From contig NZ_FOZE01000002.1 of assembly GCF_900113225.1 (NCBI RefSeq), positions 806,001 to 870,000 of the forward strand: a stretch of DNA of 64,000 bases, read 5' to 3'. This DNA is from Mitsuaria sp. PDC51 (GTDB taxonomy: Bacteria > Pseudomonadota > Gammaproteobacteria > Burkholderiales > Burkholderiaceae_C). Made by a program: the position numbers and the translations under genes. A model generated the notes under the pieces. The model searched no databases. It was given only the letters and a program-made list of their open reading frames with translations, and was not told where the DNA came from. Of this stretch, positions 1 through 64,000 are shown piece by piece. Within the stretch, counting starts at the first letter, position 1. Every line of letters begins with the position of its first letter.

Positions 1-1029
1 AGCATGCGCAAGCACGGCATCACGCCCTGGGTCACGCTGTTCCACTGGGACCTGCCGATGGCGCTGGAGGAGCGCGGCGGCTGGACCTCGCGCGAGACCG
101 TCGACGCCTTCGCGCGTTATGCCGAGGTCGTCGTGACGGCCTTCGCCGATGATGTGAAGCACTGGATCACGCTCAACGAGATCCGCTGCTTCACGATGCT
201 GGCCTACGGCTTCGGCACCAAGGCGCCGGGCCGCCGCGAGCCCGAGGCGGTCGTCAACCAGACTTACCACCACGCGATCGTGGCCCATGGCCACGCGGTG
301 CGCGCGGTGCGCCAGCATGGCGGCCCGGGTGCCCAGGTCGGCCTGACCGACAACTGCGACGTCAGCGTGCCGGTCAGCGAAAGTCCCGAGGACATCGCCG
401 CCGCGACGGCCTGGTTCCGCGACCGCAATGCCCACATCCTGGGCGCGATCCACGCCGGCCACTATCCCGAGTCCTACCTGAAGCGCGTCGGCGCCGCCGC
501 GCCCAAGGTGCTGCCCGGCGACTTCGACCTGATCAGCCAGCCCACCGACTTCCTGGGCCTGAACATCTACACCGGCCACTACGTGCGCGCGGCCGACAAC
601 GAACAGGGTTACGAGCAGCTCGCGCTGCCGAAGAACTATCCGCGCGCCGATCCGCCCTGGCTGCACCTGGTGCCGCAGTCGATGTACTGGGCGCCGCGGA
701 TGGCGGTGCAGCTCTACGGCCACCGCTCGATCTACATCACCGAGAACGGCTGCGGCTACGACGACGAGCCGGTGACCGACGGCGAATGCCACGACCTGCA
801 CCGGCGCGACTTCGTGCGCGGCCACCTGCGCGAGCTGCATCGCGCGATCGGCGACGGCGTGCCGGTGAACGGTTATTTCCTCTGGTCCTTCATCGACAAC
901 TTCGAATGGGAGGACGGCTACCAGCGGCGCTTCGGCATCGTGCATTGCGACTACGGCACGCAGGTCCGCACGCCCAAGCTCTCGGCGCGGTATTACGCCC
1001 GCATCGTCCAGGAACGCCGCATCCTCTGA
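1..1029 (+). CDS. GH1 beta-glucosidase, 5' end cut off by the window
   Basis: Family 1 glycoside hydrolase that cleaves terminal beta-glucosides such as cellobiose by a retaining mechanism. About 342 residues are visible, and roughly 110 N-terminal residues lie outside the window because the frame stays open to base 1. Visible GH1 hallmarks are the LFHWDLP strand, the TLNE acid/base motif (Glu59 counted from the Met at base 4), the nucleophile motif YITENG (Glu247) and the C-terminal GYFLWSFIDNFEW block. The acid/base motif reads NEI rather than the usual NEP. No signal peptide can be judged. The next gene, a sugar symporter, starts 8 nt after the stop, so uptake of a disaccharide followed by cytoplasmic hydrolysis is likely. 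Confidence 0.93.
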   Translation, partial: SMRKHGITPWVTLFHWDLPMALEERGGWTSRETVDAFARYAEVVVTAFADDVKHWITLNEIRCFTMLAYGFGTKAPGRREPEAVVNQTYHHAIVAHGHAVRAVRQHGGPGAQVGLTDNCDVSVPVSESPEDIAAATAWFRDRNAHILGAIHAGHYPESYLKRVGAAAPKVLPGDFDLISQPTDFLGLNIYTGHYVRAADNEQGYEQLALPKNYPRADPPWLHLVPQSMYWAPRMAVQLYGHRSIYITENGCGYDDEPVTDGECHDLHRRDFVRGHLRELHRAIGDGVPVNGYFLWSFIDNFEWEDGYQRRFGIVHCDYGTQVRTPKLSARYYARIVQERRIL

Positions 1030-1037
1030 GGCCCGCC

Positions 1038-2498
1038 ATGAGCGCCACCAGCCTGACCTCCTCCGACTCCGGCACCGCGCCGGCGCCGCACGTGATCCGT
1101 CCCGCCGACCGCGTGCCAATGCCGCAGAAGGTCGGCTACGGGCTCGGCTCGATGATCGACCTGTGGGGCCACTGGCTCTATGCGTCGCTCGCCTTCCACG
1201 TCTTCAACGTGTTCCTGGGCGTCGCGCCGGGCCTGATCTCCACGGCGCAGATGATCAAGATCTTCATCGACGCCGCGTCGGATGCGATCTTCGGCTGGAT
1301 CTCCGACAACACCCGCACCCGCTACGGCCGGCGCCGGCCCTTCATCCTGGTGGGCGGCGTGCTGGCGGGCATCGGCCTGCCGCTGATGTTCGCCGTCGGC
1401 CGCGGCTGGACGGACATGCAGTACTTCATGTTCATGGTCATCTCCACCGCCATCTACGTGCCGGTGATGAGCTGCTTCAACATGCCCTGGCTGAGCCTGG
1501 GCTCGGAGATGACGCCCGACTATCACGAGCGCACCAACGTGATGTCGATCAAGAACGCGATCCAGAAGGCGCCCGAGCTGGCGATGTTCTTCGCCGCGCA
1601 GTTCACGACGCTGGCCTGGTTCCACGACGCCGACGGCAAGCCCGACATCCTGCGCGGCGCGCAGACCTACTGCGCGCTGCTGGGCGCGGTGATGGTGGCG
1701 GTGTCCATCGTGATGTTCATGACGGTACGCGAGCGCTACTACGAGAAGCTGGTGGCGCATTCGCAGACGCACATCCCCTTCGCCGACACGCTGTGGCGCA
1801 CGCTGCGCTGCCGGCCGTTCCGGCACATCCTGGGCATGATGCTGGCCTACGGCATCGGCACGGCGATGGTGTCGGCGCTGGGCTATTACGCCACCGTCTA
1901 CTACGTCTGCAAGGGCGACATCGCGCTGGCGACCAAGTGGAACACCGCGATGGGCGTGGCGGGCATGGTGTTCGGCTTCCTCGGCATCCCGTTCTTCAAC
2001 TACATCGCGCGGCGCCACGGCAAGCGCGCGGCGCTGGCGCTGGTGCTGTCGCTGGCGATCTGCGCCTTCATCGGCGACTGGTGGCTCTACGACCCCGAGC
2101 GCCCCGCGCTGCAGCTGCTGGCCTGCGGTTTCGTCGCCTTCACCGGCGCGGGCTTCTGGACGCTCTACGGCTCGACGGTGGCCGACGTCATCGACTACGA
2201 CGAGCTGCAGACCGGCCAGCGCCGCGAGGGCTCGTTCGCGGCCTGCCAGTCGTGGATTTCCAAGGTCGGCATCGCGCTGGGCGTGGGCGCGTCGGGCTGG
2301 ATCCTGCAGTTCACCGGCTTCGATTCGAAGCTGCCGGTGCAGAGCGACCACGCGATCTTCATGATCCGCATCCTGCTGTCGGCCATCCCGGTGCTGGGCC
2401 TGCTGCTGGCGCTGATCTCGGTGTCGCGCTTCGAGCTGACCGAGCGCGGCATGGCCGAGATCCGCGCCCGCCTCGAGGCCCAACGCGGCGCCGTCTGA
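1038..2498 (+). CDS. GPH-family sugar:cation symporter (MFS)
   Basis: 486-residue inner-membrane transporter of the glycoside-pentoside-hexuronide:cation symporter family, the group that contains melibiose and xyloside carriers. The family's N-terminal QKVGYGLGSM block and the loop with the conserved ERT (SEMTPDYHERTNVMS) are visible, with about twelve hydrophobic segments. The ATG at 1038 is chosen over an upstream in-frame Met because it follows the GH1 stop by 8 nt and the upstream extension is arginine/proline-rich shadow sequence. Co-transcription with the GH1 gene suggests import of a beta-glucoside. The substrate itself cannot be read from the sequence. Confidence 0.88.
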   Translation: MSATSLTSSDSGTAPAPHVIRPADRVPMPQKVGYGLGSMIDLWGHWLYASLAFHVFNVFLGVAPGLISTAQMIKIFIDAASDAIFGWISDNTRTRYGRRRPFILVGGVLAGIGLPLMFAVGRGWTDMQYFMFMVISTAIYVPVMSCFNMPWLSLGSEMTPDYHERTNVMSIKNAIQKAPELAMFFAAQFTTLAWFHDADGKPDILRGAQTYCALLGAVMVAVSIVMFMTVRERYYEKLVAHSQTHIPFADTLWRTLRCRPFRHILGMMLAYGIGTAMVSALGYYATVYYVCKGDIALATKWNTAMGVAGMVFGFLGIPFFNYIARRHGKRAALALVLSLAICAFIGDWWLYDPERPALQLLACGFVAFTGAGFWTLYGSTVADVIDYDELQTGQRREGSFAACQSWISKVGIALGVGASGWILQFTGFDSKLPVQSDHAIFMIRILLSAIPVLGLLLALISVSRFELTERGMAEIRARLEAQRGAV

Positions 2499-2570
2499 AG
2501 GCGCGCCGGCCGGTGCCGGCGCCCGCTGTCCTTCTGCTGTCCATTGAGCTTTCCAGAGTCCTCACCGGAC

Positions 2571-2592
2571 CATGCGCGCGACCGCGCGCATG
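2571..2592. promoter_or_regulatory. Perfect palindrome upstream of the GH5 gene
   Basis: Two 10-bp arms, CATGCGCGCG and CGCGCGCATG, separated by AC form a perfect inverted repeat that ends 30 bp before the GH5 start codon. No T-run follows, so it is not a classical intrinsic terminator. It could be a regulator site or an RNA hairpin in the 124-bp gap after the symporter gene. Function is inferred only from symmetry and position. Confidence 0.4.
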
Positions 2593-2622
2593 CCTCAAGC
2601 AAAACACACGGAGACAACGACG

Positions 2623-4005
2623 ATGAAGGCAAGAACCCTGGCCGCGCTGCTGATGGCGGCGACCGGCTTGACGAGCGGACTGGAAGCCGGCGCGCAGAGC
2701 TGCTCGCCGACGGCGATCAAGCCCTACGTCAGGGTCGGCAGCGGCGCCTGGAGCAACACCTCGTCGGCGACGGTGGCCGCCGGCGGTACGCTGACGCTCG
2801 GACCGCAGCCGACCAGCGGCGGGTCGTGGTCCTGGACCGGCTGCGGCGCATCGGCCAACACGCGCGAGCTGGGCCTGACCGCGAAGGCCAGTTGCACCGC
2901 GGTGGCGACGTACACCAACAGCTGCGGCGCCAAGTCGACGCAGAACTTCGTGCTCACCGTGCCCGGCATGCGGGACCTGACCAGCCTGCAGCTGTCCAAG
3001 CTGATGGGCGCGGGCTGGAACCTGGGCAACTCGCTGGAGGCCATTGGCGGCGAGACCGCGTGGGGCAATCCGGCGGTGACGCAGTCGATGTTCAACGCGG
3101 TGAAGGCGGCCGGCTTCAAGACGGTGCGGATCCCGGTGTCCTGGAAGCAGTACGCCGATGCCAACGACAACATCAGCGCGACCTGGATGGCGCGCGTGAC
3201 GCAGGTCGTCAACTACGCGCGCAATGCCGGCCTGTACACGATGATCAACATCCACTGGGATGGCGGCTGGATGCAGCCGACCTATGCCCAGCAGTCGGCG
3301 GTCAATGCGCGCATCACCAAGTTCTGGACGCAGATCGCCAACAACTTCAAGGGCTACGACGACACGCTGCTGTTCGCGGGCACCAACGAGGTGATGGTCG
3401 ATGGCGACTACGGCACGCCGACGGTCGAGTACTACACGGTGCAGAACAGCTTCAACCAGACCTTCGTGAACGCGGTGCGTGCGACCGGCGGCAACAACCT
3501 GGCGCGCCACCTGATCGTGCAGGGCTTCAACACCAACATCGACCACACGGTGAATTTCGCGACGATGCCCAGTGACTCGGTGGGCCGCCGGCTGATGATG
3601 GAAGTGCACTTCTACGATCCCTACAACTTCACGTTGAACCAGAACAGCAGCATCTGGCAATGGGGCGCGGGCGCGACCAGCGCGGCCAACACGGAGACCT
3701 GGGCGAACGAGGCCTACATCGACGGCCAGTTCCAGAAGATGAAGACGCGCTTCGTCGACCAGGGCATCCCGGTGATCCTGGGTGAGTTCGGCGCGATCCG
3801 CCGCACCGAGTACGCCGGCGCCGAGGCCTACCGCACGGCGTGGGACCGCTACGTGGCGCGCGCGGCGTGGACGCGTGGCGCGGTGCCGGTCTACTGGGAC
3901 GCGGGTTATCCGAACGACAACCACAGCATGGGGCTGTTCGACCGCAACACCGGCGCGGTGGTCTATCCGTCGATCGTCAGCGGCATCGTCGACGCGGCGA
4001 AGTGA
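2623..4005 (+). CDS. Secreted GH5 endo-glucanase with N-terminal accessory domain
   Basis: 460-residue exported family 5 glycoside hydrolase that probably cuts beta-1,4-glucan or a related beta-glucan outside the cell. The start at 2623 gives a clean signal peptide (MKARTLAALLMAATG, cleavage near AGAQ-S), whereas the longer reading adds 17 polar residues. Residues 26-113 form a Cys- and Ser/Thr-rich beta domain that may bind carbohydrate. The catalytic domain follows, with GWNLGNSLEA (131-140), the acid/base Glu256 in AGTNEV and the nucleophile Glu388 in ILGEFG. It supplies oligosaccharides to the upstream symporter and GH1 enzyme. The subfamily cannot be fixed by eye, and mannan or xyloglucan activity is not excluded. 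Confidence 0.88.
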   Translation: MKARTLAALLMAATGLTSGLEAGAQSCSPTAIKPYVRVGSGAWSNTSSATVAAGGTLTLGPQPTSGGSWSWTGCGASANTRELGLTAKASCTAVATYTNSCGAKSTQNFVLTVPGMRDLTSLQLSKLMGAGWNLGNSLEAIGGETAWGNPAVTQSMFNAVKAAGFKTVRIPVSWKQYADANDNISATWMARVTQVVNYARNAGLYTMINIHWDGGWMQPTYAQQSAVNARITKFWTQIANNFKGYDDTLLFAGTNEVMVDGDYGTPTVEYYTVQNSFNQTFVNAVRATGGNNLARHLIVQGFNTNIDHTVNFATMPSDSVGRRLMMEVHFYDPYNFTLNQNSSIWQWGAGATSAANTETWANEAYIDGQFQKMKTRFVDQGIPVILGEFGAIRRTEYAGAEAYRTAWDRYVARAAWTRGAVPVYWDAGYPNDNHSMGLFDRNTGAVVYPSIVSGIVDAAK

Positions 4006-4143
4006 GGGTGCGCGCGGCGGCGCTTCCACTTGCCTACGCATGGGAATCCCGCTTGCCGCAGGGCCAGGGGCGGCGAGCGCCAGCCGCCCGGCAGCGCGTC
4101 CCGAGGACGCGCCGCTCCCCGCAACGACTCTCCCCCGCACGCC

Positions 4144-4650
4144 ATGCCGCAAGACGATCAGTTGAAGAAGGAAGCCCAGCGCCTCGCCGGTGAAGCCAAG
4201 CACCCCAGCGAGAAGCTGCCGACCTACCAGGAGCTGCTGGACAGCGCCATCGAGGACACCTTCCCGGCGAGCGATCCCATCGCTGTCGGCGGGGCGACCA
4301 AGATCGCCGAGCCGCACACGACCCTGCGCGACGCGAAGGACTGGACGCTGAAGCCAGGCAGCGAAATGCCGCCGGGCGGCGATGCGGCCCCGACCGCATC
4401 GGCCGGCGGGCCGGAGCTGTCCGCGCCCTGCGAGGGTTTCGTCGAGCGCCCGATGACCCTGCAGGCCACCGTCGAGGACGCGGTGCAGGTGCCTCGCGGC
4501 CCCTGCACGATCGAGCAGAGCGAGCACCGCGCGGTGCTGCGCTGGACCGAGGACGGCCAGGACCGCTGCGGCTCGATGGCGATCGAGGACTATCGCGACC
4601 GCCTCGCCGACGGCGCCTTGCGTCGCGGCGAGCGACGCGACGCGGGATGA
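4144..4650 (+). CDS. Small hypothetical protein with FPASDP motif
   Basis: 168 residues, soluble, no signal peptide. The segment LDSAIEDTFPASDPIAV (about residues 29-45) matches a short motif that recurs in small uncharacterised proteobacterial proteins. The C-terminal third (VLRWTEDGQDRCGSMAIEDY) may be a small beta fold. The start at 4144 is the Met immediately before the charged QDDQLKKEAQ segment, and the longer in-frame reading is arginine-rich non-coding sequence. Function unknown. It lies 138 bp after the GH5 gene and need not belong to the glucan module. Confidence 0.6.
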   Translation: MPQDDQLKKEAQRLAGEAKHPSEKLPTYQELLDSAIEDTFPASDPIAVGGATKIAEPHTTLRDAKDWTLKPGSEMPPGGDAAPTASAGGPELSAPCEGFVERPMTLQATVEDAVQVPRGPCTIEQSEHRAVLRWTEDGQDRCGSMAIEDYRDRLADGALRRGERRDAG

Positions 4651-4831
4651 GCGACACGAGCTGGCGCATGCATCGAGCTCCGGCTCGGACCGCCGCGGCT
4701 GAGGCCGCCGGCTCGCAATCAGCCATCGCACCACGCCCGGCTCAGAGGTCGACTCGCTGAACATTTCAAGCGGAATCGCCGTCCATCGAACGGCTGTTGC
4801 GGTGAATCGCGGGAGGCCGGGGAACGCCCGG

Positions 4832-5539
4832 TCAGCGCCGCGGTTTCGCGGCGAACCAGCGACGCGCGTCGTCGAGGGCCACTGGTGCATCGAACCCGTG
4901 ATCGCGCAGCAACGCCGCGATCTCCGCTTCGTCGAGCGGCACCAACGCGAAGGCGTGCGTCCACGCGTCATCGCCCATGACATAGCGCAGCGTCATGCGG
5001 ACTTGTTCGATGCCATCGACGGTGGCGCGCGCCAATGCGGTGACGTCGATCGACAGCTCGCTCGATCGGCTCAGCGGTCCGAGGGCGGCGGTGCGCAGCC
5101 AGTGGGCGTCCTGGCATTGAAGGATTAATTGGCCGTGCGGCGCGACATGGCGGGCGGCGGCGGCGATGAAGGCGCGCCGGACGGTGGCATCGGCGTGATT
5201 GATGAGGCCGCTGGGCAGGAGCACGACATCGAAGCGCTCGCCGAGATCGAGCCGCTCGATGTCGGCGTGGATGCGGCGCACGCGGTCGGAGACGTGGGCC
5301 AGCATCTCCGCGGAGTTGTCGACCCCGGTCACGGTGCAGCCGAAGTCCAGGAGTCGATGGGCGAGCAAGCCGGTGCCGCAACCGAGATCGAGAACGGAAG
5401 CACCCGCGAGGAAGTGCGAGCGCAGGTGATCGATCTCGCCGGCATATCTGGCGCGGCGGTAGAGCTCGACGGAGCAGCCGTCGTGGGTTTGGCTACCCGG
5501 GCCGGTGCCAGTGAAGTGGGGTTCGCGGGTGGCGTCCAT
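4832..5539 (-). CDS. Class I SAM-dependent methyltransferase
   Basis: 235-residue cytoplasmic methyltransferase with a Rossmann-type SAM site: motif I VLDLGCGTG, an acidic residue after the second strand (GVDNSAEML) and a motif IV-like stretch FDVVLLPSGL. The Met at 5539 is preferred because the extra 37 residues of the longer reading lack secondary-structure character. The acceptor substrate cannot be predicted. The 180 bp between it and the preceding small-protein gene show nothing further. It is transcribed away from the LacI gene and shares the 300-bp region upstream with it. Confidence 0.8.
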   Translation of the reverse strand: MDATREPHFTGTGPGSQTHDGCSVELYRRARYAGEIDHLRSHFLAGASVLDLGCGTGLLAHRLLDFGCTVTGVDNSAEMLAHVSDRVRRIHADIERLDLGERFDVVLLPSGLINHADATVRRAFIAAAARHVAPHGQLILQCQDAHWLRTAALGPLSRSSELSIDVTALARATVDGIEQVRMTLRYVMGDDAWTHAFALVPLDEAEIAALLRDHGFDAPVALDDARRWFAAKPRR

Positions 5540-5685
5540 GTTGTTGGTCGCAGTGGCGGGGCGTTCCGGCCAATCGCGTCCGACCATTCGGACGCGAGCG
5601 TCATTCTGACCCGGGGTCGCGCCCGACGCGCGTTCCGATGATTGAGGCAAGGCCCATCCCCGGTTCCGTTTAGACGCGCCTGTCT

Positions 5686-5833
5686 TGTTTAGTAAATCCA
5701 GATAAAGACAGCGCTGGACAACCGTTCCGATTGACCCTCGCGGCAGGGCCGATCTATAACGAAACCCCGATGACAGAACGACTGGCGGGCAAGCTCGTCT
5801 TAGAGACCGTTCTTCACGAGGTGTTTAGTAAAT
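5686..5833. promoter_or_regulatory. Two copies of TGTTTAGTAAAT before the LacI gene
   Basis: The 12-mer TGTTTAGTAAAT occurs at 5686-5697 and again at 5822-5833. Each contains the 9-bp palindrome TTTA-G-TAAA. The second copy ends 12 bp before the regulator's start codon, where it would block initiation, and the first lies 136 bp upstream in the divergent control region. This layout suits autoregulation by the LacI protein encoded at 5846 and a looping repressor. The link to that protein is inferred from position. Confidence 0.55.
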
Positions 5834-5845
5834 GTTCACGCGTCC

Positions 5846-6835
5846 ATGAGCCAAGTCACGATCCGAGACATCGCGCAGGCGACCGGTCTGTCGTCCGGCA
5901 CCATTTCGCGCGCGCTCAAGAACCAGGCGGGCATGACCGATGCCACCCGTCTCAAGGTCCAGGACGCGGCCCAGCGGATGGGCTACGACTTCTCCCAGCT
6001 GCGCAAGGTGCGCATCCGGCGCATCGCCTTCCTGCTGCACAGCCAGCACAACACGCTGGCCTCCAGCCCCTTCTTCTCGCCGGTCCTGCATGGCGCCGAG
6101 GAAGCCTGCCGGCGCGAGGGCATCGCCCTGTCCTTCAACGTGGTCGGTCCCGCCGCGCCGGTGATGGAGCAGATCCGGCTGCATCAGCCCGACGCCCTGC
6201 TGTGCGCCGGCTTCTTCGAACCGGAAGTGCTCGCCGCGCTGAAGCAGACCGGCAAGCCCATGGTGCTGATCGACATGCAGCAACGGGGCTTCACCTCGGT
6301 CAATCCGGACAACGCGATGGGCGGCTACCTCGCCACCCGGCATCTGCTGCGCAGCGGCCGCCGGCGGATCGCGATGCTGTCCGGGTCGCTGGCGCACTTC
6401 AGCATCGAGCAGCGCAACCGCGGCTTCCGTCGTGCGCTCTTCGAGTCCAGGACGCTGGCCGATCCCGACCTCGAGGTCATCGTTCCTCAACTGGGCGACG
6501 GCGACAGCGGCGTCGTCGAGGCGATGCAGCGCCTGCTCAGCCTGCCCAGGCCGCCCGACGCCGTGCTTTGCTACAACGACAGCACGGCCCTCGTGGCGAT
6601 GGCCCATTGCCGCGGCCAGGGCATCAAGGTGCCGCAGGACATCGCCATCGTCGGCTTCGACGACATCAGCGGCGCCGCCACCAGCGTGCCGCCGCTCAGC
6701 ACGCTGCGGGTGGACAAGGAGGCGCTCGGCGCCGCCGGCGTCGACCTGCTGCTGCGGCTCAAGCCCGAGGACCCCATCGAGGAACTCGTCCTGCCGGTCG
6801 ACCTGGTCGTGCGTGAAAGCAGCTGCGACGACTAG
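5846..6835 (+). CDS. LacI-family transcriptional regulator (beta-glucan module)
   Basis: 329-residue repressor with a canonical N-terminal helix-turn-helix (TIRDIAQATGLSSGTISRAL, residues 5-24), a hinge, and a periplasmic-binding-protein-like sensor domain (residues 60-325; landmarks AFLLHSQ, RIAMLSGS, DAVLCYNDSTAL, IAIVGFDD). It probably responds to a sugar released from the substrate of the surrounding glucosidases and controls them or the permease downstream. Two TTTAGTAAA palindromes lie just upstream. It is flanked by a divergent methyltransferase and, 137 bp downstream, a co-directional sugar permease. The effector is unknown. Confidence 0.9.
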   Translation: MSQVTIRDIAQATGLSSGTISRALKNQAGMTDATRLKVQDAAQRMGYDFSQLRKVRIRRIAFLLHSQHNTLASSPFFSPVLHGAEEACRREGIALSFNVVGPAAPVMEQIRLHQPDALLCAGFFEPEVLAALKQTGKPMVLIDMQQRGFTSVNPDNAMGGYLATRHLLRSGRRRIAMLSGSLAHFSIEQRNRGFRRALFESRTLADPDLEVIVPQLGDGDSGVVEAMQRLLSLPRPPDAVLCYNDSTALVAMAHCRGQGIKVPQDIAIVGFDDISGAATSVPPLSTLRVDKEALGAAGVDLLLRLKPEDPIEELVLPVDLVVRESSCDD

Positions 6836-6972
6836 CGCCCTGCCTCCCGCGTCCCCCGAGCCACTGCGGGCCGGCCTCGCGGCGTGACACCGCAAGGCCT
6901 TGACCCCCTGACGCTTCGACGCAGCGACGCAGCGAAGGCGTCACGGCGATCCCATCACGAGACGGAGACAAC

Positions 6973-8232
6973 ATGGAACACGTATCCCCCCGCCCCGCCG
7001 CGGCCGCATCGGGCGCGGCCGCCGGACCCGCCACCAGTGACAGCGGCCACAGCGGCGCGCTGGTCATCGTCACGGTGCTGTTCTTCATGTGGGGGCTGAT
7101 CACCTCGCTGAACGACATCCTCATCCCCCACCTCAAGGCCATCTACACGCTGAGCTACGTGCAGGCGATGATGGTGCAGTTCTGCTTCTTCGGCGCCTAC
7201 TTCATCGTCTCGCTGCCCGCGGGCGCGCTGATCCGGCGCCTGGGTTACCAGCGGGGCGCGGTGGCGGGTCTGCTGATCGCGGCCGTGGGCTGCGCGCTGT
7301 TCTACCCGGCCTCCTTCGGCGGCTACGGCCTGTTCCTGCTGGCCTTCTTCGTGCTGGCCTCGGGCATCACGGTCCTGCAGGTCGCCGCCAATCCGTACGT
7401 GACCGTGCTCGGTCCGGCCCGCACGGCCTCGAGCCGCCTCAACCTCACCCAGGCCTTCAACTCGCTGGGCACCACCATCGGTCCCGCCGCCGGCGGCCTG
7501 CTGATCCTGTCCATCTCCGGCGCCGCCGCCGGCGCGGCGTCCACCGTGCGCGGCCCCTATCTCGCGCTGGCCGCCGCGCTCGCGCTGCTGGCGCTGTTCT
7601 TCCTGAAGGCCAGGCTGCCGCGCATCGAGGACGGCGAGGACCTCGCCCTGGACGGCGAAGGCCACGGCTCGGCCTGGGCGCACCGCCATCTGGTGCTTGG
7701 GGCGATCGGCATCTTCCTGTACGTGGGCGCGGAAGTGAGCATCGGCAGCTTCCTCATCAACTTCCTGGGCGAAGGCAACATCGCCGGCCTGGCGCATGCC
7801 GACGCCGCGAGCTACGTCAGCCTGTACTGGGCCGGCGCAATGGTCGGACGCTTCATCGGCTTCGTCGTGATGCGCTCGGTGAGCCCGGGCCGGACGCTGG
7901 CCTTCAATGCGCTGGTGGCGATCGCGCTGGTGCTGACCGCCACCTTCGGCCACGGCAGCGTCGCGATGTGGGCCATCCTGGCCGTGGGCCTGTGCAACTC
8001 CATCATGTTCCCCACCGTCTTCAGCATGGCCATCCACGGCCTGGGCCGGCACACCGGCCAGGGCTCCGGCATCCTGTGCATGGCCATCGTCGGCGGCGCC
8101 ATCGTGCCCTTCGCGCAGGGCGCGCTGGCCGACCACCTGGGCGTGCAGCTGTCCTTCCTGCTGCCGGCCGCCTGCTATGCGTTCATCCTCTACTTCGGGG
8201 CGCGCTACGCCTCGATGTACGTGAAGCAGTGA
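6973..8232 (+). CDS. Sugar MFS transporter of the FucP/GluP family
   Basis: 419-residue inner-membrane permease of the fucose/glucose-galactose:proton symporter family. Typical features are the first helix [16 protein letters not shown], the helix-4 motif [13 protein letters not shown], and twelve hydrophobic segments. The N-terminal 25 residues are an Ala/Gly/Pro-rich cytoplasmic leader. A GGAG ribosome site precedes the start by about 8 nt. Following a LacI gene on the same strand, it may import the monosaccharide released by the GH1/GH5 system or by the adjacent mannosidases. The convergent GH92 gene ends 3 nt after its stop. Confidence 0.88.
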
Positions 8233-8235
8233 GGC

Positions 8236-10560
8236 TCAGACGGCCGCTGGCGGCCGCGACGCCAGCGCCGCGCCGAAGCCGGGATCGGGCTCGGCCCCCA
8301 TCGTGAACACCAGCCGGCCGCCCTGCATCAGGCTGGCGTGGTCGATCCAGCTGCGCGTGTGCGGCTGCCCCCGCCAGGTCACCGACTGCACGTAGATCCG
8401 GTCGAGGCCGTTGCCGCGCGCCTCGATCTCCAGCGTCCTGCCACCCGGCAGGGCCAGTTCGGCGCGCTCCACCAACGGGCTGCCGAAGACATAACGCGCG
8501 CTGACCGGATCCACCGGGTACAGCCCCAGCGCGCTGAGCACCAGCCAGGCCGACATCTGCCCGCAGTCCTCGTTGCCGGACAGGCCGTCGGGCCGGTCGC
8601 TGTAGAGCGTGTCCATGATCTGCCGCACGCGCGCCTGCGTCTTCCAGGGCTGGCCTGCGTAGGCATAGAGATACGCGATGTGGTGGCTGGGTTCGTTGCC
8701 ATGGGCGTACTGGCCGATCAGCCCCGAGATGTCGGGCGGCGCGCCGGGCAGTTGTTCCGAGCTCGTGGTGAACAGCGCATCGAGCTGGGCGACGAAGGCA
8801 GCCTCGCCGCCGAAGAGCGCCATGTAGCCGGCCACGTCGTGCTGGTTGAGGAAGGTGGCCTGCCAGGCATTGGACTCGGTGAAGTCGCGCCAGCGATCCG
8901 AATGGCCCAGCGCCCGCGGATCGAAGGGCTCAGCCCAGCGGCCGTCGGCCAGGCGCGGCCGCACGAAGCGCAGCGCCGGATCGAAGACATGGCGATAGTT
9001 CAGCGAACGCTCGCGCAGCAGCGCCGCGTCCGCCTCGGCCCCCACGCCGCGCGCGAGGCGGGCCAGCGCCCAGTCGTCGTAGGCGTACTCGAGGGTCTTG
9101 CTGGCCGCCTCCTCCTCGCGGTCGGACGGGATGAAACCCAGCCGGCGGTAATCGGGCAGACCGCGGTACGCGTCGTCCATCGCACGCTGGCGCCACAGCG
9201 GCCAGGCGCGCTGGAAGTCGATGCCGGCGAAGCCCTTGGCCTGGGCCTCGGCCAGCACCACCGCCGAGTGGTAGCCGATCATGCAGCCGGTCTCGCGGCC
9301 GTGCAGCGGCCACACCGGCACGCCTTGATCGCTCTGCTCCGCCATGCGGATGAGGCTGTTGACCAGGTCCGGCACGCGCGCCGGCGTGAGCATCGTCAGC
9401 AGCGGATGCAGGCTGCGGTAGGTGTCCCACAGCGAGTACTGCGTGTAGTTGCGCTCGCCCGGCGCGAGCTGATGCACGCGCAGGTCCATGCCGCGGTACT
9501 GGCCGTCCACGTCGCTGAACAGGGTCGGTGCGAGCAGGCTGTGATACAGCGCGGTGTAGAGCATGCGCTGATGCCGCTCGTCGAAGGTCCGCAGCCGCAG
9601 CGCGGCGAGCTCGCGTTCCCAGGCCGCGCTGGCCGACGCGCGCACCTGCTCGAAGTCCCAGCCGGGCAGTTCCTCGCGCAGATTGCGCAGCGCGCCCTCC
9701 GCGCTGACGTAGGAGATGCCGCACTTGACCAGCAGCGGCTCGCCCGCTTCCGAGCGCCAGTGCAGCGCCGCCAGCAGCTGCGTGCCGCGTGAAATCCGCG
9801 TCGACGCGCCGTCCGCGCCGTTGCCGTTGAACACCTCGAAGCGCTCGAAGGGCCGCGAGAACTGCATCGCGAAGTAGACCTGCCGGCCCTGCGCCCACTG
9901 GTCGACCGCTCGGCCGCCGAGCAGCGTGTCGTCGCCGACCACCTCCAGCTCGGCCCAGGGCACGCGCGTGGGCACGCCCGGCTTGTCCTGCATGCCATGA
10001 CGCAGGTCCACCATCAGATGGCTGCGCGTGTGCGGGCCGAAGCGGTAGCGATGCAGACCGACGCGCTCGGTGGCGGTGAGCTCGACAGTGACATCGCGAT
10101 CGCGCAGCGCGACGCGGTAGTAGCCGGGCTCGGCAGACTGATCCTGATGCGTGAACGGCGCGCGCCAGCCCAGCTCCGGATTGCCGGGCGGTCCGGGTTG
10201 CCGCCGCACCTCGCCGACGCAGGGCATCACCAGCACGTCCAGCAGGTCACCGATGCCGGTGCCGCTGAGGTGCGTGTGGGAGAAGCCCATGATCGAGCGG
10301 TCCTTGTCGTGGTAGCCCGAGCAGGCGTCCCAGTCCGCGTTGTAGGTGTCGGGCCCCAGCTGCACCATGCCGAAGGGCCGCGTGGCGGCCGGCGTGGTGT
10401 GGCCGTGATCGCCGGTGCCGATGAACACGTCGACGTGGCGGGTGAGGCGCTCGTCCGCGGGAACGCCCGGGGACAGGGCCTGGCGCGCGGGGCCGGCGCA
10501 GCCGGTCAGCGGCAGGCCGGTGGCGAGCGCCATCTTGAGCAGGTCGCGGCGTGAGGTCAT
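8236..10560 (-). CDS. GH92 alpha-mannosidase, Tat-exported lipoprotein
   Basis: 774-residue exo-alpha-mannosidase of family 92, a calcium-dependent inverting enzyme that trims alpha-1,2, 1,3 or 1,6 mannose from N-glycans. The N-terminus SRRDLLKMALATGLPLTGC combines a twin-arginine motif with a lipobox Cys21, so it is probably membrane-anchored on the periplasmic side. Family landmarks are VDVFIGTGDHGHTTPAA, the PFGMVQLGPDT strand, GFSHTHLSGTG, GNEPSHHIAYLY and the acid-bearing GNEDCGQMSAW near residue 660. It is the last gene of the minus-strand operon and starts 3 nt after the stop of the GH125 gene, so the two mannosidases are probably translated together. Confidence 0.95.
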   Translation of the reverse strand: MTSRRDLLKMALATGLPLTGCAGPARQALSPGVPADERLTRHVDVFIGTGDHGHTTPAATRPFGMVQLGPDTYNADWDACSGYHDKDRSIMGFSHTHLSGTGIGDLLDVLVMPCVGEVRRQPGPPGNPELGWRAPFTHQDQSAEPGYYRVALRDRDVTVELTATERVGLHRYRFGPHTRSHLMVDLRHGMQDKPGVPTRVPWAELEVVGDDTLLGGRAVDQWAQGRQVYFAMQFSRPFERFEVFNGNGADGASTRISRGTQLLAALHWRSEAGEPLLVKCGISYVSAEGALRNLREELPGWDFEQVRASASAAWERELAALRLRTFDERHQRMLYTALYHSLLAPTLFSDVDGQYRGMDLRVHQLAPGERNYTQYSLWDTYRSLHPLLTMLTPARVPDLVNSLIRMAEQSDQGVPVWPLHGRETGCMIGYHSAVVLAEAQAKGFAGIDFQRAWPLWRQRAMDDAYRGLPDYRRLGFIPSDREEEAASKTLEYAYDDWALARLARGVGAEADAALLRERSLNYRHVFDPALRFVRPRLADGRWAEPFDPRALGHSDRWRDFTESNAWQATFLNQHDVAGYMALFGGEAAFVAQLDALFTTSSEQLPGAPPDISGLIGQYAHGNEPSHHIAYLYAYAGQPWKTQARVRQIMDTLYSDRPDGLSGNEDCGQMSAWLVLSALGLYPVDPVSARYVFGSPLVERAELALPGGRTLEIEARGNGLDRIYVQSVTWRGQPHTRSWIDHASLMQGGRLVFTMGAEPDPGFGAALASRPPAAV

Positions 10561-10563
10561 GGA

Positions 10564-12048
10564 TCAGCTCGATTGCAGCAGCGCGGGCCGATGCCGCGCC
10601 AGGTTCAGGATCAGTTCGCCGAACAGGCCGTTGGCCCAGGCAAACCAGGGGCGGGTGAAATGCGCGGCGTCGTCCTGGTCGAAGGCCTCGTGCATGAAGC
10701 CGGTGCCCGCATGGCTGGCCTGGAGCCAGCGCAGGCACTGGCGGATCTCCGCGTCGCCCGCGGCCGTGGCGGGCGCGGTCAGTGCCTTCATGGTGAGGGA
10801 CATCGGCCAGATCATGCGCAGGCCCTCGTGCGGCCCGCCGGTGCCCTCGGCCACGCGGCCGCGGAAGAAGTACGGGTTGTCCGGGCTCCAGGCCCGCGCG
10901 CGCGTGCGGCGGTAGAGCGCGTCGTCGACCGCGCAGACGCCCAGGTAGGGCAGGCTCAGCAGGCTGGGCGCGTTGGCGTCGTCCATGAAGAACTGGTTGC
11001 CGAAGCCGTCGACCTCATAGGCCCAGACCTCGCCCGCCGGCGTGCGCAGCCGCGCGTGGCGGCGCAGCGCGGCCGCGACCTCATCGGCCAGGGCCTTGGC
11101 CTCGCTGGCCAGCGCGGCGTCGTGCAGCACCGCGTCCGCCATCGCCGCGAGCTGACGCAGCGACACGACGGCGAACAGGTTGGCCGGCACCAGGAACGGG
11201 AAGACGCAGGCGTCGTCCGACGGCCGGAACATCGAATGGATCAGCCCCACCGGCCGGCCCGGATGGCCATAGCCATCGAGGACCAGCGTCTCGGTGGCGG
11301 CCTCGGCCTTGCGCTGGAAGCGGTAGGGACCGGGACCGGTCTTGCGCTGCTGCTCGCGCATCGTGCGCAGCACCGCGCGCATCGCCTCGGCCCATTGCGC
11401 GTCGAAGGGCGCGGTGTCGCCGGTGGCGCGCCAGTAGCCGTGGGCCAGGCGGATGGGCCAGCACAGCGAGTCCAGCTCCCACTTGCGTTCGGACACGCCG
11501 GGCCGCATCTCGGTCAGGTCGCCGATGGCCCACTTGAGCTGCGTGCGGGCCTGAGGATCCTCGAGGAAGGCATTGGCGTAGGGATCGATCAACAGGCAGC
11601 GCGCGTGGCGATGGATGACGCCGCGGATCAGACGCCGCAGCGCATCGTCCTCACGCGCGAAGGGCAGGTAGGGCCAGACCTGGGCCGACGAGTCGCGCAA
11701 CCACATCGCGTCGATGTCGCCGGTGATGACGAAGGTGTCGGGCTTGCCGTCGACGGTGCCCTCGGTCACCGTGGTGTCCAGCGTGTTGGGCAGGCAGTTG
11801 CCGAACATCCAGGCCAGCTCCGGATCGCCGATGCGGCGCTGCAGGTCCGCGATGGCGGCGTCGACAGCAGGGCTGCTGAAGCGGCGCTGAGCGGGCGGAG
11901 GCCGCGAGCTGGCGAAGCGCGCATCCGAACCAGGGGGGCGATCGGCCGCCAGCGCGCGGGCCATGCCCAGACCGCTCAGTCCACCGGCCAGGCCGAGCCC
12001 GAGCAGCGCGCGCCGCGCCGGCGAATCGATCATGCTGACTCCCTTCAT
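10564..12048 (-). CDS. GH125 exo-alpha-1,6-mannosidase
   Basis: 494-residue inverting mannosidase of family 125 (formerly DUF1237), which removes alpha-1,6-linked mannose from the N-glycan core. It has an N-terminal export signal (RRALLGLGLAGGLSGLGMARALA; the pair of arginines may be a weak Tat signal), the acidic active-site segment GDIDAMWLRDS (110-120), SMFRPSDDACVFPFLVPAN, and a C-terminal block TGFMHEAFDQDD with the expected catalytic Glu. Its ATG overlaps the GH3 stop codon (ATGA), which indicates translational coupling. A second Met five codons in (12033) is an alternative start. Acting after GH92, it completes demannosylation of the trimannosyl core. Confidence 0.95.
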   Translation of the reverse strand: MKGVSMIDSPARRALLGLGLAGGLSGLGMARALAADRPPGSDARFASSRPPPAQRRFSSPAVDAAIADLQRRIGDPELAWMFGNCLPNTLDTTVTEGTVDGKPDTFVITGDIDAMWLRDSSAQVWPYLPFAREDDALRRLIRGVIHRHARCLLIDPYANAFLEDPQARTQLKWAIGDLTEMRPGVSERKWELDSLCWPIRLAHGYWRATGDTAPFDAQWAEAMRAVLRTMREQQRKTGPGPYRFQRKAEAATETLVLDGYGHPGRPVGLIHSMFRPSDDACVFPFLVPANLFAVVSLRQLAAMADAVLHDAALASEAKALADEVAAALRRHARLRTPAGEVWAYEVDGFGNQFFMDDANAPSLLSLPYLGVCAVDDALYRRTRARAWSPDNPYFFRGRVAEGTGGPHEGLRMIWPMSLTMKALTAPATAAGDAEIRQCLRWLQASHAGTGFMHEAFDQDDAAHFTRPWFAWANGLFGELILNLARHRPALLQSS

Positions 12049-14672
12049 CGCGGCAGCTCCTGCCGGCCCTGGATCTCGAAGCTGGCGCGCAGCACCTCGG
12101 CATGGCCGGGCTGGCCGCCGCCCACCGCGAGGCGGTAGCGGCCCGGCAGCACCGCGCGCACGCCTGACGCGTCGACCTGGCTGAGCGCGCGGGCATCGAG
12201 CTCGAAGCGCAGCGTTCGGCGCTCGCCGGCCTTCAGCGGCACGCGCTGGAAGGCCACCAGCGCGTGCGCCGGCGCCACGGCCAGCGGCGTCTCGGGCTCG
12301 AGGTAGACCTGCGCCACTTCGTCGCCATGGCGATCGCCGGCGTTGGCCACCTCGACCTCGACCGTGAGCGCCTCACCCGCGTTCAGCACCGCGCTCGACA
12401 CGCGCGGCGCCTGGTAGGCGAACCGGGTGTAACTCAGCCCATGCCCGAAGGCCCACAGCGGCGAGCCCTTGAAGTAGCGATAGGTGCGGCCCTGCATGCC
12501 GTAGTCGGCGAAGGGCGGCAGGTCCTGCGCCGAGCGGTAGAAGGTCACCGGCAGCCGCCCCGCCGGGTTGTTGATCCCCAGCAGCGTCTCCGCGATCGCC
12601 TGCCCGCCGGCCTCGCCCGGATACCAGGCGGCCAGCACCGCGTCCGCGTGCTCGGAGGCCCAGCGCAGCGCCACCGCGCTGCCCGACTGCAGCACCACGA
12701 CCAGCGGCTTGCCGGTCGCCTGCACCGCCTGGAGCAGGCGCTCCTGCGCCGCCGGCAGGTCCAGCGAACTGCGGTCCCCGCCATCGAAGCCGGGTACCTC
12801 CAGCTGCAGCTGCTCGCCTTCCAGATCGGGCGACAAGCCGACGAAGGCCACGATGGCATCGGCTTGGCGCGCGGCCGCCACCGCCTGCGCCAGTTGCGCA
12901 TCGGCCGGCGCCTGCCAGCGCAGCGACAGCCCCTGATCCTCACCCGTATGCAGCCACTCCACGCGCAGCGTCCGGGGGCGCCGGTCCGTGACCTTGACGC
13001 TGACGGCGGCCTGATCGCCGTCGCCGTCCTGCAGCAGCTTGCCGTCGAGGTAGAGGCGAACGCGGTCATAGCCGTCGCAATCGAAGCAGCGCTCCACGCG
13101 CAGGCCCAGCCGGTACTCTCCGGGTGCCGGCGGCAGGAACTGCCCCGACCAGCGCACCGAGTACCCGCGCGGTGGCAAGCCCGCCGCGGGCGGCGCCCGG
13201 TTGAAGTCGAGGTTCAAGGTCGCATCGTCGCTGGCTGCGACAGGGTGGCCGGCGAGGGTCGCGTTGGCGAAGACCTCGCGGCGCAGGCCGGGCCTTCCCT
13301 GCGGCGTGCGCAGCGCCGCCTGCGGCACGGCTACCGGCACGCCCTCGGCCAGCGCGGAGCCCTGGGCGGCGACCACGCGCGAGGGCCCGAGCGCCTGGCG
13401 CAGACCAGCCAGCGGCGTGATCGGATCGGCCGCCACGCCGTGGTAGTTGGCGTGCAGGTCCTCGAGCAGCTCGGCGGTCGGACCAACGACGGCCACGCGG
13501 CCGCGCGGCGACAGCGGCAGCACGCCGTTGTTCTTCAACAGGACCATGGACTCGCGCGCGGCGCGCAGCGCCAGCGCGCGACCCGCGGCCCAGTCGATGG
13601 ACGGCGCGGCGCTCGCGGGCGAGAACAGGCCCAGCCGCAGACGGGCCTCGAAGAGACGCCGCAGCGCGCGATCCAGGTCGGCTTCGCTGACGCGGCCGTT
13701 CTCCACCGCGCGGCCCAGCGCGGCGAAGCTGCGGCCGCAGTTCAGGTCGGTGCCCGCCTGCAGCGCGCGCGCCGAGGCCTCCGCGTCATCGGGCGTGGTC
13801 TTGTGGAAGAGCGTCATGTCCTCGACCGCGTCGCAGTCAGTCACGACGAAGCCCTGGAAGCCCCAGTCGCGGCGCAGCCGCTCCTGCAGCAGCGCCGTGT
13901 TCGCGCAGGCGGGCGTGCCGTCCAGCGCGTTGTAGGCGCACATGACCGAGCCGGCGTGCGCCTGCGTCACCGCGGCCCGGAAGGCCGGCAGATAGCTGTC
14001 CTCCAGATCGTGGGCCGACGGGTTGACGTTGAACGCGTGGCGCTCCTTCTCCGGCCCGCTGTGCACGGCGAAATGCTTGGGCGTGGCGATGACCAGCGGG
14101 CGGCGCTCGTCGGGGCCTTGCAGCCCTTGCACGAAGGCCACGCCCAGGCGCGCGGTGAGGACCGGATCCTCGCCATAGGTCTCCTGCCCGCGGCCCCAGC
14201 GCGGATCGCGGAACAGGTTGATGTTGGGCGACCAGATCGTCAGGCCGCCGTAGCGGGCGGAGTCGCGCGACACGCCCGGCGGCGGCGGCGCGGACTTGGC
14301 CCGCGCCTGCGCGGCGATCACGCCGCCCACCGCGTGCAGCAGCGGCGCGTCCCAGCTCGCGGCCAGACCGATGGCCTGCGGGAAGACCGTGGCCCGGCCG
14401 TTGCGCGCCAAGCCATGCAGGCCTTCGCTCCACCAGCCATAGGCCGGCACGCCCAGACGCTCGATGGCGGGCGCGCCGTCCTGCAACTGGGCGATCTTCT
14501 CGGCCAGGCTGAGCCGGCTCACCAGATCGGCGGCGCGCTCGGCGTCGCCCAGACGGACGTCGAGATAGGGCGGCACCGTCGGCGATGTCGGCGCTGACAG
14601 CGCCGGCTCGGCGGCCGTTGCCATCGATGCCGGCAGCACGGCCGCGAAACACAGCCACGGCATCACGTGCAT
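12045..14672 (-). CDS. GH3 glycosidase with PA14 insert, probably beta-xylosidase
   Basis: 875-residue secreted family 3 enzyme. The start at 14672 gives a signal peptide (MHVMPWLCFAAVLPASMATAAEP). The TIM-barrel domain contains KHFAVHSGPE and the nucleophile segment FVVTDCDAV near residue 280; the DCDAV form is usual in GH3 beta-xylosidases rather than SDW-type beta-glucosidases. A PA14 domain (about 490-597, GEYRLGLRVERCFDC) is inserted in the second domain, and a fibronectin-III-like domain ends the protein. In an N-glycan locus this would remove core beta-1,2-xylose, a plant-specific decoration. The stop codon overlaps the GH125 start. Confidence 0.88.
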   Translation of the reverse strand: MHVMPWLCFAAVLPASMATAAEPALSAPTSPTVPPYLDVRLGDAERAADLVSRLSLAEKIAQLQDGAPAIERLGVPAYGWWSEGLHGLARNGRATVFPQAIGLAASWDAPLLHAVGGVIAAQARAKSAPPPPGVSRDSARYGGLTIWSPNINLFRDPRWGRGQETYGEDPVLTARLGVAFVQGLQGPDERRPLVIATPKHFAVHSGPEKERHAFNVNPSAHDLEDSYLPAFRAAVTQAHAGSVMCAYNALDGTPACANTALLQERLRRDWGFQGFVVTDCDAVEDMTLFHKTTPDDAEASARALQAGTDLNCGRSFAALGRAVENGRVSEADLDRALRRLFEARLRLGLFSPASAAPSIDWAAGRALALRAARESMVLLKNNGVLPLSPRGRVAVVGPTAELLEDLHANYHGVAADPITPLAGLRQALGPSRVVAAQGSALAEGVPVAVPQAALRTPQGRPGLRREVFANATLAGHPVAASDDATLNLDFNRAPPAAGLPPRGYSVRWSGQFLPPAPGEYRLGLRVERCFDCDGYDRVRLYLDGKLLQDGDGDQAAVSVKVTDRRPRTLRVEWLHTGEDQGLSLRWQAPADAQLAQAVAAARQADAIVAFVGLSPDLEGEQLQLEVPGFDGGDRSSLDLPAAQERLLQAVQATGKPLVVVLQSGSAVALRWASEHADAVLAAWYPGEAGGQAIAETLLGINNPAGRLPVTFYRSAQDLPPFADYGMQGRTYRYFKGSPLWAFGHGLSYTRFAYQAPRVSSAVLNAGEALTVEVEVANAGDRHGDEVAQVYLEPETPLAVAPAHALVAFQRVPLKAGERRTLRFELDARALSQVDASGVRAVLPGRYRLAVGGGQPGHAEVLRASFEIQGRQELPR

Positions 14673-14733
14673 GCCGCGCCCCCCGCGGCGCTTCGGCGCC
14701 GCCGGTGAAAGGGAAAGCGCGCGCCTGACGGCG

Positions 14734-15810
14734 TCAGCCCAGGCGGCGCGGGTCCAGTTGCACATGCCGGATGTGGCTCCGTTGGTAGGTGTAGGTGAGA
14801 TGCACGAGACCATCGCGTGTCTGGATGGCGGCGGGATAGGAGAACTCCTGGCCGGGCTCGTCCTCCAGCGTCGCGACGGTGCGCCATGCATGGCCGCCGT
14901 CGCTGGACAGCGCCAGGTCCAGCCGGTCCCGGCCGACCCACCAGTCGTTTCCCTGCTCGCGCGGATTGAAGACCATCAGGATGCGGCCATCGGCCAGGCC
15001 CAGGGCCTCGATGCCGGCATTGGGATTGGGCAGCGAGGTCAGCGCAGCGGCCGACCAGCTGCGCCCGCCATCGCGCGAGCGCGTGACGGCGATGCGGTTC
15101 GCCCGGCTGCGCGCGAAGGCCAGCACACTGCCATCGGGCCGAACGACGAGGCTGGGCTGGATCAGCCCGTAGCCCTTCGGATCGGCCACCGGCACGTTGG
15201 GCAGCCAACTCCGGCCCAGGTCCCGGCTGCGCTCCATGTGCAGGCGCCAGCGGCCCGCTTCGTCTTCGGTGCTGGACGGGCACAGCAGCGTGCCGTCCGC
15301 GAGCATCAGCGGCTTGCTGCGGATCGGACCCAGCACGCCGTCAGGCAGCCGGCGCGGCGAGGACCAGTGGTCGCCGCCATCGTCCGAGGTGATGAGTTCG
15401 CCCCACCACTGCCGTGGATCGGGGCCGACCTTGTAGAAGAGCAGCAGCGTGCCGCCGCGCGCGGCGCTGGCCTGGAACAGGACCGGGTTCCAGGTGGGCA
15501 ACGGACTGCCGTCCGGCTGCACGCCGTCCGCGATCGCGCGAGGCGCGCTCCAGGCACCGGCCCGCAAGCGCGAGCACCAGATGCGCACATCGGGCGCGCG
15601 CTCCGCGGTGCCGCCGAACCAGGCGGCCATCAGGCTGCCGTCTGGCAGTTCCACGAGCGTGGACGCATGCACCTGCGGCGTGGCCGGCCGCTCGTCGATG
15701 AAACGCTTGTGGAGTTCGAGCTCCGCGCTCCAGGCGCGCGGCCCGGCCGCGCCCGCCAGCGCCGCGCCCAGCAGCTGCCTTCGGGACAGACCGGGCACTC
15801 GCCGCGTCAT
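14734..15810 (-). CDS. Sialidase-fold BNR-repeat protein, substrate uncertain
   Basis: 358 residues with a twin-arginine signal (LSRRQLLGAALAGAAG) and a six-bladed-propeller sequence pattern. Four Asp-box motifs are visible: SDDGGDHWSSP, SRDLGRSWLP, SRDGGRSWSAA and SSDGGHAWRT. It belongs to the BNR_2-type 'exo-alpha-sialidase' group found in glycan-degradation loci. I could not confirm a complete arginine triad and catalytic Tyr/Glu pair by eye, and plant N-glycans carry no sialic acid, so another acidic or neutral glycan may be the target. Its start overlaps the cutC stop (ATGA), and 61 bp separate it from the GH3 gene downstream. Confidence 0.8.
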   Translation of the reverse strand: MTRRVPGLSRRQLLGAALAGAAGPRAWSAELELHKRFIDERPATPQVHASTLVELPDGSLMAAWFGGTAERAPDVRIWCSRLRAGAWSAPRAIADGVQPDGSPLPTWNPVLFQASAARGGTLLLFYKVGPDPRQWWGELITSDDGGDHWSSPRRLPDGVLGPIRSKPLMLADGTLLCPSSTEDEAGRWRLHMERSRDLGRSWLPNVPVADPKGYGLIQPSLVVRPDGSVLAFARSRANRIAVTRSRDGGRSWSAAALTSLPNPNAGIEALGLADGRILMVFNPREQGNDWWVGRDRLDLALSSDGGHAWRTVATLEDEPGQEFSYPAAIQTRDGLVHLTYTYQRSHIRHVQLDPRRLG

Positions 15811-16508
15811 AGCGCCTGCCGCAGCGCGGCGATGCGCGCGGCGTCGATGCCGGACGCGAAACTGCCGCCCGCTCGCGCGCCGCTGCCCACGTGGTACTGC
15901 CGCGCGCCGATGCGGCGATGCAGCGCGGCCAGGTTGCCCGCGTGCACGCCCGCGCCCACCAGCGGCTCGACGCCCTCGCCCAGACGCCAGCGCGTCACGA
16001 GTTGCGCGAGCAGTTCGGCGCCCTCCTCCGCGATGGGCGCGCCCCCCGAGCTCAGCAATTGCGTCACCGCGCCGCGATAGGCGCTCAGCTCGCTGAAGGC
16101 GCGGACCGGATCGCGCGCCTCGTCGAAGGCACGATGGAAGGTCAGCGGCAGGCCATCGGCCCATCGCAGCACCTGGTCCAGGGCCGCGCGGTCGATGTCG
16201 CCATCGGCCGTCAATGCGCCGAAGACCAGGCCATGCGCGCCGGCGTCGCGCACCATCGCCACGCCCTCGCGCACCTGGCGCATGTCGGCCTCGTCGTAGC
16301 AGAAGGACCGGGCGTGGGGCCGCACCATGACCATCACCGGCAGACGGCACTGCCGCACCACCTCGTCCACCACCTGCGCGCTGGGCGTGAGCCCGCCCTG
16401 CGCCATGTCGGACACCAGCTCGATGCGGTCCGCGCCGGCGGCCTCGGCCTCGCAGGCGTCCCGGGCCGTCAAGGCGATGACCTCGATGAACAGGGGCGCG
16501 CCGGTCAT
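15807..16508 (-). CDS. cutC: CutC family TIM-barrel protein
   Basis: 233-residue cytoplasmic protein of the CutC family, named for copper homeostasis in E. coli although its biochemical role is unresolved. Family landmarks are IEVIALTARDACEAEAAGADRIELVSD, the MVRPHARSFCYDE segment, THFRAF-like LTFHRAFDEARDP, and QLLSSGGAP. No signal peptide. Both ends overlap neighbours by ATGA, with the GH29 gene upstream and the sialidase-fold gene downstream, so it is an integral member of the glycan operon. That placement argues for a role in sugar metabolism here rather than copper handling. Confidence 0.92.
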   Translation of the reverse strand: MTGAPLFIEVIALTARDACEAEAAGADRIELVSDMAQGGLTPSAQVVDEVVRQCRLPVMVMVRPHARSFCYDEADMRQVREGVAMVRDAGAHGLVFGALTADGDIDRAALDQVLRWADGLPLTFHRAFDEARDPVRAFSELSAYRGAVTQLLSSGGAPIAEEGAELLAQLVTRWRLGEGVEPLVGAGVHAGNLAALHRRIGARQYHVGSGARAGGSFASGIDAARIAALRQAL

Positions 16509-17881
16509 GGAGCGGCGAACAGTTTGAACTCGCGGATGGCAGCGACGCCGACGCTGTTGGTGATGCGCAGCCGCACGCGGCGCGCGTTCACCGGCGCGAA
16601 GCGGTCGATCTTCATGTGCCCGACCGCCTGCGCCTGCGCCAGCGTGACCCAGCGGCCCCCGTCCCAGGCCTCGATCCGGTAGCCGCGCACATGCTGGCCG
16701 TCCTCCAGGCGCTCCATGGTCAGCGCGCGGTCGATCGTCACCGTCTTGCCGAGGTCCACCTCCAGCACGCCGCGGTTGGCCTCGGTGACGGTCCAGAAGG
16801 TGTCGTCGTCGTTGTCCAGCGCGGCCTGCGCGCGCGCATCGGTCTTGACGTGCGTCGCCGCCACATTGGCGGCGTTCCCGTAGCGCCGCTCCAGGGCCTG
16901 TCCGAACTCGGCCAGGCGCGTCACGTCCGCGTCGGGCAGCAGGCCGTGCCGGTCGGGCGCGATGCCCAGCACCAGCTGACCGCCGCGGCCCACGCTGTCC
17001 TCGTAGTTGCGCATCAGCTCGTCCACCGTCTTCAGCGACGCGGCGAATTCCGGCTTCGAGTTCCAGAACCAGAAGTCCTTGTGCAGCGGCGTGTCGACCT
17101 CCACCGGTCGCCAGCGCAGCTGGCCGTGGCGGTCGATGACGTTCCAGTTCTCGCCCTCGATGACGCCGACCTCGTTGCCGACCCAGCGGATGTCGCCGTA
17201 CTCGAACAGCGCGGTGTCGGCGAACACCATGGCATTGGGCTGATAGGTGCGCAGCTTCGCCACGTAGTGCTCGAAGTCGTAGACATGCCCGTCGCTGCCC
17301 GCGCCGTCCAGCCACCACTCGACCAGCGGGCCGTAGCCCGAGGCCAGCTCGACCAGCTGGCCGGCGTAGAAGACGTCATAGGCCTTGGAATCGGCGTAGC
17401 GGGGCTCGTGCCGGTCCCAGGGCGACAGATAGACGCCCATGCCCATGCCTTCGCGCTTCACCGCCTCCGCGGTCATGCGGACCAGGTCGCCCTGGCCGTT
17501 CAGCCACGGGCTGGACTTGACCGAGTAATCGCTCTGCTGCGTCGGCCACAGCGCGAAGCCGTCGTGGTGCTTGGCCACCAGCACCAGGTAATTGGCGCCC
17601 GCCGACTTGGCCGCGCGGGCCCACTGGCCGGGATCGACGCGGTCGGGATTGAACACGGCGGCCGGCGCCTTGCCGTCGCCCCATTCGCGGTCCAGGAAGG
17701 TGTTGGTGCCGAAGTGCACCAGCACGCCGAAGCCGCGGTTCTGCCAGGCCACCTGCTGCGGCGACGGGGTCGTCGCCGAGAACGAGTCCGCGGCGCATGC
17801 GGCCGTCCAGGGCGCCGCCATCGTGGCCATGCCCAGCGCCACGCCAAGCGCCGGCAGCCTCTTGATCAACGATCGGTACAT
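16505..17881 (-). CDS. GH29 alpha-L-fucosidase (1,3/4 type) with C-terminal F5/8 domain
   Basis: 458-residue exported fucosidase. The start at 17881 (MYRSLIKRLPALGVALGMAT) gives a standard signal peptide; Mets at 17893 and 17947 are alternatives. The catalytic barrel contains FGVLVHFGTNTF, AKHHDGFALWPT, SPWLNGQGD and the nucleophile segment EWWLDGAG. Residues after about 345 form a galactose-binding, discoidin-like domain (ALDNDDDTFWTV ... VRLRIT). This architecture is shared with GH29 subfamily B alpha-1,3/4-fucosidases, which act on Lewis-type antennae. It is the first gene after the TonB receptor, and its stop overlaps the cutC start. Confidence 0.9.
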   Translation of the reverse strand: MYRSLIKRLPALGVALGMATMAAPWTAACAADSFSATTPSPQQVAWQNRGFGVLVHFGTNTFLDREWGDGKAPAAVFNPDRVDPGQWARAAKSAGANYLVLVAKHHDGFALWPTQQSDYSVKSSPWLNGQGDLVRMTAEAVKREGMGMGVYLSPWDRHEPRYADSKAYDVFYAGQLVELASGYGPLVEWWLDGAGSDGHVYDFEHYVAKLRTYQPNAMVFADTALFEYGDIRWVGNEVGVIEGENWNVIDRHGQLRWRPVEVDTPLHKDFWFWNSKPEFAASLKTVDELMRNYEDSVGRGGQLVLGIAPDRHGLLPDADVTRLAEFGQALERRYGNAANVAATHVKTDARAQAALDNDDDTFWTVTEANRGVLEVDLGKTVTIDRALTMERLEDGQHVRGYRIEAWDGGRWVTLAQAQAVGHMKIDRFAPVNARRVRLRITNSVGVAAIREFKLFAAP

Positions 17882-17954
17882 CTCGGGATCCATCACGGTC
17901 ACAGGAAAGGGCCGGCCGGCTCGCGCGAGCCGGCCGGCCCCGGTCACGTCACGC

Positions 17955-20627
17955 TCAGAGCTTGAAGTTCATGCCCAGCATGATGGTCCGGCCGTTCTTG
18001 TAGAAGCCGGTGGGCGCGTCCTTGTTGCCGCTGAACTGGTAGTAGGTCTGGTCCAGCAGGTTGGTCGCGCTCAGGCTGATGCCGATCTTCTTCGTGATCT
18101 CGTACGAGGCCGACAGGTCCAGCTGCTTGTACTGGTCGGTGAAGTCCTGCGAGTTCAGGCGGCCGATCTGCGTGAAGTACTGCGAGCGCCAGCTGTAGAC
18201 CAGGCGCGCGGTGAAGCCCGCGTATTCGAAGTACGGAATGATGTTGACCGTGTTCTTCGACAGGTAGGGCAGATTCAGGCCTTCGCCGGTGTCGGCCTTG
18301 GCATAGGTGTAGTTGCCCTGCAGGCCGAAGCCGTAGCCCAGGTTCTGCTGGTACATCAGCGACAGGCCCTTGACCTTGGCCGAGCTGGCGTTCACCGGCG
18401 AGCTGATCGAGAAGGTCCGGTTGTCGATGACGCGGTCGTTCGTCACGTTCACGACGTAGTTGCTGACGTCGCGGTAGAAGAACTCGGCGCCCACCATGCT
18501 CTGCGGCGCGAAATACCACTCGCCGGCCAGGTCGAAGTTGGTCGACTCGTAGGGCTTCAGGCCGGGATTGCCGCCGCTGCCGGTACCCTTGACCAGGTCC
18601 AGGTTGGTCGCGCCCGCGAGGTCCGAGTAGCGCGGCCGCGCCAGCACCTTCGCGACCGAGAAGCGCAGCACCTTGCTCGAATCCAGGTCGTAGGCGGCGT
18701 TGAAGCTGGGCAGCAGCTTGTTGTAGCTGGTGTCCGTCGTGGTCGGCGCGTAGGTCGTGCCGCCGTCGTTGGAGAGGTAGTAGTTCGAATCGTCCTTGGT
18801 GTGCACGTAGCGCAGGCCGAAGTTGCCGCGCAGGCCACCGACGTCGTAGTTGAACTGGGTGTAGAGATTCGACGTGGTCTCGCGCACGCTGAAGGTCGAG
18901 CCGTAGTCGATGTTGAACGGCCCTTGCGGCTGATTCAGCAGATAGCTCTTGACCTGTCCCAGATCGGCGGTGGGCCAGTTGCGGATGTCGCCGCTGACGT
19001 CCAGGCCGTCGTACAGCCCGGACGGCGCATTCGAGTTGCCGAACTGGTCCAGCGTGATGTCGCTGGTGGTGTTGATGCGATTGCCGCGCGCGTTGACACC
19101 GTTGTCGTGCTTGATGAACTTGGCGCCGACCATCACTTCGTTGATGGGCCCCAGGTCCAGCTTGTGGGACAGGTCGACCTGGCCATAGCGTTCGCGGTCG
19201 CTGCTCTCGGCGTAGTAGATGCCGCCGGCCTGGTACTTGCCGTCGATCTGCGCACCCGGCGCGGACCCCGCCGGCGCGCCCGGCAGGCCCCAGTTGGAAC
19301 GGCTGCCGTCGTCGTAGACGATGCCGGCCTGCTTGGGACCGTAGTTGAAGGAGTAGCCGCCCGACTTCAGCAAATACTTCATCAGGTATTCCGGCGACTT
19401 GCCGCCGGAAGCCGAGGTGTAGCCGACCTGGCTGGAAAGCTTCCAGTCGTCGGCCTTGTACTCGTGCTGCAGGTTCAGGCTCTTGGTGACGACGGTGGAC
19501 TCGCGGTAGTTCGCGTCCAGCTCGGCATAGGGCTGGTTGCCATTGCCGGCGCCGGCCGTCACGGTCGCCGCGGTGATCAGGCCGTTGTTGACCGTGGCCT
19601 TGGTGATCTTGTCGATGTCGCCGCAGCCGGGGCAGGCATAACGCGCCTCGCTGTAGTTGTTGTACTGGCCGTGGACATAGATGCCGGTCAGGTTGAACTC
19701 GTTGCGGGTATCGGGCTTCCATTGCAGCGCGCCCTGCAGACTGTCGCGCTGGCGCGTCTGCTGGAAGAAATCGCTGTCGATGGCCACCGGCATGCGCGCG
19801 GTCTGCGGATCGCCGCTGCCGGAGATCTGCGCCGTCGGGCTGATGCCGTTGCCGGTGGTGTAGCCGAAGAACTCGATGCCGGCCTGCGACAGCGTCTGCT
19901 TGTCATGCGAGGCGGCGATCAGCGCGCCGAAGTCGTTGCTCTCGTTCTTCCAGCTGTACAGCACCGAGCCGCGCGGATTGCCGTCCTTGGAGCGGTCGTT
20001 GTAGCTGTAGCCCAGCGAGCCGCGCAGCGTGTTGGCCGGCAGGTCCAGCGGCTTGCGGGTGTGGATGATCACGGTGCCGCCGATGCTGCCCTCGTCGATG
20101 CGGGCCTCGGGCGACTTGTAGACCTCCATCGTCCCGATGATCTCGGGCGACAGCAGCGTGTAGTTGAAGGTGCGGCCGCTGGTGTCGCTGGGGTTGCCGC
20201 CCCAGTCGCCCGAAGCGATGGTCTGGCCATTCACCAGCACGCGGTTGAGCGCCGGGTCGGTGCCGTTGATGCTGACCTTCTCGCCTTCGCCGTACAGCCG
20301 GTCCACCGCCACGCCGGGCAGGTGGGCGAGCGATTCCGCCGCATTGGTGTCGGGGAACTTGCCGATGTCCTCGGCGCTGATCGCGTCGACGATGGAGTCC
20401 GCGTTGCGCTTGATGTTCATCGCGCGCTGCAGGCTGGCGCGGTAGCCGGTCACGTTGACCGTGTCGAGCGCCTTGGCCTTGGCATCGCGCGAGGCGTCCG
20501 GCGCGGCGTCCGGGGCGGAGGCGGCGGGGCTCGGCGGCGGCGCCGCCTGCGCGAACGCGGCCGGTCCGTAGATCGCGGCGATGGCGGTGACCAGGGTGGA
20601 TTTCAGGAGGAGTCGATTCGGTTTCAT
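17955..20627 (-). CDS. TonB-dependent outer-membrane receptor for glycans
   Basis: 890-residue ligand-gated porin. It has a signal peptide (MKPNRLLLKSTLVTAIAAIYG, cleavage near AFA-QA), a linker rich in Ala and Pro, a TonB-box-like DTVNVTGYR, and a plug domain with the IDEGSIGGTV and VLVNGQTIASGDWGG segments. A long beta-barrel follows, ending MLGMNFKL. It belongs to the large family of TonB receptors that import oligosaccharides in Xanthomonas, Caulobacter and relatives. The seven enzymes and CutC that follow on the same strand should act on what it brings into the periplasm. The 183 bp upstream (20628-20810) hold its likely promoter; no clear operator was seen there. Confidence 0.93.
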   Translation of the reverse strand: MKPNRLLLKSTLVTAIAAIYGPAAFAQAAPPPSPAASAPDAAPDASRDAKAKALDTVNVTGYRASLQRAMNIKRNADSIVDAISAEDIGKFPDTNAAESLAHLPGVAVDRLYGEGEKVSINGTDPALNRVLVNGQTIASGDWGGNPSDTSGRTFNYTLLSPEIIGTMEVYKSPEARIDEGSIGGTVIIHTRKPLDLPANTLRGSLGYSYNDRSKDGNPRGSVLYSWKNESNDFGALIAASHDKQTLSQAGIEFFGYTTGNGISPTAQISGSGDPQTARMPVAIDSDFFQQTRQRDSLQGALQWKPDTRNEFNLTGIYVHGQYNNYSEARYACPGCGDIDKITKATVNNGLITAATVTAGAGNGNQPYAELDANYRESTVVTKSLNLQHEYKADDWKLSSQVGYTSASGGKSPEYLMKYLLKSGGYSFNYGPKQAGIVYDDGSRSNWGLPGAPAGSAPGAQIDGKYQAGGIYYAESSDRERYGQVDLSHKLDLGPINEVMVGAKFIKHDNGVNARGNRINTTSDITLDQFGNSNAPSGLYDGLDVSGDIRNWPTADLGQVKSYLLNQPQGPFNIDYGSTFSVRETTSNLYTQFNYDVGGLRGNFGLRYVHTKDDSNYYLSNDGGTTYAPTTTDTSYNKLLPSFNAAYDLDSSKVLRFSVAKVLARPRYSDLAGATNLDLVKGTGSGGNPGLKPYESTNFDLAGEWYFAPQSMVGAEFFYRDVSNYVVNVTNDRVIDNRTFSISSPVNASSAKVKGLSLMYQQNLGYGFGLQGNYTYAKADTGEGLNLPYLSKNTVNIIPYFEYAGFTARLVYSWRSQYFTQIGRLNSQDFTDQYKQLDLSASYEITKKIGISLSATNLLDQTYYQFSGNKDAPTGFYKNGRTIMLGMNFKL

Positions 20628-20810
20628 GGTCGCAGTCTTCTTGGTGAGGGCCGTGAATGGAGGGGCGGTCGATACCGCGTCTTGGAATTGCTCTTGTCCC
20701 TGGGTTTCAAATTAGCTACTGCACATCGAGGTCGATCCGCTTTTTGGGCGGACGATCTGTTCCCTGGCGTCGGTCCCGCGGTGGCACAGCCGTGCGCCGC
20801 CGCGGTCCAT

Positions 20811-23486
20811 TCAGCGGACTGTCGAATCCGCCAGGGAACGAAGATTCAGGTGGGCCTGCAAGTCGCCCGGCGAGGCCGTGGCGCGCAACGGAATCAGCAC
20901 TTCCTCGCCGGCGCGGATGTCGAGCGCGTTGTCCGCCAGCTCGACCTCCAGCGGTCCGAAATCGATCCACACCGCGCGGGCGAAGGACTGGGTCTTGATC
21001 GCGAGCCGCCACGCGTCGGGACCGCCGGCGGGATCCCGCTCCAGGCGCGTCTGGAAGCCCGGATCGGCCAGCTTCAGCTCGCGGGCGGGCACGAAGTACA
21101 CGGTCTGGCGGGCCACCGCGCGGCCCTGCACCAGCAGCTCGACCTCGGCCACGGTGCGCGCCGGATCCGCGCCTTGCAGCAGTTCGGCATCGGCGCGGTG
21201 CCAGACCGGCGTGACGGCCAGCGGCCGCGCGGTCACGGTCGTGCGCTCGGAGCGCAGCACGCGGCCGTCCAGGTCCGACACGCGCAGGCGCAGCTCGGCG
21301 TCCTGGGGCTGGGTCCTGTCGGACACCACCGCGATCTCGGTCCCGTCGGCGCGGCGCAGCGCCGTCACCGTCGTGTCCGCGTAGAAGCGGCGCGCGTGGA
21401 ACTGCAGCGCCTTCCAGCGGCCGGAGACATCCACGCTGGACCAGGACGCCCCCGGCCACACGTCGTTGAGCTGCCAGTAGAGCGAGCCCATGGACCGCGG
21501 GCGCCGGCTGCGCAGATGGCTGGCCGCCAGCTCGATGCCCTCGGCCTGCATGACCTGGCTGAGGTAGACGAAGGACGCGAAGTCCTTGGGCTCGCCATAG
21601 CCTTTGCGGATGTAGAAGAGCAGGCGATCGTTGCCCACGTCGGGTCCCGCGGCCACGCCGAATTTCTGATGCGCGCGCATCACCGGCGAGTCCAGCCGCA
21701 GGTCCTGCGGACCGGCGAAGCGGGCGATGGTGCGCATCTCGGGGTAGGACTGCAGGCCGTACTCCGACATGAAGCGCGGCGTGGTGTCGAGGAAGGTCTC
21801 GACCGGCGCGGAGCCGCCCCACACGCGCCAGAAATGCACGTCGCCATCGTCCATCTGGCCGGACGGCCCCTCCAGGTCGACGCCCGGTGAGGTGGCCCAG
21901 TAGGGCACCTCGGGCGCCTCGCGCTGCACGACGCCGCGCAGCACGTCGCCGAAGAGCTTGAGGTTGGCGCTCCACAGGCGCTCGCGCTCGTCGGGGGACA
22001 GCTTGTTCTTGAAGGCCAGCGTGGCGTCCCAGGTCTCCCAGTCGGCCTGCACCTCGTTGCCGCCGCACCAGAGCACGATGCTCGGGTGGTCGCGCAGCCG
22101 GCGCACCTGCTCGATGGCTTCCTGGCGGACGTTCTCCTGGAAGGCGGTGTCGGCCGGCAGGATGGCGCCGCCGAACATGAAGTCCTGCCAGATCAGCAGA
22201 CCCAGCGCATCGGCCTCTTCGTAGAACGCGTCGCTCTCGTAATAGCCGCCGCCCCACAGGCGCAGCATGTTCATGTTGGCGCGCCTGGCGCTGAGCAGCA
22301 GCGCCCGCTGGCGCTCGCGCGTGACGCGGTTGGGGAAGCTGTCCAGCGGGATCATGTTCGCGCCCTTGGCGAACACGGGAATGCCGTTGATGACGAAGGC
22401 GAAGCTCCGGCCCCAGGCGTCCTTCTCGCGCCGCAGCTCGACGCTGCGCAGGCCGGTGCGGCGCTCGGCATGGGCCAGCTCGACGCCGTCCTGCGTCAGG
22501 CTGGCGCGGAAGCGGTACATCGGCTGCTCGCCATAGCCGGCCGGGAACCAGCGCCGGGGCCGCTCGATGCGCACCGGCAGGCTGAGCGCGTTGCGGCCGG
22601 GGTCCAGCACCACGTCGCGGGTCAGCGTGAAGGACACGCCCTCGGGCGGCGTCACCTCGACCTGCAGCCGGGCGCTCCCGCGGCGGCCGGCCTGCACCTC
22701 CAGCTCGGCCGCGAGCTGCGCCACGCCTTCATCCACGCGCGGCTGGCGCACGTGGAAGTCCTCGATGCGCAGGTGATCCCAGCTCTCCAGACGCACCGGC
22801 TGCCAGATGCCCAGCGTCACGAAACGCGGGCCCCAATCCCAGCCGTACTGGTACTGCGCCTTGCGGACGTAGGTCGCGGTGGCCACGCCCTTGGGCTCGT
22901 CGCCGAACTGCGAGTCATAGGCGCCCGGCAGCGCGTAGGGCTGCTTCAGCAGCCAGGGCTGCATCTTCCTGATCGGCGATTGCAGCCGCACCAGCAGCGT
23001 GTTGCGGCCCGGCTTGAGCAGCGCCTTGGCCGGCAGACGCCAGCGGCGGAACATGTTGTCCGTGGCGGCCAAAGCCTGCCCGTTGAGGCTGACCTGCGCG
23101 AAGGTGTCCAGGCCGTCGAAGACCAGCTCCACCTGCTCGCGCGACAGCGTCGCGGCATCGACGTCGAAGGCCAGCCGGTACTCCCAGTCCGACAGGCCGA
23201 TCCATTGCAGCCGGGCTTCGTTCTCGCCGTGGAAGGGATCGGGGATCAGGCGCGCGTCCAGCAGGTCCGTCTGCACCGTGCCGGGCACGGTGGCGCCGCG
23301 CCAGTCCGCGGCCTCGGGGTGCGCCTTGGCGGCCTCGGGATCCGCGAGGCGGAACTGCCAGCCGCTGTTCAGCGGCTGCGTGTGCAGCTGCGCCAGCGCC
23401 CAGGGCGCCGCGCTGCCCAGCAGCGCGGCCACGCCCAGTCCGCGCAGTGCGCGGCGGCAGCCGGTGAGGAAGGGGATGGGAGGCAT
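20811..23486 (-). CDS. GH2 beta-mannosidase, exported
   Basis: 891-residue family 2 enzyme that would remove the beta-1,4-mannose of the N-glycan core. The start at 23486 gives a signal peptide (LGVAALLGSAAPWALA). Sugar-binding and immunoglobulin-like domains precede the barrel. Conserved blocks include SGWQFRLAD, NLLDARLIPDPF-like DPFHGENEARLQWIG, YGWDWGPRFVTLG, the acid/base VLWCGGNEVQ and the nucleophile FMSEYGLQSYP. The WDWGPR and GLSDWEY blocks distinguish beta-mannosidases from beta-galactosidases. It lies 16 bp after the GH20 gene, in the same operon. Confidence 0.93.
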   Translation of the reverse strand: MPPIPFLTGCRRALRGLGVAALLGSAAPWALAQLHTQPLNSGWQFRLADPEAAKAHPEAADWRGATVPGTVQTDLLDARLIPDPFHGENEARLQWIGLSDWEYRLAFDVDAATLSREQVELVFDGLDTFAQVSLNGQALAATDNMFRRWRLPAKALLKPGRNTLLVRLQSPIRKMQPWLLKQPYALPGAYDSQFGDEPKGVATATYVRKAQYQYGWDWGPRFVTLGIWQPVRLESWDHLRIEDFHVRQPRVDEGVAQLAAELEVQAGRRGSARLQVEVTPPEGVSFTLTRDVVLDPGRNALSLPVRIERPRRWFPAGYGEQPMYRFRASLTQDGVELAHAERRTGLRSVELRREKDAWGRSFAFVINGIPVFAKGANMIPLDSFPNRVTRERQRALLLSARRANMNMLRLWGGGYYESDAFYEEADALGLLIWQDFMFGGAILPADTAFQENVRQEAIEQVRRLRDHPSIVLWCGGNEVQADWETWDATLAFKNKLSPDERERLWSANLKLFGDVLRGVVQREAPEVPYWATSPGVDLEGPSGQMDDGDVHFWRVWGGSAPVETFLDTTPRFMSEYGLQSYPEMRTIARFAGPQDLRLDSPVMRAHQKFGVAAGPDVGNDRLLFYIRKGYGEPKDFASFVYLSQVMQAEGIELAASHLRSRRPRSMGSLYWQLNDVWPGASWSSVDVSGRWKALQFHARRFYADTTVTALRRADGTEIAVVSDRTQPQDAELRLRVSDLDGRVLRSERTTVTARPLAVTPVWHRADAELLQGADPARTVAEVELLVQGRAVARQTVYFVPARELKLADPGFQTRLERDPAGGPDAWRLAIKTQSFARAVWIDFGPLEVELADNALDIRAGEEVLIPLRATASPGDLQAHLNLRSLADSTVR

Positions 23487-23502
23487 CTTGGGGCGTCCTC
23501 GA

Positions 23503-25944
23503 TCAGGGCCGGGCGGGCTCGGCGGCCAGCAGGCGCGCCGCGTCGATCGCGTACAGCGGGCCATGGATGGGCGCGGTGAAGCGCAGGCACAGGTCCTGCA
23601 CGCCGGTCAGCGGTGGCAGCGGCGCCTTCAGCGTGAAGGCCTGCGGCGCGCTGCCGGCAGGCAGCGGCAGCGACGCGAGCAGCGGCCCGGTGCAATCGCC
23701 CTGCCGCACCTCGAGCTCGCCCGCCGGCGTGCGCGCCGGGTGCTGGACGACCTTGACCGCGTCCTGCGCCAGACCGTAGTTGCGGGCCAGCCGGCCGGCA
23801 TCGACCGCGATGCCCTGCACGCCGTCCAGGCGCGCGCGCGGATAGATCCAGCAGGCATCGAGCAGATTGACGTTGAAGACGGGGGCCCAATCGGTCGCCT
23901 CGGTCCGCAGCGGCACGCGCAGGCCCATCTCGCCGGACGGGCAGGCCTGCAGCTGGTTGCTGGCGCGGGTCAGCAACGTCGCGGTATCGAAGCGCTGCTC
24001 GCGCACGGCGGCGAGCGGTCGGCCCGCGGCATCGAAGGCGGTCGCGCGCACGCGCGCGGGCAGCGTGACGATCAGCGGCTGACCATCGGCGCCCAGGCCC
24101 GGCGACGCGGGGCCCGGGTCGGAGCCGTCCAGCGTGTAGCGGATCTGCCCGTAGCCAAGTTGATTGCCCAGCCGCACCGGCGCCTGGCCGGCGGCGAGCA
24201 TCGCGGCCGCGCCGCCGTCGATGTCGAACTGCACCGCGAAGGCGCTGTCGGCGGCGTTCACGCCCTGGCGCAGATAGCGTGCCCGCTGCAGCGCCAGACG
24301 CGGCACGAAGCCGCGCCAGTCGCGCAGCGCGGCCGGCGACCAGGCCACCTCCGCCACGGCGGCCAGACGGGGGAAGATCGCGTGCTCGCGGTGCCGGCGC
24401 GACGGCATGTACTCGGTCCACAGCGCGGCCTCCAGGCCCAGCACGTGCCGGGCGCGGTCGGCGTCCAGGCCAGCGGGCATGGCCTCGAAGGCATGGACCT
24501 TCTCGATGGGCAACTGGGCCAGGCGCCCTTCCGGCTCGTCGTCGCGCGCGCTCTGCAGGTTGTCGAGGTAGAGCGAGCCCGCCGGCGCCAGCACCACGTC
24601 GTGGCCCAGGTTGGCGGCCGCGACGGCGCCCTCGGTGCCGCGCCAGGACATGACGGACGCGCCCGCGGGCAGGCCGCCTTCCAGGATCTCGTCCCAGCCG
24701 ATCAGCCGGCGGCCGCGGCTGTCCAGGTAGCGCCCGATGCGGCCGATGAACCAGCTCTGCAGCGCTTCCTCGTTGGCCAGGCCCAGCGCGTGGATGCGGG
24801 CCTGCACGCTCGGCGAAGCCTTCCACTGGTCCTTGATCGCCTCGTCGCCGCCGACGTGGATGAAGGGCGACGGGAACACCGCCATCACCTCGTCCATCAC
24901 CTGTTCGATGAAGCGCAGGGTGGATTCATCGGCGTTGTAGAGATAGGGGTTCACGCCGTAGTCGACCGCCACGGCGGGCCGCGGGTGGCGGCCCGGTCCG
25001 TCGCCGATGTCTACGCCCAGGCGCGGATACGCGGCGACCGCGGCCTGCGCGTGTCCGGGCATGTCCAGCTCCGGCACGACGGTGATCTGGCGCTCGGCGG
25101 CATAGGCCACCAGCTCGCGCATCTGCGCCTGCGTGTAGAAGCCGCCATAGCGGGCCGGCTCGCCGCCGGGCGGCGTGCGCCAGCCGCCGATGCGGGTCAG
25201 GTCGGGATAGCGCTTGATCTCCAGGCGCCAGCCCTGGTCGTCGCTCAGGTGCAGGTGCAGCACGTTGAGCTTGTGCAGTGCCATCTGATCGACCAGGGCC
25301 TTGAGCTCGTCCAGCGGCGCGAAGTGGCGCACGACGTCCAGCATCAGGCCGCGCCAGCCGAAACGCGGCTGGTCGACGATGCGCAGCACCGGCACGTCGA
25401 CGCCGGCGCGCGCGTCATCGGCGTTGGCGTTGGCGTTGGCGTTGGCATCGAACAGCTGCCACAGGCTCACGCCCGCATACAGGAGACCGGCATCGTCGCG
25501 CGCTTGCAGCGTGACGCCCGCGGGCGTCACCGCCAGCTCGTAGGCGCCCTTCGGATCGGCGTCGATGCGGGCGTCACGGCGCAGCACGATCGCGCCGCTG
25601 GAACCCTCCCGCACCTGCAGGCGCAGGTGGTGGTCGCGCCAAGCCATGGCCGCGAGGAAGCTCGCCGCGCGGCGCGCTCCGCGGTCGCCCGCCGGCACCG
25701 CGATGACCGCGCCCGGCGCCAGGCGCAGGACGCCCTCGCCGCGCGTGAGCTGCGCTGGCAGCGGCACCAGCGGCAGCACCTCCGCGGGCATCGGCAAGGA
25801 CGCGGCGGGCGCTTCGGTGCCGGCATGCGCGGCACCGACTGCGGCCAGCGCGAGCACCAGCCGCAGCGCACGCAGCAGGCGCGGCGCGGACGACAGCGGC
25901 GGCGTGCGCGGCACGGTCGCGTTGGCGGGACGGCGGGTTCGCAT
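23503..25944 (-). CDS. GH20 beta-N-acetylhexosaminidase
   Basis: 813-residue exported enzyme that releases terminal beta-GlcNAc by substrate-assisted catalysis. The start at 25944 gives an export signal after a basic leader (RLLRALRLVLALAAVGAAHA). An N-terminal GH20b domain (PLPAQLTRGEG ...) precedes the barrel, with RGLMLDVVRHF, PELDMPGHAQA and the catalytic Asp-Glu pair in HVGGDEAIKDQW. A tandem GCGTTG hexanucleotide inside the gene (25421-25444 on the plus strand) encodes an alternating Asn-Ala run between the two domains. The C-terminal 170 residues form a beta domain (QACPSGEMGLRVPL ...). It begins 11 bp after the GH18 stop. Confidence 0.93.
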   Translation of the reverse strand: MRTRRPANATVPRTPPLSSAPRLLRALRLVLALAAVGAAHAGTEAPAASLPMPAEVLPLVPLPAQLTRGEGVLRLAPGAVIAVPAGDRGARRAASFLAAMAWRDHHLRLQVREGSSGAIVLRRDARIDADPKGAYELAVTPAGVTLQARDDAGLLYAGVSLWQLFDANANANANADDARAGVDVPVLRIVDQPRFGWRGLMLDVVRHFAPLDELKALVDQMALHKLNVLHLHLSDDQGWRLEIKRYPDLTRIGGWRTPPGGEPARYGGFYTQAQMRELVAYAAERQITVVPELDMPGHAQAAVAAYPRLGVDIGDGPGRHPRPAVAVDYGVNPYLYNADESTLRFIEQVMDEVMAVFPSPFIHVGGDEAIKDQWKASPSVQARIHALGLANEEALQSWFIGRIGRYLDSRGRRLIGWDEILEGGLPAGASVMSWRGTEGAVAAANLGHDVVLAPAGSLYLDNLQSARDDEPEGRLAQLPIEKVHAFEAMPAGLDADRARHVLGLEAALWTEYMPSRRHREHAIFPRLAAVAEVAWSPAALRDWRGFVPRLALQRARYLRQGVNAADSAFAVQFDIDGGAAAMLAAGQAPVRLGNQLGYGQIRYTLDGSDPGPASPGLGADGQPLIVTLPARVRATAFDAAGRPLAAVREQRFDTATLLTRASNQLQACPSGEMGLRVPLRTEATDWAPVFNVNLLDACWIYPRARLDGVQGIAVDAGRLARNYGLAQDAVKVVQHPARTPAGELEVRQGDCTGPLLASLPLPAGSAPQAFTLKAPLPPLTGVQDLCLRFTAPIHGPLYAIDAARLLAAEPARP
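25421..25446. repeat. Tandem GCGTTG hexanucleotide inside the GH20 gene
   Basis: Four perfect copies of GCGTTG followed by GC. On the coding strand they specify an Asn-Ala alternation at the domain boundary. In-frame hexamer repeats can change length by slippage without breaking the frame, so linker length may vary between strains. Confidence 0.85.
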
Positions 25945-25955
25945 CGACCGGGTCC

Positions 25956-27035
25956 TCAGCGCCGCGACAGCGGCAGTTCGTCCCAGACGGCCGGGTCTTC
26001 CGCGCCGATCACCCAGGCGCTGAAGCCGTCGATGCCCGCGGCCTTGACCAGCGCATAGCGCTCGCGGAAGCCGCGCGCGTCGGGCATGAACACCCATTCG
26101 CGCATCTGGTCGCGCTCGAACCAGTAGTAGGAGGTGCGATCGACCTCGTCCCAGCGGATGGTGGCGCCGTAGGTGGCGGCCAGCGGGATGGACTCGTCGG
26201 CATCGATGTAGTCGCCGACGATGTTGGGCGCCTCCTTGCCGTCCTCGCGCACCGGGTTGCCGGTCGACCAGCGGTAGCCGTACAGCGCGATGCCCAGCGA
26301 GAGCTTGTGCTTGGGCACCACCTTGAGCGCGTAGTCCAGGTGCTCCTTCATCCAGGGATAGCCGTCCACCGGGCCGGGCGCGGTCCAGCGGGTGTGCTGG
26401 TCATAGGTCATCAGCGACACCAGGTCGGTGACCTTGCCCAGCGCCTCCAGGTCGTAGGCGCCGCGCCAGAACTCCCACATCCACTTGGAGAAGGGACCGC
26501 GGCCCGACGCGCCTGGCGCGTTGGGCACGACGGCGACGCTCAGCTGCAGGCCCGCCTTGTGCAGCGCATCAGCGGTGCCCTTGGCCATGCGCGTGAAGGC
26601 GTCGCGATCGGTCCAGGCGATGTTCTCGAAGTCGTACTGGAAGCCGATGAAGCCGTGCTCCTTGGCGGCGCGCAGCAGCGACGCGTTCATGCGGGCCTGT
26701 GCCTGCTCGTCGTGCAGCAGCTTGTGGAAGCCCTCGCGGGTGGTCGTCATCGACACGATGGGCATCACCGGCACGCCCTTGCTCTTCGCGAGCGACAGCA
26801 CGAAGGGATTGGGCGCGCCGTTGACCAGGCCGGCCGCGTCGACGCCGTACCAGGTCGGCACCAACAAGTCGACCTTGTCGGCGTGGGCGACGAAGGCGTT
26901 GACCGACTTCTGGGTCTCCATCATGTAGAAGAGCGCGCGCGGCGCGGCCAGGGCCTGCTGCGCGAGGCCCGCCAGGAGCAGCAGCAAGGGCGCGGCACAC
27001 AGCCGCAGGCACCGGAGGAAGGGGGAATCAGACAT
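25956..27035 (-). CDS. GH18 family glycosidase, candidate endo-beta-N-acetylglucosaminidase
   Basis: 359-residue exported family 18 protein with a signal peptide (LRLCAAPLLLLLAGLAQQALA). The active-site strand FIGFQYDFENI carries the Asp-x-Glu core of the family (Glu is the acid). The C-terminal GFSAWVIGAEDPAVWDEL is typical of the YaaH/SleL branch. In this operon the plausible job is cleavage of the chitobiose core (GlcNAc-GlcNAc) of N-glycans. The YaaH-like signature leaves a muropeptide-type glucosaminidase possible. It lies between a GH29 gene (48 bp upstream) and GH20 (11 bp downstream). Confidence 0.82.
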   Translation of the reverse strand: MSDSPFLRCLRLCAAPLLLLLAGLAQQALAAPRALFYMMETQKSVNAFVAHADKVDLLVPTWYGVDAAGLVNGAPNPFVLSLAKSKGVPVMPIVSMTTTREGFHKLLHDEQAQARMNASLLRAAKEHGFIGFQYDFENIAWTDRDAFTRMAKGTADALHKAGLQLSVAVVPNAPGASGRGPFSKWMWEFWRGAYDLEALGKVTDLVSLMTYDQHTRWTAPGPVDGYPWMKEHLDYALKVVPKHKLSLGIALYGYRWSTGNPVREDGKEAPNIVGDYIDADESIPLAATYGATIRWDEVDRTSYYWFERDQMREWVFMPDARGFRERYALVKAAGIDGFSAWVIGAEDPAVWDELPLSRR

Positions 27036-27083
27036 GGAGGGATCGGTGGTTGGATGTACAGGGGTGTCGCGGGCAGGCGCTGC

Positions 27084-28772
27084 TCAGCGCGACTCGATCT
27101 TGAAGACGTAGGCATGACGGCCCACGGGGTCCTTGGGCACGCGCAGGTGCAGGCCCGCGGCGTCTTGCGTGAAGGGGATGTCGCTGCGGTCCGCGAGCAG
27201 CGTGACGCGCTTGACGGGCGCCGCCAGCGCGCTCGGCGCCAGCGAGCGGATCAGCAGCTCCTGCCGTCCGTCGTCGCGCGCGGCCGGCCAGCCAAGGCCG
27301 ATGGCGTAGAGCACCGGGCCTTGCGTGGTGAAGCGGAAATCCTCGGGCGTGTAGGGCTTGGCGTTGCGGTCCTGGAAGGTGCCGCCGACCACTTCCGTGG
27401 GGCCTTCGCCGAAGCGGGTCCAGGGCCGGCTGCCGTAGATGGCTTCGCCATTGAGCTTGAGCCAGTCGCCCATCTCCAGCAGGATGTCGCGCGCCGGCTC
27501 GGGGATGCTGCCGTCGCCGCGCGGGCCGATGTTGAGCAGCAGGTTGCCGTTCTTGGACACCACGTCGATCAGCTGATGCAGCAGTTGGCCCGCCGGCTTG
27601 TAGGTGTCGCCGTCGATGTAGCCCCAGGAGGCGTTGCTGATGGACGTGTCGGTCTGCCAGGTCTGCGGCTGGATGCCGACCATCTGGCCGCGCTCGACGT
27701 CGTAGGTGCCGGCGCCCTGCGGGAAGGCGTCGAGCTTGAAGTCGATGACGGTGGCCTCGCCGCGGCGCGCGCCCTGGTTGTAGTAGTACGCGGCGAAGCT
27801 GGGCATCGTGTGCGCCCGCATGCTCGCGTGGCCGATCCACCAGTCGAAATACATCAGGTCCGGCTTGTAGGTGTCGACCAGTTCGGCGGTACGGGCGAGC
27901 CAGTCGTCCAGCCAGGCCTGGGACACATAGGTCCAGTCATGCGGCAGGTCGCCGTCGTCCTTGCCATGCAGTTCGCGCAGCTGCGCCGGGCCATAGAGCG
28001 CGGCATAGCGCGGATCGTTGACGTCGGAGGCGATGCGGCGGCCGCCGTCGAAGAACCAGTCGTGCTCGGCGCGGTGCGACGAGGTGCCGAAGCGCATGCC
28101 TTCGGCACGGATGGCCTGGGCCAGTTCGCCCAGCACGTCGCGCTTGGGGCCCATGGTGGCGGCCGTCCAGTCGCTCAGGCGCGAGCGGTACATCGCGAAG
28201 CCGTCGTGGTGCTCCGCCACCGGCACCACGTAGCGGGCGCCGGCTTGCGCGAACAGCCGCGCCCAGGCCTTGGGGTCGAAGCGCTCGGCCTTGAAGCGGG
28301 CGATCAGGTCCTTGTAGCCGAAGACGGCCGGCGAGCCGTAGGTCGCCAGGTGGTGCTCATGGGGCTTGCTGCCCGCCTGGTACATCTCCCGCGAGTACCA
28401 CTCGTTGCCGAAGGCCGGCAGCGAGAACACGCCCCAGTGCACGAAGATGCCGAACTTCGCGTCCGCGTACCACTGCGGCGTCTTGTAGCCCTGCAGCGAG
28501 GTCCAGTCCGCGCGGAAGGGGCCGGCCGCGACACCGGCCTGCACCTGGCGCAGCACGCGGGCGCGCTCGCCATCGAACTTGCTGACCGACTGGCGCCAGA
28601 TGGCGTCGATCTCGGCCGGCGAGCGCGTGGCCGCGGTGGGCGCGGTCGGGTCGGCGGCCGGCGCCACCGTGGCCGTCTGCGCGTGCACGCAGGCCGGCCC
28701 GAAGGCGGCCATCGTGGTCAGGACGCTCGCGACGGTCATGGCGCTCAGGCAGCGGTGGCGGAAGGTGGACAT
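27084..28772 (-). CDS. GH29 alpha-L-fucosidase, second paralogue
   Basis: 562-residue exported fucosidase with a signal peptide ending near ACVHA-Q. Barrel motifs are WYADAKFGIFVHWGVFSLP, NEWYSREMY, AEHHDGFAMY and the nucleophile segment DLMYFDWWIG, followed by LLLNIGPRGDG and a C-terminal beta-sandwich. The YADAKFGIF..HWG and NIGPxxDG blocks are those of GH29 subfamily A, which accepts alpha-1,2/1,3/1,6 fucose. It therefore complements the subfamily-B enzyme at 16505, and together they could remove core and antennary fucose. It starts 24 bp after the beta-galactosidase gene. Confidence 0.92.
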   Translation of the reverse strand: MSTFRHRCLSAMTVASVLTTMAAFGPACVHAQTATVAPAADPTAPTAATRSPAEIDAIWRQSVSKFDGERARVLRQVQAGVAAGPFRADWTSLQGYKTPQWYADAKFGIFVHWGVFSLPAFGNEWYSREMYQAGSKPHEHHLATYGSPAVFGYKDLIARFKAERFDPKAWARLFAQAGARYVVPVAEHHDGFAMYRSRLSDWTAATMGPKRDVLGELAQAIRAEGMRFGTSSHRAEHDWFFDGGRRIASDVNDPRYAALYGPAQLRELHGKDDGDLPHDWTYVSQAWLDDWLARTAELVDTYKPDLMYFDWWIGHASMRAHTMPSFAAYYYNQGARRGEATVIDFKLDAFPQGAGTYDVERGQMVGIQPQTWQTDTSISNASWGYIDGDTYKPAGQLLHQLIDVVSKNGNLLLNIGPRGDGSIPEPARDILLEMGDWLKLNGEAIYGSRPWTRFGEGPTEVVGGTFQDRNAKPYTPEDFRFTTQGPVLYAIGLGWPAARDDGRQELLIRSLAPSALAAPVKRVTLLADRSDIPFTQDAAGLHLRVPKDPVGRHAYVFKIESR

Positions 28773-28796
28773 ACGGCGAGGACTTCCTGTGGGAGT

Positions 28797-31127
28797 TCAG
28801 CGATCCACCGGCGCGGCGGCATCGGGGATGGGAGCGGGGGCGCGGCTGGCGGGGGCAGGCTTGACCTCGGCGGGGAACGGCGCGGCGCCCAGGCGCAGCG
28901 CGGCCTGCTCCAGCCGGCTCTCGAGCGCGAGCGCGCCATCGGGCGCGAGCACGCGCAGTCGCAGCGTCGCGGCCGGCAGGCCCTTCTCCGCCGGCCACCG
29001 GCCTTGCAGCGTGAACGGGGCGGCGAGGTCCGGCAGGCCTTGCGCGCCCTGCCCGATCAGCCGGCCGTCGCGGTCCGTCATGCGCCACTCGGCCCGGTAG
29101 CCCAGCAGCGGATAGGAAGGCAGCTGCGCCGCGCCATTGGCCTGCAGCACGGCCTGGAAGCCCGACAGCCCCTCGCCTTCCCACGCCCAGCCCAGGCGGG
29201 CCGTCAGCGGCGCGTTGCGCTGCTGGTAGGCGGCATACGAGGGCTTGCGCTGACGATGCTCGTCGACCACGCCGTGGTCCACGTAGCCGGCGGTCTCGCC
29301 GGCGGCCAGGTTGCGATGCGACTTGTAGTCCTGGTAGATCCAGAAGATCGCGCCCGCGACGAAGTCGCGCCGGGCGAAGGCATCGAGCTGCTGGCGCAGG
29401 TTGGCGATGCGCTGGCGGTCGGCCTCGGCGGCGTTCGGCGCGAAGGGGCCGACGAAGCCGTACTCGGAGATGACCAGCGCCTTCTCCGGATAGGTCTTCT
29501 GGATGAAGTCCAGCCAGGGCTCGACCTGCTCGGCGGCGCCGCTCCAGCTGCCGAAGTAGGCGTTGGCCATGAGGAAGTCAGCCTCGTGCAGCGCAGCGTT
29601 GTCGCGCCAGGGCGCGATGCTCACGTCGGAGTCCGCGAAGGTGAAGAAGCGCGCGGGATCGAGCCGGCGGACCGCCGCCTTCATGCGCCGCACGTAGTCC
29701 AGGCCGCCGGGCAGGCGCGTGTCGCTCTCGTTGCAGACGCTCCACGCGAAGATGCTGGCGTGGTTGCCGTCCGCGGCGATCATCTCGCCCAGCATGCGCT
29801 CGGCCAGGGCCTGCACGCGCGGGTCCTTCAGCTGGGCCTCGCTGAACTGCCACACCGGGATTTCCGGCACCAGCAGGATGCCGTGGCGATCGGCGTAGTC
29901 GAGCACCGCGGGCGGCTGCGGATAGTGCACCGGCCGCGTCAGCGTCGTGTGCAGCGCGCGCAGGTCGTCCCAGTCATGCAGGATGCTGCCGCGGGTCTCG
30001 GCCAGGCCTTCCCAGGGCGTGTCCTCGTGGCGCGTCAGGCCGGTCAGCCGCACCGGACGATCGTTGACCCAGAGCTTGCGGTCGCGCAGCTCGATGCGGC
30101 GCAGGCCCAGCGTGTCGGTGCGCGTGTCCAGCACCTGGCCTTGCTCGTCCCGCAGCTCGGTGACCACGCGGTAGAGCTGGCCGTCGCCGATGTTCCACAG
30201 CCGGGGCCGCGCGATGGCCAGGCGCAGGTCCGCGCTGCCCTTGCCTCCGGCCGGCAGTTGCAGCGGCTGGCGCGCGGAGGCCGCGGTCGCGCCGTCCGGC
30301 GCGAAGGCGGTGGTGACCACCTGCAGGCGGCGCGCGCGCGGGCTCGCGTTCTCCAGTTCGACGCGGGCATCGACCTGGGCGGGCGCCTCGCCGATGGCGC
30401 GGCCGGCCAGGGCCCCGCTCAGCGTGGCGCGCAGTGTCTGACGGCGCACCAGCGCGCCATCGCCGACGCTCAGCCACACGTCGCGCACCAGGCCGCCGAA
30501 ATGCCACCAGTCGTACCAGACGCTGCCGCTGCCCGCCAGGCGCATCGCGTGGCCGGGAATGCTGCTCGCGGTCGGCCGGTTGTCCACGGCGACCACCAGC
30601 AGATTCGACTGGCCGCGCCGCAGCAGCCCGGTGATGTCAAAGGCATGGGCCGTGTGGCCGCCCTCGTGCTGACCGACCTCCACGCCGTTGAGCCAGACGC
30701 GGCTGCGATAGAACGCGGCGCCGAAGTTCAGCTCGACATGCGCATCCGGCGCGAGCGGCAGCGTCAGGTCGAGCCGGCGGAAGTACCAGCCGGTGCCCTC
30801 GAAGTCGACGTCCGGCTCGGAATCGGCATTCCAGGTGTGCGGCACGGCCACGCTGCGCGTGTTCGCCGGCACGGCGCCGGTCCAGCCGGCGGTCACGCCC
30901 TCGTCCTTCGGATCGGTGCGGAACTGCCAGCCGTCGTTGACGTCGATGCGCGTGGCGGCTTCGGCCAGCGCCGGCAGCATGGCCAGCGGCAGCGCGAGGC
31001 TCGCCAGCAGGGCCAGCGGGGCCAGCGGGGCGAGCCGGGTCAAGCGGGCCCGACAGGCCAGGCGGGCCAAGCGGACCAGGCGGACCGATTGGACCGACAT
31101 CGCGCGAAGGAGCGTGAGGAGCTTCAT
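28797..31127 (-). CDS. GH2 beta-galactosidase, exported
   Basis: 776-residue family 2 enzyme likely to remove beta-1,3 or 1,4 galactose from glycan antennae. Landmarks are DVNDGWQFRTDP, the jelly-roll segment VWLNGVEVGQHEGG, the acid/base FAWSVCNESD and the nucleophile VISEYGFVGP. The N-terminus is odd: a 55-residue Arg/Leu/Ala-rich leader built from imperfect 9-12-bp repeats (about 31000-31090) precedes the cleavage region ALAEAA. A Met nine codons in (MSVQSVRLVRL) could be the true start. It follows the regulator gene by 7 bp. Confidence 0.88.
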   Translation of the reverse strand: MKLLTLLRAMSVQSVRLVRLARLACRARLTRLAPLAPLALLASLALPLAMLPALAEAATRIDVNDGWQFRTDPKDEGVTAGWTGAVPANTRSVAVPHTWNADSEPDVDFEGTGWYFRRLDLTLPLAPDAHVELNFGAAFYRSRVWLNGVEVGQHEGGHTAHAFDITGLLRRGQSNLLVVAVDNRPTASSIPGHAMRLAGSGSVWYDWWHFGGLVRDVWLSVGDGALVRRQTLRATLSGALAGRAIGEAPAQVDARVELENASPRARRLQVVTTAFAPDGATAASARQPLQLPAGGKGSADLRLAIARPRLWNIGDGQLYRVVTELRDEQGQVLDTRTDTLGLRRIELRDRKLWVNDRPVRLTGLTRHEDTPWEGLAETRGSILHDWDDLRALHTTLTRPVHYPQPPAVLDYADRHGILLVPEIPVWQFSEAQLKDPRVQALAERMLGEMIAADGNHASIFAWSVCNESDTRLPGGLDYVRRMKAAVRRLDPARFFTFADSDVSIAPWRDNAALHEADFLMANAYFGSWSGAAEQVEPWLDFIQKTYPEKALVISEYGFVGPFAPNAAEADRQRIANLRQQLDAFARRDFVAGAIFWIYQDYKSHRNLAAGETAGYVDHGVVDEHRQRKPSYAAYQQRNAPLTARLGWAWEGEGLSGFQAVLQANGAAQLPSYPLLGYRAEWRMTDRDGRLIGQGAQGLPDLAAPFTLQGRWPAEKGLPAATLRLRVLAPDGALALESRLEQAALRLGAAPFPAEVKPAPASRAPAPIPDAAAPVDR

Positions 31128-31134
31128 GGCGGCC

Positions 31135-32340
31135 TCAGCGGCGGCGCGGCGGCGCGGCGGAGCCCCGCACCACGAGCTCGGGCGTGAACTGCTCGGCGCC
31201 CAGGTCCAGCGGCCGGCCGGACTGGGCGTGGCGCACGCGCTCGATCAGGCGCAGCGCGGCGCGGCGGCCGATCTCGACCGTGTCCTGCCGCGCGGTGGTC
31301 AGCGGCGGCCAGGTGAGCTGCGAGAAGGGGCTGTCCTCGAAGCCGGCGATGGCCAGGTCGCTCGGCACGTCGAAGCCGACCGAGCGGGCCGCGGCCAGCA
31401 CGCCGGCCGCGATCTCGTCGTTGCTGCCGAACACGGCCGTCGGCGGCGCGCTCATCGCCAGCAGCTTGCGGGCGCGGCGGAAGCCGGAGTTGAAGTTGAA
31501 CTCGCCTTCCAGCACCAGCTGCGGATCGACCTCGACGCCGTAGTCGCGCATCGCGTCCATGTAGCCGGCATAACGCTGGACGCTGGACTCGTAGTAGCCC
31601 TCGCCCCAGAGGAAGCTGATGCGGCTGTGGCCCAGCTGGATGAGGTGCTCGGTGACGGCATGGGCGGCGCGGCGGTCGTCCACGCGCACGCAGTCCTGCA
31701 TGTCGCGCGGGTCGTCGCCGGCCGAGACGATGCGGATCACCGCCACGCCGTGCGCCGCCAGCGCCTGGACCAGATCGCGCTGCTCCGACATCGGCGGCGC
31801 CAGCACCAGGCCGGCCAGGCGAGAGCGCCGCACCAGGGCCAGCAGCTCCTCGATGGAGCCATGGGCCGGCGTGCTGCAGGGATGGATCTGCAGGCCGTAG
31901 CCCTGCTCGCGGCAGGCGGACAGCACGCCGTTCTGCAGGCTGACCAGGTAATGCGCGTTCGGGTTGCTGTAGACCAGGCCCAGGGCGAAGGAATGCGTGC
32001 CGCGCAGGCTGCGCGCCAGCGGATCAGACTGGTAGTTCAGCGCGGCGATGGCCTGGCGCACGCGCTCGCGCATCTCGGGACGCACGGCCGCGTCCTCGTT
32101 GATCACGCGGGACACGGTCTTGAGCGACACGCCCGCGGCCTCGGCCACGTCGCGGATCGAGGCGCGCGCCGGCGCGACAGCCCGGGGCTCGCCGCCGGCG
32201 TCGATGGTCTCGGGCGCGGGGTCGGCGGCTTCGGTGATCTCGGCGGCCTTGCCGGGCCGGGGCGCCTTGGCGGTCCGGGTTGCCTTGACGGCCTTGGCCG
32301 GCGGGGTCGCGGCGGTCTTGGTCTTGGGAGACGGCTTCAT
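31135..32340 (-). CDS. LacI-family regulator, NagR-like
   Basis: 401-residue repressor. A 60-residue Lys/Ala/Pro/Thr-rich basic extension, rare in the family, precedes the helix-turn-helix (SIRDVAEAAGVSLKTVSRVI, about residues 62-81). The sensor domain contains FALGLVYSNPNAHY, ISFLWGEGYYESSVQRY and TAVFGSNDEIAAG. Its ATG overlaps the stop of the permease gene. Two inverted copies of TGACA-N4-TGTCA lie in the permease/kinase intergenic region and match the operator reported for NagR of Shewanella and Xanthomonas, so it probably senses a GlcNAc-derived sugar and controls the whole array. The effector is inferred. Confidence 0.88.
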   Translation of the reverse strand: MKPSPKTKTAATPPAKAVKATRTAKAPRPGKAAEITEAADPAPETIDAGGEPRAVAPARASIRDVAEAAGVSLKTVSRVINEDAAVRPEMRERVRQAIAALNYQSDPLARSLRGTHSFALGLVYSNPNAHYLVSLQNGVLSACREQGYGLQIHPCSTPAHGSIEELLALVRRSRLAGLVLAPPMSEQRDLVQALAAHGVAVIRIVSAGDDPRDMQDCVRVDDRRAAHAVTEHLIQLGHSRISFLWGEGYYESSVQRYAGYMDAMRDYGVEVDPQLVLEGEFNFNSGFRRARKLLAMSAPPTAVFGSNDEIAAGVLAAARSVGFDVPSDLAIAGFEDSPFSQLTWPPLTTARQDTVEIGRRAALRLIERVRHAQSGRPLDLGAEQFTPELVVRGSAAPPRRR

Positions 32341-33632
32341 TCGGCCTCCCCCTCGCGCAGGCCGACGCGATAGCCGGCCAGGCCGTAGTAGAGGATGTAC
32401 AGATAGCAGGGCGCCATCAGGGCCAGGAACACGAACTGGAAGTCGTAGTGCTGCTTGAGCACCGCGAAGGCCTGCGGAATGATCGCGCCGCCGGCGATGC
32501 CCATGATCAGCAGCGCGGCGCCGCGCTCGGTGGCCTCGCCCAGCGCGCGGATCGCGAGCGGGAAGATGGCGGGCCACATCATGGCGTTGGCGAATCCCAG
32601 CGCGGCGACGAAGGCCACCGACACATAGCCCTGCGTGGTCCACGCGCACAGCGAGAGCACGACGCCCAGCGACGCGGACACCGCCAGGTAGCGCTGCTGC
32701 GAGATGTACTTCGGGATCAGCACCAGGCCGGCCACGTAGCCCAGCAGCATCGCCACCAGCGTGAACGAGGTGAAGAACTTGGTCTGGTCGGCCGGCAGGT
32801 TGAAGCCCGCGCCGTAGGTGCCGATCGCGTCGCCGGCCATCACTTCCACGCCGACGTAGACGAACAGGCACAGCACGCCCAGCCACAGGTGCGGGAAGGC
32901 GAACACGCCGCGCCTGGCGCCGGTGGTGGCGGCCTCGCCGCGGTTGGCCTCGGCCGCGCGGATGTCCGGCAGCGGCGAGCGCAGGATGCCCACGGCGAGG
33001 ACGGCCAGCACGCCGGCCATGATCATGTAGGGCGTGTGGATCTTCTGCGCGAAGGTGTTCAGCAGGATGTCGCGCGTGGTGGCGTCGGCCGTCTTGAGGC
33101 TCTCCGCCAGGCCGCCGACGTCGGACAGCACCACCGCGCCCAGCAGCAGCGGCGCGAGGATGCCGGCCACCTTGTTGCAGATGCCCATCCAGGCGATGCG
33201 CTGGGCGGCGCTCTCGATCGGGCCGACGATGCTGATGTAGGGATTGGCCGCCGTCTGCAGCAGCGACAGGCCCGCGCCGATCACGAACAGCCCGGTCAGC
33301 GCGCCGGGATACAGGCGCATCGACACGAACTGGCCGAAGACCACCGCGCCCGCGGCGATGACCAGCAGGCCGATGGCCATGCCGCGCTTCATGCCGGTGC
33401 GCCTGAACACCGCCGCCGACGGCAGCGCCAGGAAGAAGTAGGACAGGTAGAACGCCATCGGCACGAGGAAGGCGTTCACGTCGTCCAGATCGAAGGCCAG
33501 CTTCACGAAGGCGATCAACGGTCCGTTAATCCAGGTGAAGAAGCCCATGATGAAGAACAGCAGGCCAATGATCGCCACCGGACCGAGCGGCGCTCGATGG
33601 GCGGGCGGGGAAACGGTTCCGGCGATGGACAT
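32337..33632 (-). CDS. NagP-like N-acetylglucosamine MFS permease
   Basis: 431-residue inner-membrane symporter of the FucP superfamily, closest in landmarks to NagP GlcNAc permeases: FFIMGFFTWINGPLIAF, the AFYLSYFFLALPSA helix, LLQTAANPYISIVGP and MGICNKVAGILAPL. It is the first gene of the minus-strand array and is divergent from a sugar kinase across a 239-bp control region. It would carry GlcNAc, freed by GH20 and GH18 in the periplasm, into the cytoplasm. The function assignment rests on family resemblance and on the NagR-like operators. Fucose or another hexose is an alternative. Confidence 0.86.
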   Translation of the reverse strand: MSIAGTVSPPAHRAPLGPVAIIGLLFFIMGFFTWINGPLIAFVKLAFDLDDVNAFLVPMAFYLSYFFLALPSAAVFRRTGMKRGMAIGLLVIAAGAVVFGQFVSMRLYPGALTGLFVIGAGLSLLQTAANPYISIVGPIESAAQRIAWMGICNKVAGILAPLLLGAVVLSDVGGLAESLKTADATTRDILLNTFAQKIHTPYMIMAGVLAVLAVGILRSPLPDIRAAEANRGEAATTGARRGVFAFPHLWLGVLCLFVYVGVEVMAGDAIGTYGAGFNLPADQTKFFTSFTLVAMLLGYVAGLVLIPKYISQQRYLAVSASLGVVLSLCAWTTQGYVSVAFVAALGFANAMMWPAIFPLAIRALGEATERGAALLIMGIAGGAIIPQAFAVLKQHYDFQFVFLALMAPCYLYILYYGLAGYRVGLREGEAE

Positions 33633-33671
33633 GCAGGCCTCCGAGGTGAGCAGACTTGTTTATCTTTCTTG

Positions 33672-33850
33672 ATGACACTGTTGTCAATCGAGTCCCGGCA
33701 CTGTCTCAATTGCGCACTTCCGCTAAACATGCCTCCACCACAGGGGAAAGTCGATTCCCGCTGAGATTCAAGCGTTGATCGACGAGGGAAAACACCGAGC
33801 CTGGACGGCTCAATCTGTCCAATGCAGACATTGATTGACAACAGTGTCAT
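33672..33850. promoter_or_regulatory. Pair of NagR-like operators in a divergent promoter region
   Basis: The 17-mer ATGACACTGTTGTCAAT at 33672-33688 and its exact reverse complement at 33834-33850 flank the divergent promoters. Each contains TGACA-N4-TGTCA. One site is 39 bp before the permease start and the other 21 bp before the kinase start, with their first bases 162 bp apart. The sequence closely matches the AATGACA-centre-TGTCATT palindrome described for NagR. The geometry suggests repression of both transcription units by the LacI protein encoded two genes along, perhaps with looping. Confidence 0.75.
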
Positions 33851-33871
33851 TTGCACTTGAAACTCTTTCGA

Positions 33872-34930
33872 ATGCGCTCTTCCCTGCCCTCGTTCGAACC
33901 CGGCGCGTCCGGCCCTGACGTCTTCTTTCTCGCGGCCGACGTGGGGGGCACCCACGCGCGCGTCGGGCTGGGCCGCACCGTGCAGGCCGCGTCCGGCGAC
34001 AGCCCGGTGGAACTGCTGCACGGCGAGGTCTTCGCCTGCGCGCAATGGCCGGGGCTGGGGGAGCTGCTGGCGGACTTCGTCGCCCGGCTGGCCGATACGC
34101 CCTGGGGAGCCGAGGTGTCGATCCAGGCCTGCGTGCTGGCCTGCGCCGGCTACGTGCAGGAGGACCAGGTCGTGAACCGCAACCTGCCGTGGCCGGTGTC
34201 GATCTCCGCGCTGCGGCAGCGGCTGGGCATCGAGCGGCTCACCGTGATCAACGACTTCGAGGCGCTGGCGCACGCGGTGCCCTACGTCAAGCCGTGGGAC
34301 ATGCGGCCGCTGATGACGGGCGACGGCAGCGCGGGGGGGCTGGCCTCCGGCACGATCGTCGTCATGGGGCCGGGCACGGGCCTGGGCTGCGCCGCGGTGC
34401 TGCCGGGCAGCGCGGGGCCGCAGGTGCTGCCAACGGAGGCGGCGCATGTGTCGCTCGCGCCGGGCACCGCGCGCGAGATCGACATCCTGCGCCTGCTCGC
34501 GGGCGACCGCGACCACGTGCCGGTGGAGAACGCGCTGTCCGGGCCGGGGCTGCTCAAGCTGTACCGGGCCATCTCGACGCTGCGCGGGGAGTCACCGGTG
34601 CTGGACACGCCGGCGGCGGTGACGGGCGCGGCGCTGGAGCAGCGCTCGGAGGCCGCGATCGAGGCGCTGAGCACCTTCTGCGCCCTGCTGGGCAGCTTCG
34701 CTGCGGATCTGGCGGCGCTCTACGGCGCGCACGGCGGGATCCTGCTCGCGGGCGGCATCCTTCCGCGGATCGAGTCCTTCCTGCAGCAGAGCGATTTCAA
34801 GAAGCGCTTCCTCAACAAGGGCGTGCTGGCGCCGTTCCTCGAGCGCGTGCCGGTCCACCTGATCGACCACGGCGATCTGGGCGTGCTGGGAGCGGCGTGC
34901 TGGCTGGAGCGGGAACTGCGGCGCGAGTGA
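33872..34930 (+). CDS. Glucokinase-family sugar kinase
   Basis: 352-residue cytoplasmic ATP-dependent hexokinase of the Glk family. The phosphate-binding segment AADVGGTHARVG, the catalytic-base segment INDFEALAHAV, GPGTGLG and LPTEAAHVSLAP are all present. The ATG at 33872 is chosen; a TTG seven codons upstream overlaps the operator and is unlikely. Divergent from a NagP-like permease and under a NagR-like operator, it could phosphorylate GlcNAc, glucose or mannose released by the array. No deacetylase (NagA) or deaminase (NagB) gene is in the window, so later steps must be encoded elsewhere. Confidence 0.9.
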   Translation: MRSSLPSFEPGASGPDVFFLAADVGGTHARVGLGRTVQAASGDSPVELLHGEVFACAQWPGLGELLADFVARLADTPWGAEVSIQACVLACAGYVQEDQVVNRNLPWPVSISALRQRLGIERLTVINDFEALAHAVPYVKPWDMRPLMTGDGSAGGLASGTIVVMGPGTGLGCAAVLPGSAGPQVLPTEAAHVSLAPGTAREIDILRLLAGDRDHVPVENALSGPGLLKLYRAISTLRGESPVLDTPAAVTGAALEQRSEAAIEALSTFCALLGSFAADLAALYGAHGGILLAGGILPRIESFLQQSDFKKRFLNKGVLAPFLERVPVHLIDHGDLGVLGAACWLERELRRE

Positions 34931-35126
34931 ACCGCGGCGTCGCCCCGACGGCCCTCTCCGACTCCGTATTCCGGAAGTGAGGTCTCCGCAGATCACCGAT
35001 GGTCAGCGGCCACGCTCGGCAGGACAGTGCGCTTGGGCATTGGATCCAGACGCAATGGCCAAGACGAAGCCGTCGTAGTTCCGACGCTCAGCCACTGGAC
35101 AACCCTCCGGAGCAGGAGCTACCGCC
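34931..35126. other. Intergenic stretch without a recognisable feature
   Basis: About 196 bp between the kinase and the next supported gene. It holds only a GGAGCAGGAG ribosome-site candidate just before 35127. GC content drops from here on, which marks the left margin of the accessory region. Confidence 0.5.
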
Positions 35127-35702
35127 ATGGATAGCGTTCGTCCGCATTCAGATGAGTTCACGCGAGGTGAACAGCGCAATCACCGTCCGGCCGCCCATGT
35201 GCAACTGAGGCGTGTCGGCTCGGCGGATCAGGGTCTTGCGGATGTGCTCGCGAGCAGCCCGCGGCTGATGGCTCAGCGCCGAACGTTGAAGGCCCTCTGC
35301 GGACAGCCAGTTCAGCTGAACGATGGCGACAAGGGGCAAGGGGAGGAAACGGCCCCCTCCACGTCGAGCGGCTTGACCGCGAGAAGGTGGGCTGCCGGAG
35401 GTTTGGCGGGGTACTTCGGTGCTACGAGGTCTCTCGCGACCGGGGGCTGGATTCCTATGCTGACCCAACTTGGCGGCCTCGCAGGAGAACTGCCCGGGAT
35501 GCTGTCCGGCCTCACCGATTTTCGGACGATGTTTGCGAGGGGGAATCTTGGGGCACGCGCGCTCGCAGTGGCTCCCGCCCTCGCCTCCTTGGCGTGGCTC
35601 CTCCCTCGTTCTTCGTCCACTTCATCGAGCGGAAATAGGATGGCTGGTTGGGGACAAAGCCAGCCACTCTCGAGCCAGCAGAATTCGAATGAAATGAGCT
35701 AG
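35127..35702 (+). CDS. Hypothetical protein with eCIS/polymorphic-toxin-type leader
   Basis: 191 residues. The N-terminal 70 residues are polar and disordered and contain LASSPRLMAQRRTLKALCGQ (about 42-61). That segment resembles the leader 'SPR-x-VAQR-x-L-x-x-L-x-G' found before DUF4157 and other cargo of extracellular contractile injection systems. There is no DUF4157 HExxH motif. Residues 90-155 are hydrophobic and Gly/Leu-rich (GWIPMLTQLGGLAGELPGM) and could be membrane-inserting. The tail is Ser/Gln/Asn-rich. A purine-rich GGAGCAGGAG lies upstream of the ATG. Function is unknown; a truncated toxin or cargo protein is one reading. Confidence 0.55.
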   Translation: MDSVRPHSDEFTRGEQRNHRPAAHVQLRRVGSADQGLADVLASSPRLMAQRRTLKALCGQPVQLNDGDKGQGEETAPSTSSGLTARRWAAGGLAGYFGATRSLATGGWIPMLTQLGGLAGELPGMLSGLTDFRTMFARGNLGARALAVAPALASLAWLLPRSSSTSSSGNRMAGWGQSQPLSSQQNSNEMS

Positions 35703-35807
35703 CAGGCTGTCCGGAGATCTTCCATGCGGAGGACGATGTTCTGCTGCAAGGACTGATCCGCAATCTTGATGCGGTACGGACGACCCCATTAACGATGGCG
35801 CCGATCT

Positions 35808-36281
35808 CTATCCGCACGACCACAACTGAATGGCCTTTTTCAGAACGTCGTCCCAGCACTCCTCTTGCACGACCGCCATGTGGTGCAGAGCGACATGGTC
35901 AAGGTACTCTGCGACCGCAAGGCGTTGTTGACTGCCGAGCAATGAGAACTCCTCCGACGAAGGACCGAGAGAGATGTAGTTGATGAAGCGCATCAGAAAC
36001 AGATCTCCGGATCTATCCCTGCTGCCGACCTCGGCGAGTTCCATCAATCTCGGCAGCAGGTATGCGGCGGCCTCAGGCACGAGGAAGCCCAGTGGCCCCC
36101 AGGAGACCAAGCCGAAATCCACCGCTTCGATGGCTTCACGGGGCCTCCCGCCAAGCATCTCCTCATATTCAATCCGCTCCGGCTCGTAAAGGTCATCAAC
36201 GATGTACCGGCTCGGCTGACGGAAATCGCCGAATGCTCTGTAGATCCCTGGGATCGGTGAAGACATCTCTTCTTGATTCAT
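35808..36281 (-). CDS. DUF6714-like small protein
   Basis: 157-residue acidic soluble protein. The Met at 36281 (MNQEEMSSPIP) is preferred, since the 55-residue upward extension is basic and lacks structure. The pattern of a helix IYRAF, an acidic loop, a Trp-containing SWGPLGFLVPEAAAYLLPRLM strand and a C-terminal helix with YLDHVALHH recalls the DUF6714 family of small proteins often encoded near toxins. It is convergent with the leader-bearing gene at 35127, with 105 bp between them. An immunity role is possible but not shown. Confidence 0.6.
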   Translation of the reverse strand: MNQEEMSSPIPGIYRAFGDFRQPSRYIVDDLYEPERIEYEEMLGGRPREAIEAVDFGLVSWGPLGFLVPEAAAYLLPRLMELAEVGSRDRSGDLFLMRFINYISLGPSSEEFSLLGSQQRLAVAEYLDHVALHHMAVVQEECWDDVLKKAIQLWSCG

Positions 36282-36531
36282 CAGCGCATTGTGGCGCTGG
36301 TGTCCGCCTTCGCCGTTCGATGCCACCGAAGCTGCAGGCTGGGAGCGCACGCTGGCTTTAGGCACTTGCCGGTCGCGAACCCGCCGGCGCTCAGCTCTCA
36401 TGTCCAGACCGAGCAGGGAAACGGTCTCTCGGATCAGACCAATCAATGTCCCGCGAGAGGCAGAGGCCGATCTTTCGATCCGCCGATGGCCGACTGGCAG
36501 GCGTCAACGGGACGCGCGAGATACTCGCCCG

Positions 36532-37971
36532 ATGGCCGACGAACCGACACGCCCTTCTTCCTCGCCCGGACCCGAGCCGAAGCCATTGGAAGGCCAGCAT
36601 GATGCGCGCCCGCTGTCCCACGAGCATCACGAGCCGGATTTCATCTCGGCCGTACGGGAGGATCTCTCCGACTGGCGCCAGTGGCTGTCCCGCGCCGTGG
36701 TGCTCGCCTTCGCCATCGCTGCGGGCCTGGCGGTGGTGCTGTTCACGTGGGTCAGCGACCAGGCCATCTCGGCGTTCGCCGCGATGCGCAGCTGGTCGCC
36801 TTGGGCACCATTGATCTGGACGCCTTGTTGCACGGCGGCGCTCGTCTGGGTGACCCGCCGCTTTGCGCCGGGCGCCGCCGGCTCGGGCATCCCTCAGGTG
36901 ATGGCCGCACTGTCGACCCGCGTGCCGGCGAGTCAGCGGGGACTCTTCGTGTCGCTGCGCCTGAGCATCGCCAAGCTCCTGCTCGTCTCTGGCGGCTTGC
37001 TCGGCGGCCTGGCGATTGGCCGGGAAGGCCCTTCGGTGCAGATTGCCGCGGGCGTGATGCAACACGCGCAGCGGTGGCTGCCGCGACGCTCCGCGCTGAA
37101 CCATGACGGCCTTCTGGTGGCCGGTGGGGCTGCGGGGATAGCGGCCGCCTTCAATGCCCCGCTGGCTGGCGTGATGTTCGCGATCGAAGAACTGACGCGC
37201 AAGCTCGAACAGCGCAGCAGCGGCCTCATCATCGCGGCCATCGTGCTGTCGGGCCTGATGGCGGTCTCGGTCTTCGGCAATGCGAGTTACTTTGGCCGCC
37301 TCCGGGTGGACCATCTGACCTGGTCTCATCTGCTTCCGGGTTTGCTGACCGCGATCGGCTGTGGCCTGGCGGGCGGCGTGTTCTCGCGCTTGCTGCAGCG
37401 CAGCCTGCTTGGCGGCAACGATCGATTCAGCCGATGGCGCGCCCGGTTCCCGGTGCGCTTCGCCTTCGCCTGCGGGCTGGCAATCGCGCTGCTGGGTCTG
37501 GTGAGCCAAGGCGCCACTGACGGCAGCGGCTATGAGTACACCCGCGGGCTGGTCGAAGGGCATCTCGACCTGCCGGTGCTCTACGTGACCTTGCGGATCG
37601 TGGCCACCTGGTTGGCGGTCTGGTCGGGGGTGCCGGGGGGCATCTTCGCGCCGTCACTGGCCATTGGCGCCGGCATCGGCAGCGACATCGCTCAACTCAC
37701 CGCCACCACCGAAGGCGCCGCCGCATTGATCGCCATCGGCATGACGGCGTTTCTCGCCGCCGTGACCCAGGCGCCGGTCACCGCCTTCATCATCGTGATG
37801 GAGATGGTCGACGGCCACTCCATGGTGCTGAGCCTGATGGCCGCCGCCTTGCTGGCGAGTCTGGTGTCGCGCTGGATCAGCGTGCCGATCTATCACCGCC
37901 TGGCTCAGGCACAACTCGCGCGACTGCCAGCCGACGCCGCGGAACCCACCAGTCCGCCCTCCCGCGCCTAG
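36532..37971 (+). CDS. CLC-family chloride channel/antiporter
   Basis: 479-residue polytopic membrane protein that moves chloride, usually in exchange for protons. The three selectivity signatures are present: GSGIPQ, GREGPSVQ (with the external gating Glu) and GGIFAPSLAIGAG. The FAIEEL segment keeps the internal proton Glu region of bacterial exchangers. No C-terminal CBS domains are present. The start at 36532 (MADEPTRPSS) precedes a 55-residue hydrophilic N-terminus; longer readings run into non-coding sequence. It is unrelated to its neighbours and may be part of the accessory block. Confidence 0.93.
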   Translation: MADEPTRPSSSPGPEPKPLEGQHDARPLSHEHHEPDFISAVREDLSDWRQWLSRAVVLAFAIAAGLAVVLFTWVSDQAISAFAAMRSWSPWAPLIWTPCCTAALVWVTRRFAPGAAGSGIPQVMAALSTRVPASQRGLFVSLRLSIAKLLLVSGGLLGGLAIGREGPSVQIAAGVMQHAQRWLPRRSALNHDGLLVAGGAAGIAAAFNAPLAGVMFAIEELTRKLEQRSSGLIIAAIVLSGLMAVSVFGNASYFGRLRVDHLTWSHLLPGLLTAIGCGLAGGVFSRLLQRSLLGGNDRFSRWRARFPVRFAFACGLAIALLGLVSQGATDGSGYEYTRGLVEGHLDLPVLYVTLRIVATWLAVWSGVPGGIFAPSLAIGAGIGSDIAQLTATTEGAAALIAIGMTAFLAAVTQAPVTAFIIVMEMVDGHSMVLSLMAAALLASLVSRWISVPIYHRLAQAQLARLPADAAEPTSPPSRA

Positions 37972-38029
37972 GCGCGCTTCGGTCACGGGCTCATCGCGCT
38001 CGCGGCCACGCCGGCGAGCGCGCGGCCAT

Positions 38030-38425
38030 TCAGTTGATGATCTCGCCCATGCCGGCTTCAACGCGAGCGCGAAGGGTCTCGATGAACTCGGTGTCGTACT
38101 TCTCCCAGTCCTCCAGCTCGCCCACGACCTTCAGGGCGTGCGTGCTCCGATACGAGCGCGTCGGATTGCCGGGGAACTTCTTGTCCGTCACGTTCGGATC
38201 GTTCTCGAAGTCGCCGAGCGGCTCGACGATGTAGACCCGCGGTCGGCCGTTCCCCTTGGCGATCTCGGCGGCGAGTCCGGCGCCTTTGGCGATCGCCGTG
38301 AAGTAGATGTGGTTCATCACCAGGCTCGGCTTGTAGTTGGACGTGAAGCCTGGCTTGAGCAGATCGCCGGACCGGAGGTCGGCTTTGGTGCCATGGAAGA
38401 AGGGCCCCTGATCGAGTGCCTGCAT
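38030..38425 (-). CDS. arr: Rifamycin (rifampin) ADP-ribosyltransferase
   Basis: 131-residue cytoplasmic Arr enzyme, which inactivates rifamycins by ADP-ribosylating the ansa-chain hydroxyl using NAD. The full-length family pattern is visible: GPFFHGTKADLRSGDLL, the YFTA strand (HIYFTAIAKGAGLAAEIA), RVYIVEPLGDFENDPN, KKFPGNPTRSYRS and the terminal VVGELEDWEKY. The Met at 38425 matches the usual start; a Met 15 codons earlier is possible. It is convergent with the CLC gene (58 bp). No integron attC site was seen beside it, so it appears to be a chromosomal type rather than a cassette. Confidence 0.93.
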   Translation of the reverse strand: MQALDQGPFFHGTKADLRSGDLLKPGFTSNYKPSLVMNHIYFTAIAKGAGLAAEIAKGNGRPRVYIVEPLGDFENDPNVTDKKFPGNPTRSYRSTHALKVVGELEDWEKYDTEFIETLRARVEAGMGEIIN

Positions 38426-38463
38426 GTGTGCTCCGTGCGGGGAATCGGCGTTCAACGCAGCGC

Positions 38464-39399
38464 TCAACACCGAATGGGGCGCGACAGGACGTCGTGCGCG
38501 GTCGGCATCTTACGTAGTCCGACGCGCTCGTCGACGCCGCGCGGAGCTCGGCAACGCGACCGCGCCCTGCATGAGCGCCTGAGCGACGCGATGAGCAGAC
38601 CAAGACCCGCGACGACCATGGCCGATGTCGATGGCTCCGGCACCGGCACCACGGGCGGGACCGCCAACGGCGGCGCGACGGTGGGTGGCAGCTCCGTCAC
38701 GGCCGGCGGCAGCACGAAGAGCGGCGGCGGGGGAATCGCTGTCGGCGGTGAGCCCGTTGGCGGCGGACCGATGGATACCCGCGGCGGGCTCACGAACGAG
38801 CCCGGCGGCGTCGCCGGCACGCCGGTCAGCGGGGACGGCGGCAAGGTCGACAGCGGCGCTGGCGAGTCCCCAGGCACTGGCGCGGGCACACCGGCACCGG
38901 GTGGATCGAAGACCAGTTCTTCATCACCCGGCGGCCTGGCGCCACCGCCACCGCTGCCCGGCGCCCGCTCGATGCGGCTGACATTGCGACACACCGTCGG
39001 AACCATCACGCAAGCCGAGCCCTCGCAGTAGACGAGCGCGCGTTCACGCTGACCCTCGCTCCAACCGGCGCGGCTGACGGTGCCGCACACGCGGCCCTCG
39101 CCGAAATGCATGCCGCGGATGTCGGGCTCGTAATCGGCGCGGCCCACGATGCGATCGCGCGAGATCTCGACCACGTCGTCGTACTCGTGCGCGCGCATCC
39201 GGGCCTTGAGCCGCTCGCGCACTGCGGGCGGGATGTCCGTATAGCGATCGACCGCCGCGGGCACGTCGCCCATGAAGCTGTCGTGCCCCGGCGTATCCCA
39301 GGAACAGGCGGCCGGTCGGGTGGCGGTGGCGGCAGCCACGGAATGGGCGATCGCCGCGCCCATGGCCATCGCGGCCAGTCTGGTCAACAAGCGGTGCAT
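38464..39399 (-). CDS. MHFG-family PEP-CTERM protein with extended C-terminus
   Basis: 311-residue exported protein with a signal peptide (MHRLLTRLAAMAMGAAIAHSVA). The central domain (about 30-130) contains the family-naming tetrapeptide in RGMHFGEGRVC and four or more cysteines. A 110-residue Pro/Gly/Val-rich spacer follows, then VPEPSTSAM, a hydrophobic helix and an Arg cluster: the PEP-CTERM signal recognised by exosortase. Unusually, 38 further residues (CRARSRCRAPRG ...) follow the Arg cluster, where such proteins normally stop within a few residues. That may reflect a lost stop codon. Function unknown, presumably cell-surface or biofilm matrix. Confidence 0.82.
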   Translation of the reverse strand: MHRLLTRLAAMAMGAAIAHSVAAATATRPAACSWDTPGHDSFMGDVPAAVDRYTDIPPAVRERLKARMRAHEYDDVVEISRDRIVGRADYEPDIRGMHFGEGRVCGTVSRAGWSEGQRERALVYCEGSACVMVPTVCRNVSRIERAPGSGGGGARPPGDEELVFDPPGAGVPAPVPGDSPAPLSTLPPSPLTGVPATPPGSFVSPPRVSIGPPPTGSPPTAIPPPPLFVLPPAVTELPPTVAPPLAVPPVVPVPEPSTSAMVVAGLGLLIASLRRSCRARSRCRAPRGVDERVGLRKMPTAHDVLSRPIRC

Positions 39400-39536
39400 C
39401 GGCAGGGTGGCGGCCCTGGGGACCTTGTCGGAGTGGAAACCGACAACGGTCTGGCAAGTCAGATACCTGGGGGGCAGGACTTGCGCTGGCGGGCCGGGAC
39501 ATGCCGGTGCGTATTTCGGAGGCGCTGCCTTGAGGT

Positions 39537-40343
39537 CTAGTCGGTTCTGACTGAGCAGCGGTCGTCATACGGGAACAGGTCGGCATGGTCCTTCGTGCAG
39601 ACCACGAAACATCGGTTGACGACCAACTCACGGCGCTCCTGCGCGCTCAGTCCCCCGTCGTCCACATCACCCGGTGGAAGTTTGGACAGATCGATGTCGC
39701 CGTCCACGTTGAAATGGAACATTCCGTCTAGGAGATAGTCCCGCCGAAAGTCCGTTCGCCAAGACGAGTTGCTTCCCCAGCCATGGGCCAGGTCTTGATG
39801 CGGGCGCGTCTTTCTGCGGTGTGCCCAATACAGCGTTGATTGGTCCGCTATCCCCGGGGCCATGTGCGCCGAGCCAGCGGACACCGTGACCCCGGCACGC
39901 ATGAAAAGCATCGGGCCGAGCATCAGGCAGGGCCAGTGGTACTTCAGGATTCGAGCCGGTCGAGCGGGATCGGCAATGGGCGTCAGTCCGACGATCTCGT
40001 GATGGAAGGGCGACCATCGTTCGGAGTGAACGATGTCCAATCCGATGCATTGTGCGAACCGGTGGAATTCGTCCTCGGTGACCGCTGGCCCCGGCCACTC
40101 GCTGCCATCGGCAGACCCCGTCTGGAATCGAAGCGCGAGCAGTTCGAGCACACGATGGGCCGCATAGAGATGCCAGAGTTCTTCGCTGGACATCTTGGGA
40201 ATCGGAGTGCCTGTGCGGGCACCCAGAGATCGCAGCAGCTCGATTTCTGGGAGGTTGTTATCTAACCAAGGGCGCAAGAGGTCATCGAAGGCAGCCTGAC
40301 CTTCGTATTCCAGCAGCGAGTGATATAGAGATCGAAAGGACAT
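39537..40343 (-). CDS. Conserved-looking hypothetical protein
   Basis: 268 residues, soluble, no signal peptide. Start taken at 40343 (MSFRSLYHSLLEYEGQ) because the 64 residues of the longer reading are arginine-rich and overlap the DUF6404 gene. Sequence is rich in Trp/His (GLTPIADPARPARIL, HWPCLMLGPMLFMRAG, YWAHRRKTRPHQDLAHGWG), suggesting a compact enzyme-like domain, but I do not recognise the family. It lies 79 bp after the DUF6404 gene on the same strand. Confidence 0.55.
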   Translation of the reverse strand: MSFRSLYHSLLEYEGQAAFDDLLRPWLDNNLPEIELLRSLGARTGTPIPKMSSEELWHLYAAHRVLELLALRFQTGSADGSEWPGPAVTEDEFHRFAQCIGLDIVHSERWSPFHHEIVGLTPIADPARPARILKYHWPCLMLGPMLFMRAGVTVSAGSAHMAPGIADQSTLYWAHRRKTRPHQDLAHGWGSNSSWRTDFRRDYLLDGMFHFNVDGDIDLSKLPPGDVDDGGLSAQERRELVVNRCFVVCTKDHADLFPYDDRCSVRTD

Positions 40344-40422
40344 CTTCTCGGCGGTGTTCGTCGGTCTTGCGTAGGTCAGCCAGCGTATGTCCTCGAGTTG
40401 GGGCTGCACCGTTGCAAGCTGT

Positions 40423-40782
40423 TTAGACGCTGCTCCACGACGGAAGCCGATGACGCAGCCTTCCCGCTCGGTAATAGGTGGCGACCGCCGCTCCCCAGAC
40501 CAGCGTTGTGGCCGCACTTGCAAGAAGCACGGCAAGCGGCGACGTCGTCCATGTCTCGTGATCCATCATGCACAGCCCAAGCACACACAGGCCAAGGGGG
40601 AGCCCATTGACAAGCGTGACACCGCCGAAGCTCATGAAATGCGGCGGAGGAATCCGAATCCCCAACTTCCAATACGTTGGATACATGGGCGGAAGATAAG
40701 TGCCTCTGTCCATCCCTGTTCGCTCAAGGATGCGTAACGCCCGGGTCACCTTCTCTTTGAAAATTTCAGAACGCATATTCAT
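40423..40782 (-). CDS. DUF6404-family small membrane protein
   Basis: 119 residues from 40782 (MNMRSEIFKEKV); a Met two codons in is equally possible. The N-terminal helix RALRILERTGMDR, followed by YPTYWKLGIRIPPPHFMSFG and two C-terminal hydrophobic segments (LVNGLPLGLCVLGLC; LAVLLASAATTLVWG), matches the DUF6404 pattern of a short soluble helix, a PPPHF turn and a helical hairpin. Function unknown. The left end of the Tn7-like element lies only 37 bp upstream of the start codon, so its original promoter or operon link to glmS has been separated. Confidence 0.72.
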   Translation of the reverse strand: MNMRSEIFKEKVTRALRILERTGMDRGTYLPPMYPTYWKLGIRIPPPHFMSFGGVTLVNGLPLGLCVLGLCMMDHETWTTSPLAVLLASAATTLVWGAAVATYYRAGRLRHRLPSWSSV

Positions 40783-40814
40783 CTGTTGACAGAACGTCAG
40801 AGGCGCAAAGAGGC

Positions 40815-40819
40815 CCAAC
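40815..40819. repeat. Left copy of 5-bp target-site duplication CCAAC
   Basis: CCAAC directly abuts the TGTTCACGG terminus. The identical pentamer abuts the other end at 47325. Five base pairs is the duplication length made by Tn7 and its relatives. Confidence 0.82.
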
Positions 40820-40948
40820 TGTTCACGGACAATAAAGTCTGCGACACGTCCTCCCGGGAAGTGAGCCGGTGATCGATATGCAAAAGTCGGCGGCTCATCG
40901 TTGATGAGGCAGATTGATTGCGCTGGGGCAGCAATAAAGTCTGCGACA
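40820..40948. repeat. Left end of the element with TnsB-site-like repeats
   Basis: CAATAAAGTCTGCGACA occurs at 40830-40846 and 40932-40948 in direct orientation, the first within the terminal TGTTCACGGA context. A degenerate third copy (ATGCAAAAGTCGGCGGC, about 40879-40895) lies between them. Three spaced sites over about 130 bp match the layout of the Tn7 left end. Confidence 0.8.
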
Positions 40949-41124
40949 ACGGAGCGCCCACTAATTGGCTTCTCCGATCCAAAGCGCCGATCTAACGGCG
41001 ACGCGGAGAGAACTTGCGGCGCGTGCTGGCTGGAAGAGGCCTCTTGCCCCCTCCTGGGAAAGAACTCTGATCAGTCACCCAGACCTTCTTGCAAGAGTTC
41101 TTGCAGTAGATCAAAGCTCCGGGA

Positions 41125-43740
41125 TCACGGCGCAACGAGCACTGCCGGCTTGATGCGAGCCCGCACGTCTTGATAGATCGGAATATCCGCCTTGGCTTCC
41201 AAAGTGACCGCAAGCCCGTAGGGGATTACCGCATCGAGGTGCGCAGTCGCATCCTTCTTGCACACGACGCGAATTCGCAGATTGGCGCCGTCCTCGAACG
41301 CTTGTATCTGGTTCTTCCCCTCCAGCACCTCGTGTTGCACCGTGCCCCGTTCGACTTGGTTATGATCCCCATCTTGACGGTCTAGCCTGAGAACTTGGCT
41401 AGGCCAGCTTCCTCCGCCCGGCTCCAATACCAGTTTGGCCTCGCGAAGATTCCGGTGACCCGGGTTGATTGGCGTCAACCAAGCAAGTGTCACCACTAGC
41501 CGACGCCAAATCTTCTGGGAAGAAAAGCCTACGGGTATCGGAAATGCATACTCGTGAACCTCGTTCTCACGAATCTCGCCGCATCCCAGTACCGTAGCCC
41601 GGCGCTCGGTGCAGGTCAGCACGCGCTCTATGTCAACCGCTCCATAGCCCAGAAACCGTGCGACCACCTGCTTGAACTGCCTTGAATTGCTGACGCTCTT
41701 CAGTGCTTGTTCCAAGTGCTTCTTTCCCGCGTCGTCCTGCTTGGCTCCGTGGACAAGCAATGCCTTCATCAGCACCGACATCAACGACTCGGGGATGGCC
41801 TCCCCCTCCTCAACACGAAGCCTGTCAAGCATGTCGTAGAGGCGTACAGCGCCGCGGGTCGCCAAAGCGGTTGCATTGCTTGTGCCTCGCGAAAACGCCT
41901 CATTCGTCAGCGCTCCCGGCTGCTTGCTGTCGAATGCAACCTTTTGCCCCGGAGCAAGTTGAGACTTATCGACGCGATAGCTGTTAGAGCCGGCTTGCAC
42001 TGGCGCCATGTAGAGCTGCCGTCCACCAGGCATCAGAATGTCCGGCTTGATCGAACGCCGAAAGCCAAACCCCAGCCGACTAGCCGGGCTAAAGAGCGCT
42101 TGCGACGGCAGGATGTCCACTCGCTGACCGATCTGGGGATAGTGGTCGCCTGAGTCGTCGGCATGCGCCGCGCCCACGGTAACGGCGTTCATTGACTCGG
42201 CAGGCGACAGTAGGCGTCTGGAAGAGAGGCCATTCGAGATTGCCGTCAGCGTAGCCTTGATCTTTTCCTGTTCGGAAAGAACTGCCCATTGCTGCTGGTT
42301 GAATCCAAGATCAATTTGATCGGCGTAGTTACCTGCGCTGACGCAGAATAGAACCCGATAACGATAGGAAAGCCAATCGAGCAATCTAGCCCATGGGCTC
42401 GGCGTATGAATGAATTCCCGCGCCGCATCTCCAATTGAGAGATTTACCACCTTCACAAACGGAGCCTGTGCGGGAAGGTCTCCACTGCCCTCAAACATGC
42501 GCCGCACAGCCACATGAATGCGATCCTCGAAGAACACACTGTCGGGCATGTGTTCGTCGTGATTGAGCGTCTGATGGTCAGGTTGCATTACAGGAATGCA
42601 ATACAGCTGCCGCCCCAGTGGCTCCGATTCTGGGTTGCTGCGATCACCATGCAAGATCAATGACGCCATCGCGGTGCCGTGCTTGCGTTCGCCAAGCTGA
42701 TAGTTCGCCTCAAGACCGAAGGCATCATCAACAATCACCCGGTCCTTCAAGGCCTCATGCAACTGCAGTGGCACGCCGTCGAGGAGCGCAGCTACCGCCT
42801 GCAGTTCACTGGCCCCCTCAGGGAACACACCGACTTCTCCCTCCCCCTCTCCGGAAGTGGCCAAGCTCTGCCCCGTAGGTCGGAAATACATGATGCTCGG
42901 AAACTTGAAGAGCTCAATGTCAACTTCCGAATCCGATGCTTCCACTTCGTCTAGCAGCCTTTTGATAGCGCCGGCCGGCAGCTCACCCTTCACTGCATGG
43001 AAAGCAATTTCAGGCATGTCGAGAAAAGCCCCCAGCGGCCGACCGCCTAGCCCCTCGAACAACGCTGTCAGCACAGTCTCGTTGCGTCTCCGCTTTGCCG
43101 CATCTCTCCTGTAGAAGAGCTCGACTTGGAATGTGATCAGCTGATTGGGCTGCAAAGGATCGACGAGATCGCGCCAGCGATCGATCATTCCTGTCTCAAA
43201 TAGCGTCTCTTCGATTCCCCATCGGCGCAGCACGCTCAACTGCTCGAACACTGCCTTCCATTTTGTCTTTCCATAGGGCAGCCCACGGCCTACCCTCCAT
43301 TGCCGCCATAAAGACAACAGTTCCTGCAAGCCAGCCATGTTGCTCATTGCAAGGAACATGCGCCCACTTAGCGGCTTGCCGGTCCGATTCCCCGTTTCGT
43401 CAAGTTCGTAGAACCCATCATCTGCAGCCTCGAATTCATCTAGCTCTGTCTCGCCCAGCCACTCAAGCCCAGCGGCTTCGATGGCCTGCTTGAAGTCCTC
43501 GACGCGCCCGACGACCTCGATGACCAAGACCATTTCAGGCTCTAGGCCAGCCAAGGCGCCGGTTAACGTTGCCTGATAGCGGGCGAAGTCCGCTTCAATG
43601 CTTTGAATCTGCCGCTCGACGCGAACCACCTGCGCGCCATGGCCCGGAACTCTTGGCGATTGAACCGGAAAACCCTGACCCGGGTCGGGTTGAAGCACCC
43701 GTTTATCCGGAAAAACTAGTAGTGGCAAATAGTCTGGCAT
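41125..43740 (-). CDS. S8-family subtilisin-like protease (subtilase), cargo of the element
   Basis: 871-residue cytoplasmic serine protease without a signal peptide. The subtilase domain spans about 330-640 with a full triad: Asp in RVIVDDAFG (residues 334-342), His354 in KHGTAMAS, the oxyanion Asn471 in SAGNYAD and Ser621 in SRGTSNATA. The 330-residue N-terminal region (WRQWRVGRGLPYGKTKW ...) and the 230-residue C-terminal beta-rich domain (GCGEIRENEVHEYAFPIP ...) are family-specific. It follows an AAA ATPase gene by 56 bp. Subtilase/AAA-ATPase pairs recur in defence islands, where the ATPase is thought to gate the protease. The target is unknown, and the defence role is inferred. Confidence 0.9.
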   Translation of the reverse strand: MPDYLPLLVFPDKRVLQPDPGQGFPVQSPRVPGHGAQVVRVERQIQSIEADFARYQATLTGALAGLEPEMVLVIEVVGRVEDFKQAIEAAGLEWLGETELDEFEAADDGFYELDETGNRTGKPLSGRMFLAMSNMAGLQELLSLWRQWRVGRGLPYGKTKWKAVFEQLSVLRRWGIEETLFETGMIDRWRDLVDPLQPNQLITFQVELFYRRDAAKRRRNETVLTALFEGLGGRPLGAFLDMPEIAFHAVKGELPAGAIKRLLDEVEASDSEVDIELFKFPSIMYFRPTGQSLATSGEGEGEVGVFPEGASELQAVAALLDGVPLQLHEALKDRVIVDDAFGLEANYQLGERKHGTAMASLILHGDRSNPESEPLGRQLYCIPVMQPDHQTLNHDEHMPDSVFFEDRIHVAVRRMFEGSGDLPAQAPFVKVVNLSIGDAAREFIHTPSPWARLLDWLSYRYRVLFCVSAGNYADQIDLGFNQQQWAVLSEQEKIKATLTAISNGLSSRRLLSPAESMNAVTVGAAHADDSGDHYPQIGQRVDILPSQALFSPASRLGFGFRRSIKPDILMPGGRQLYMAPVQAGSNSYRVDKSQLAPGQKVAFDSKQPGALTNEAFSRGTSNATALATRGAVRLYDMLDRLRVEEGEAIPESLMSVLMKALLVHGAKQDDAGKKHLEQALKSVSNSRQFKQVVARFLGYGAVDIERVLTCTERRATVLGCGEIRENEVHEYAFPIPVGFSSQKIWRRLVVTLAWLTPINPGHRNLREAKLVLEPGGGSWPSQVLRLDRQDGDHNQVERGTVQHEVLEGKNQIQAFEDGANLRIRVVCKKDATAHLDAVIPYGLAVTLEAKADIPIYQDVRARIKPAVLVAP

Positions 43741-43796
43741 CTTCCTCCCCTTTTGCTTGTAGTTGTCTAGCTATTCGTTATTTATTTCAGCTAGTC

Positions 43797-44810
43797 TCAT
43801 TCATCCGATGCAACTTCCCCTTTCGGCATCAAACGCTTTTTCCATTGCGCTAGTCTTGACATGGTGATCGCCTTGGCGTCGTTGATCTGCGTACTCAAGA
43901 CGGCGCGCCGCACCACGCCCATGCAAAACTCTTCCACTTCCGCAAAACTCAGACCTAGCAGACGTTTTGCGATCGTCTCAGCGGCCACGCCAAAATTAAC
44001 GTCGCATTTTTTGGCAATGGAGGCCACAAAGATAGTGAGCTGAGCACGCGTTGGCTTCGGCAGCTCCAGGCGAACTTGAAACCGGCGCCATACAGCGCGG
44101 TCCAACAACTCAGGGTGATTACTGGCTGCCACTACTACTACGTAGTCGGGCAAAGCATCCAGTTGAAGCAATAGGGAGCTAACGACTCGCTTTATTTCTC
44201 CCGTTTCGTGGGTGTCACCCCGTTCTTTTCCTAGTGTTTCGAACTCGTCAAAAAAGAGGACACAGCGCTGCGTCCTGACGTAGTCGAGAAGCGCCTTAAG
44301 CCGAGCAGATGTCTCGCCCAGGTAGCTGCCGATGAGCGATTCGTACCGGACAACAATCAGCGGCGCCATTAGCTCAAAGGCTAAAGCCTCCGCCACAGTC
44401 GTTTTGCCATTCCCGGGCGGCCCTGCGAGCAGAACGCGATGCATCGGACTTAGAGCATGTGCATGTAGAAGTTCCGCACGGTGCTGCTCTTCAACTAGCT
44501 CCCGCAATTGTGATCGAATGCCTTCCGGCAGCACCAAGCTATCTAATGAGCGCTCAGGAACAACCTCCGCCACCAAATCCTTTGGCGCTGCTCCGTAGGC
44601 CTGGGACTGCTTGGTCCTCTGCGCGTTTGATTGAAAGAGAGAAGTCTGCGCAGAGGCAGTTAGCAAAGCCTTCTCGAGACGTTCGGCCAAGACGCGATGC
44701 CCCTTGCTTTTCTCCTCCTGAATCAACGCCTCCGCTGATTTTCGGAACATCTGGTGGTCGCCGCCGCTGACTGCTCTCACCAAGGCAACCAGGGTATCCG
44801 CTTGAGCCAT
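43797..44810 (-). CDS. AAA+ ATPase paired with the subtilase
   Basis: 337-residue single-domain AAA+ protein. A helical N-terminal region (residues 1-90, MAQADTLVALVRAVSGGDH) may contact the protease or form oligomers. Walker A is GPPGNGKT (130-137), Walker B VLFFDEFE (184-191), the sensor-1 Asn is Asn231 in AASNHPE, and arginine-finger candidates lie in VWRRF. The fold is that of FtsH/spastin-like remodelling ATPases. It is the first gene of a two-gene operon with the subtilase downstream. It probably senses or unfolds a substrate for the protease. The 270 bp upstream hold the promoter, in which I saw no clear operator. Confidence 0.9.
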   Translation of the reverse strand: MAQADTLVALVRAVSGGDHQMFRKSAEALIQEEKSKGHRVLAERLEKALLTASAQTSLFQSNAQRTKQSQAYGAAPKDLVAEVVPERSLDSLVLPEGIRSQLRELVEEQHRAELLHAHALSPMHRVLLAGPPGNGKTTVAEALAFELMAPLIVVRYESLIGSYLGETSARLKALLDYVRTQRCVLFFDEFETLGKERGDTHETGEIKRVVSSLLLQLDALPDYVVVVAASNHPELLDRAVWRRFQVRLELPKPTRAQLTIFVASIAKKCDVNFGVAAETIAKRLLGLSFAEVEEFCMGVVRRAVLSTQINDAKAITMSRLAQWKKRLMPKGEVASDE

Positions 44811-45085
44811 TTCGTTTACCGTATTTGATGTCTAGGGCGGGCACATCCCAATGCACCCTGGGAGACTCTTCCCGCAAAGCGCGGGGCTGGCACTAAGGCC
44901 CGGGAATCTCCCAACTGAGACATATTATTCGCCATCTCTCGGCTGCCCTAGTGGGGATTTGCTCTTGGGGTGCGCGACCTACTGGCAGAGAACGGCGGCC
45001 AGCAGCAGGGCGCGACGCTGCGCATTGGTGCGAAGGTTCATGTCGGCGCGGAGCCCGGAAGGCAAGCTCGGGGGTTGCTGAGCGC

Positions 45086-45407
45086 ATGGTCCGCCGCATG
45101 CTCGAGCTACGTCTCGGCGACGCCGACGGCGCTGTTGAGGCGTTTCTGGCCGCAGGTGGACAGGACTACGGCGTCATAGCACCCACCTGCACCGCAAACG
45201 ATCGATGGTGCGATGCCGAGCTCGCCGCATTGGAGGCGGGCCACCTCGAGTTCCCCCGCTCTCGTGCTGCGACTGGCATGCGAGGACCTCGACGAGGCGC
45301 TGGCCGAAGAACTCGCGACGATCGAGCTCGCTGACCGTGTCATCGCCGCTGGTGCAGAGACCGAAAGGTCTACCGCTTTACGCTGGAAGCAGTCCTTGGG
45401 CTTCTAG
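45086..45407 (+). pseudogene. Small ORF broken by a one-base shift in a C5 run
   Basis: The frame from 45086 (MVRRMLELRLGDADGAVEAF) runs well to HLEF and then turns into arginine-rich nonsense. The plausible continuation (ALVLRLACEDLDEALAEEL ... WKQSLGF, stop at 45405-45407) lies in the neighbouring frame. Removing one C from the CCCCC run near 45253-45257 joins them into a protein of about 107 residues. It would be acidic and helical, and I do not recognise it. It lies 158 bp before the SIR2 gene on the same strand. Either a real inactivating insertion or a sequencing error could explain the break. Confidence 0.45.
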
Positions 45408-45564
45408 GACGTGAAGCTAGCTGAACGGACAAGCATCTGGTGCGTGCTCGCTCACTCCGCAAGAGATTCAGAGTACGCTCATCAGCTAGGCTCGCATTGC
45501 GAAACCAGTAGAAAAGCAGACCGACGGAGGGCTCTAGCCCGCGCTCGGACAAGGAGGGAGACTC

Positions 45565-46512
45565 GTGCTCAAGAACAAGACGACTCTGGTGCTTGGCGCC
45601 GGCGCAAGCCGGGCCATGGGCTTTCCAACAGGCGCGGGGCTGCTCGCAGCCATCCACAATCTGGTCACCGTGGATCGACAGCCGTTCGCAATTCAAGCCG
45701 GCCTATTCAATCCAGACGGAGCAGCCCTCTACGAGTTCATCGACGCGTTCCGCGGCTCGCAGATGTACTCCATCGACTCTTTCCTCGCACGACGGCCACA
45801 GTTCTCGGACATCGGAAAACGTGCCATCGCCGCGGTGCTACTCGAATGCGAGAAGGCATCCTCGCTCGACCGATGCACACACGCAGATGGTTGGATGCAG
45901 TATTTATGGAACAAGTTCGGCGCTGCGTCTTGGGATGAACTGGACTTCAGTTGCCTGCGCGTCGTCTCGTTCAACTACGACCGGTCGCTCGAGCACTATC
46001 TGCTCCAGGCCATCATCCACTCACATGGAGTCACGCAGAAGCAGGCACTCTGGAAACTGCAGGGCCTCAAAGTCGTCCACGTGTATGGCTCTCTGAGCGC
46101 CCCACTCCCAGAGGGAGACGGCTATCTCGCCTATGGATATGGAACCGAGAACAACGCCGCAGCCATAGTTGCGAAGCACCTTCAGGTCATCCCCGAGGGA
46201 CGCAACGACAGCGCGGTCCTAACCCTGGCTCATGAACATCTCCTGTGGGCCGACAAGATTGCGTTCATGGGCTTTGGCTTTGACCCCGTCAATATGGGCC
46301 GGCTCGATTCCCAGCGCACTTGTGTGCGGCAGGTTGATAGATCTGGCGGTCCAGCATTCCGCGAAATCATTGCCACCGGTTTCGGTCTTACGGACGTCGA
46401 GATTGACGCTGCTGGGCTTCTCATCGGAAATGGGAATGCCTCCCACGGTCGGCCTCGGTTCTACAAGACCGACTGCCTCACGATGCTCCGGGAATCAGGA
46501 ATACTTCAGTGA
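45565..46512 (+). CDS. SIR2-domain protein, cargo of the element
   Basis: 315-residue cytoplasmic protein with a SIR2-like NAD-binding fold: GAGAS (11-15), the Asn/Asp pair in SFNYD (135-139), the catalytic His in HVYGS (172-176) and GFGFDP (236-241). Proteins of this SIR2-like type consume NAD in several antiphage systems (Thoeris ThsA, DSR, and the SIR2-Argonaute and SIR2-HerA pairs). No second effector or sensor domain is visible. It begins with GTG, chosen because a strong AAGGAGGGAG ribosome site ends 4 nt upstream. It diverges from the subtilase/ATPase operon and is followed by decayed sequence, so any partner may be missing. Confidence 0.87.
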   Translation: MLKNKTTLVLGAGASRAMGFPTGAGLLAAIHNLVTVDRQPFAIQAGLFNPDGAALYEFIDAFRGSQMYSIDSFLARRPQFSDIGKRAIAAVLLECEKASSLDRCTHADGWMQYLWNKFGAASWDELDFSCLRVVSFNYDRSLEHYLLQAIIHSHGVTQKQALWKLQGLKVVHVYGSLSAPLPEGDGYLAYGYGTENNAAAIVAKHLQVIPEGRNDSAVLTLAHEHLLWADKIAFMGFGFDPVNMGRLDSQRTCVRQVDRSGGPAFREIIATGFGLTDVEIDAAGLLIGNGNASHGRPRFYKTDCLTMLRESGILQ

Positions 46513-46785
46513 GGATTGAAGCTTGAGGCTTGGCGTTGGCCGGTGGCCTTGCCATCCCGCTGCGCACGCTCGTGGGCGCCCCATGCGGACTTCGCAGGGG
46601 GCAGCTTCGCAGCGGAAGCCAAATTCGTAAGGCGGTGCACGAACCCTCCGTGAAGCGCCGATCGAGACAGAGAATGCGAGCAGCAGCATTCGCGGTTCCG
46701 CAGACCTTAGCGCCCGCGAGTTGCGGTTGCTAGGGGCAACGACGACGGCCGATAAGGCGGATGACCGTCCCGGAAATGAGCGCAC
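46513..46785. other. Decayed sequence between the SIR2 gene and the hsdS fragment
   Basis: About 270 bp in which no frame gives a recognisable protein. An opposite-strand frame runs through it and through the hsdS fragment but looks like a shadow. It is probably debris of the type I restriction locus or of lost element genes. Confidence 0.4.
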
Positions 46786-46986
46786 ATGTTCAGTTGCTGG
46801 TGCGTGGTCGGAGACTTCAGACGGAAGGCGATCCCCGTCCCACCGGTTAGCGAGCAAGCGCGCATCATTGCCCGCGTCACCGAACTCCGTCGTCTCTGCG
46901 CTGACCTGCGCCCGCGCTTGGATCACACTCGAACCACGCAGACATCGCTCGCTGACGCCTTGGTCGACCAAGCGCTGGCTGCCTAG
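46786..46986 (+). pseudogene. C-terminal fragment of a type I restriction specificity subunit (HsdS)
   Basis: The last 66 codons of an HsdS-like reading frame remain: the hallmark IPVPPVSEQARIIARVTEL followed by a central/distal coiled-coil helix (LRRLCADLRPRLDHTR) and the usual ending LADALVDQALA. The target-recognition domains and any hsdM/hsdR partners are absent. In intact subunits this segment is the conserved helix that spaces the two recognition domains. The remnant shows that the element once carried a restriction-modification locus, consistent with a defence-island history. Confidence 0.7.
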
Positions 46987-47267
46987 CCGTCTCGCAAGAT
47001 GAATCGAACGTTCAAGGATCTGAGAGGCCCATCCAGCGGGGACGACGCGTTTGAGTTCTCCTAGGGCGACCGCTTCGATGATTCCGGCATCAATTGAAAC
47101 GAACTTCTCCGGTCGCAGCGCAGTTGAGCGCCATGTCTGGTGCTGTTGCCCCACCACATTGCGCGCCTTCCAATTGATCTACTGTCATTCAATTTGACTG
47201 GAGCTCTTCTCTGATCCGGGACTCGGGCACCGCAGCACCGCTATCGATCACAGCACATCGAAGAAAT

Positions 47268-47286
47268 GGGGCGCATGAAGCGCCCC
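47268..47286. terminator. Terminator-like hairpin at the right end of the element
   Basis: GGGGCGC and GCGCCCC (7-bp perfect stem, 5-nt loop) with A-rich sequence to the left (AAGAAAT). Read on the minus strand, the stem is followed by ATTTCTT, so it could end glmS transcripts that enter the element. The native sequence beyond the insertion point shows no such hairpin. The element may therefore supply the terminator. Confidence 0.5.
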
Positions 47287-47296
47287 TTCGTTTGCC

Positions 47297-47324
47297 ATGT
47301 CTCAGACTTTAATGGCACGGAACT
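47297..47324. repeat. Right end of the Tn7-like element
   Basis: On the minus strand, starting beside the duplication, it reads AGTTCCGTGCCATTAAAGTC followed by TGAGACA, which matches the left end in 19 of its first 27 positions and in the spacing of the AAAGTCTG core. The outermost base is A where Tn7-type ends have T, which would be expected to impair transposition. Additional TnsB sites further inside were not evident. Confidence 0.72.
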
Positions 47325-47329
47325 CCAAC
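47325..47329. repeat. Right copy of 5-bp target-site duplication CCAAC
   Basis: The pentamer directly abuts the right terminus of the element. Thirteen bases (47330-47342) separate it from the glmS stop codon, somewhat closer than the roughly 25 bp of E. coli attTn7. Confidence 0.8.
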
Positions 47330-47342
47330 GTGCAGCCGCCCC

Positions 47343-49217
<1,875 letters not shown>

Positions 49218-49308
49218 GGTGTGTCTCCCCGGGTGTCCCGGATGAATTGCGAATGGGCGCCATCCTAGGTACGCCGATCAGGTGGATGCTTTCAAATTTA
49301 TGCCACCA

Positions 49309-49354
49309 ATGAAAGAATCGCTCACTCTCGACGCACTGCGCCATATTCTTTCAT
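49309..49354. promoter_or_regulatory. Inverted repeat in the glmS/Lrp divergent region
   Basis: ATGAAAGAAT at 49309-49318 and its exact complement ATTCTTTCAT at 49345-49354, with 26 bp between, lie 13 bp before the start of the Lrp-type gene. The 150-bp intergenic region is AT-rich against its surroundings. An autoregulatory Lrp/AsnC site is a reasonable guess, because these regulators bind spaced AT-rich inverted arms. Confidence 0.45.
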
Positions 49355-49367
49355 CGGCAAATAAAAC

Positions 49368-49853
49368 ATGAAATGTTCCATCGAGCTGGACACCATCGAT
49401 CTGAGGGTGTTGGACCTCCTCCAGCAGGATGCGTCGCTTTCCAACCAAGCCTTGGCGGAACGCGCGCATGTCTCGCCCGCCACCTGCCTGCGCCGCGTGC
49501 GACGGCTGGTGGAGACCGGCGTGATCGAGAAACAGGTGGCCATCCTCTCGCCGGACAAGCTGGGCGCGGGCCTGTCGGCACTGGTCGAGATCACGCTCGA
49601 CCGCCAGGGCGCCGAGCACCTGGACGCCTTCGAGGCCATCGCCGTCGCGGCGCCCGAGGTCCAGCAGTGCTGGCGCGTCGCGCCGGGGCCGGACTTCGTG
49701 CTGGTGCTGCAGGTGCCGGACATGCCGGCCTATCACGCGCTGGTGCAGCGGCTCTTCACCCAGCAGGCCAACGTCCGCAACGTGAAGGCCTTCTTCAGCG
49801 TCAAGCGCGCGAAGTTCGAGCCGCGCCTGGCCCTCCCGGCGGCGCGCCCCTGA
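49368..49853 (+). CDS. Lrp/AsnC-family transcriptional regulator
   Basis: 161-residue DNA-binding protein. The winged helix-turn-helix (IDLRVLDLLQQDASLSNQALAERAHVSPATCLRRV, residues 10-44; broken here as a description of the domain) is followed by the RAM ligand-binding domain with GAGLSALVEITLD, the VLQVPDMPAYHAL turn and a C-terminal strand FFSVKRAKF. Such proteins form octamers and respond to amino acids. No clear ribosome-binding site precedes the ATG, which sits in AT-rich sequence. Divergence from glmS raises the possibility that it also affects glmS. The ligand is unknown. Confidence 0.9.
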   Translation: MKCSIELDTIDLRVLDLLQQDASLSNQALAERAHVSPATCLRRVRRLVETGVIEKQVAILSPDKLGAGLSALVEITLDRQGAEHLDAFEAIAVAAPEVQQCWRVAPGPDFVLVLQVPDMPAYHALVQRLFTQQANVRNVKAFFSVKRAKFEPRLALPAARP

Positions 49854-49855
49854 AG

Positions 49856-49893
49856 CCCCCCCGCTCTCCCGCTTGCGGGTGAGGCCTGGGGGG
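49856..49893. terminator. Convergent terminator-like hairpin
   Basis: Between the convergent Lrp and rlmI genes, outer arms CCCCCC and GGGGGG enclose an inner stem CCCGC/GCGGG. Stability looks high, but no T-run follows on either strand. It is probably a bidirectional transcript-end structure. Confidence 0.4.
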
Positions 49894-49912
49894 AAGTCCG
49901 GTGCTTGCGCCG

Positions 49913-51094
49913 TCAGCGCTTGAGGATGAGCAACCCCTTGAGGTACTCGCCCTCCGGGAAGTAGATGGTCTGCGGGTGATCCGGCGTCGCGCCGACGCGG
50001 TCCAGGATGAGCCCGTCCGCGCCCGCGTCGATGCCGGCGCCGGCCACGATCTTGTGGAACAGCTCCGGCCCCACGCCGCCCGAGCACGAGAAGGTGAAGA
50101 GCAGTCCGCCCGGATTCAGCAGCATCAGCCCGAGCCGGTTGATGTCCTTGTAGGCGCGCGCAGCGCGCTCCGCATGGGCCGCCGTCGGCGCGAACTTGGG
50201 CGGGTCCAGCACGATCGCGTCGAAGCGCCGCCCCTGACGGAGCAGGTCGCGCAGCGTGTGGTTCACGTCGGCATCCAGCGCCGTGTGCCGCGCCGGATCG
50301 AAGCCGTTGAGCGCGACGTGCGCGATGGCGCGCTCGAGCGCGGGCCCGGACGAGTCCACGCTGATGACCTCGCTCGCGCCACCGGCGAGCGCCGCGACGG
50401 AGAAGCCGCCGGTGTAGCTGAAGCAGTTCAGCACCGACTGGCACCCGTACTGCCGCACCGCCTCGGCGAACTTGCGGCGGTTGTCGCGTTGGTCGAGGTA
50501 GTAGCCGGTCTTGTGGCCCTCGGCCACGTCCAGGCTGAGCTTCCAGGTGTTCTCCGAGATGACGATCTCGGTCGGGCCCTCGCCGCGCAGCCAGCCGGTG
50601 ACCGGCGCCAGGCCCTCGAGCGTGCGCACGTTGGCGTCGGAGCGCTCGTACAGCCGCGTCAGTCCGGTCTGCGCGAGCAGCTGGTCGGCGATGGTCTGCT
50701 TCCAGCGCTCGGTGCCGGCGGACAGGAACTGCGCGCTGAGCGTGTCGCCGTAGCGGTCGACGATCAGCCCGGGCAGGCCGTCGGCCTCGCCATGGATCAG
50801 GCGCACGGCGTCGGAATCGATCGGCATGCGCGCCCGCAGCGCGATCGCGGCGGCGATGCGGCGCTCGAAAAAGGCGGCGTCGATGCGCTCCTGCTCATCG
50901 AAGCTCCAGGCGCGCACGCGGATCAGCGATTCCGGGCTGAACGACGCCCAGCACAGGAAGCGGCCATCGGCGGCCTCGACCCGCACGGTCTCGCCGGCGT
51001 CGGCCTTGCCCTTGGCGATGGAGCCCTCGAACACCCACGGGTGGCGGCGCAGCAGCGAGCGGTCCTTGCCCTCGCGCAGACGAATTGCTTTCAT
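49913..51094 (-). CDS. rlmI: 23S rRNA m5C1962 methyltransferase (RlmI-like)
   Basis: 393-residue class I SAM-dependent RNA methyltransferase. An N-terminal PUA domain (residues 1-75, LLRRHPWVFEGSI) is followed by a central domain (LPGLIVDRYGD) and the Rossmann domain with motif I SVLNCFSYTGGF, motif IV LDPPKF and the catalytic-Cys region TFSCSGGV. Length and order match E. coli RlmI, which methylates C1962 of 23S rRNA. It is convergent with the Lrp gene. Other members of the COG1092 group exist, so the exact target base is inferred from family membership. Confidence 0.9.
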   Translation of the reverse strand: MKAIRLREGKDRSLLRRHPWVFEGSIAKGKADAGETVRVEAADGRFLCWASFSPESLIRVRAWSFDEQERIDAAFFERRIAAAIALRARMPIDSDAVRLIHGEADGLPGLIVDRYGDTLSAQFLSAGTERWKQTIADQLLAQTGLTRLYERSDANVRTLEGLAPVTGWLRGEGPTEIVISENTWKLSLDVAEGHKTGYYLDQRDNRRKFAEAVRQYGCQSVLNCFSYTGGFSVAALAGGASEVISVDSSGPALERAIAHVALNGFDPARHTALDADVNHTLRDLLRQGRRFDAIVLDPPKFAPTAAHAERAARAYKDINRLGLMLLNPGGLLFTFSCSGGVGPELFHKIVAGAGIDAGADGLILDRVGATPDHPQTIYFPEGEYLKGLLILKR

Positions 51095-51121
51095 GGGGGC
51101 GGATTGTCCTTGACGACGGCG

Positions 51122-52306
51122 CTAGTCGTCTCCCAGCCCCTGCACCTGCCGCGGCACCGGCGGCCAGGTGCCGTTCCTGCGGCGCTCATCGAACCAGCGA
51201 TGCATCGCGGCGTCCTGCACCGCGTACTCGCCGCGCGCGGACTTCCAGACCAGCACCGGCGAGCGCTCGCGCAGCGACTCCAGCGCCCGCTGCGCCATCC
51301 CCACGCTGACCGGCTGGGCCAGCAGTTCGCCATAAAAGCGCAGCGCCTCGGCATCGAAGGCGCGGAAGCGCCCGCCCATCTCCAGCATCCGCCACAGCAC
51401 CACCTGCTCGATGGGCTTGAGGCCCAGGAAGGTGGATTCCATCTCCTCCTCGTCCCGGCGCGAATGCTCCGAGGAGGCCTCCAGCAGGGCCTTCTCGAAG
51501 CGCCCGCGGATGCCGGAGAAGGGGCTCAGCACGCCGTCCAGCGTCGACATGAACAGCTGCGGCCGATGGCCGATGGCCTCGAAGGCCTGCTGGAGCGCCG
51601 CTTGGTCCACCGGCGCCAGCGAGGGACGTTGCGCTTCGATCAGGCCGGCCACATGCGCGATGAAATCGGCCCCCAGCGGCGGCATGCGTTGCACCTGCGA
51701 TCCGAAGAACGGCGCCGCGTTCGAATTGACCAGCCGCATGAGCTTGTCGCGATCGGAGCCGGACATCACCAGCATCAAGTTGACCTCGTCGCGCCGGTTC
51801 AGCTGATCGCGCGCCGACTTCAGCGAGGTCATCGCCACCTCGCCGCGCTCGCTGGTCAGCGCCTGCTGCGCCTCGTCGATGATCAGCGCCACCGGTTTGC
51901 CGGCAGTCTCATGGAGCGCCCGCAGCGCGTCGACGAGGGTGAGTCCGTCCACCCGGCCGATACGGCTCGTGTCCACCTGCAGCCAGCCCGCCAGGCTGAG
52001 CTTGTCCAGGCCTGCCTTCTTCGCGGCTCGCGCGACCAGCCCGAGTTGAGGCTCCAGCGCCTTGCCGATGGCGTCCGCGATGACGGTGGCCGGATCGCGG
52101 CCGGTGTCCTCCCACAGGTCCGTGTAGACGACCACCACGCCTTCGGCCTCCAGGGCCGGCTTGAGGTCGGCCTGCAGGAAGGTGGATTTGCCGGTCCGCC
52201 GGGGCCCGGACAGGAACAGGCCGTTGTGGGCGTCGCCGAAGAGCGTCCGGCCCATCAGCGCCGGCACCATCTGCCGAGCCAGGTCGGTCCGGGGGAAGGA
52301 GATCAT
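51122..52306 (-). CDS. AAA/P-loop ATPase with C-terminal winged helix
   Basis: 394-residue cytoplasmic protein. Walker A is SGPRRTGKST (about residues 33-42), and Walker B lies in VALIIDEAQQAL near 142. The MSGSDRDKL sensor segment follows. The C-terminal 90 residues (SVGMAQRALESLRERSPVLVW) look like a winged-helix domain. The overall plan is that of the archaeal-type COG1672 ATPases, a group with STAND-like signalling members. The start codon is immediately preceded by a cluster of TTATCGG repeats to which the protein itself might bind. It lies 27 bp beyond rlmI on the same strand. Biological role unknown. Confidence 0.78.
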   Translation of the reverse strand: MISFPRTDLARQMVPALMGRTLFGDAHNGLFLSGPRRTGKSTFLQADLKPALEAEGVVVVYTDLWEDTGRDPATVIADAIGKALEPQLGLVARAAKKAGLDKLSLAGWLQVDTSRIGRVDGLTLVDALRALHETAGKPVALIIDEAQQALTSERGEVAMTSLKSARDQLNRRDEVNLMLVMSGSDRDKLMRLVNSNAAPFFGSQVQRMPPLGADFIAHVAGLIEAQRPSLAPVDQAALQQAFEAIGHRPQLFMSTLDGVLSPFSGIRGRFEKALLEASSEHSRRDEEEMESTFLGLKPIEQVVLWRMLEMGGRFRAFDAEALRFYGELLAQPVSVGMAQRALESLRERSPVLVWKSARGEYAVQDAAMHRWFDERRRNGTWPPVPRQVQGLGDD

Positions 52307-52310
52307 CGTT

Positions 52311-52373
52311 TTATCGGCGAATTATCGGGAAGGCGATAATTTATCGGTCCGCCCGATAAAACTCAATAATCGG
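52311..52373. promoter_or_regulatory. Cluster of TTATCGG half-sites at the ATPase promoter
   Basis: Within 63 bp directly upstream of the ATPase start, TTATCGG occurs at 52311-52317, 52322-52328 and 52341-52347. Inverted CGATAA forms lie at 334-339 and 353-359 of the same kilobase, and a partial copy AATAATCGG at 365-373. Alternating orientations generate palindromes such as CGATAATTTATCG. Such dense packing at a start codon points to a specific cooperative regulator. Confidence 0.65.
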
Positions 52374-52435
52374 CGCCGCGGCCCGCTGGCGGACCGCGTG
52401 GCGCAGCGGCCGGAATCCGCAGCGCCCGGCCTCGA

Positions 52436-54082
52436 TCAGCGCTTCGCCGCCGGCCCCAAGGTCCCGAAGGCCCAGCCGATGTTCAGGCTGACCATGGGCG
52501 TGCTTTGCTTCTCGCCGCCCAGCGCCTTCCACTGGCCGACGCCGACCTTCACCCGCAGGTGGTCGCGGCCGGTGCCTTCCCACTGCGTCCAGACCTCGCC
52601 CTGCGTGACCGCGCCACCGCCGACCGACACGCCGCCGCCGCCCGCCGCGCCGACCAGCGCTTCCGCGCCGACACGCATGCCGTTCCACTTGGGCGATTGC
52701 GCGCCCAGCCCGAACATGCCGTAGGAGAACGCGCCCGCCTTGCCCAGCGCCGCGCTGCCCGCATGCGCCACGCCGTACCACGGGCCGCCGAAGTCGCGCG
52801 TCATGCCGATGCCCAGGCCGGTCACGTTGTCGCGGGAGCCGTCCTTGAACTTGAAGTCCTTGAAGTAGGGCGTGCTCAGGTACAGCGTCTGCGCGCGCAC
52901 CGTGCCCGACTCCAGCGGCGGCGTGTTCAGGATGCGCGAGACCTTCTCCAGCGGCAGCGCCAGCGACCCGCGCACCTGGAAGGAGTCGTAATGGCCCCAC
53001 GGCGCCTTCATGTAGCCCGCATCCAGCCGCAGCGTCGGCCCCCAGGGCGTGATCCAGCGCAGCGTCGGCCCGACCCGCACCAGCCAGCCGTTGCCGGTGT
53101 CCATGTCGCCGCCGCCGCCCAGGCCGAAGGACAGCTGCCCGCCCACCCGCAGGCGCTGGCTGCCGATGCCCCAGTCCTGGCCCGCGTTGGCGAGGATCTC
53201 CATGTAGCCGTCGTGACCGCCGGACGCGGCGCCCGAAGCCTCCAGGCCCCACCACGAGGAACCGTCGCCGAAGTACTGACGCAGGTCGCCGCCGGCCTTG
53301 CCCTTGCGGCCGGTGAGCGGCACGCCGCCGCGCGTGCGGCTGCCGCTGCGCGGTTTCTCGACGCCGGCGCTCAGCGCGATCTCGTCGAAGCCCATGCCGG
53401 TGCGGTCGCCCGCGCGGCCCGGCGAGCCCGAGTCGCTCGGGCTGAAGCTCAGGAAGCGGTCCATCCGGCCGATGGTGAACGCGACGCCGGTGTCCTTGAT
53501 GTTGCCGTTGCCGTTCGGGAAGGTGACGTGCGACACGCCCACGCCGGCGTACCAGTTGCCGAACTCGCCGCGCAGCGAGAGCTCAGGCCGCAGCATCAGG
53601 CCGCCGCCCGGACGCACCTTGTCGGAGCTCACGCCGCCGCCCGCGCCGGCATAGACGCTGGCCGCCAGGTGCAGGTTGGGGCCGACGCGAAAGCGCCGCT
53701 GCAGGTTGAAGCCGACGGTGAACAGCCCGCCGAACTCGCCCTTCGCCGCGCCGTAGGCCGCCGGGCCGATGCCCCAATCCTCGTTGATGGCGACCATGTA
53801 GTTCGCCCCGAGCAGCGCGGTCTTCTGCCCGGTGGGCATCTTGATCGGCGACCAGTTCAGCTCGAACGCGGCGGGCCGGCTGTCGGTCGCGGTCACGACT
53901 CGCGGCGGCTCCTTCAGCTCCGGCGTCACGGACGGCGCCGAGACCACCGGCGGCTCGGCCCCGGGCGCTTGCGTCTGCGCCTGGGCCTGGGCCTGCGCTT
54001 GGGCCGCGAGCAGCGCCGAGCACAGCAGCAGCGGACGGGACGGGAACGGGGCCTTCGAGGCGATCAGGGCGGTGCGGGGCAT
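52436..54082 (-). CDS. Predicted outer-membrane or secreted beta-rich protein
   Basis: 548 residues. The start at 54082 gives a signal peptide with a curious Ala-Gln repeat at its end (SALLAAQAQAQAQAQTQA); the longer reading overlaps xerC and is rejected. The mature protein is rich in Gly and alternating hydrophobic strands (NLHLAASVYAGAGGG, SFGLGGGGDMDTGNGW, LRLDAGYMKAPWG) and ends MVSLNIGWAFGTLGPAAKR, resembling an outer-membrane barrel. I do not recognise a family. It starts 14 bp after the xerC stop, on the same strand. Confidence 0.68.
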   Translation of the reverse strand: MPRTALIASKAPFPSRPLLLCSALLAAQAQAQAQAQTQAPGAEPPVVSAPSVTPELKEPPRVVTATDSRPAAFELNWSPIKMPTGQKTALLGANYMVAINEDWGIGPAAYGAAKGEFGGLFTVGFNLQRRFRVGPNLHLAASVYAGAGGGVSSDKVRPGGGLMLRPELSLRGEFGNWYAGVGVSHVTFPNGNGNIKDTGVAFTIGRMDRFLSFSPSDSGSPGRAGDRTGMGFDEIALSAGVEKPRSGSRTRGGVPLTGRKGKAGGDLRQYFGDGSSWWGLEASGAASGGHDGYMEILANAGQDWGIGSQRLRVGGQLSFGLGGGGDMDTGNGWLVRVGPTLRWITPWGPTLRLDAGYMKAPWGHYDSFQVRGSLALPLEKVSRILNTPPLESGTVRAQTLYLSTPYFKDFKFKDGSRDNVTGLGIGMTRDFGGPWYGVAHAGSAALGKAGAFSYGMFGLGAQSPKWNGMRVGAEALVGAAGGGGVSVGGGAVTQGEVWTQWEGTGRDHLRVKVGVGQWKALGGEKQSTPMVSLNIGWAFGTLGPAAKR

Positions 54083-54095
54083 CGGGATCAATCGG

Positions 54096-55025
54096 TTATT
54101 TCTTGCGGGCGCGCGGGTGCGCCGCGTCGTAGATCTTGGCCAGGTGCTGGAAGTCCAGCCGGGTGTAGACCTGCGTGGTGCTGATGTTGGCGTGGCCCAG
54201 CAGTTCCTGGACCGCGCGCAGGTCGCCGCTGCTCTGCAGCAGGTGCGACGCGAACGAGTGGCGCAGCATGTGCGGATGGACATGCGTCGGCATGCCCGCG
54301 GCCAGCGCCCGCTGCTTCAGGCGCTTGCGGACCTGGTCGGCGCTCAGCCGCCGGCCGCGCGGGCCGACCAGCAGCGCCGGCTCGTCGGCCGCGGCCCATT
54401 GGCCGCGCACCGCCAGCCATTGCTGCAGGGCCGCCAGCGACGGCCCGCCCAGCGGCACCGCGCGGCGCTTGGCGCCCTTGCCCAGCACCTGCGCCTCGGC
54501 GGCGTCGGGCACGATCCAGCCGGCGGAGCCCGCGTGATGCCGCAGGTCCAGGCCCACCAGCTCCGACACCCGCAGGCCGCTGCCGTAGAGCAGCTCGACG
54601 AGGCAGCGCTCGAGCGCTTCGATGACGGGATCGGCGACGTCCTGATGGTGCTCGGCCAGCCGCACCGCGTCGTCCACGCCCAGCGCCTTGGGCAGGGGCC
54701 GGCCCTGCTTGGGCGCGTGCAGGTCGGCGATCGGGTTGGCATCGACCAGCCCCTGCTGCCCCAGCCAGCGGTACCAGCCGCGCCAGGCGGACAGGATCAG
54801 CGCCAGCGTGCGCGGCTTGAGCTTCTCGGCATGCAGCTGGGCCAGGCCGCGCCGCGCCTGGTGCGCGCTCAGGCGCAGCAGGTCCAGCCCCTGCGCCGAG
54901 GCGAAGCCAGTCAACCGCTGCAGCGCTTCCGTGTACAGCGTCAGCGTGCGCTCCGCCAGGCGGCGCTGCACGCGCAGATGGTCCAGGTAGCGGCGCTGCT
55001 CGTCAGTCAGGCTGACGGTCGACAT
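54096..55025 (-). CDS. xerC: Site-specific tyrosine recombinase XerC
   Basis: 309-residue recombinase that, with XerD, resolves chromosome dimers at dif. The N-terminal SAM-like DNA-binding domain (QRRYLDHLRVQRRLAERT) is followed by the catalytic domain with the Arg of GSGLRVSELVGL, HMLRHSFASHLL, the LLGHANISTTQVYT His and the nucleophilic Tyr of the VYT motif. The start at 55025 ([10 protein letters not shown]) overlaps the end of the DUF484 gene. The order dapF-DUF484-xerC is conserved across proteobacteria. Confidence 0.95.
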   Translation of the reverse strand: MSTVSLTDEQRRYLDHLRVQRRLAERTLTLYTEALQRLTGFASAQGLDLLRLSAHQARRGLAQLHAEKLKPRTLALILSAWRGWYRWLGQQGLVDANPIADLHAPKQGRPLPKALGVDDAVRLAEHHQDVADPVIEALERCLVELLYGSGLRVSELVGLDLRHHAGSAGWIVPDAAEAQVLGKGAKRRAVPLGGPSLAALQQWLAVRGQWAAADEPALLVGPRGRRLSADQVRKRLKQRALAAGMPTHVHPHMLRHSFASHLLQSSGDLRAVQELLGHANISTTQVYTRLDFQHLAKIYDAAHPRARKK

Positions 55026-55713
55026 GGCCGGCGGCATGGGGGTCGGCGTGCAGCAGGCGCGACAGCGCGGCGCTCGCGATCTCGCCGACGCGGGACAGGA
55101 ACTCGGTGCCCATCTCGGCCGTGTAGCGCGTCGGATCCGGCGAGCCCAGCACCAGCAGGCCGAAGGGCTGCGCGGGCGTGCCCGCCGTCAGCGGCACCAG
55201 CGCCAGCGACGCGACGTCGTCCTCGAGCCAGCGCGCCGCCTCGAAGCCCGAATTGATGCCGCAGTAGGGCTGGTTCAGGCTGCCGACGAAGGTCTTCACG
55301 TCCGGGTTGACCTCGGCCGCGAAGGGCGCGAGCGCATGACCGGCGCCGACGTTCCACAGCCGCAGCCCGGCCTGCGGGATCAGGAACTGGTGGCGCAGCT
55401 CGCGCAGCAGCACCTCGGGCAGTTGGCTGTCGTCGCGGGTGAGCATCAGCGCCAGCGTCCAGCGGTGCAGCCGGTCGGCGATCGCGACGTTCTCCTGCCC
55501 GTTGCGGATCATCTCGATGATCTTGTGCTCCAGGCCGCGGATCTTGTCGCGCAGCAGCTCCGCCTGGCGCTCCTGCAGCGAGACCGCGCGCTGCCCGTGC
55601 GGATGCGAGATCCGGACGTTGGCCAGCAGCTCGGCGTGACGTTCGAAGAACGCCGGGTCATTCGCCAGGTAGTCGGCGATGTCTTGTTCGGTGATGCCTT
55701 CGATGCCGCTCAC
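55003..55713 (-). CDS. DUF484 family protein
   Basis: 236-residue cytoplasmic protein of the DUF484 (YigA) family, found between dapF and xerC in many proteobacteria. The opening [20 protein letters not shown], the [19 protein letters not shown] coiled coil and a GAF-like C-terminal domain ([14 protein letters not shown]) are characteristic. Its start overlaps the dapF stop (ATGA) and its end overlaps the xerC start. Function unknown; coupling suggests co-regulation with the recombinase. Confidence 0.93.
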
Positions 55714-56597
55714 AGTTCGATTTCTCCTTCAAAGACCGTCTGCGCGGGACCGGTCATGTACACCGGGGCCGACAGCCCCGGGCCGCCCGGCGTCATGCCG
55801 GCCCATTCGATGCGCAGGTCGCCGCCGCGCGTGTGCACTTCCACCGCCTCGTCCAGCCAGCCGAGCCGGATGCCGGCGACCACCGCCGCGCACGCGCCGG
55901 TGCCGCAGGCCAGCGTCTCGCCGGCACCGCGCTCGTACACGCGCAGCTTCACCTCGCCCCGGCTGATCACCTGCAGGAAGCCGGCATTCACCCGGCGCGG
56001 GAACGCCTCATGGTTCTCGACCAGCGGGCCCACGATGGCCACCGGCGCATGGTCGACGTCCTCGACCCGCTGCACCGCGTGCGGATTGCCCATCGACAGC
56101 ACCGCGACCTCGGCCGTCATGCCGTCGCCCAGGTCCAGCGGCCAGCGCGCGTAGCCGCCATCCACGCCCTCCGCCGGCCGGGCCGTCGCGCGCGCCGGAT
56201 CGAACGGGATCGCAGGCAGGTCGAAGACCGGCGCGCCCATGTCCACCGTGACGCGGCCATCGTCGCGCAGGCGCAGCTCGAGCAGCGCGTTGATCGTCTG
56301 GACGCGGATGGTGCGCTTGTCGGTCAGCCCCTTGTCGACGACGAAGCGCACGAAGCAGCGCGCGCCGTTGCCGCACTGCTCCACCTCGGAACCGTCCGAG
56401 TTGAAGATGCGGTAGCCGAAGTCCACGTCCGGCGTCTTCGGCGCCTCGATCACCAGCACCTGGTCGCAGCCCACGCCGAAGCGGCGATCGGCGACGCGCC
56501 GCAGCTGATCGGCGCTCAGCGGCATCGGGTGGCGCGTGGCGTCCAGCACGACGAAGTCGTTGCCGGCGCCCTGCATCTTGGTGAAGCGCAGTTTCAT
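55710..56597 (-). CDS. dapF: Diaminopimelate epimerase
   Basis: 295-residue cytoplasmic enzyme that converts LL- to meso-diaminopimelate for lysine and peptidoglycan synthesis. Both catalytic cysteines are visible, in [11 protein letters not shown] and [10 protein letters not shown]. The N-terminal [12 protein letters not shown] and the GNPHAV loop complete the family signature. It starts 9 nt after the stop of the lipid A acyltransferase gene, so lpxL-dapF-DUF484-xerC and the outer-membrane gene may share a transcript. Confidence 0.97.
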
Positions 56598-56606
56598 GGG
56601 GGCGGA

Positions 56607-57497
56607 TTATCGGGAATACAGCGACGGCTCGCCGGGCGGCCGCGTCTTGAATCGCTTGTGGACCCAGAAATACTGGGCCGGGTGTTCGCGGATGCGGTCC
56701 TCGAGCCAGCGGTGGAAGCGCAGCGCGTCGGCCTCGACATCGCCGCTGGGGTAGCCGGTCAGCGGTTCATGGGCGTGGATCACGATGCCCTCCCCCTTGG
56801 GCAGCATCGTGACGATGACCGGCTGCACCACCATCTTCATGGTCTCGGCGATCTTGGCCGGCGCCAGCAGCGTGTTGGCCGGCACGCCGAAGAAGGGCAC
56901 GAAGGCCGAATCCTTCGGACCGAAGTCCATGTCCGGCAGGTTCAGGAAGGAGTAGCCGTCGCGGATCGCCCGCAGGATGCTGCGCACGCCCTCCTGCCGA
57001 TCGACCAGCTTGGTCGTCCCGAAGCGCGAGCGCGCCTTGCGCAGCGCCTCGTCGAACAGCGCGTTGCTCTGGCGCTGGTAGATGCTGGCGCCCGGGCGCG
57101 ACTGGTTCAGCATCAGCGCCGGGCCGATCCAGTCCAGGCCCACGAAATGCGGCATCAGCCACATCACCGGCCGGTCGACCTGCTCGGAGAGCTTGATGTT
57201 GCCCTCGATGCGCATCAGGCGCAGCAGGCGCCGGTCGGACGCGTACCAGAGCAGGCCGCGCTCCAGCAGGCTGCGGCCCAGCCAGCCGAAGTGCTCGCGC
57301 ACCAGGGCCTGGCGCTCGGCGAGGGATTTCTCGGGGAAGCAGAGTTCCACGTTGCGCAGCGCGACGCGCCGGCGCGATCCCGCGACCCGGTGCAGCAGCG
57401 CGCCCAGTCCCCACCCGAGCGCGGCCAGCCAGCGCAGCGGCAGCCAGTGCAGCAGCCAAAGCAGCGCGATCAGCGCATATGTACCCAGTTTTCCCAT
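56607..57497 (-). CDS. lpxL: Lipid A biosynthesis acyltransferase (LpxL/HtrB family)
   Basis: 296-residue inner-membrane protein that adds a secondary acyl chain to lipid A. The start at 57497 (MGKLGTYALIALLWLLHW) places a membrane anchor at the N-terminus; the longer reading overlaps the metK promoter. The catalytic H-x4-D motif is HFVGLD, and NLPDMDFG and the QPVIVTMLP strand follow. The gene diverges from metK. Confidence 0.92.
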   Translation of the reverse strand: MGKLGTYALIALLWLLHWLPLRWLAALGWGLGALLHRVAGSRRRVALRNVELCFPEKSLAERQALVREHFGWLGRSLLERGLLWYASDRRLLRLMRIEGNIKLSEQVDRPVMWLMPHFVGLDWIGPALMLNQSRPGASIYQRQSNALFDEALRKARSRFGTTKLVDRQEGVRSILRAIRDGYSFLNLPDMDFGPKDSAFVPFFGVPANTLLAPAKIAETMKMVVQPVIVTMLPKGEGIVIHAHEPLTGYPSGDVEADALRFHRWLEDRIREHPAQYFWVHKRFKTRPPGEPSLYSR

Positions 57498-57529
57498 CCA
57501 CCCATCCGTGGGCCCTTTCGGGCCTTTCC

Positions 57530-57535
57530 TATAAT
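57530..57535 (+). promoter_or_regulatory. Consensus -10 box for metK
   Basis: A perfect TATAAT at 57530-57535 predicts transcription starting near 57542, four bases before the riboswitch stem. The -35 region is not close to consensus. A GGCCC/GGGCC hairpin (57511-57524) lies just upstream, between this promoter and lpxL. Confidence 0.65.
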
Positions 57536-57545
57536 GCGCGCCCAT

Positions 57546-57602
57546 GTCGCCGAGTTAATCTGGACAACTTGCGGGGCGACTCATAAATCCCGCTAAAGCG
57601 TT
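57546..57602 (+). promoter_or_regulatory. SAM-II (SAM-alpha)-like riboswitch upstream of metK
   Basis: Stem P1 is GTCGCC (57546-57551) with GGCGAC (57575-57580). Its loop contains GAGTTAATC and CTTGCGG. After P1 comes TCATAAAT and then CCCGCTAAA, and GCGG in the loop (57571-57574) can pair with CCGC (57590-57593) to give the pseudoknot. This follows the SAM-II plan: P1, a UUAA-containing loop, AUAAAU, then GCUAAA. A metK leader is the expected location for a SAM sensor. A possible downstream hairpin (57598-57632) could be the expression platform. No full covariation check was possible. Confidence 0.7.
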
Positions 57603-57659
57603 CGCCGCCTGACTCCCAGGTCTCGGCAACGCCCGAAGACTGAATCACAGGAGTTTAAA

Positions 57660-58838
<1,179 letters not shown>

Positions 58839-58965
58839 GCCCTCTCCGCTCCCCGGTCATTTGCCGCGCATTCATCGATTGATGCGCGCTTGACCCCCGA
58901 AGTCAGGGCCGCCTCGCGCGGCCCTGAGCGTTTCCGGCAGCCGCTTCGCGCGGCAGAATCGCCGG

Positions 58966-60012
58966 ATGCATCCCCTGCCCGCCGCGCCGACCCCGCTGAC
59001 CATCCTGATCGTCGACGACCAGAGCGCGACGCGCGTCGCGCTGACCGCCGAGCTCGACCGCGCCGGCCACCGCGTGCTGGAGGCCGACAGCGCCGCCTGG
59101 GCGCTGGAGCTGTTCCGTCGCTACCGGCCCGATCTGGTGCTGATGGACGTCGAGATGCCGGGCCACGACGGCTACTGGACCTGCCGCGAGATGCGCGCCG
59201 CCGAACCCGGCGGCTGGACGCCGATCATCTTCCTGAGCCAGTTCAAGCAGGACGAGGACGTGTGGAAGGGCATCGAGGCCGGCGGCGACGACTACCTGGT
59301 CAAGCCGGTGTCCGCGATGATCCTGCACGCCAAGCTGCGCGCGATGCAGCGCCTGGCCCAGATGCGGGCCCGGCTGGTGCAGATGTCCGAGGACCTGCGC
59401 GCCGCCAATGCGCAGCTCGAGGAGCTCTCCAGCGTCGACGCGCTGACCGGGCTGATGAACCGCCGCGCCCTGGATGCCCGCCTGCAGCAGGAGCTGGACC
59501 TGGCCCGGCGCGAAGGCAAGCCGCTGACGTTGATGCTGTGCGACGTCGACCACTTCAAGCGCTACAACGACGCGGCCGGCCACGTCGCCGGCGATGCCTG
59601 CCTGCGCCGCATCGGCCAGTTGCTCAAGGAAACCTGCCGCCGCCCGAGCGACTGCGCCGGGCGCTACGGCGGGGAGGAATTCGCGCTGGTCCTGCCCAAC
59701 ACGCCGCGCTCGGGGGCGATGACCTATGCCCGGGCGCTGATGCGCACGGTGGAGCTGGCGGCCATCCCCCATCCGGATTCCCCCACCGGCGGCACCATCA
59801 CCCTCTCGGGCGGCATCACCACCTGCCTGCCGGACGAGAGCACCAGCGCCGAGGGGCTGATCATCCGCGCCGACGACGCGCTCTACAACGCCAAGTCCAC
59901 CGGTCGGAACCGCTTCTTCAGCTACGAGATGCAGATGGACACGGCCGAGCAGCGGCGCGCGGTCGTCCCGTCGACGGGGCCCGCCTCGCCGCCCCCCGCC
60001 ACCCCCACTTGA
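58966..60012 (+). CDS. Response regulator with GGDEF diguanylate cyclase domain (first copy)
   Basis: 348-residue soluble signalling enzyme that makes cyclic di-GMP. The receiver domain (residues 10-130) has the acidic pair VDD, the phosphoacceptor Asp in LVLMDVEMPGHDG and the Lys of LVKPVS. A short helix links it to the GGDEF domain, with active-site GGEEF and an upstream RPSD product-inhibition site in the right spacing. No histidine kinase gene lies next to it. The paralogue at 60099 follows 86 bp later and is closely similar throughout. Confidence 0.95.
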   Translation: MHPLPAAPTPLTILIVDDQSATRVALTAELDRAGHRVLEADSAAWALELFRRYRPDLVLMDVEMPGHDGYWTCREMRAAEPGGWTPIIFLSQFKQDEDVWKGIEAGGDDYLVKPVSAMILHAKLRAMQRLAQMRARLVQMSEDLRAANAQLEELSSVDALTGLMNRRALDARLQQELDLARREGKPLTLMLCDVDHFKRYNDAAGHVAGDACLRRIGQLLKETCRRPSDCAGRYGGEEFALVLPNTPRSGAMTYARALMRTVELAAIPHPDSPTGGTITLSGGITTCLPDESTSAEGLIIRADDALYNAKSTGRNRFFSYEMQMDTAEQRRAVVPSTGPASPPPATPT

Positions 60013-60098
60013 GGCATGTCCGGACCGCCTCGCGGCGGAGCGGCCCCGCATAATCGGCCTCGGCACGTTTCGCTGCCGCCTGTCGACGACGCCCGGCC

Positions 60099-61109
60099 AT
60101 GGACGCTTCCGCCTCGCTGCCGCCTCTTCGCATCCTGGTCGTGGACGACCAGGCCAGCACGCGCGGCTTCCTGTGCCGCCAGCTCCAGGCCATCGGTCAT
60201 CACACCCTGGAGGCGGACGGCGGCGACAGCGCGCTGGCCCGCTTCGACGGCGAGCGCCCAGACCTGGTGCTGCTGGACGTCGAGATGCCCGGTCACGACG
60301 GCTACTGGGTCGCCAGCCAGATGCGGGCGCACGAGCGCGGCGGCTGGACGCCGATCATCTTCCTGTCCAGCCGCGACCGCGACCAGGATCTCTGGCAGGG
60401 CATCGAATCGGGCGGGGACGACTACCTCGTCAAGCCGGTGTCCAACACCGTGCTGCAGGCCAAGCTGCGCGCGATGCAGCGGCTGCGGCGGATGCAGGCA
60501 CGGCTGCAGGAGGTGTCCGATGAACTGCGCAACAGCAACGAGCGGCTGGAGAAGCTCTCCGGCGAGGATGCGCTGACGCGCCTGATGAACCGGCGCGCCT
60601 TCGATGCCCGGCTCGCGCAGGAGATCGCCTGCGCCCGGCGCGACCAGCAACCGCTGACGCTGGTGCTGTGCGACATCGACCACTTCAAGCGTTACAACGA
60701 CAGCTACGGCCACCTCGAGGGCGACGCCTGCCTGCGGCGGGTCGCGCAGTTGCTGCAGCAGACCTGCCGGCGCCCGCGCGACTGCGCCGCGCGCTACGGC
60801 GGCGAGGAGTTCGCCCTCATCCTGCCCGGCACGCCGCGCTCCGGCGCGATGACCTTCGCGCGGGCGGTGATGCGCACGCTGCGCAACTGCGACATGCGCC
60901 ACCCCGATTCGGTCGAGTCCTACGTCACCCTCTCCGGCGGCATCACCACCTGCGTGCCCGATGCCGACACCAGCGTCGAAGGCCTGCTTCGCCGCTCCGA
61001 CGATGCGCTCTACACGGCCAAGTCGCGAGGCCGCAACCGCTTCTTCAGCTTCGAGATGCAGATGGACACCGTCGAGCAGGCGCCCAGCGGCTTCGCGCCG
61101 CTCTCCTGA
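60099..61109 (+). CDS. Response regulator with GGDEF diguanylate cyclase domain (second copy)
   Basis: 336-residue paralogue of the preceding gene with the same order of domains: receiver (VDDQASTR; phosphoacceptor in LVLLDVEMPGHDG; LVKPVS) and GGDEF domain with intact GGEEF and an RPRD inhibition site. The receiver and cyclase blocks are nearly colinear with copy one, differing mainly in the termini and surface residues, so the pair looks like a tandem duplication. Both appear active, so they may differ in the kinases that phosphorylate them. Confidence 0.95.
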   Translation: MDASASLPPLRILVVDDQASTRGFLCRQLQAIGHHTLEADGGDSALARFDGERPDLVLLDVEMPGHDGYWVASQMRAHERGGWTPIIFLSSRDRDQDLWQGIESGGDDYLVKPVSNTVLQAKLRAMQRLRRMQARLQEVSDELRNSNERLEKLSGEDALTRLMNRRAFDARLAQEIACARRDQQPLTLVLCDIDHFKRYNDSYGHLEGDACLRRVAQLLQQTCRRPRDCAARYGGEEFALILPGTPRSGAMTFARAVMRTLRNCDMRHPDSVESYVTLSGGITTCVPDADTSVEGLLRRSDDALYTAKSRGRNRFFSFEMQMDTVEQAPSGFAPLS

Positions 61110-61166
61110 CAGAACCCATGCCCCGTCGCGGTTACCGTCACGCCTTTCGATGACCGCTGCTTCCGA

Positions 61167-62264
61167 ATGCCTGTGATCGACCACGACGCGCTGCGGCGTC
61201 ATGCCATCGCCCGCACCTTTTTCAAGCCGACCACGCTGCTGCGCGCGATCCAGCGCCTGGGCTTCGTGCAGGCCGACCCGATCCGCGCGCCGGCGCGCGC
61301 GCAGGACCTGATCCTGATGCACCGGGTGAAGGACTACCGCGCCGGCCAGCTCGAGGCGCGTTACGCGCGTCTCGCCGTCGAGGAGGACTGCCTCGTCAAC
61401 TACGGCTTCCTGGCCCGCGAGACGCTGGCGCTGCTGCATCCACGGGTGGCCCGGCGCGCCTGGGACGAAGCCATGAACGCGCGCGCGGCGGAGGTGCTCG
61501 AGTTCATCCGTGCGCGCGGCCGCACGCATCCGCAGCAGGTGCAACAGGCTTTCAGCCACGGCCGCGTCGCGGGTTACTGGGGCGGCGAGCTCAACGCCAG
61601 CACGCATCTCCTGGACGGCATGCATTACCGCGGCCTGTTGCGCGTGGCGCGGCGCGACTCCGGCACGCGCGTCTACGAGGCGATCGAGCACGCGACGCAG
61701 GACGACAGCCCGCAAGCCCGCCGCGAGCGCGCCGGCGCGCTGCTCGACATGATCGTGTCGCTCTACGCGCCGCTGCCCTCGCCGAGCCTGGGCTACCTGA
61801 CGACGCTGCTGGGCTACGGCGCGCCGCACCTCAAGACCGAGGCCCGCGAGGTGCTCAAGCACGCGAAGTCGCGCTGGGCCCATGCGAAGGTGGACGGCGA
61901 GGTCTGGTACTGGCCCTCGGACGAGAACCCTGCCTCGCGCGCCCACCGGGTCGAGCCGGAGCGCCTGCGCTTCCTCGCGCCCTTCGATCCGCTGGTCTGG
62001 GACCGCCGCCGCTTCGAGCGGCTGTGGGGCTGGGCCTACCGCTTCGAGGCCTACACCCCAGCCGCGAAACGGACCATGGGCCATTACGCGCTGCCGATGC
62101 TGTTGGGCGACCAGGTGATCGGCTGGGCCAACCTGAAGGTCGAGGGCGGGACGCTGGTCCCGGACCTCGGCTTCATCGGCAAGCGTCCGCGCGACGCGGC
62201 CTTCCGCGCCGCGCTGGACGAGGCCTATCAGGAGATGTCGGTCTTCCTCGGTCTGGCGGAGTGA
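61167..62264 (+). CDS. YcaQ/AlkX-type winged-helix DNA glycosylase family protein
   Basis: 365-residue HTH_42-superfamily protein (formerly DUF1006). The N-terminal segment LGFVQADPIRAPARAQDL holds the Q-x-D element of the YcaQ branch, members of which unhook interstrand crosslinks or remove bulky alkylated bases. Other landmarks are ALLHPRVARRAW and LRFLAPFDPLVWDRRRFERLWG, highly conserved in the family. It starts 57 bp after the second cyclase gene and is probably unrelated to it. Confidence 0.87.
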   Translation: MPVIDHDALRRHAIARTFFKPTTLLRAIQRLGFVQADPIRAPARAQDLILMHRVKDYRAGQLEARYARLAVEEDCLVNYGFLARETLALLHPRVARRAWDEAMNARAAEVLEFIRARGRTHPQQVQQAFSHGRVAGYWGGELNASTHLLDGMHYRGLLRVARRDSGTRVYEAIEHATQDDSPQARRERAGALLDMIVSLYAPLPSPSLGYLTTLLGYGAPHLKTEAREVLKHAKSRWAHAKVDGEVWYWPSDENPASRAHRVEPERLRFLAPFDPLVWDRRRFERLWGWAYRFEAYTPAAKRTMGHYALPMLLGDQVIGWANLKVEGGTLVPDLGFIGKRPRDAAFRAALDEAYQEMSVFLGLAE

Positions 62265-62303
62265 AGGACGGGCCGGCGGCGGGCGCCTGCGCTCAGGCGT
62301 CGC

Positions 62304-63332
62304 TCAGGCATTGACCAGCGCCATCGACACCTCCGGATAACGCGCGCCGGCAACCGGATGCGCGTCGATCAGGTCGCGCAGCTCCTCGCGCAGCACGTCG
62401 TTGAGGCGGATGCGCGCGGCCATCGCGTTCTCCTCCAGCCGCACGATCGAGCGCGTGCCCGGGATCGGCATGATGTCCGGACCGCGGTCCAGCAGCCAGG
62501 CCAGCGCCAGCTGCGCCGGCGTCAGGCCGTGGTCGCGGGCCAGCGCGACGATCGCATCGGCCAGCGCCAGGTTCTGCGCCATCGAGTCGCCCTGGAAACG
62601 CGGATTGACGCGGCGCCAGTCATTCGCGGCCAGTTGATCGGCGCTGCGGATCGCACCGGTCAGGAAGCCGCGCCCCAGCGGGCTGTACGGCACCAGCGCG
62701 ATGCCGAGCTCGCGGCAGGTGGGCAGCACCTCGGCCTCGACGTCGCGCGTCCACAGCGAGTACTCCGACTGCACCGCCGCGATCGGATGCACGCGATGGG
62801 CGCGGCGGATGGTCTCGGCCGAGGCCTCCGACAGCCCGAGATGGCGCACCTTGCCGGCGCGCACCAGCTCGGCCATCGCGCCGACGGTCTCCTCGATCGG
62901 CACCGACCGGTCGACGCGGTGCAGGTAGTACAGGTCGATGTGGTTGACGCCCAGTCGGCGCAGGCTGGCGTCGCAGGACGCGTGGACATGCGAGGGCTTG
63001 CCGTTGACGCCGGCCGACAGCCCGTCGGCATTGCGGACGATGCCGAACTTGGTCGCCAGCACGACCTCGCGCCGGCGGTTGGCCAGCAGGCCCGACAGCA
63101 GGCGCTCGTTGGCGCCGTTGCCGTAGATGTCGGAGGTGTCGAGGAAATTCATCCCGAGGTCCAGCGCCCGGTGCAGGACGGCCATCGAGGTGGCCTCGTC
63201 GGTGGGGCCGTAGAAATCGGACATCCCCATGCAGCCGAGTCCGAGCGCGGAGACCTCCGGCCCGTGGGCGCCGAGCCGGCGGCGCGGCAACTGCGGCAGG
63301 TTGTTGATCGGTTCCCTGGACATGATGGTCAT
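62304..63332 (-). CDS. Aldo/keto reductase
   Basis: 342-residue NADPH-dependent TIM-barrel oxidoreductase. Landmarks are [13 protein letters not shown], the active-site [12 protein letters not shown] (Asp, Tyr), LATKFG (Lys), LYYLHR (His) and the cofactor-binding PIPGTRS. An AAGGAG site lies 7-8 nt before the ATG at 63332, which supports that start over the Met three codons in. An AraC-family regulator diverges from it, the arrangement seen for yqhC/yqhD-like aldehyde-detoxification pairs. The substrate is unknown. Confidence 0.93.
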
Positions 63333-63522
63333 GGTGCGGCTCCTTCGAAGACAAGGTCTGCGCGGCGGCCGGCATGACCGCCGCGATGCCTGTCAGCTTA
63401 GGAATCCGCCCCCACCCGGGACCAGCGCAAAGCTCGCCCGTCCTTGCCCAATCCTCCGGAACCCGCTTCCCCACGCGCGCGGGCGCTGGCGGCGCGCGCG
63501 ACGGCCTTGCACAATCCGCCGC
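63333..63522. other. Divergent control region of the reductase and AraC genes
   Basis: 190 bp shared by the two promoters. Apart from the ribosome site of the reductase, I see only a GC-rich partial palindrome (CGGCGG ... CCGCCG near 63363-63385). No operator could be assigned with confidence. Confidence 0.4.
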
Positions 63523-64000
63523 ATGGTCGCACCCACTCCGATTCCTCTCGCCGACGGCTTCCCCGACGCGCTGCAGGCACTGCGCGCGCAGATGGTGGAT
63601 CTGACGCTCCGGCATGTCGATGGCGACGGCACGTCCGCCACGGCGATCCCCTGCCTGCAACTGATCAAGGCCAGCTGCAGCACCCCCAAGACCGCGCCGG
63701 CGCTCTACGAGCCGGGCCTGGCGATCGTGCTGCAGGGCCGCAAGAAGGTGGAGCTCGGCACCGAGACGCTGTATTACGACCCGCTGCATTTCCTGCTGGT
63801 CTCGATGCCGATGCTGCCCAAGGGCGGCGTGATCGAGGCGACGCCGGACAAGCCCTACCTGTGCGTGCGCATCGGCTGCGACACCGCGACGCTGGCGGAG
63901 CTGATGCTGGAGGTCGGCCCGGCCGGCACCGATGCGCCGCCGGGGGCGCAGTCGGGACTGAACGTCGCGCCGGTGTCCGAGTCGCTGCTGGGCGCCGCGC
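63523..64000 (+). CDS. AraC-family regulator, 3' end cut off by the window
   Basis: The first 159 codons are visible and the frame stays open to the end of the window. They encode the N-terminal cupin-type sensor of the AraC_N family: CLQLIKASCSTPKTAPALYE, EPGLAIVLQGRKKVELG and FLLVSMPMLPKGGVIE. The two helix-turn-helix motifs expected near residues 210-300 lie outside. Divergence from an aldo/keto reductase suggests it activates that gene in response to an aldehyde or similar electrophile. Confidence 0.87.
   Translation, partial: MVAPTPIPLADGFPDALQALRAQMVDLTLRHVDGDGTSATAIPCLQLIKASCSTPKTAPALYEPGLAIVLQGRKKVELGTETLYYDPLHFLLVSMPMLPKGGVIEATPDKPYLCVRIGCDTATLAELMLEVGPAGTDAPPGAQSGLNVAPVSESLLGAA

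Follow-up and report, generated by a model that had tools for sequence, protein, structure and literature searches.

In the window, the whole stretch of 64,000 nucleotides of the Mitsuaria sp. PDC51 genome analyzed here, we have identified an element at positions 40820-47324 that, by direct reading, is bounded by inverted TnsB-type sites. Its left tip at 40820 reads TGTTCACGGAC followed by AATAAAGTCTGCGACA, and its right tip, inward from 47324, reads AGTTCCGTGCC followed by ATTAAAGTCTGAGACA. The left end holds two clear sites and a weak one: the TGT tip with the outer TnsB-like site 1 (40820-40846, plus strand; site at 40831-40846), a weak site 2 with six mismatches (GCAAAAGTCGGCGGCT; 40880-40895, plus strand) and site 3, identical in sequence to site 1 (40933-40948, plus strand). 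Site 2 follows site 1 at a distance of 49 bp and precedes site 3 by 53 bp, compared to corresponding spacings of 59-60 and 53-54 bp in five related left ends with three sites each (G175, G235, G205, L081 and L087). The right end consists of the AGT tip and a sole clear site (47298-47324, minus strand; site at 47298-47313). The inverted TnsB-site-like ends with identical spacing of the original prediction are thus borne out, with 11 nt from tip to site at both ends and one clear site at the right. The same is true for the perfect 5-bp duplication at the bases predicted by this spacing: by direct reading, CCAAC is present at 40815-40819 and again at 47325-47329. Tn7-like transposons have TGT...ACA tips; here the left tip is TGT and the right tip AGT, which we read as decay of the inserted copy.

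The inverted pair 40821-40846/47298-47323 (26 nt, 77%) tops the 17 inverted repeats found in 40700-47400. Across the genome (5.85 Mb), AATAAAGTCTGMGACA occurs in nine places with up to three mismatches, compared to ten for the reversed-pattern control. Three of the nine have at most one mismatch, where about 0.017 matches are expected from base composition, and all three lie within the element; the other six have three mismatches. The right end by itself is weak. The G+C content of the element interior is 57.9%, and that of the 5-kb flanks 65.2 and 68.8%. The right end is proximal to glmS (47343-49217, minus strand, from the ORF list), with its tip 18 nt past the glmS stop, in agreement with the predicted Tn7-like insertion at attTn7. 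The expectation of an empty glmS-DUF6404 junction with one CCAAC in related strains was not confirmed. The C-terminal 257 amino acids of GlmS were matched in 29 of the 30 genomes searched (own included), no empty junction was found in the genus (16 genomes, own included), and 14 of the 15 other genomes of the genus lacked any match to the left flank (39500-40819) at E≤1e-5. The remaining genome, G400, shows a 71% match to positions 60-670 of this query, which correspond to a 332-aa gene other than DUF6404, 32 kb from its glmS.

The cargo starts with an 871-aa IetS-type S8 (subtilase) protease (41125-43740, minus strand; PADLOC PDLC04233, E=0 over residues 1-868; Pfam Peptidase_S8), adjoined by a 337-aa IetA-type AAA+ ATPase (43797-44810, minus strand; PADLOC PDLC04232, E=5e-144; Pfam AAA). 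As in the IetAS system of the PADLOC models, an AAA ATPase is thus paired with an S8 protease through near full-length matches, and the protease bears catalytic motifs: its Asp, His and Ser motifs, which we take to be those of subtilases, are conserved in an alignment with two plasmid relatives from Shewanella and Paracoccus. In contrast to IetAS proper, the pair falls far below the NCBIfam equivalog cut-offs (69 bits for IteS with a cut-off of 900; 233 bits for IteA with a cut-off of 510) and is therefore regarded as IetAS-type rather than as the NCBI equivalog. Judging by its family, it probably defends against phage. A distant IetAS (37% for IetS) is located beside TnsD/TnsE on a Shewanella plasmid.

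The right-hand side of the cargo is less well preserved. The ORF list shows a stretch of short frames of about 0.7 kb (44840-45560), which is probably eroded cargo; a scan of one ORF within it (44951-45334) gave no family match. The stretch is followed by a 315-aa protein (45565-46512, plus strand) with a weakly SIR2-like N-terminus (PADLOC Aga_SIR2, E=0.0018; SIR2, E=0.006) that matches neither Pfam nor NCBIfam and has no kin detectable by peptide patterns in the genome contigs; its single-sequence model (mean pLDDT 36.7) is too poor for use. A 66-aa remnant from the C-terminus of a type I HsdS (46786-46986, plus strand; PADLOC Specificity_I PDLC03179, E=1.7e-14) covers residues 534-588 of a profile of 589 and matches the HsdS of G177 at 50% over 56 amino acids. 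This stub and the short frames together suggest erosion of the cargo.

An autonomous Tn7-like element carries tnsA, tnsB, tnsC and TniQ/TnsD inside its ends. The claim that the 6.5 kb hold no tns gene stood up, as neither gene nor remnant was detected: when 26 ORFs taken from six Tns regions (possibly including some that are not tns genes, and without the resident TniB) were used as tblastn queries, the best match had E=0.038, over the ietA stretch, and a further tblastn at E≤0.5 gave no match. The only TnsA and TniQ matches of the genome (E≤1) are at C4:1210-1214 kb, together with its only Mu-transpos_C match above the cut-off (a second one, E=0.62, is below it). This locus includes TniB and adjoins a Mg_chelatase/ComM-type frame, presumably comM. 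The tnsABC-tniQ set encoded here, the one set detected in the genome, is 0.36 Mb (357 kb) away from the element, and the 18-kb locus has no site within four mismatches of AATARAGTCTGAGACA. The proposed genome search for a tnsABC set and its TnsB sites thus yielded the set and not the matching sites; the resident comM-type set was set aside as helper for lack of a window-type site, and the search of the own genome revealed no helper whose ends match.

Sequence comparison indicates that the GTCTGAGACA end type recurs in Burkholderiales, often behind glmS, with differing cargo. Pattern matches are found in 36 of 399 family genomes, many of them chance matches. Based on site arrays, a position behind glmS or paired ends, 18 genomes were kept as carriers (G000, G218, G235, G331, G345, G205, G175, G177, G185, G170, G259, G285, G119, G383, G318, G159, G243 and G308); G043 and G225 were dropped as doubtful, as was the weak match H16 on a Rhizobium plasmid. 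Many right ends have about 67 bp in common (three sites with a 20-bp pitch), followed by unrelated DNA, and those of G235, G331 and L084 are alike over 320 bp. The right tip lies 18-25 nt behind the glmS stop in 16 of 25 tested cases, where the window element with 18 nt differs from the others (21-25 nt) and three belong to the sister type GTCGTAGACA (G243, G159, G308). The distance is 438 nt in G175 and 181 nt in G345, a weak case with a TTT tip, and for seven of the 25 tips no glmS end is present within the tested stretch. In Variovorax (L087), the insertion lies at the 3' terminus of a gene for an alpha/beta-hydrolase, with a histidine-kinase gene beyond it. A double right-end pattern, which the window right end cannot match because it has only one site, occurs at 11 loci in an 84,980-species genome collection, all Burkholderiales by name (three of them checked), including Roseateles terrae (G218) from the genus of the window genome; viral contigs gave no match to it. 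Since the same end type is present in other genomes, often behind glmS, the ends are not absent from every Tn7-like family, in line with their predicted Tn7-like type.

Nine elements have both ends: six of the window type (the window element, G175, G318, L087, G177 and G205) and three of other types (G243, an element on a Paraburkholderia megapolitana plasmid and a 399-bp plasmid element). The ends of G259 and G235 are on different contigs and these two were excluded. No tns genes were detected in any of the nine by tblastn or annotation, and two-ended copies of the window end type are found solely without tns. The only strong tblastn match is an IS481 transposase in G175, all others having E≥0.03; its match to a TnsB (E=1e-6) is taken as a putatively shared DDE domain. 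This transposase was set aside as a candidate mover, as none was seen in the other two-ended elements as far as these were scanned or annotated. Exact 5-bp duplications flank seven of the nine elements and four of the six of the window type, with three sites at each end in G175 and L087; G177 and G205 have no duplication and may pair ends from different insertions.

The cargo of these relatives is diverse. A type I restriction-modification system with a SIR2-like gene is found in G177, a HerA-like protein with an ATPase in G243, a flavoprotein in G205, LysR, flavodoxin and F420-type genes in L087, and a tyrosine recombinase, a GNAT protein and others in the P. megapolitana element. G259 carries a HEPN protein, and one-ended relatives carry PDC-S28 (G218) and Lamassu (L084). 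In three genera (L084; Brachymonas G235, 89%; Curvibacter G331, 69%), the right end is immediately followed on its inner side by the C-terminus of LmuB, so that this unit of end plus cargo seems to have spread. With PADLOC (E≤1e-5), 10 of 20 related cargo proteins were matched, in four of nine elements scanned, and the cargo of G205, G185, G170, G308 and G259 gave no match. The notion of a defence-island carrier therefore fits the window element with its IetAS-type pair and those four relatives.

The presence of tns genes in relatives was judged by TnsA (PF08722), which is found in 52 of 399 family genomes. Carriers are not short of it, as 4 of 18 (G000, G243, G285, G308) have TnsA compared to 48 of 381 other genomes. 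G308 is the only carrier in which TnsA and the right end, here of the sister type GTCGTAGACA, share a contig. TnsB-like, TnsC-like and TniQ frames are encoded on the same contig in the order right end, cargo, tns genes, and no left end was found there. The TnsB-like frame rests on tblastn and has no Pfam match at E≤0.01; because it is missed by PF09299, a model with matches above the cut-off in two of 13 genomes in one scan and three of 15 in another, absence of TnsB by this model is weak evidence. G308 is also the nearest case to an element combining GTCTGAGACA ends with tns genes, which was not found. Likewise, 34 TnsA loci (from 58 + 4 matches) have no nearby window-type site within three mismatches, barring three poor three-mismatch matches. 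The left part of G259 contains a truncated TniQ/TnsD start, an argument for descent from autonomous ancestors by decay.

Plasmids with ends such as those of the P. megapolitana element amount to 11 records, nine of which were examined (H35 and H37 were left out). In five, tns genes are located inward of the right end (L185, with tnsB apparently broken off, L187, L189, L191 and L190, the latter annotated as 'transposase'), three are tns-free (L176, L186 and L192), and one is undecided (L188, where the record starts 1.5 kb on and the available stretch has no tns match). The tns-free element of P. megapolitana (7.3 kb, target duplication ATGGA, three sites at each end) resembles, at 85% over the right end, the element of P. 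phymatum pBPHY01, in which tnsA, tnsB, tnsC and TnsD/TniQ frames directly follow the right end. A gene-less element of 399 bp with three sites at each end and the target duplication TGATT is present on a Stenotrophomonas plasmid, and a 99.5% copy, with unrelated flanks and without the right tip, on a P. aeruginosa plasmid. The same internal junctions thus occur at two independent sites in plasmids of two genera, a pattern that would be expected if a non-autonomous Tn7-like element had moved in trans. It supports this mechanism for an end type related to that of the window element, and not its use by the window element itself. MITE-like non-autonomous transposons are ends without a transposase. 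The window element shares this feature, but differs by its genes and its degraded right end, and the MITE pattern is better matched by the 399-bp element. Plasmid records gave no second copy of the window element: none spans 80% of it, and the matches listed (best 10 of 32) concern ietA only and cover at most 7%.

Based on these data, we consider it very probable that the locus represents a Tn7-like insertion of the GTCTGAGACA type behind glmS, with its tns genes now gone, with an IetAS pair and eroded cargo, and probably immobile. From the ends, the duplication, the orientation and the distance we infer that a transposon with GTCTGAGACA ends would have been inserted by TnsABC and a TnsD-type selector. 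The tns genes would then have been supplied in trans upon insertion or lost afterwards, with the odds about even, and what remains would be the IetAS pair, probably anti-phage, and the eroded cargo. That repeats, duplication and glmS position merely coincide is very improbable: the weak right end (one site, AGT) and the outlying distance of 18 nt could be read that way, but the only three matches of the genome with at most one mismatch are all in the element, the duplication is located where the spacing predicts, and the same ends occur behind glmS in other genera. Of the predicted 'moved in trans or decayed', decay appears to describe the present state, as seen from the single right-end site, the altered tip and the HsdS stub, and the mode of arrival stays balanced. 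The element is probably frozen now: its right end holds a single clear site, as against up to three in relatives, its right tip is altered, and the genome search turned up no helper with ends that match.

That the element arrived with cargo only, carried in trans by the TnsABCD of another Tn7-like element, and decayed later has slightly less than an even chance. The tns-free elements of the same type in G175 and L087, with complete arrays and exact duplications, argue for it, as do the tns-bearing plasmid elements with similar right ends and the 399-bp element in two genera. However, a helper with window-type ends was not found, carriers do not stand out by lacking TnsA, G259 retains its truncated TniQ/TnsD start, the right-side cargo of the window element is eroded, and no plasmid record spans 80% of the element. 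Arrival as an autonomous transposon, with later deletion of the tns block and retention of ends and cargo, comes very close to an even chance. The short frames and the HsdS stub in the right-hand cargo, the single clear right-end site, the G259 remnant and the gene order of G308 point in this direction, whereas no tns remnant was detected within the 6.5 kb and no tns gene was detected in the nine two-ended elements, several of which have intact end arrays.

The Tn7-like insertion behind glmS resembles Tn7 and TnsD-targeted Tn7-like elements (Benler et al. 2021, PMC8649781) in its 5-bp duplication, glmS target, proximal right end and defence cargo. These elements have arrays of TnsB-type sites of about 20 bp, three of them at the left, compared to two clear sites and a weak one at the left end here; the window element differs from them by the absence of tnsABCD and by its one clear right-end site. 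The survey of Benler et al. was limited to within 125 kb of tnsB (PMC8649781), so that an element such as this one, whose nearest detected tnsB is 357 kb away, falls outside it, as does any element in a genome that has no tns genes. In the literature searched, with most subscription journals outside its scope, we found no description of tns-free Tn7-like elements.

In summary, we tentatively propose, at rather less than even odds, that Burkholderiales may harbor a class of Tn7-like passengers that have no transposase, range from MITE size to several kb, and would borrow TnsABCD in trans and ferry interchangeable cargo. If true, such passengers keep only their end arrays, have defence systems among their cargo and target attTn7 and elsewhere, and the window element would be a decayed member. 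Catalogues of Tn7-like cargo that start at tnsB miss elements of the kind described here, and the end arrays offer a direct route to finding tns-free ones. Should it be common for defence genes to move between Tn7 ends that enclose no tns genes, the defence repertoire at attTn7 would be underestimated, and a single tns set could serve to mobilise numerous cargo elements.

Within the Mitsuaria sp. PDC51 genome itself, a tnsABC-tniQ set lies on contig C4 at 1206-1214.5 kb (locus L011), inserted in a gene that we take to be comM; no sites of the window element were found across 18 kb of this locus with up to four mismatches. At 1923-8529 of a Shewanella khirikhana plasmid (L178), an IetAS-type pair adjoins genes annotated as TnsD and TnsE.

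Tns-free Tn7-like elements also reside on plasmids. A Paraburkholderia megapolitana plasmid (L176) carries one of 7.3 kb (14996-22281; target-site duplication ATGGA), and a partner that resembles it at the right end but bears tns genes is found on P. phymatum pBPHY01 (L187). A gene-less element of only 399 bp, with three left and three right sites, occupies 14992-15390 of a Stenotrophomonas rhizophila plasmid (L186; duplication TGATT), and a second copy lacking the right tip (12001-12389 of Pseudomonas aeruginosa plasmid L192) shares 99.5% identity with it within unrelated flanks.

The 332-aa and DUF6404 genes adjoining the left end of the window element (39537-40818) have 59% G+C and almost no match in 15 other genomes of the genus, and thus probably represent another acquisition. 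An Arr-type rifampin ADP-ribosyltransferase is encoded at 38030-38470 (Pfam Arr-ms, E=8.6e-47).

Within positions 1-11394 of an Aquabacterium commune contig (L184), a GTCTGAGACA right end is immediately preceded by tns genes of a different type, namely tnsB, tnsC and two frames resembling TniQ/TnsD, so that elements are stacked there head to tail. Behind glmS of Roseateles terrae (L068), two right-end-like sites are present (3472 and 3780), the inner of them 0.3 kb inward of the first array and similar to the right end of the window element. By eye, the short repeats directly behind glmS differ among five loci of other genomes (L038, L045, L046, L047 and L050), which suggests that this site is common to several element families.
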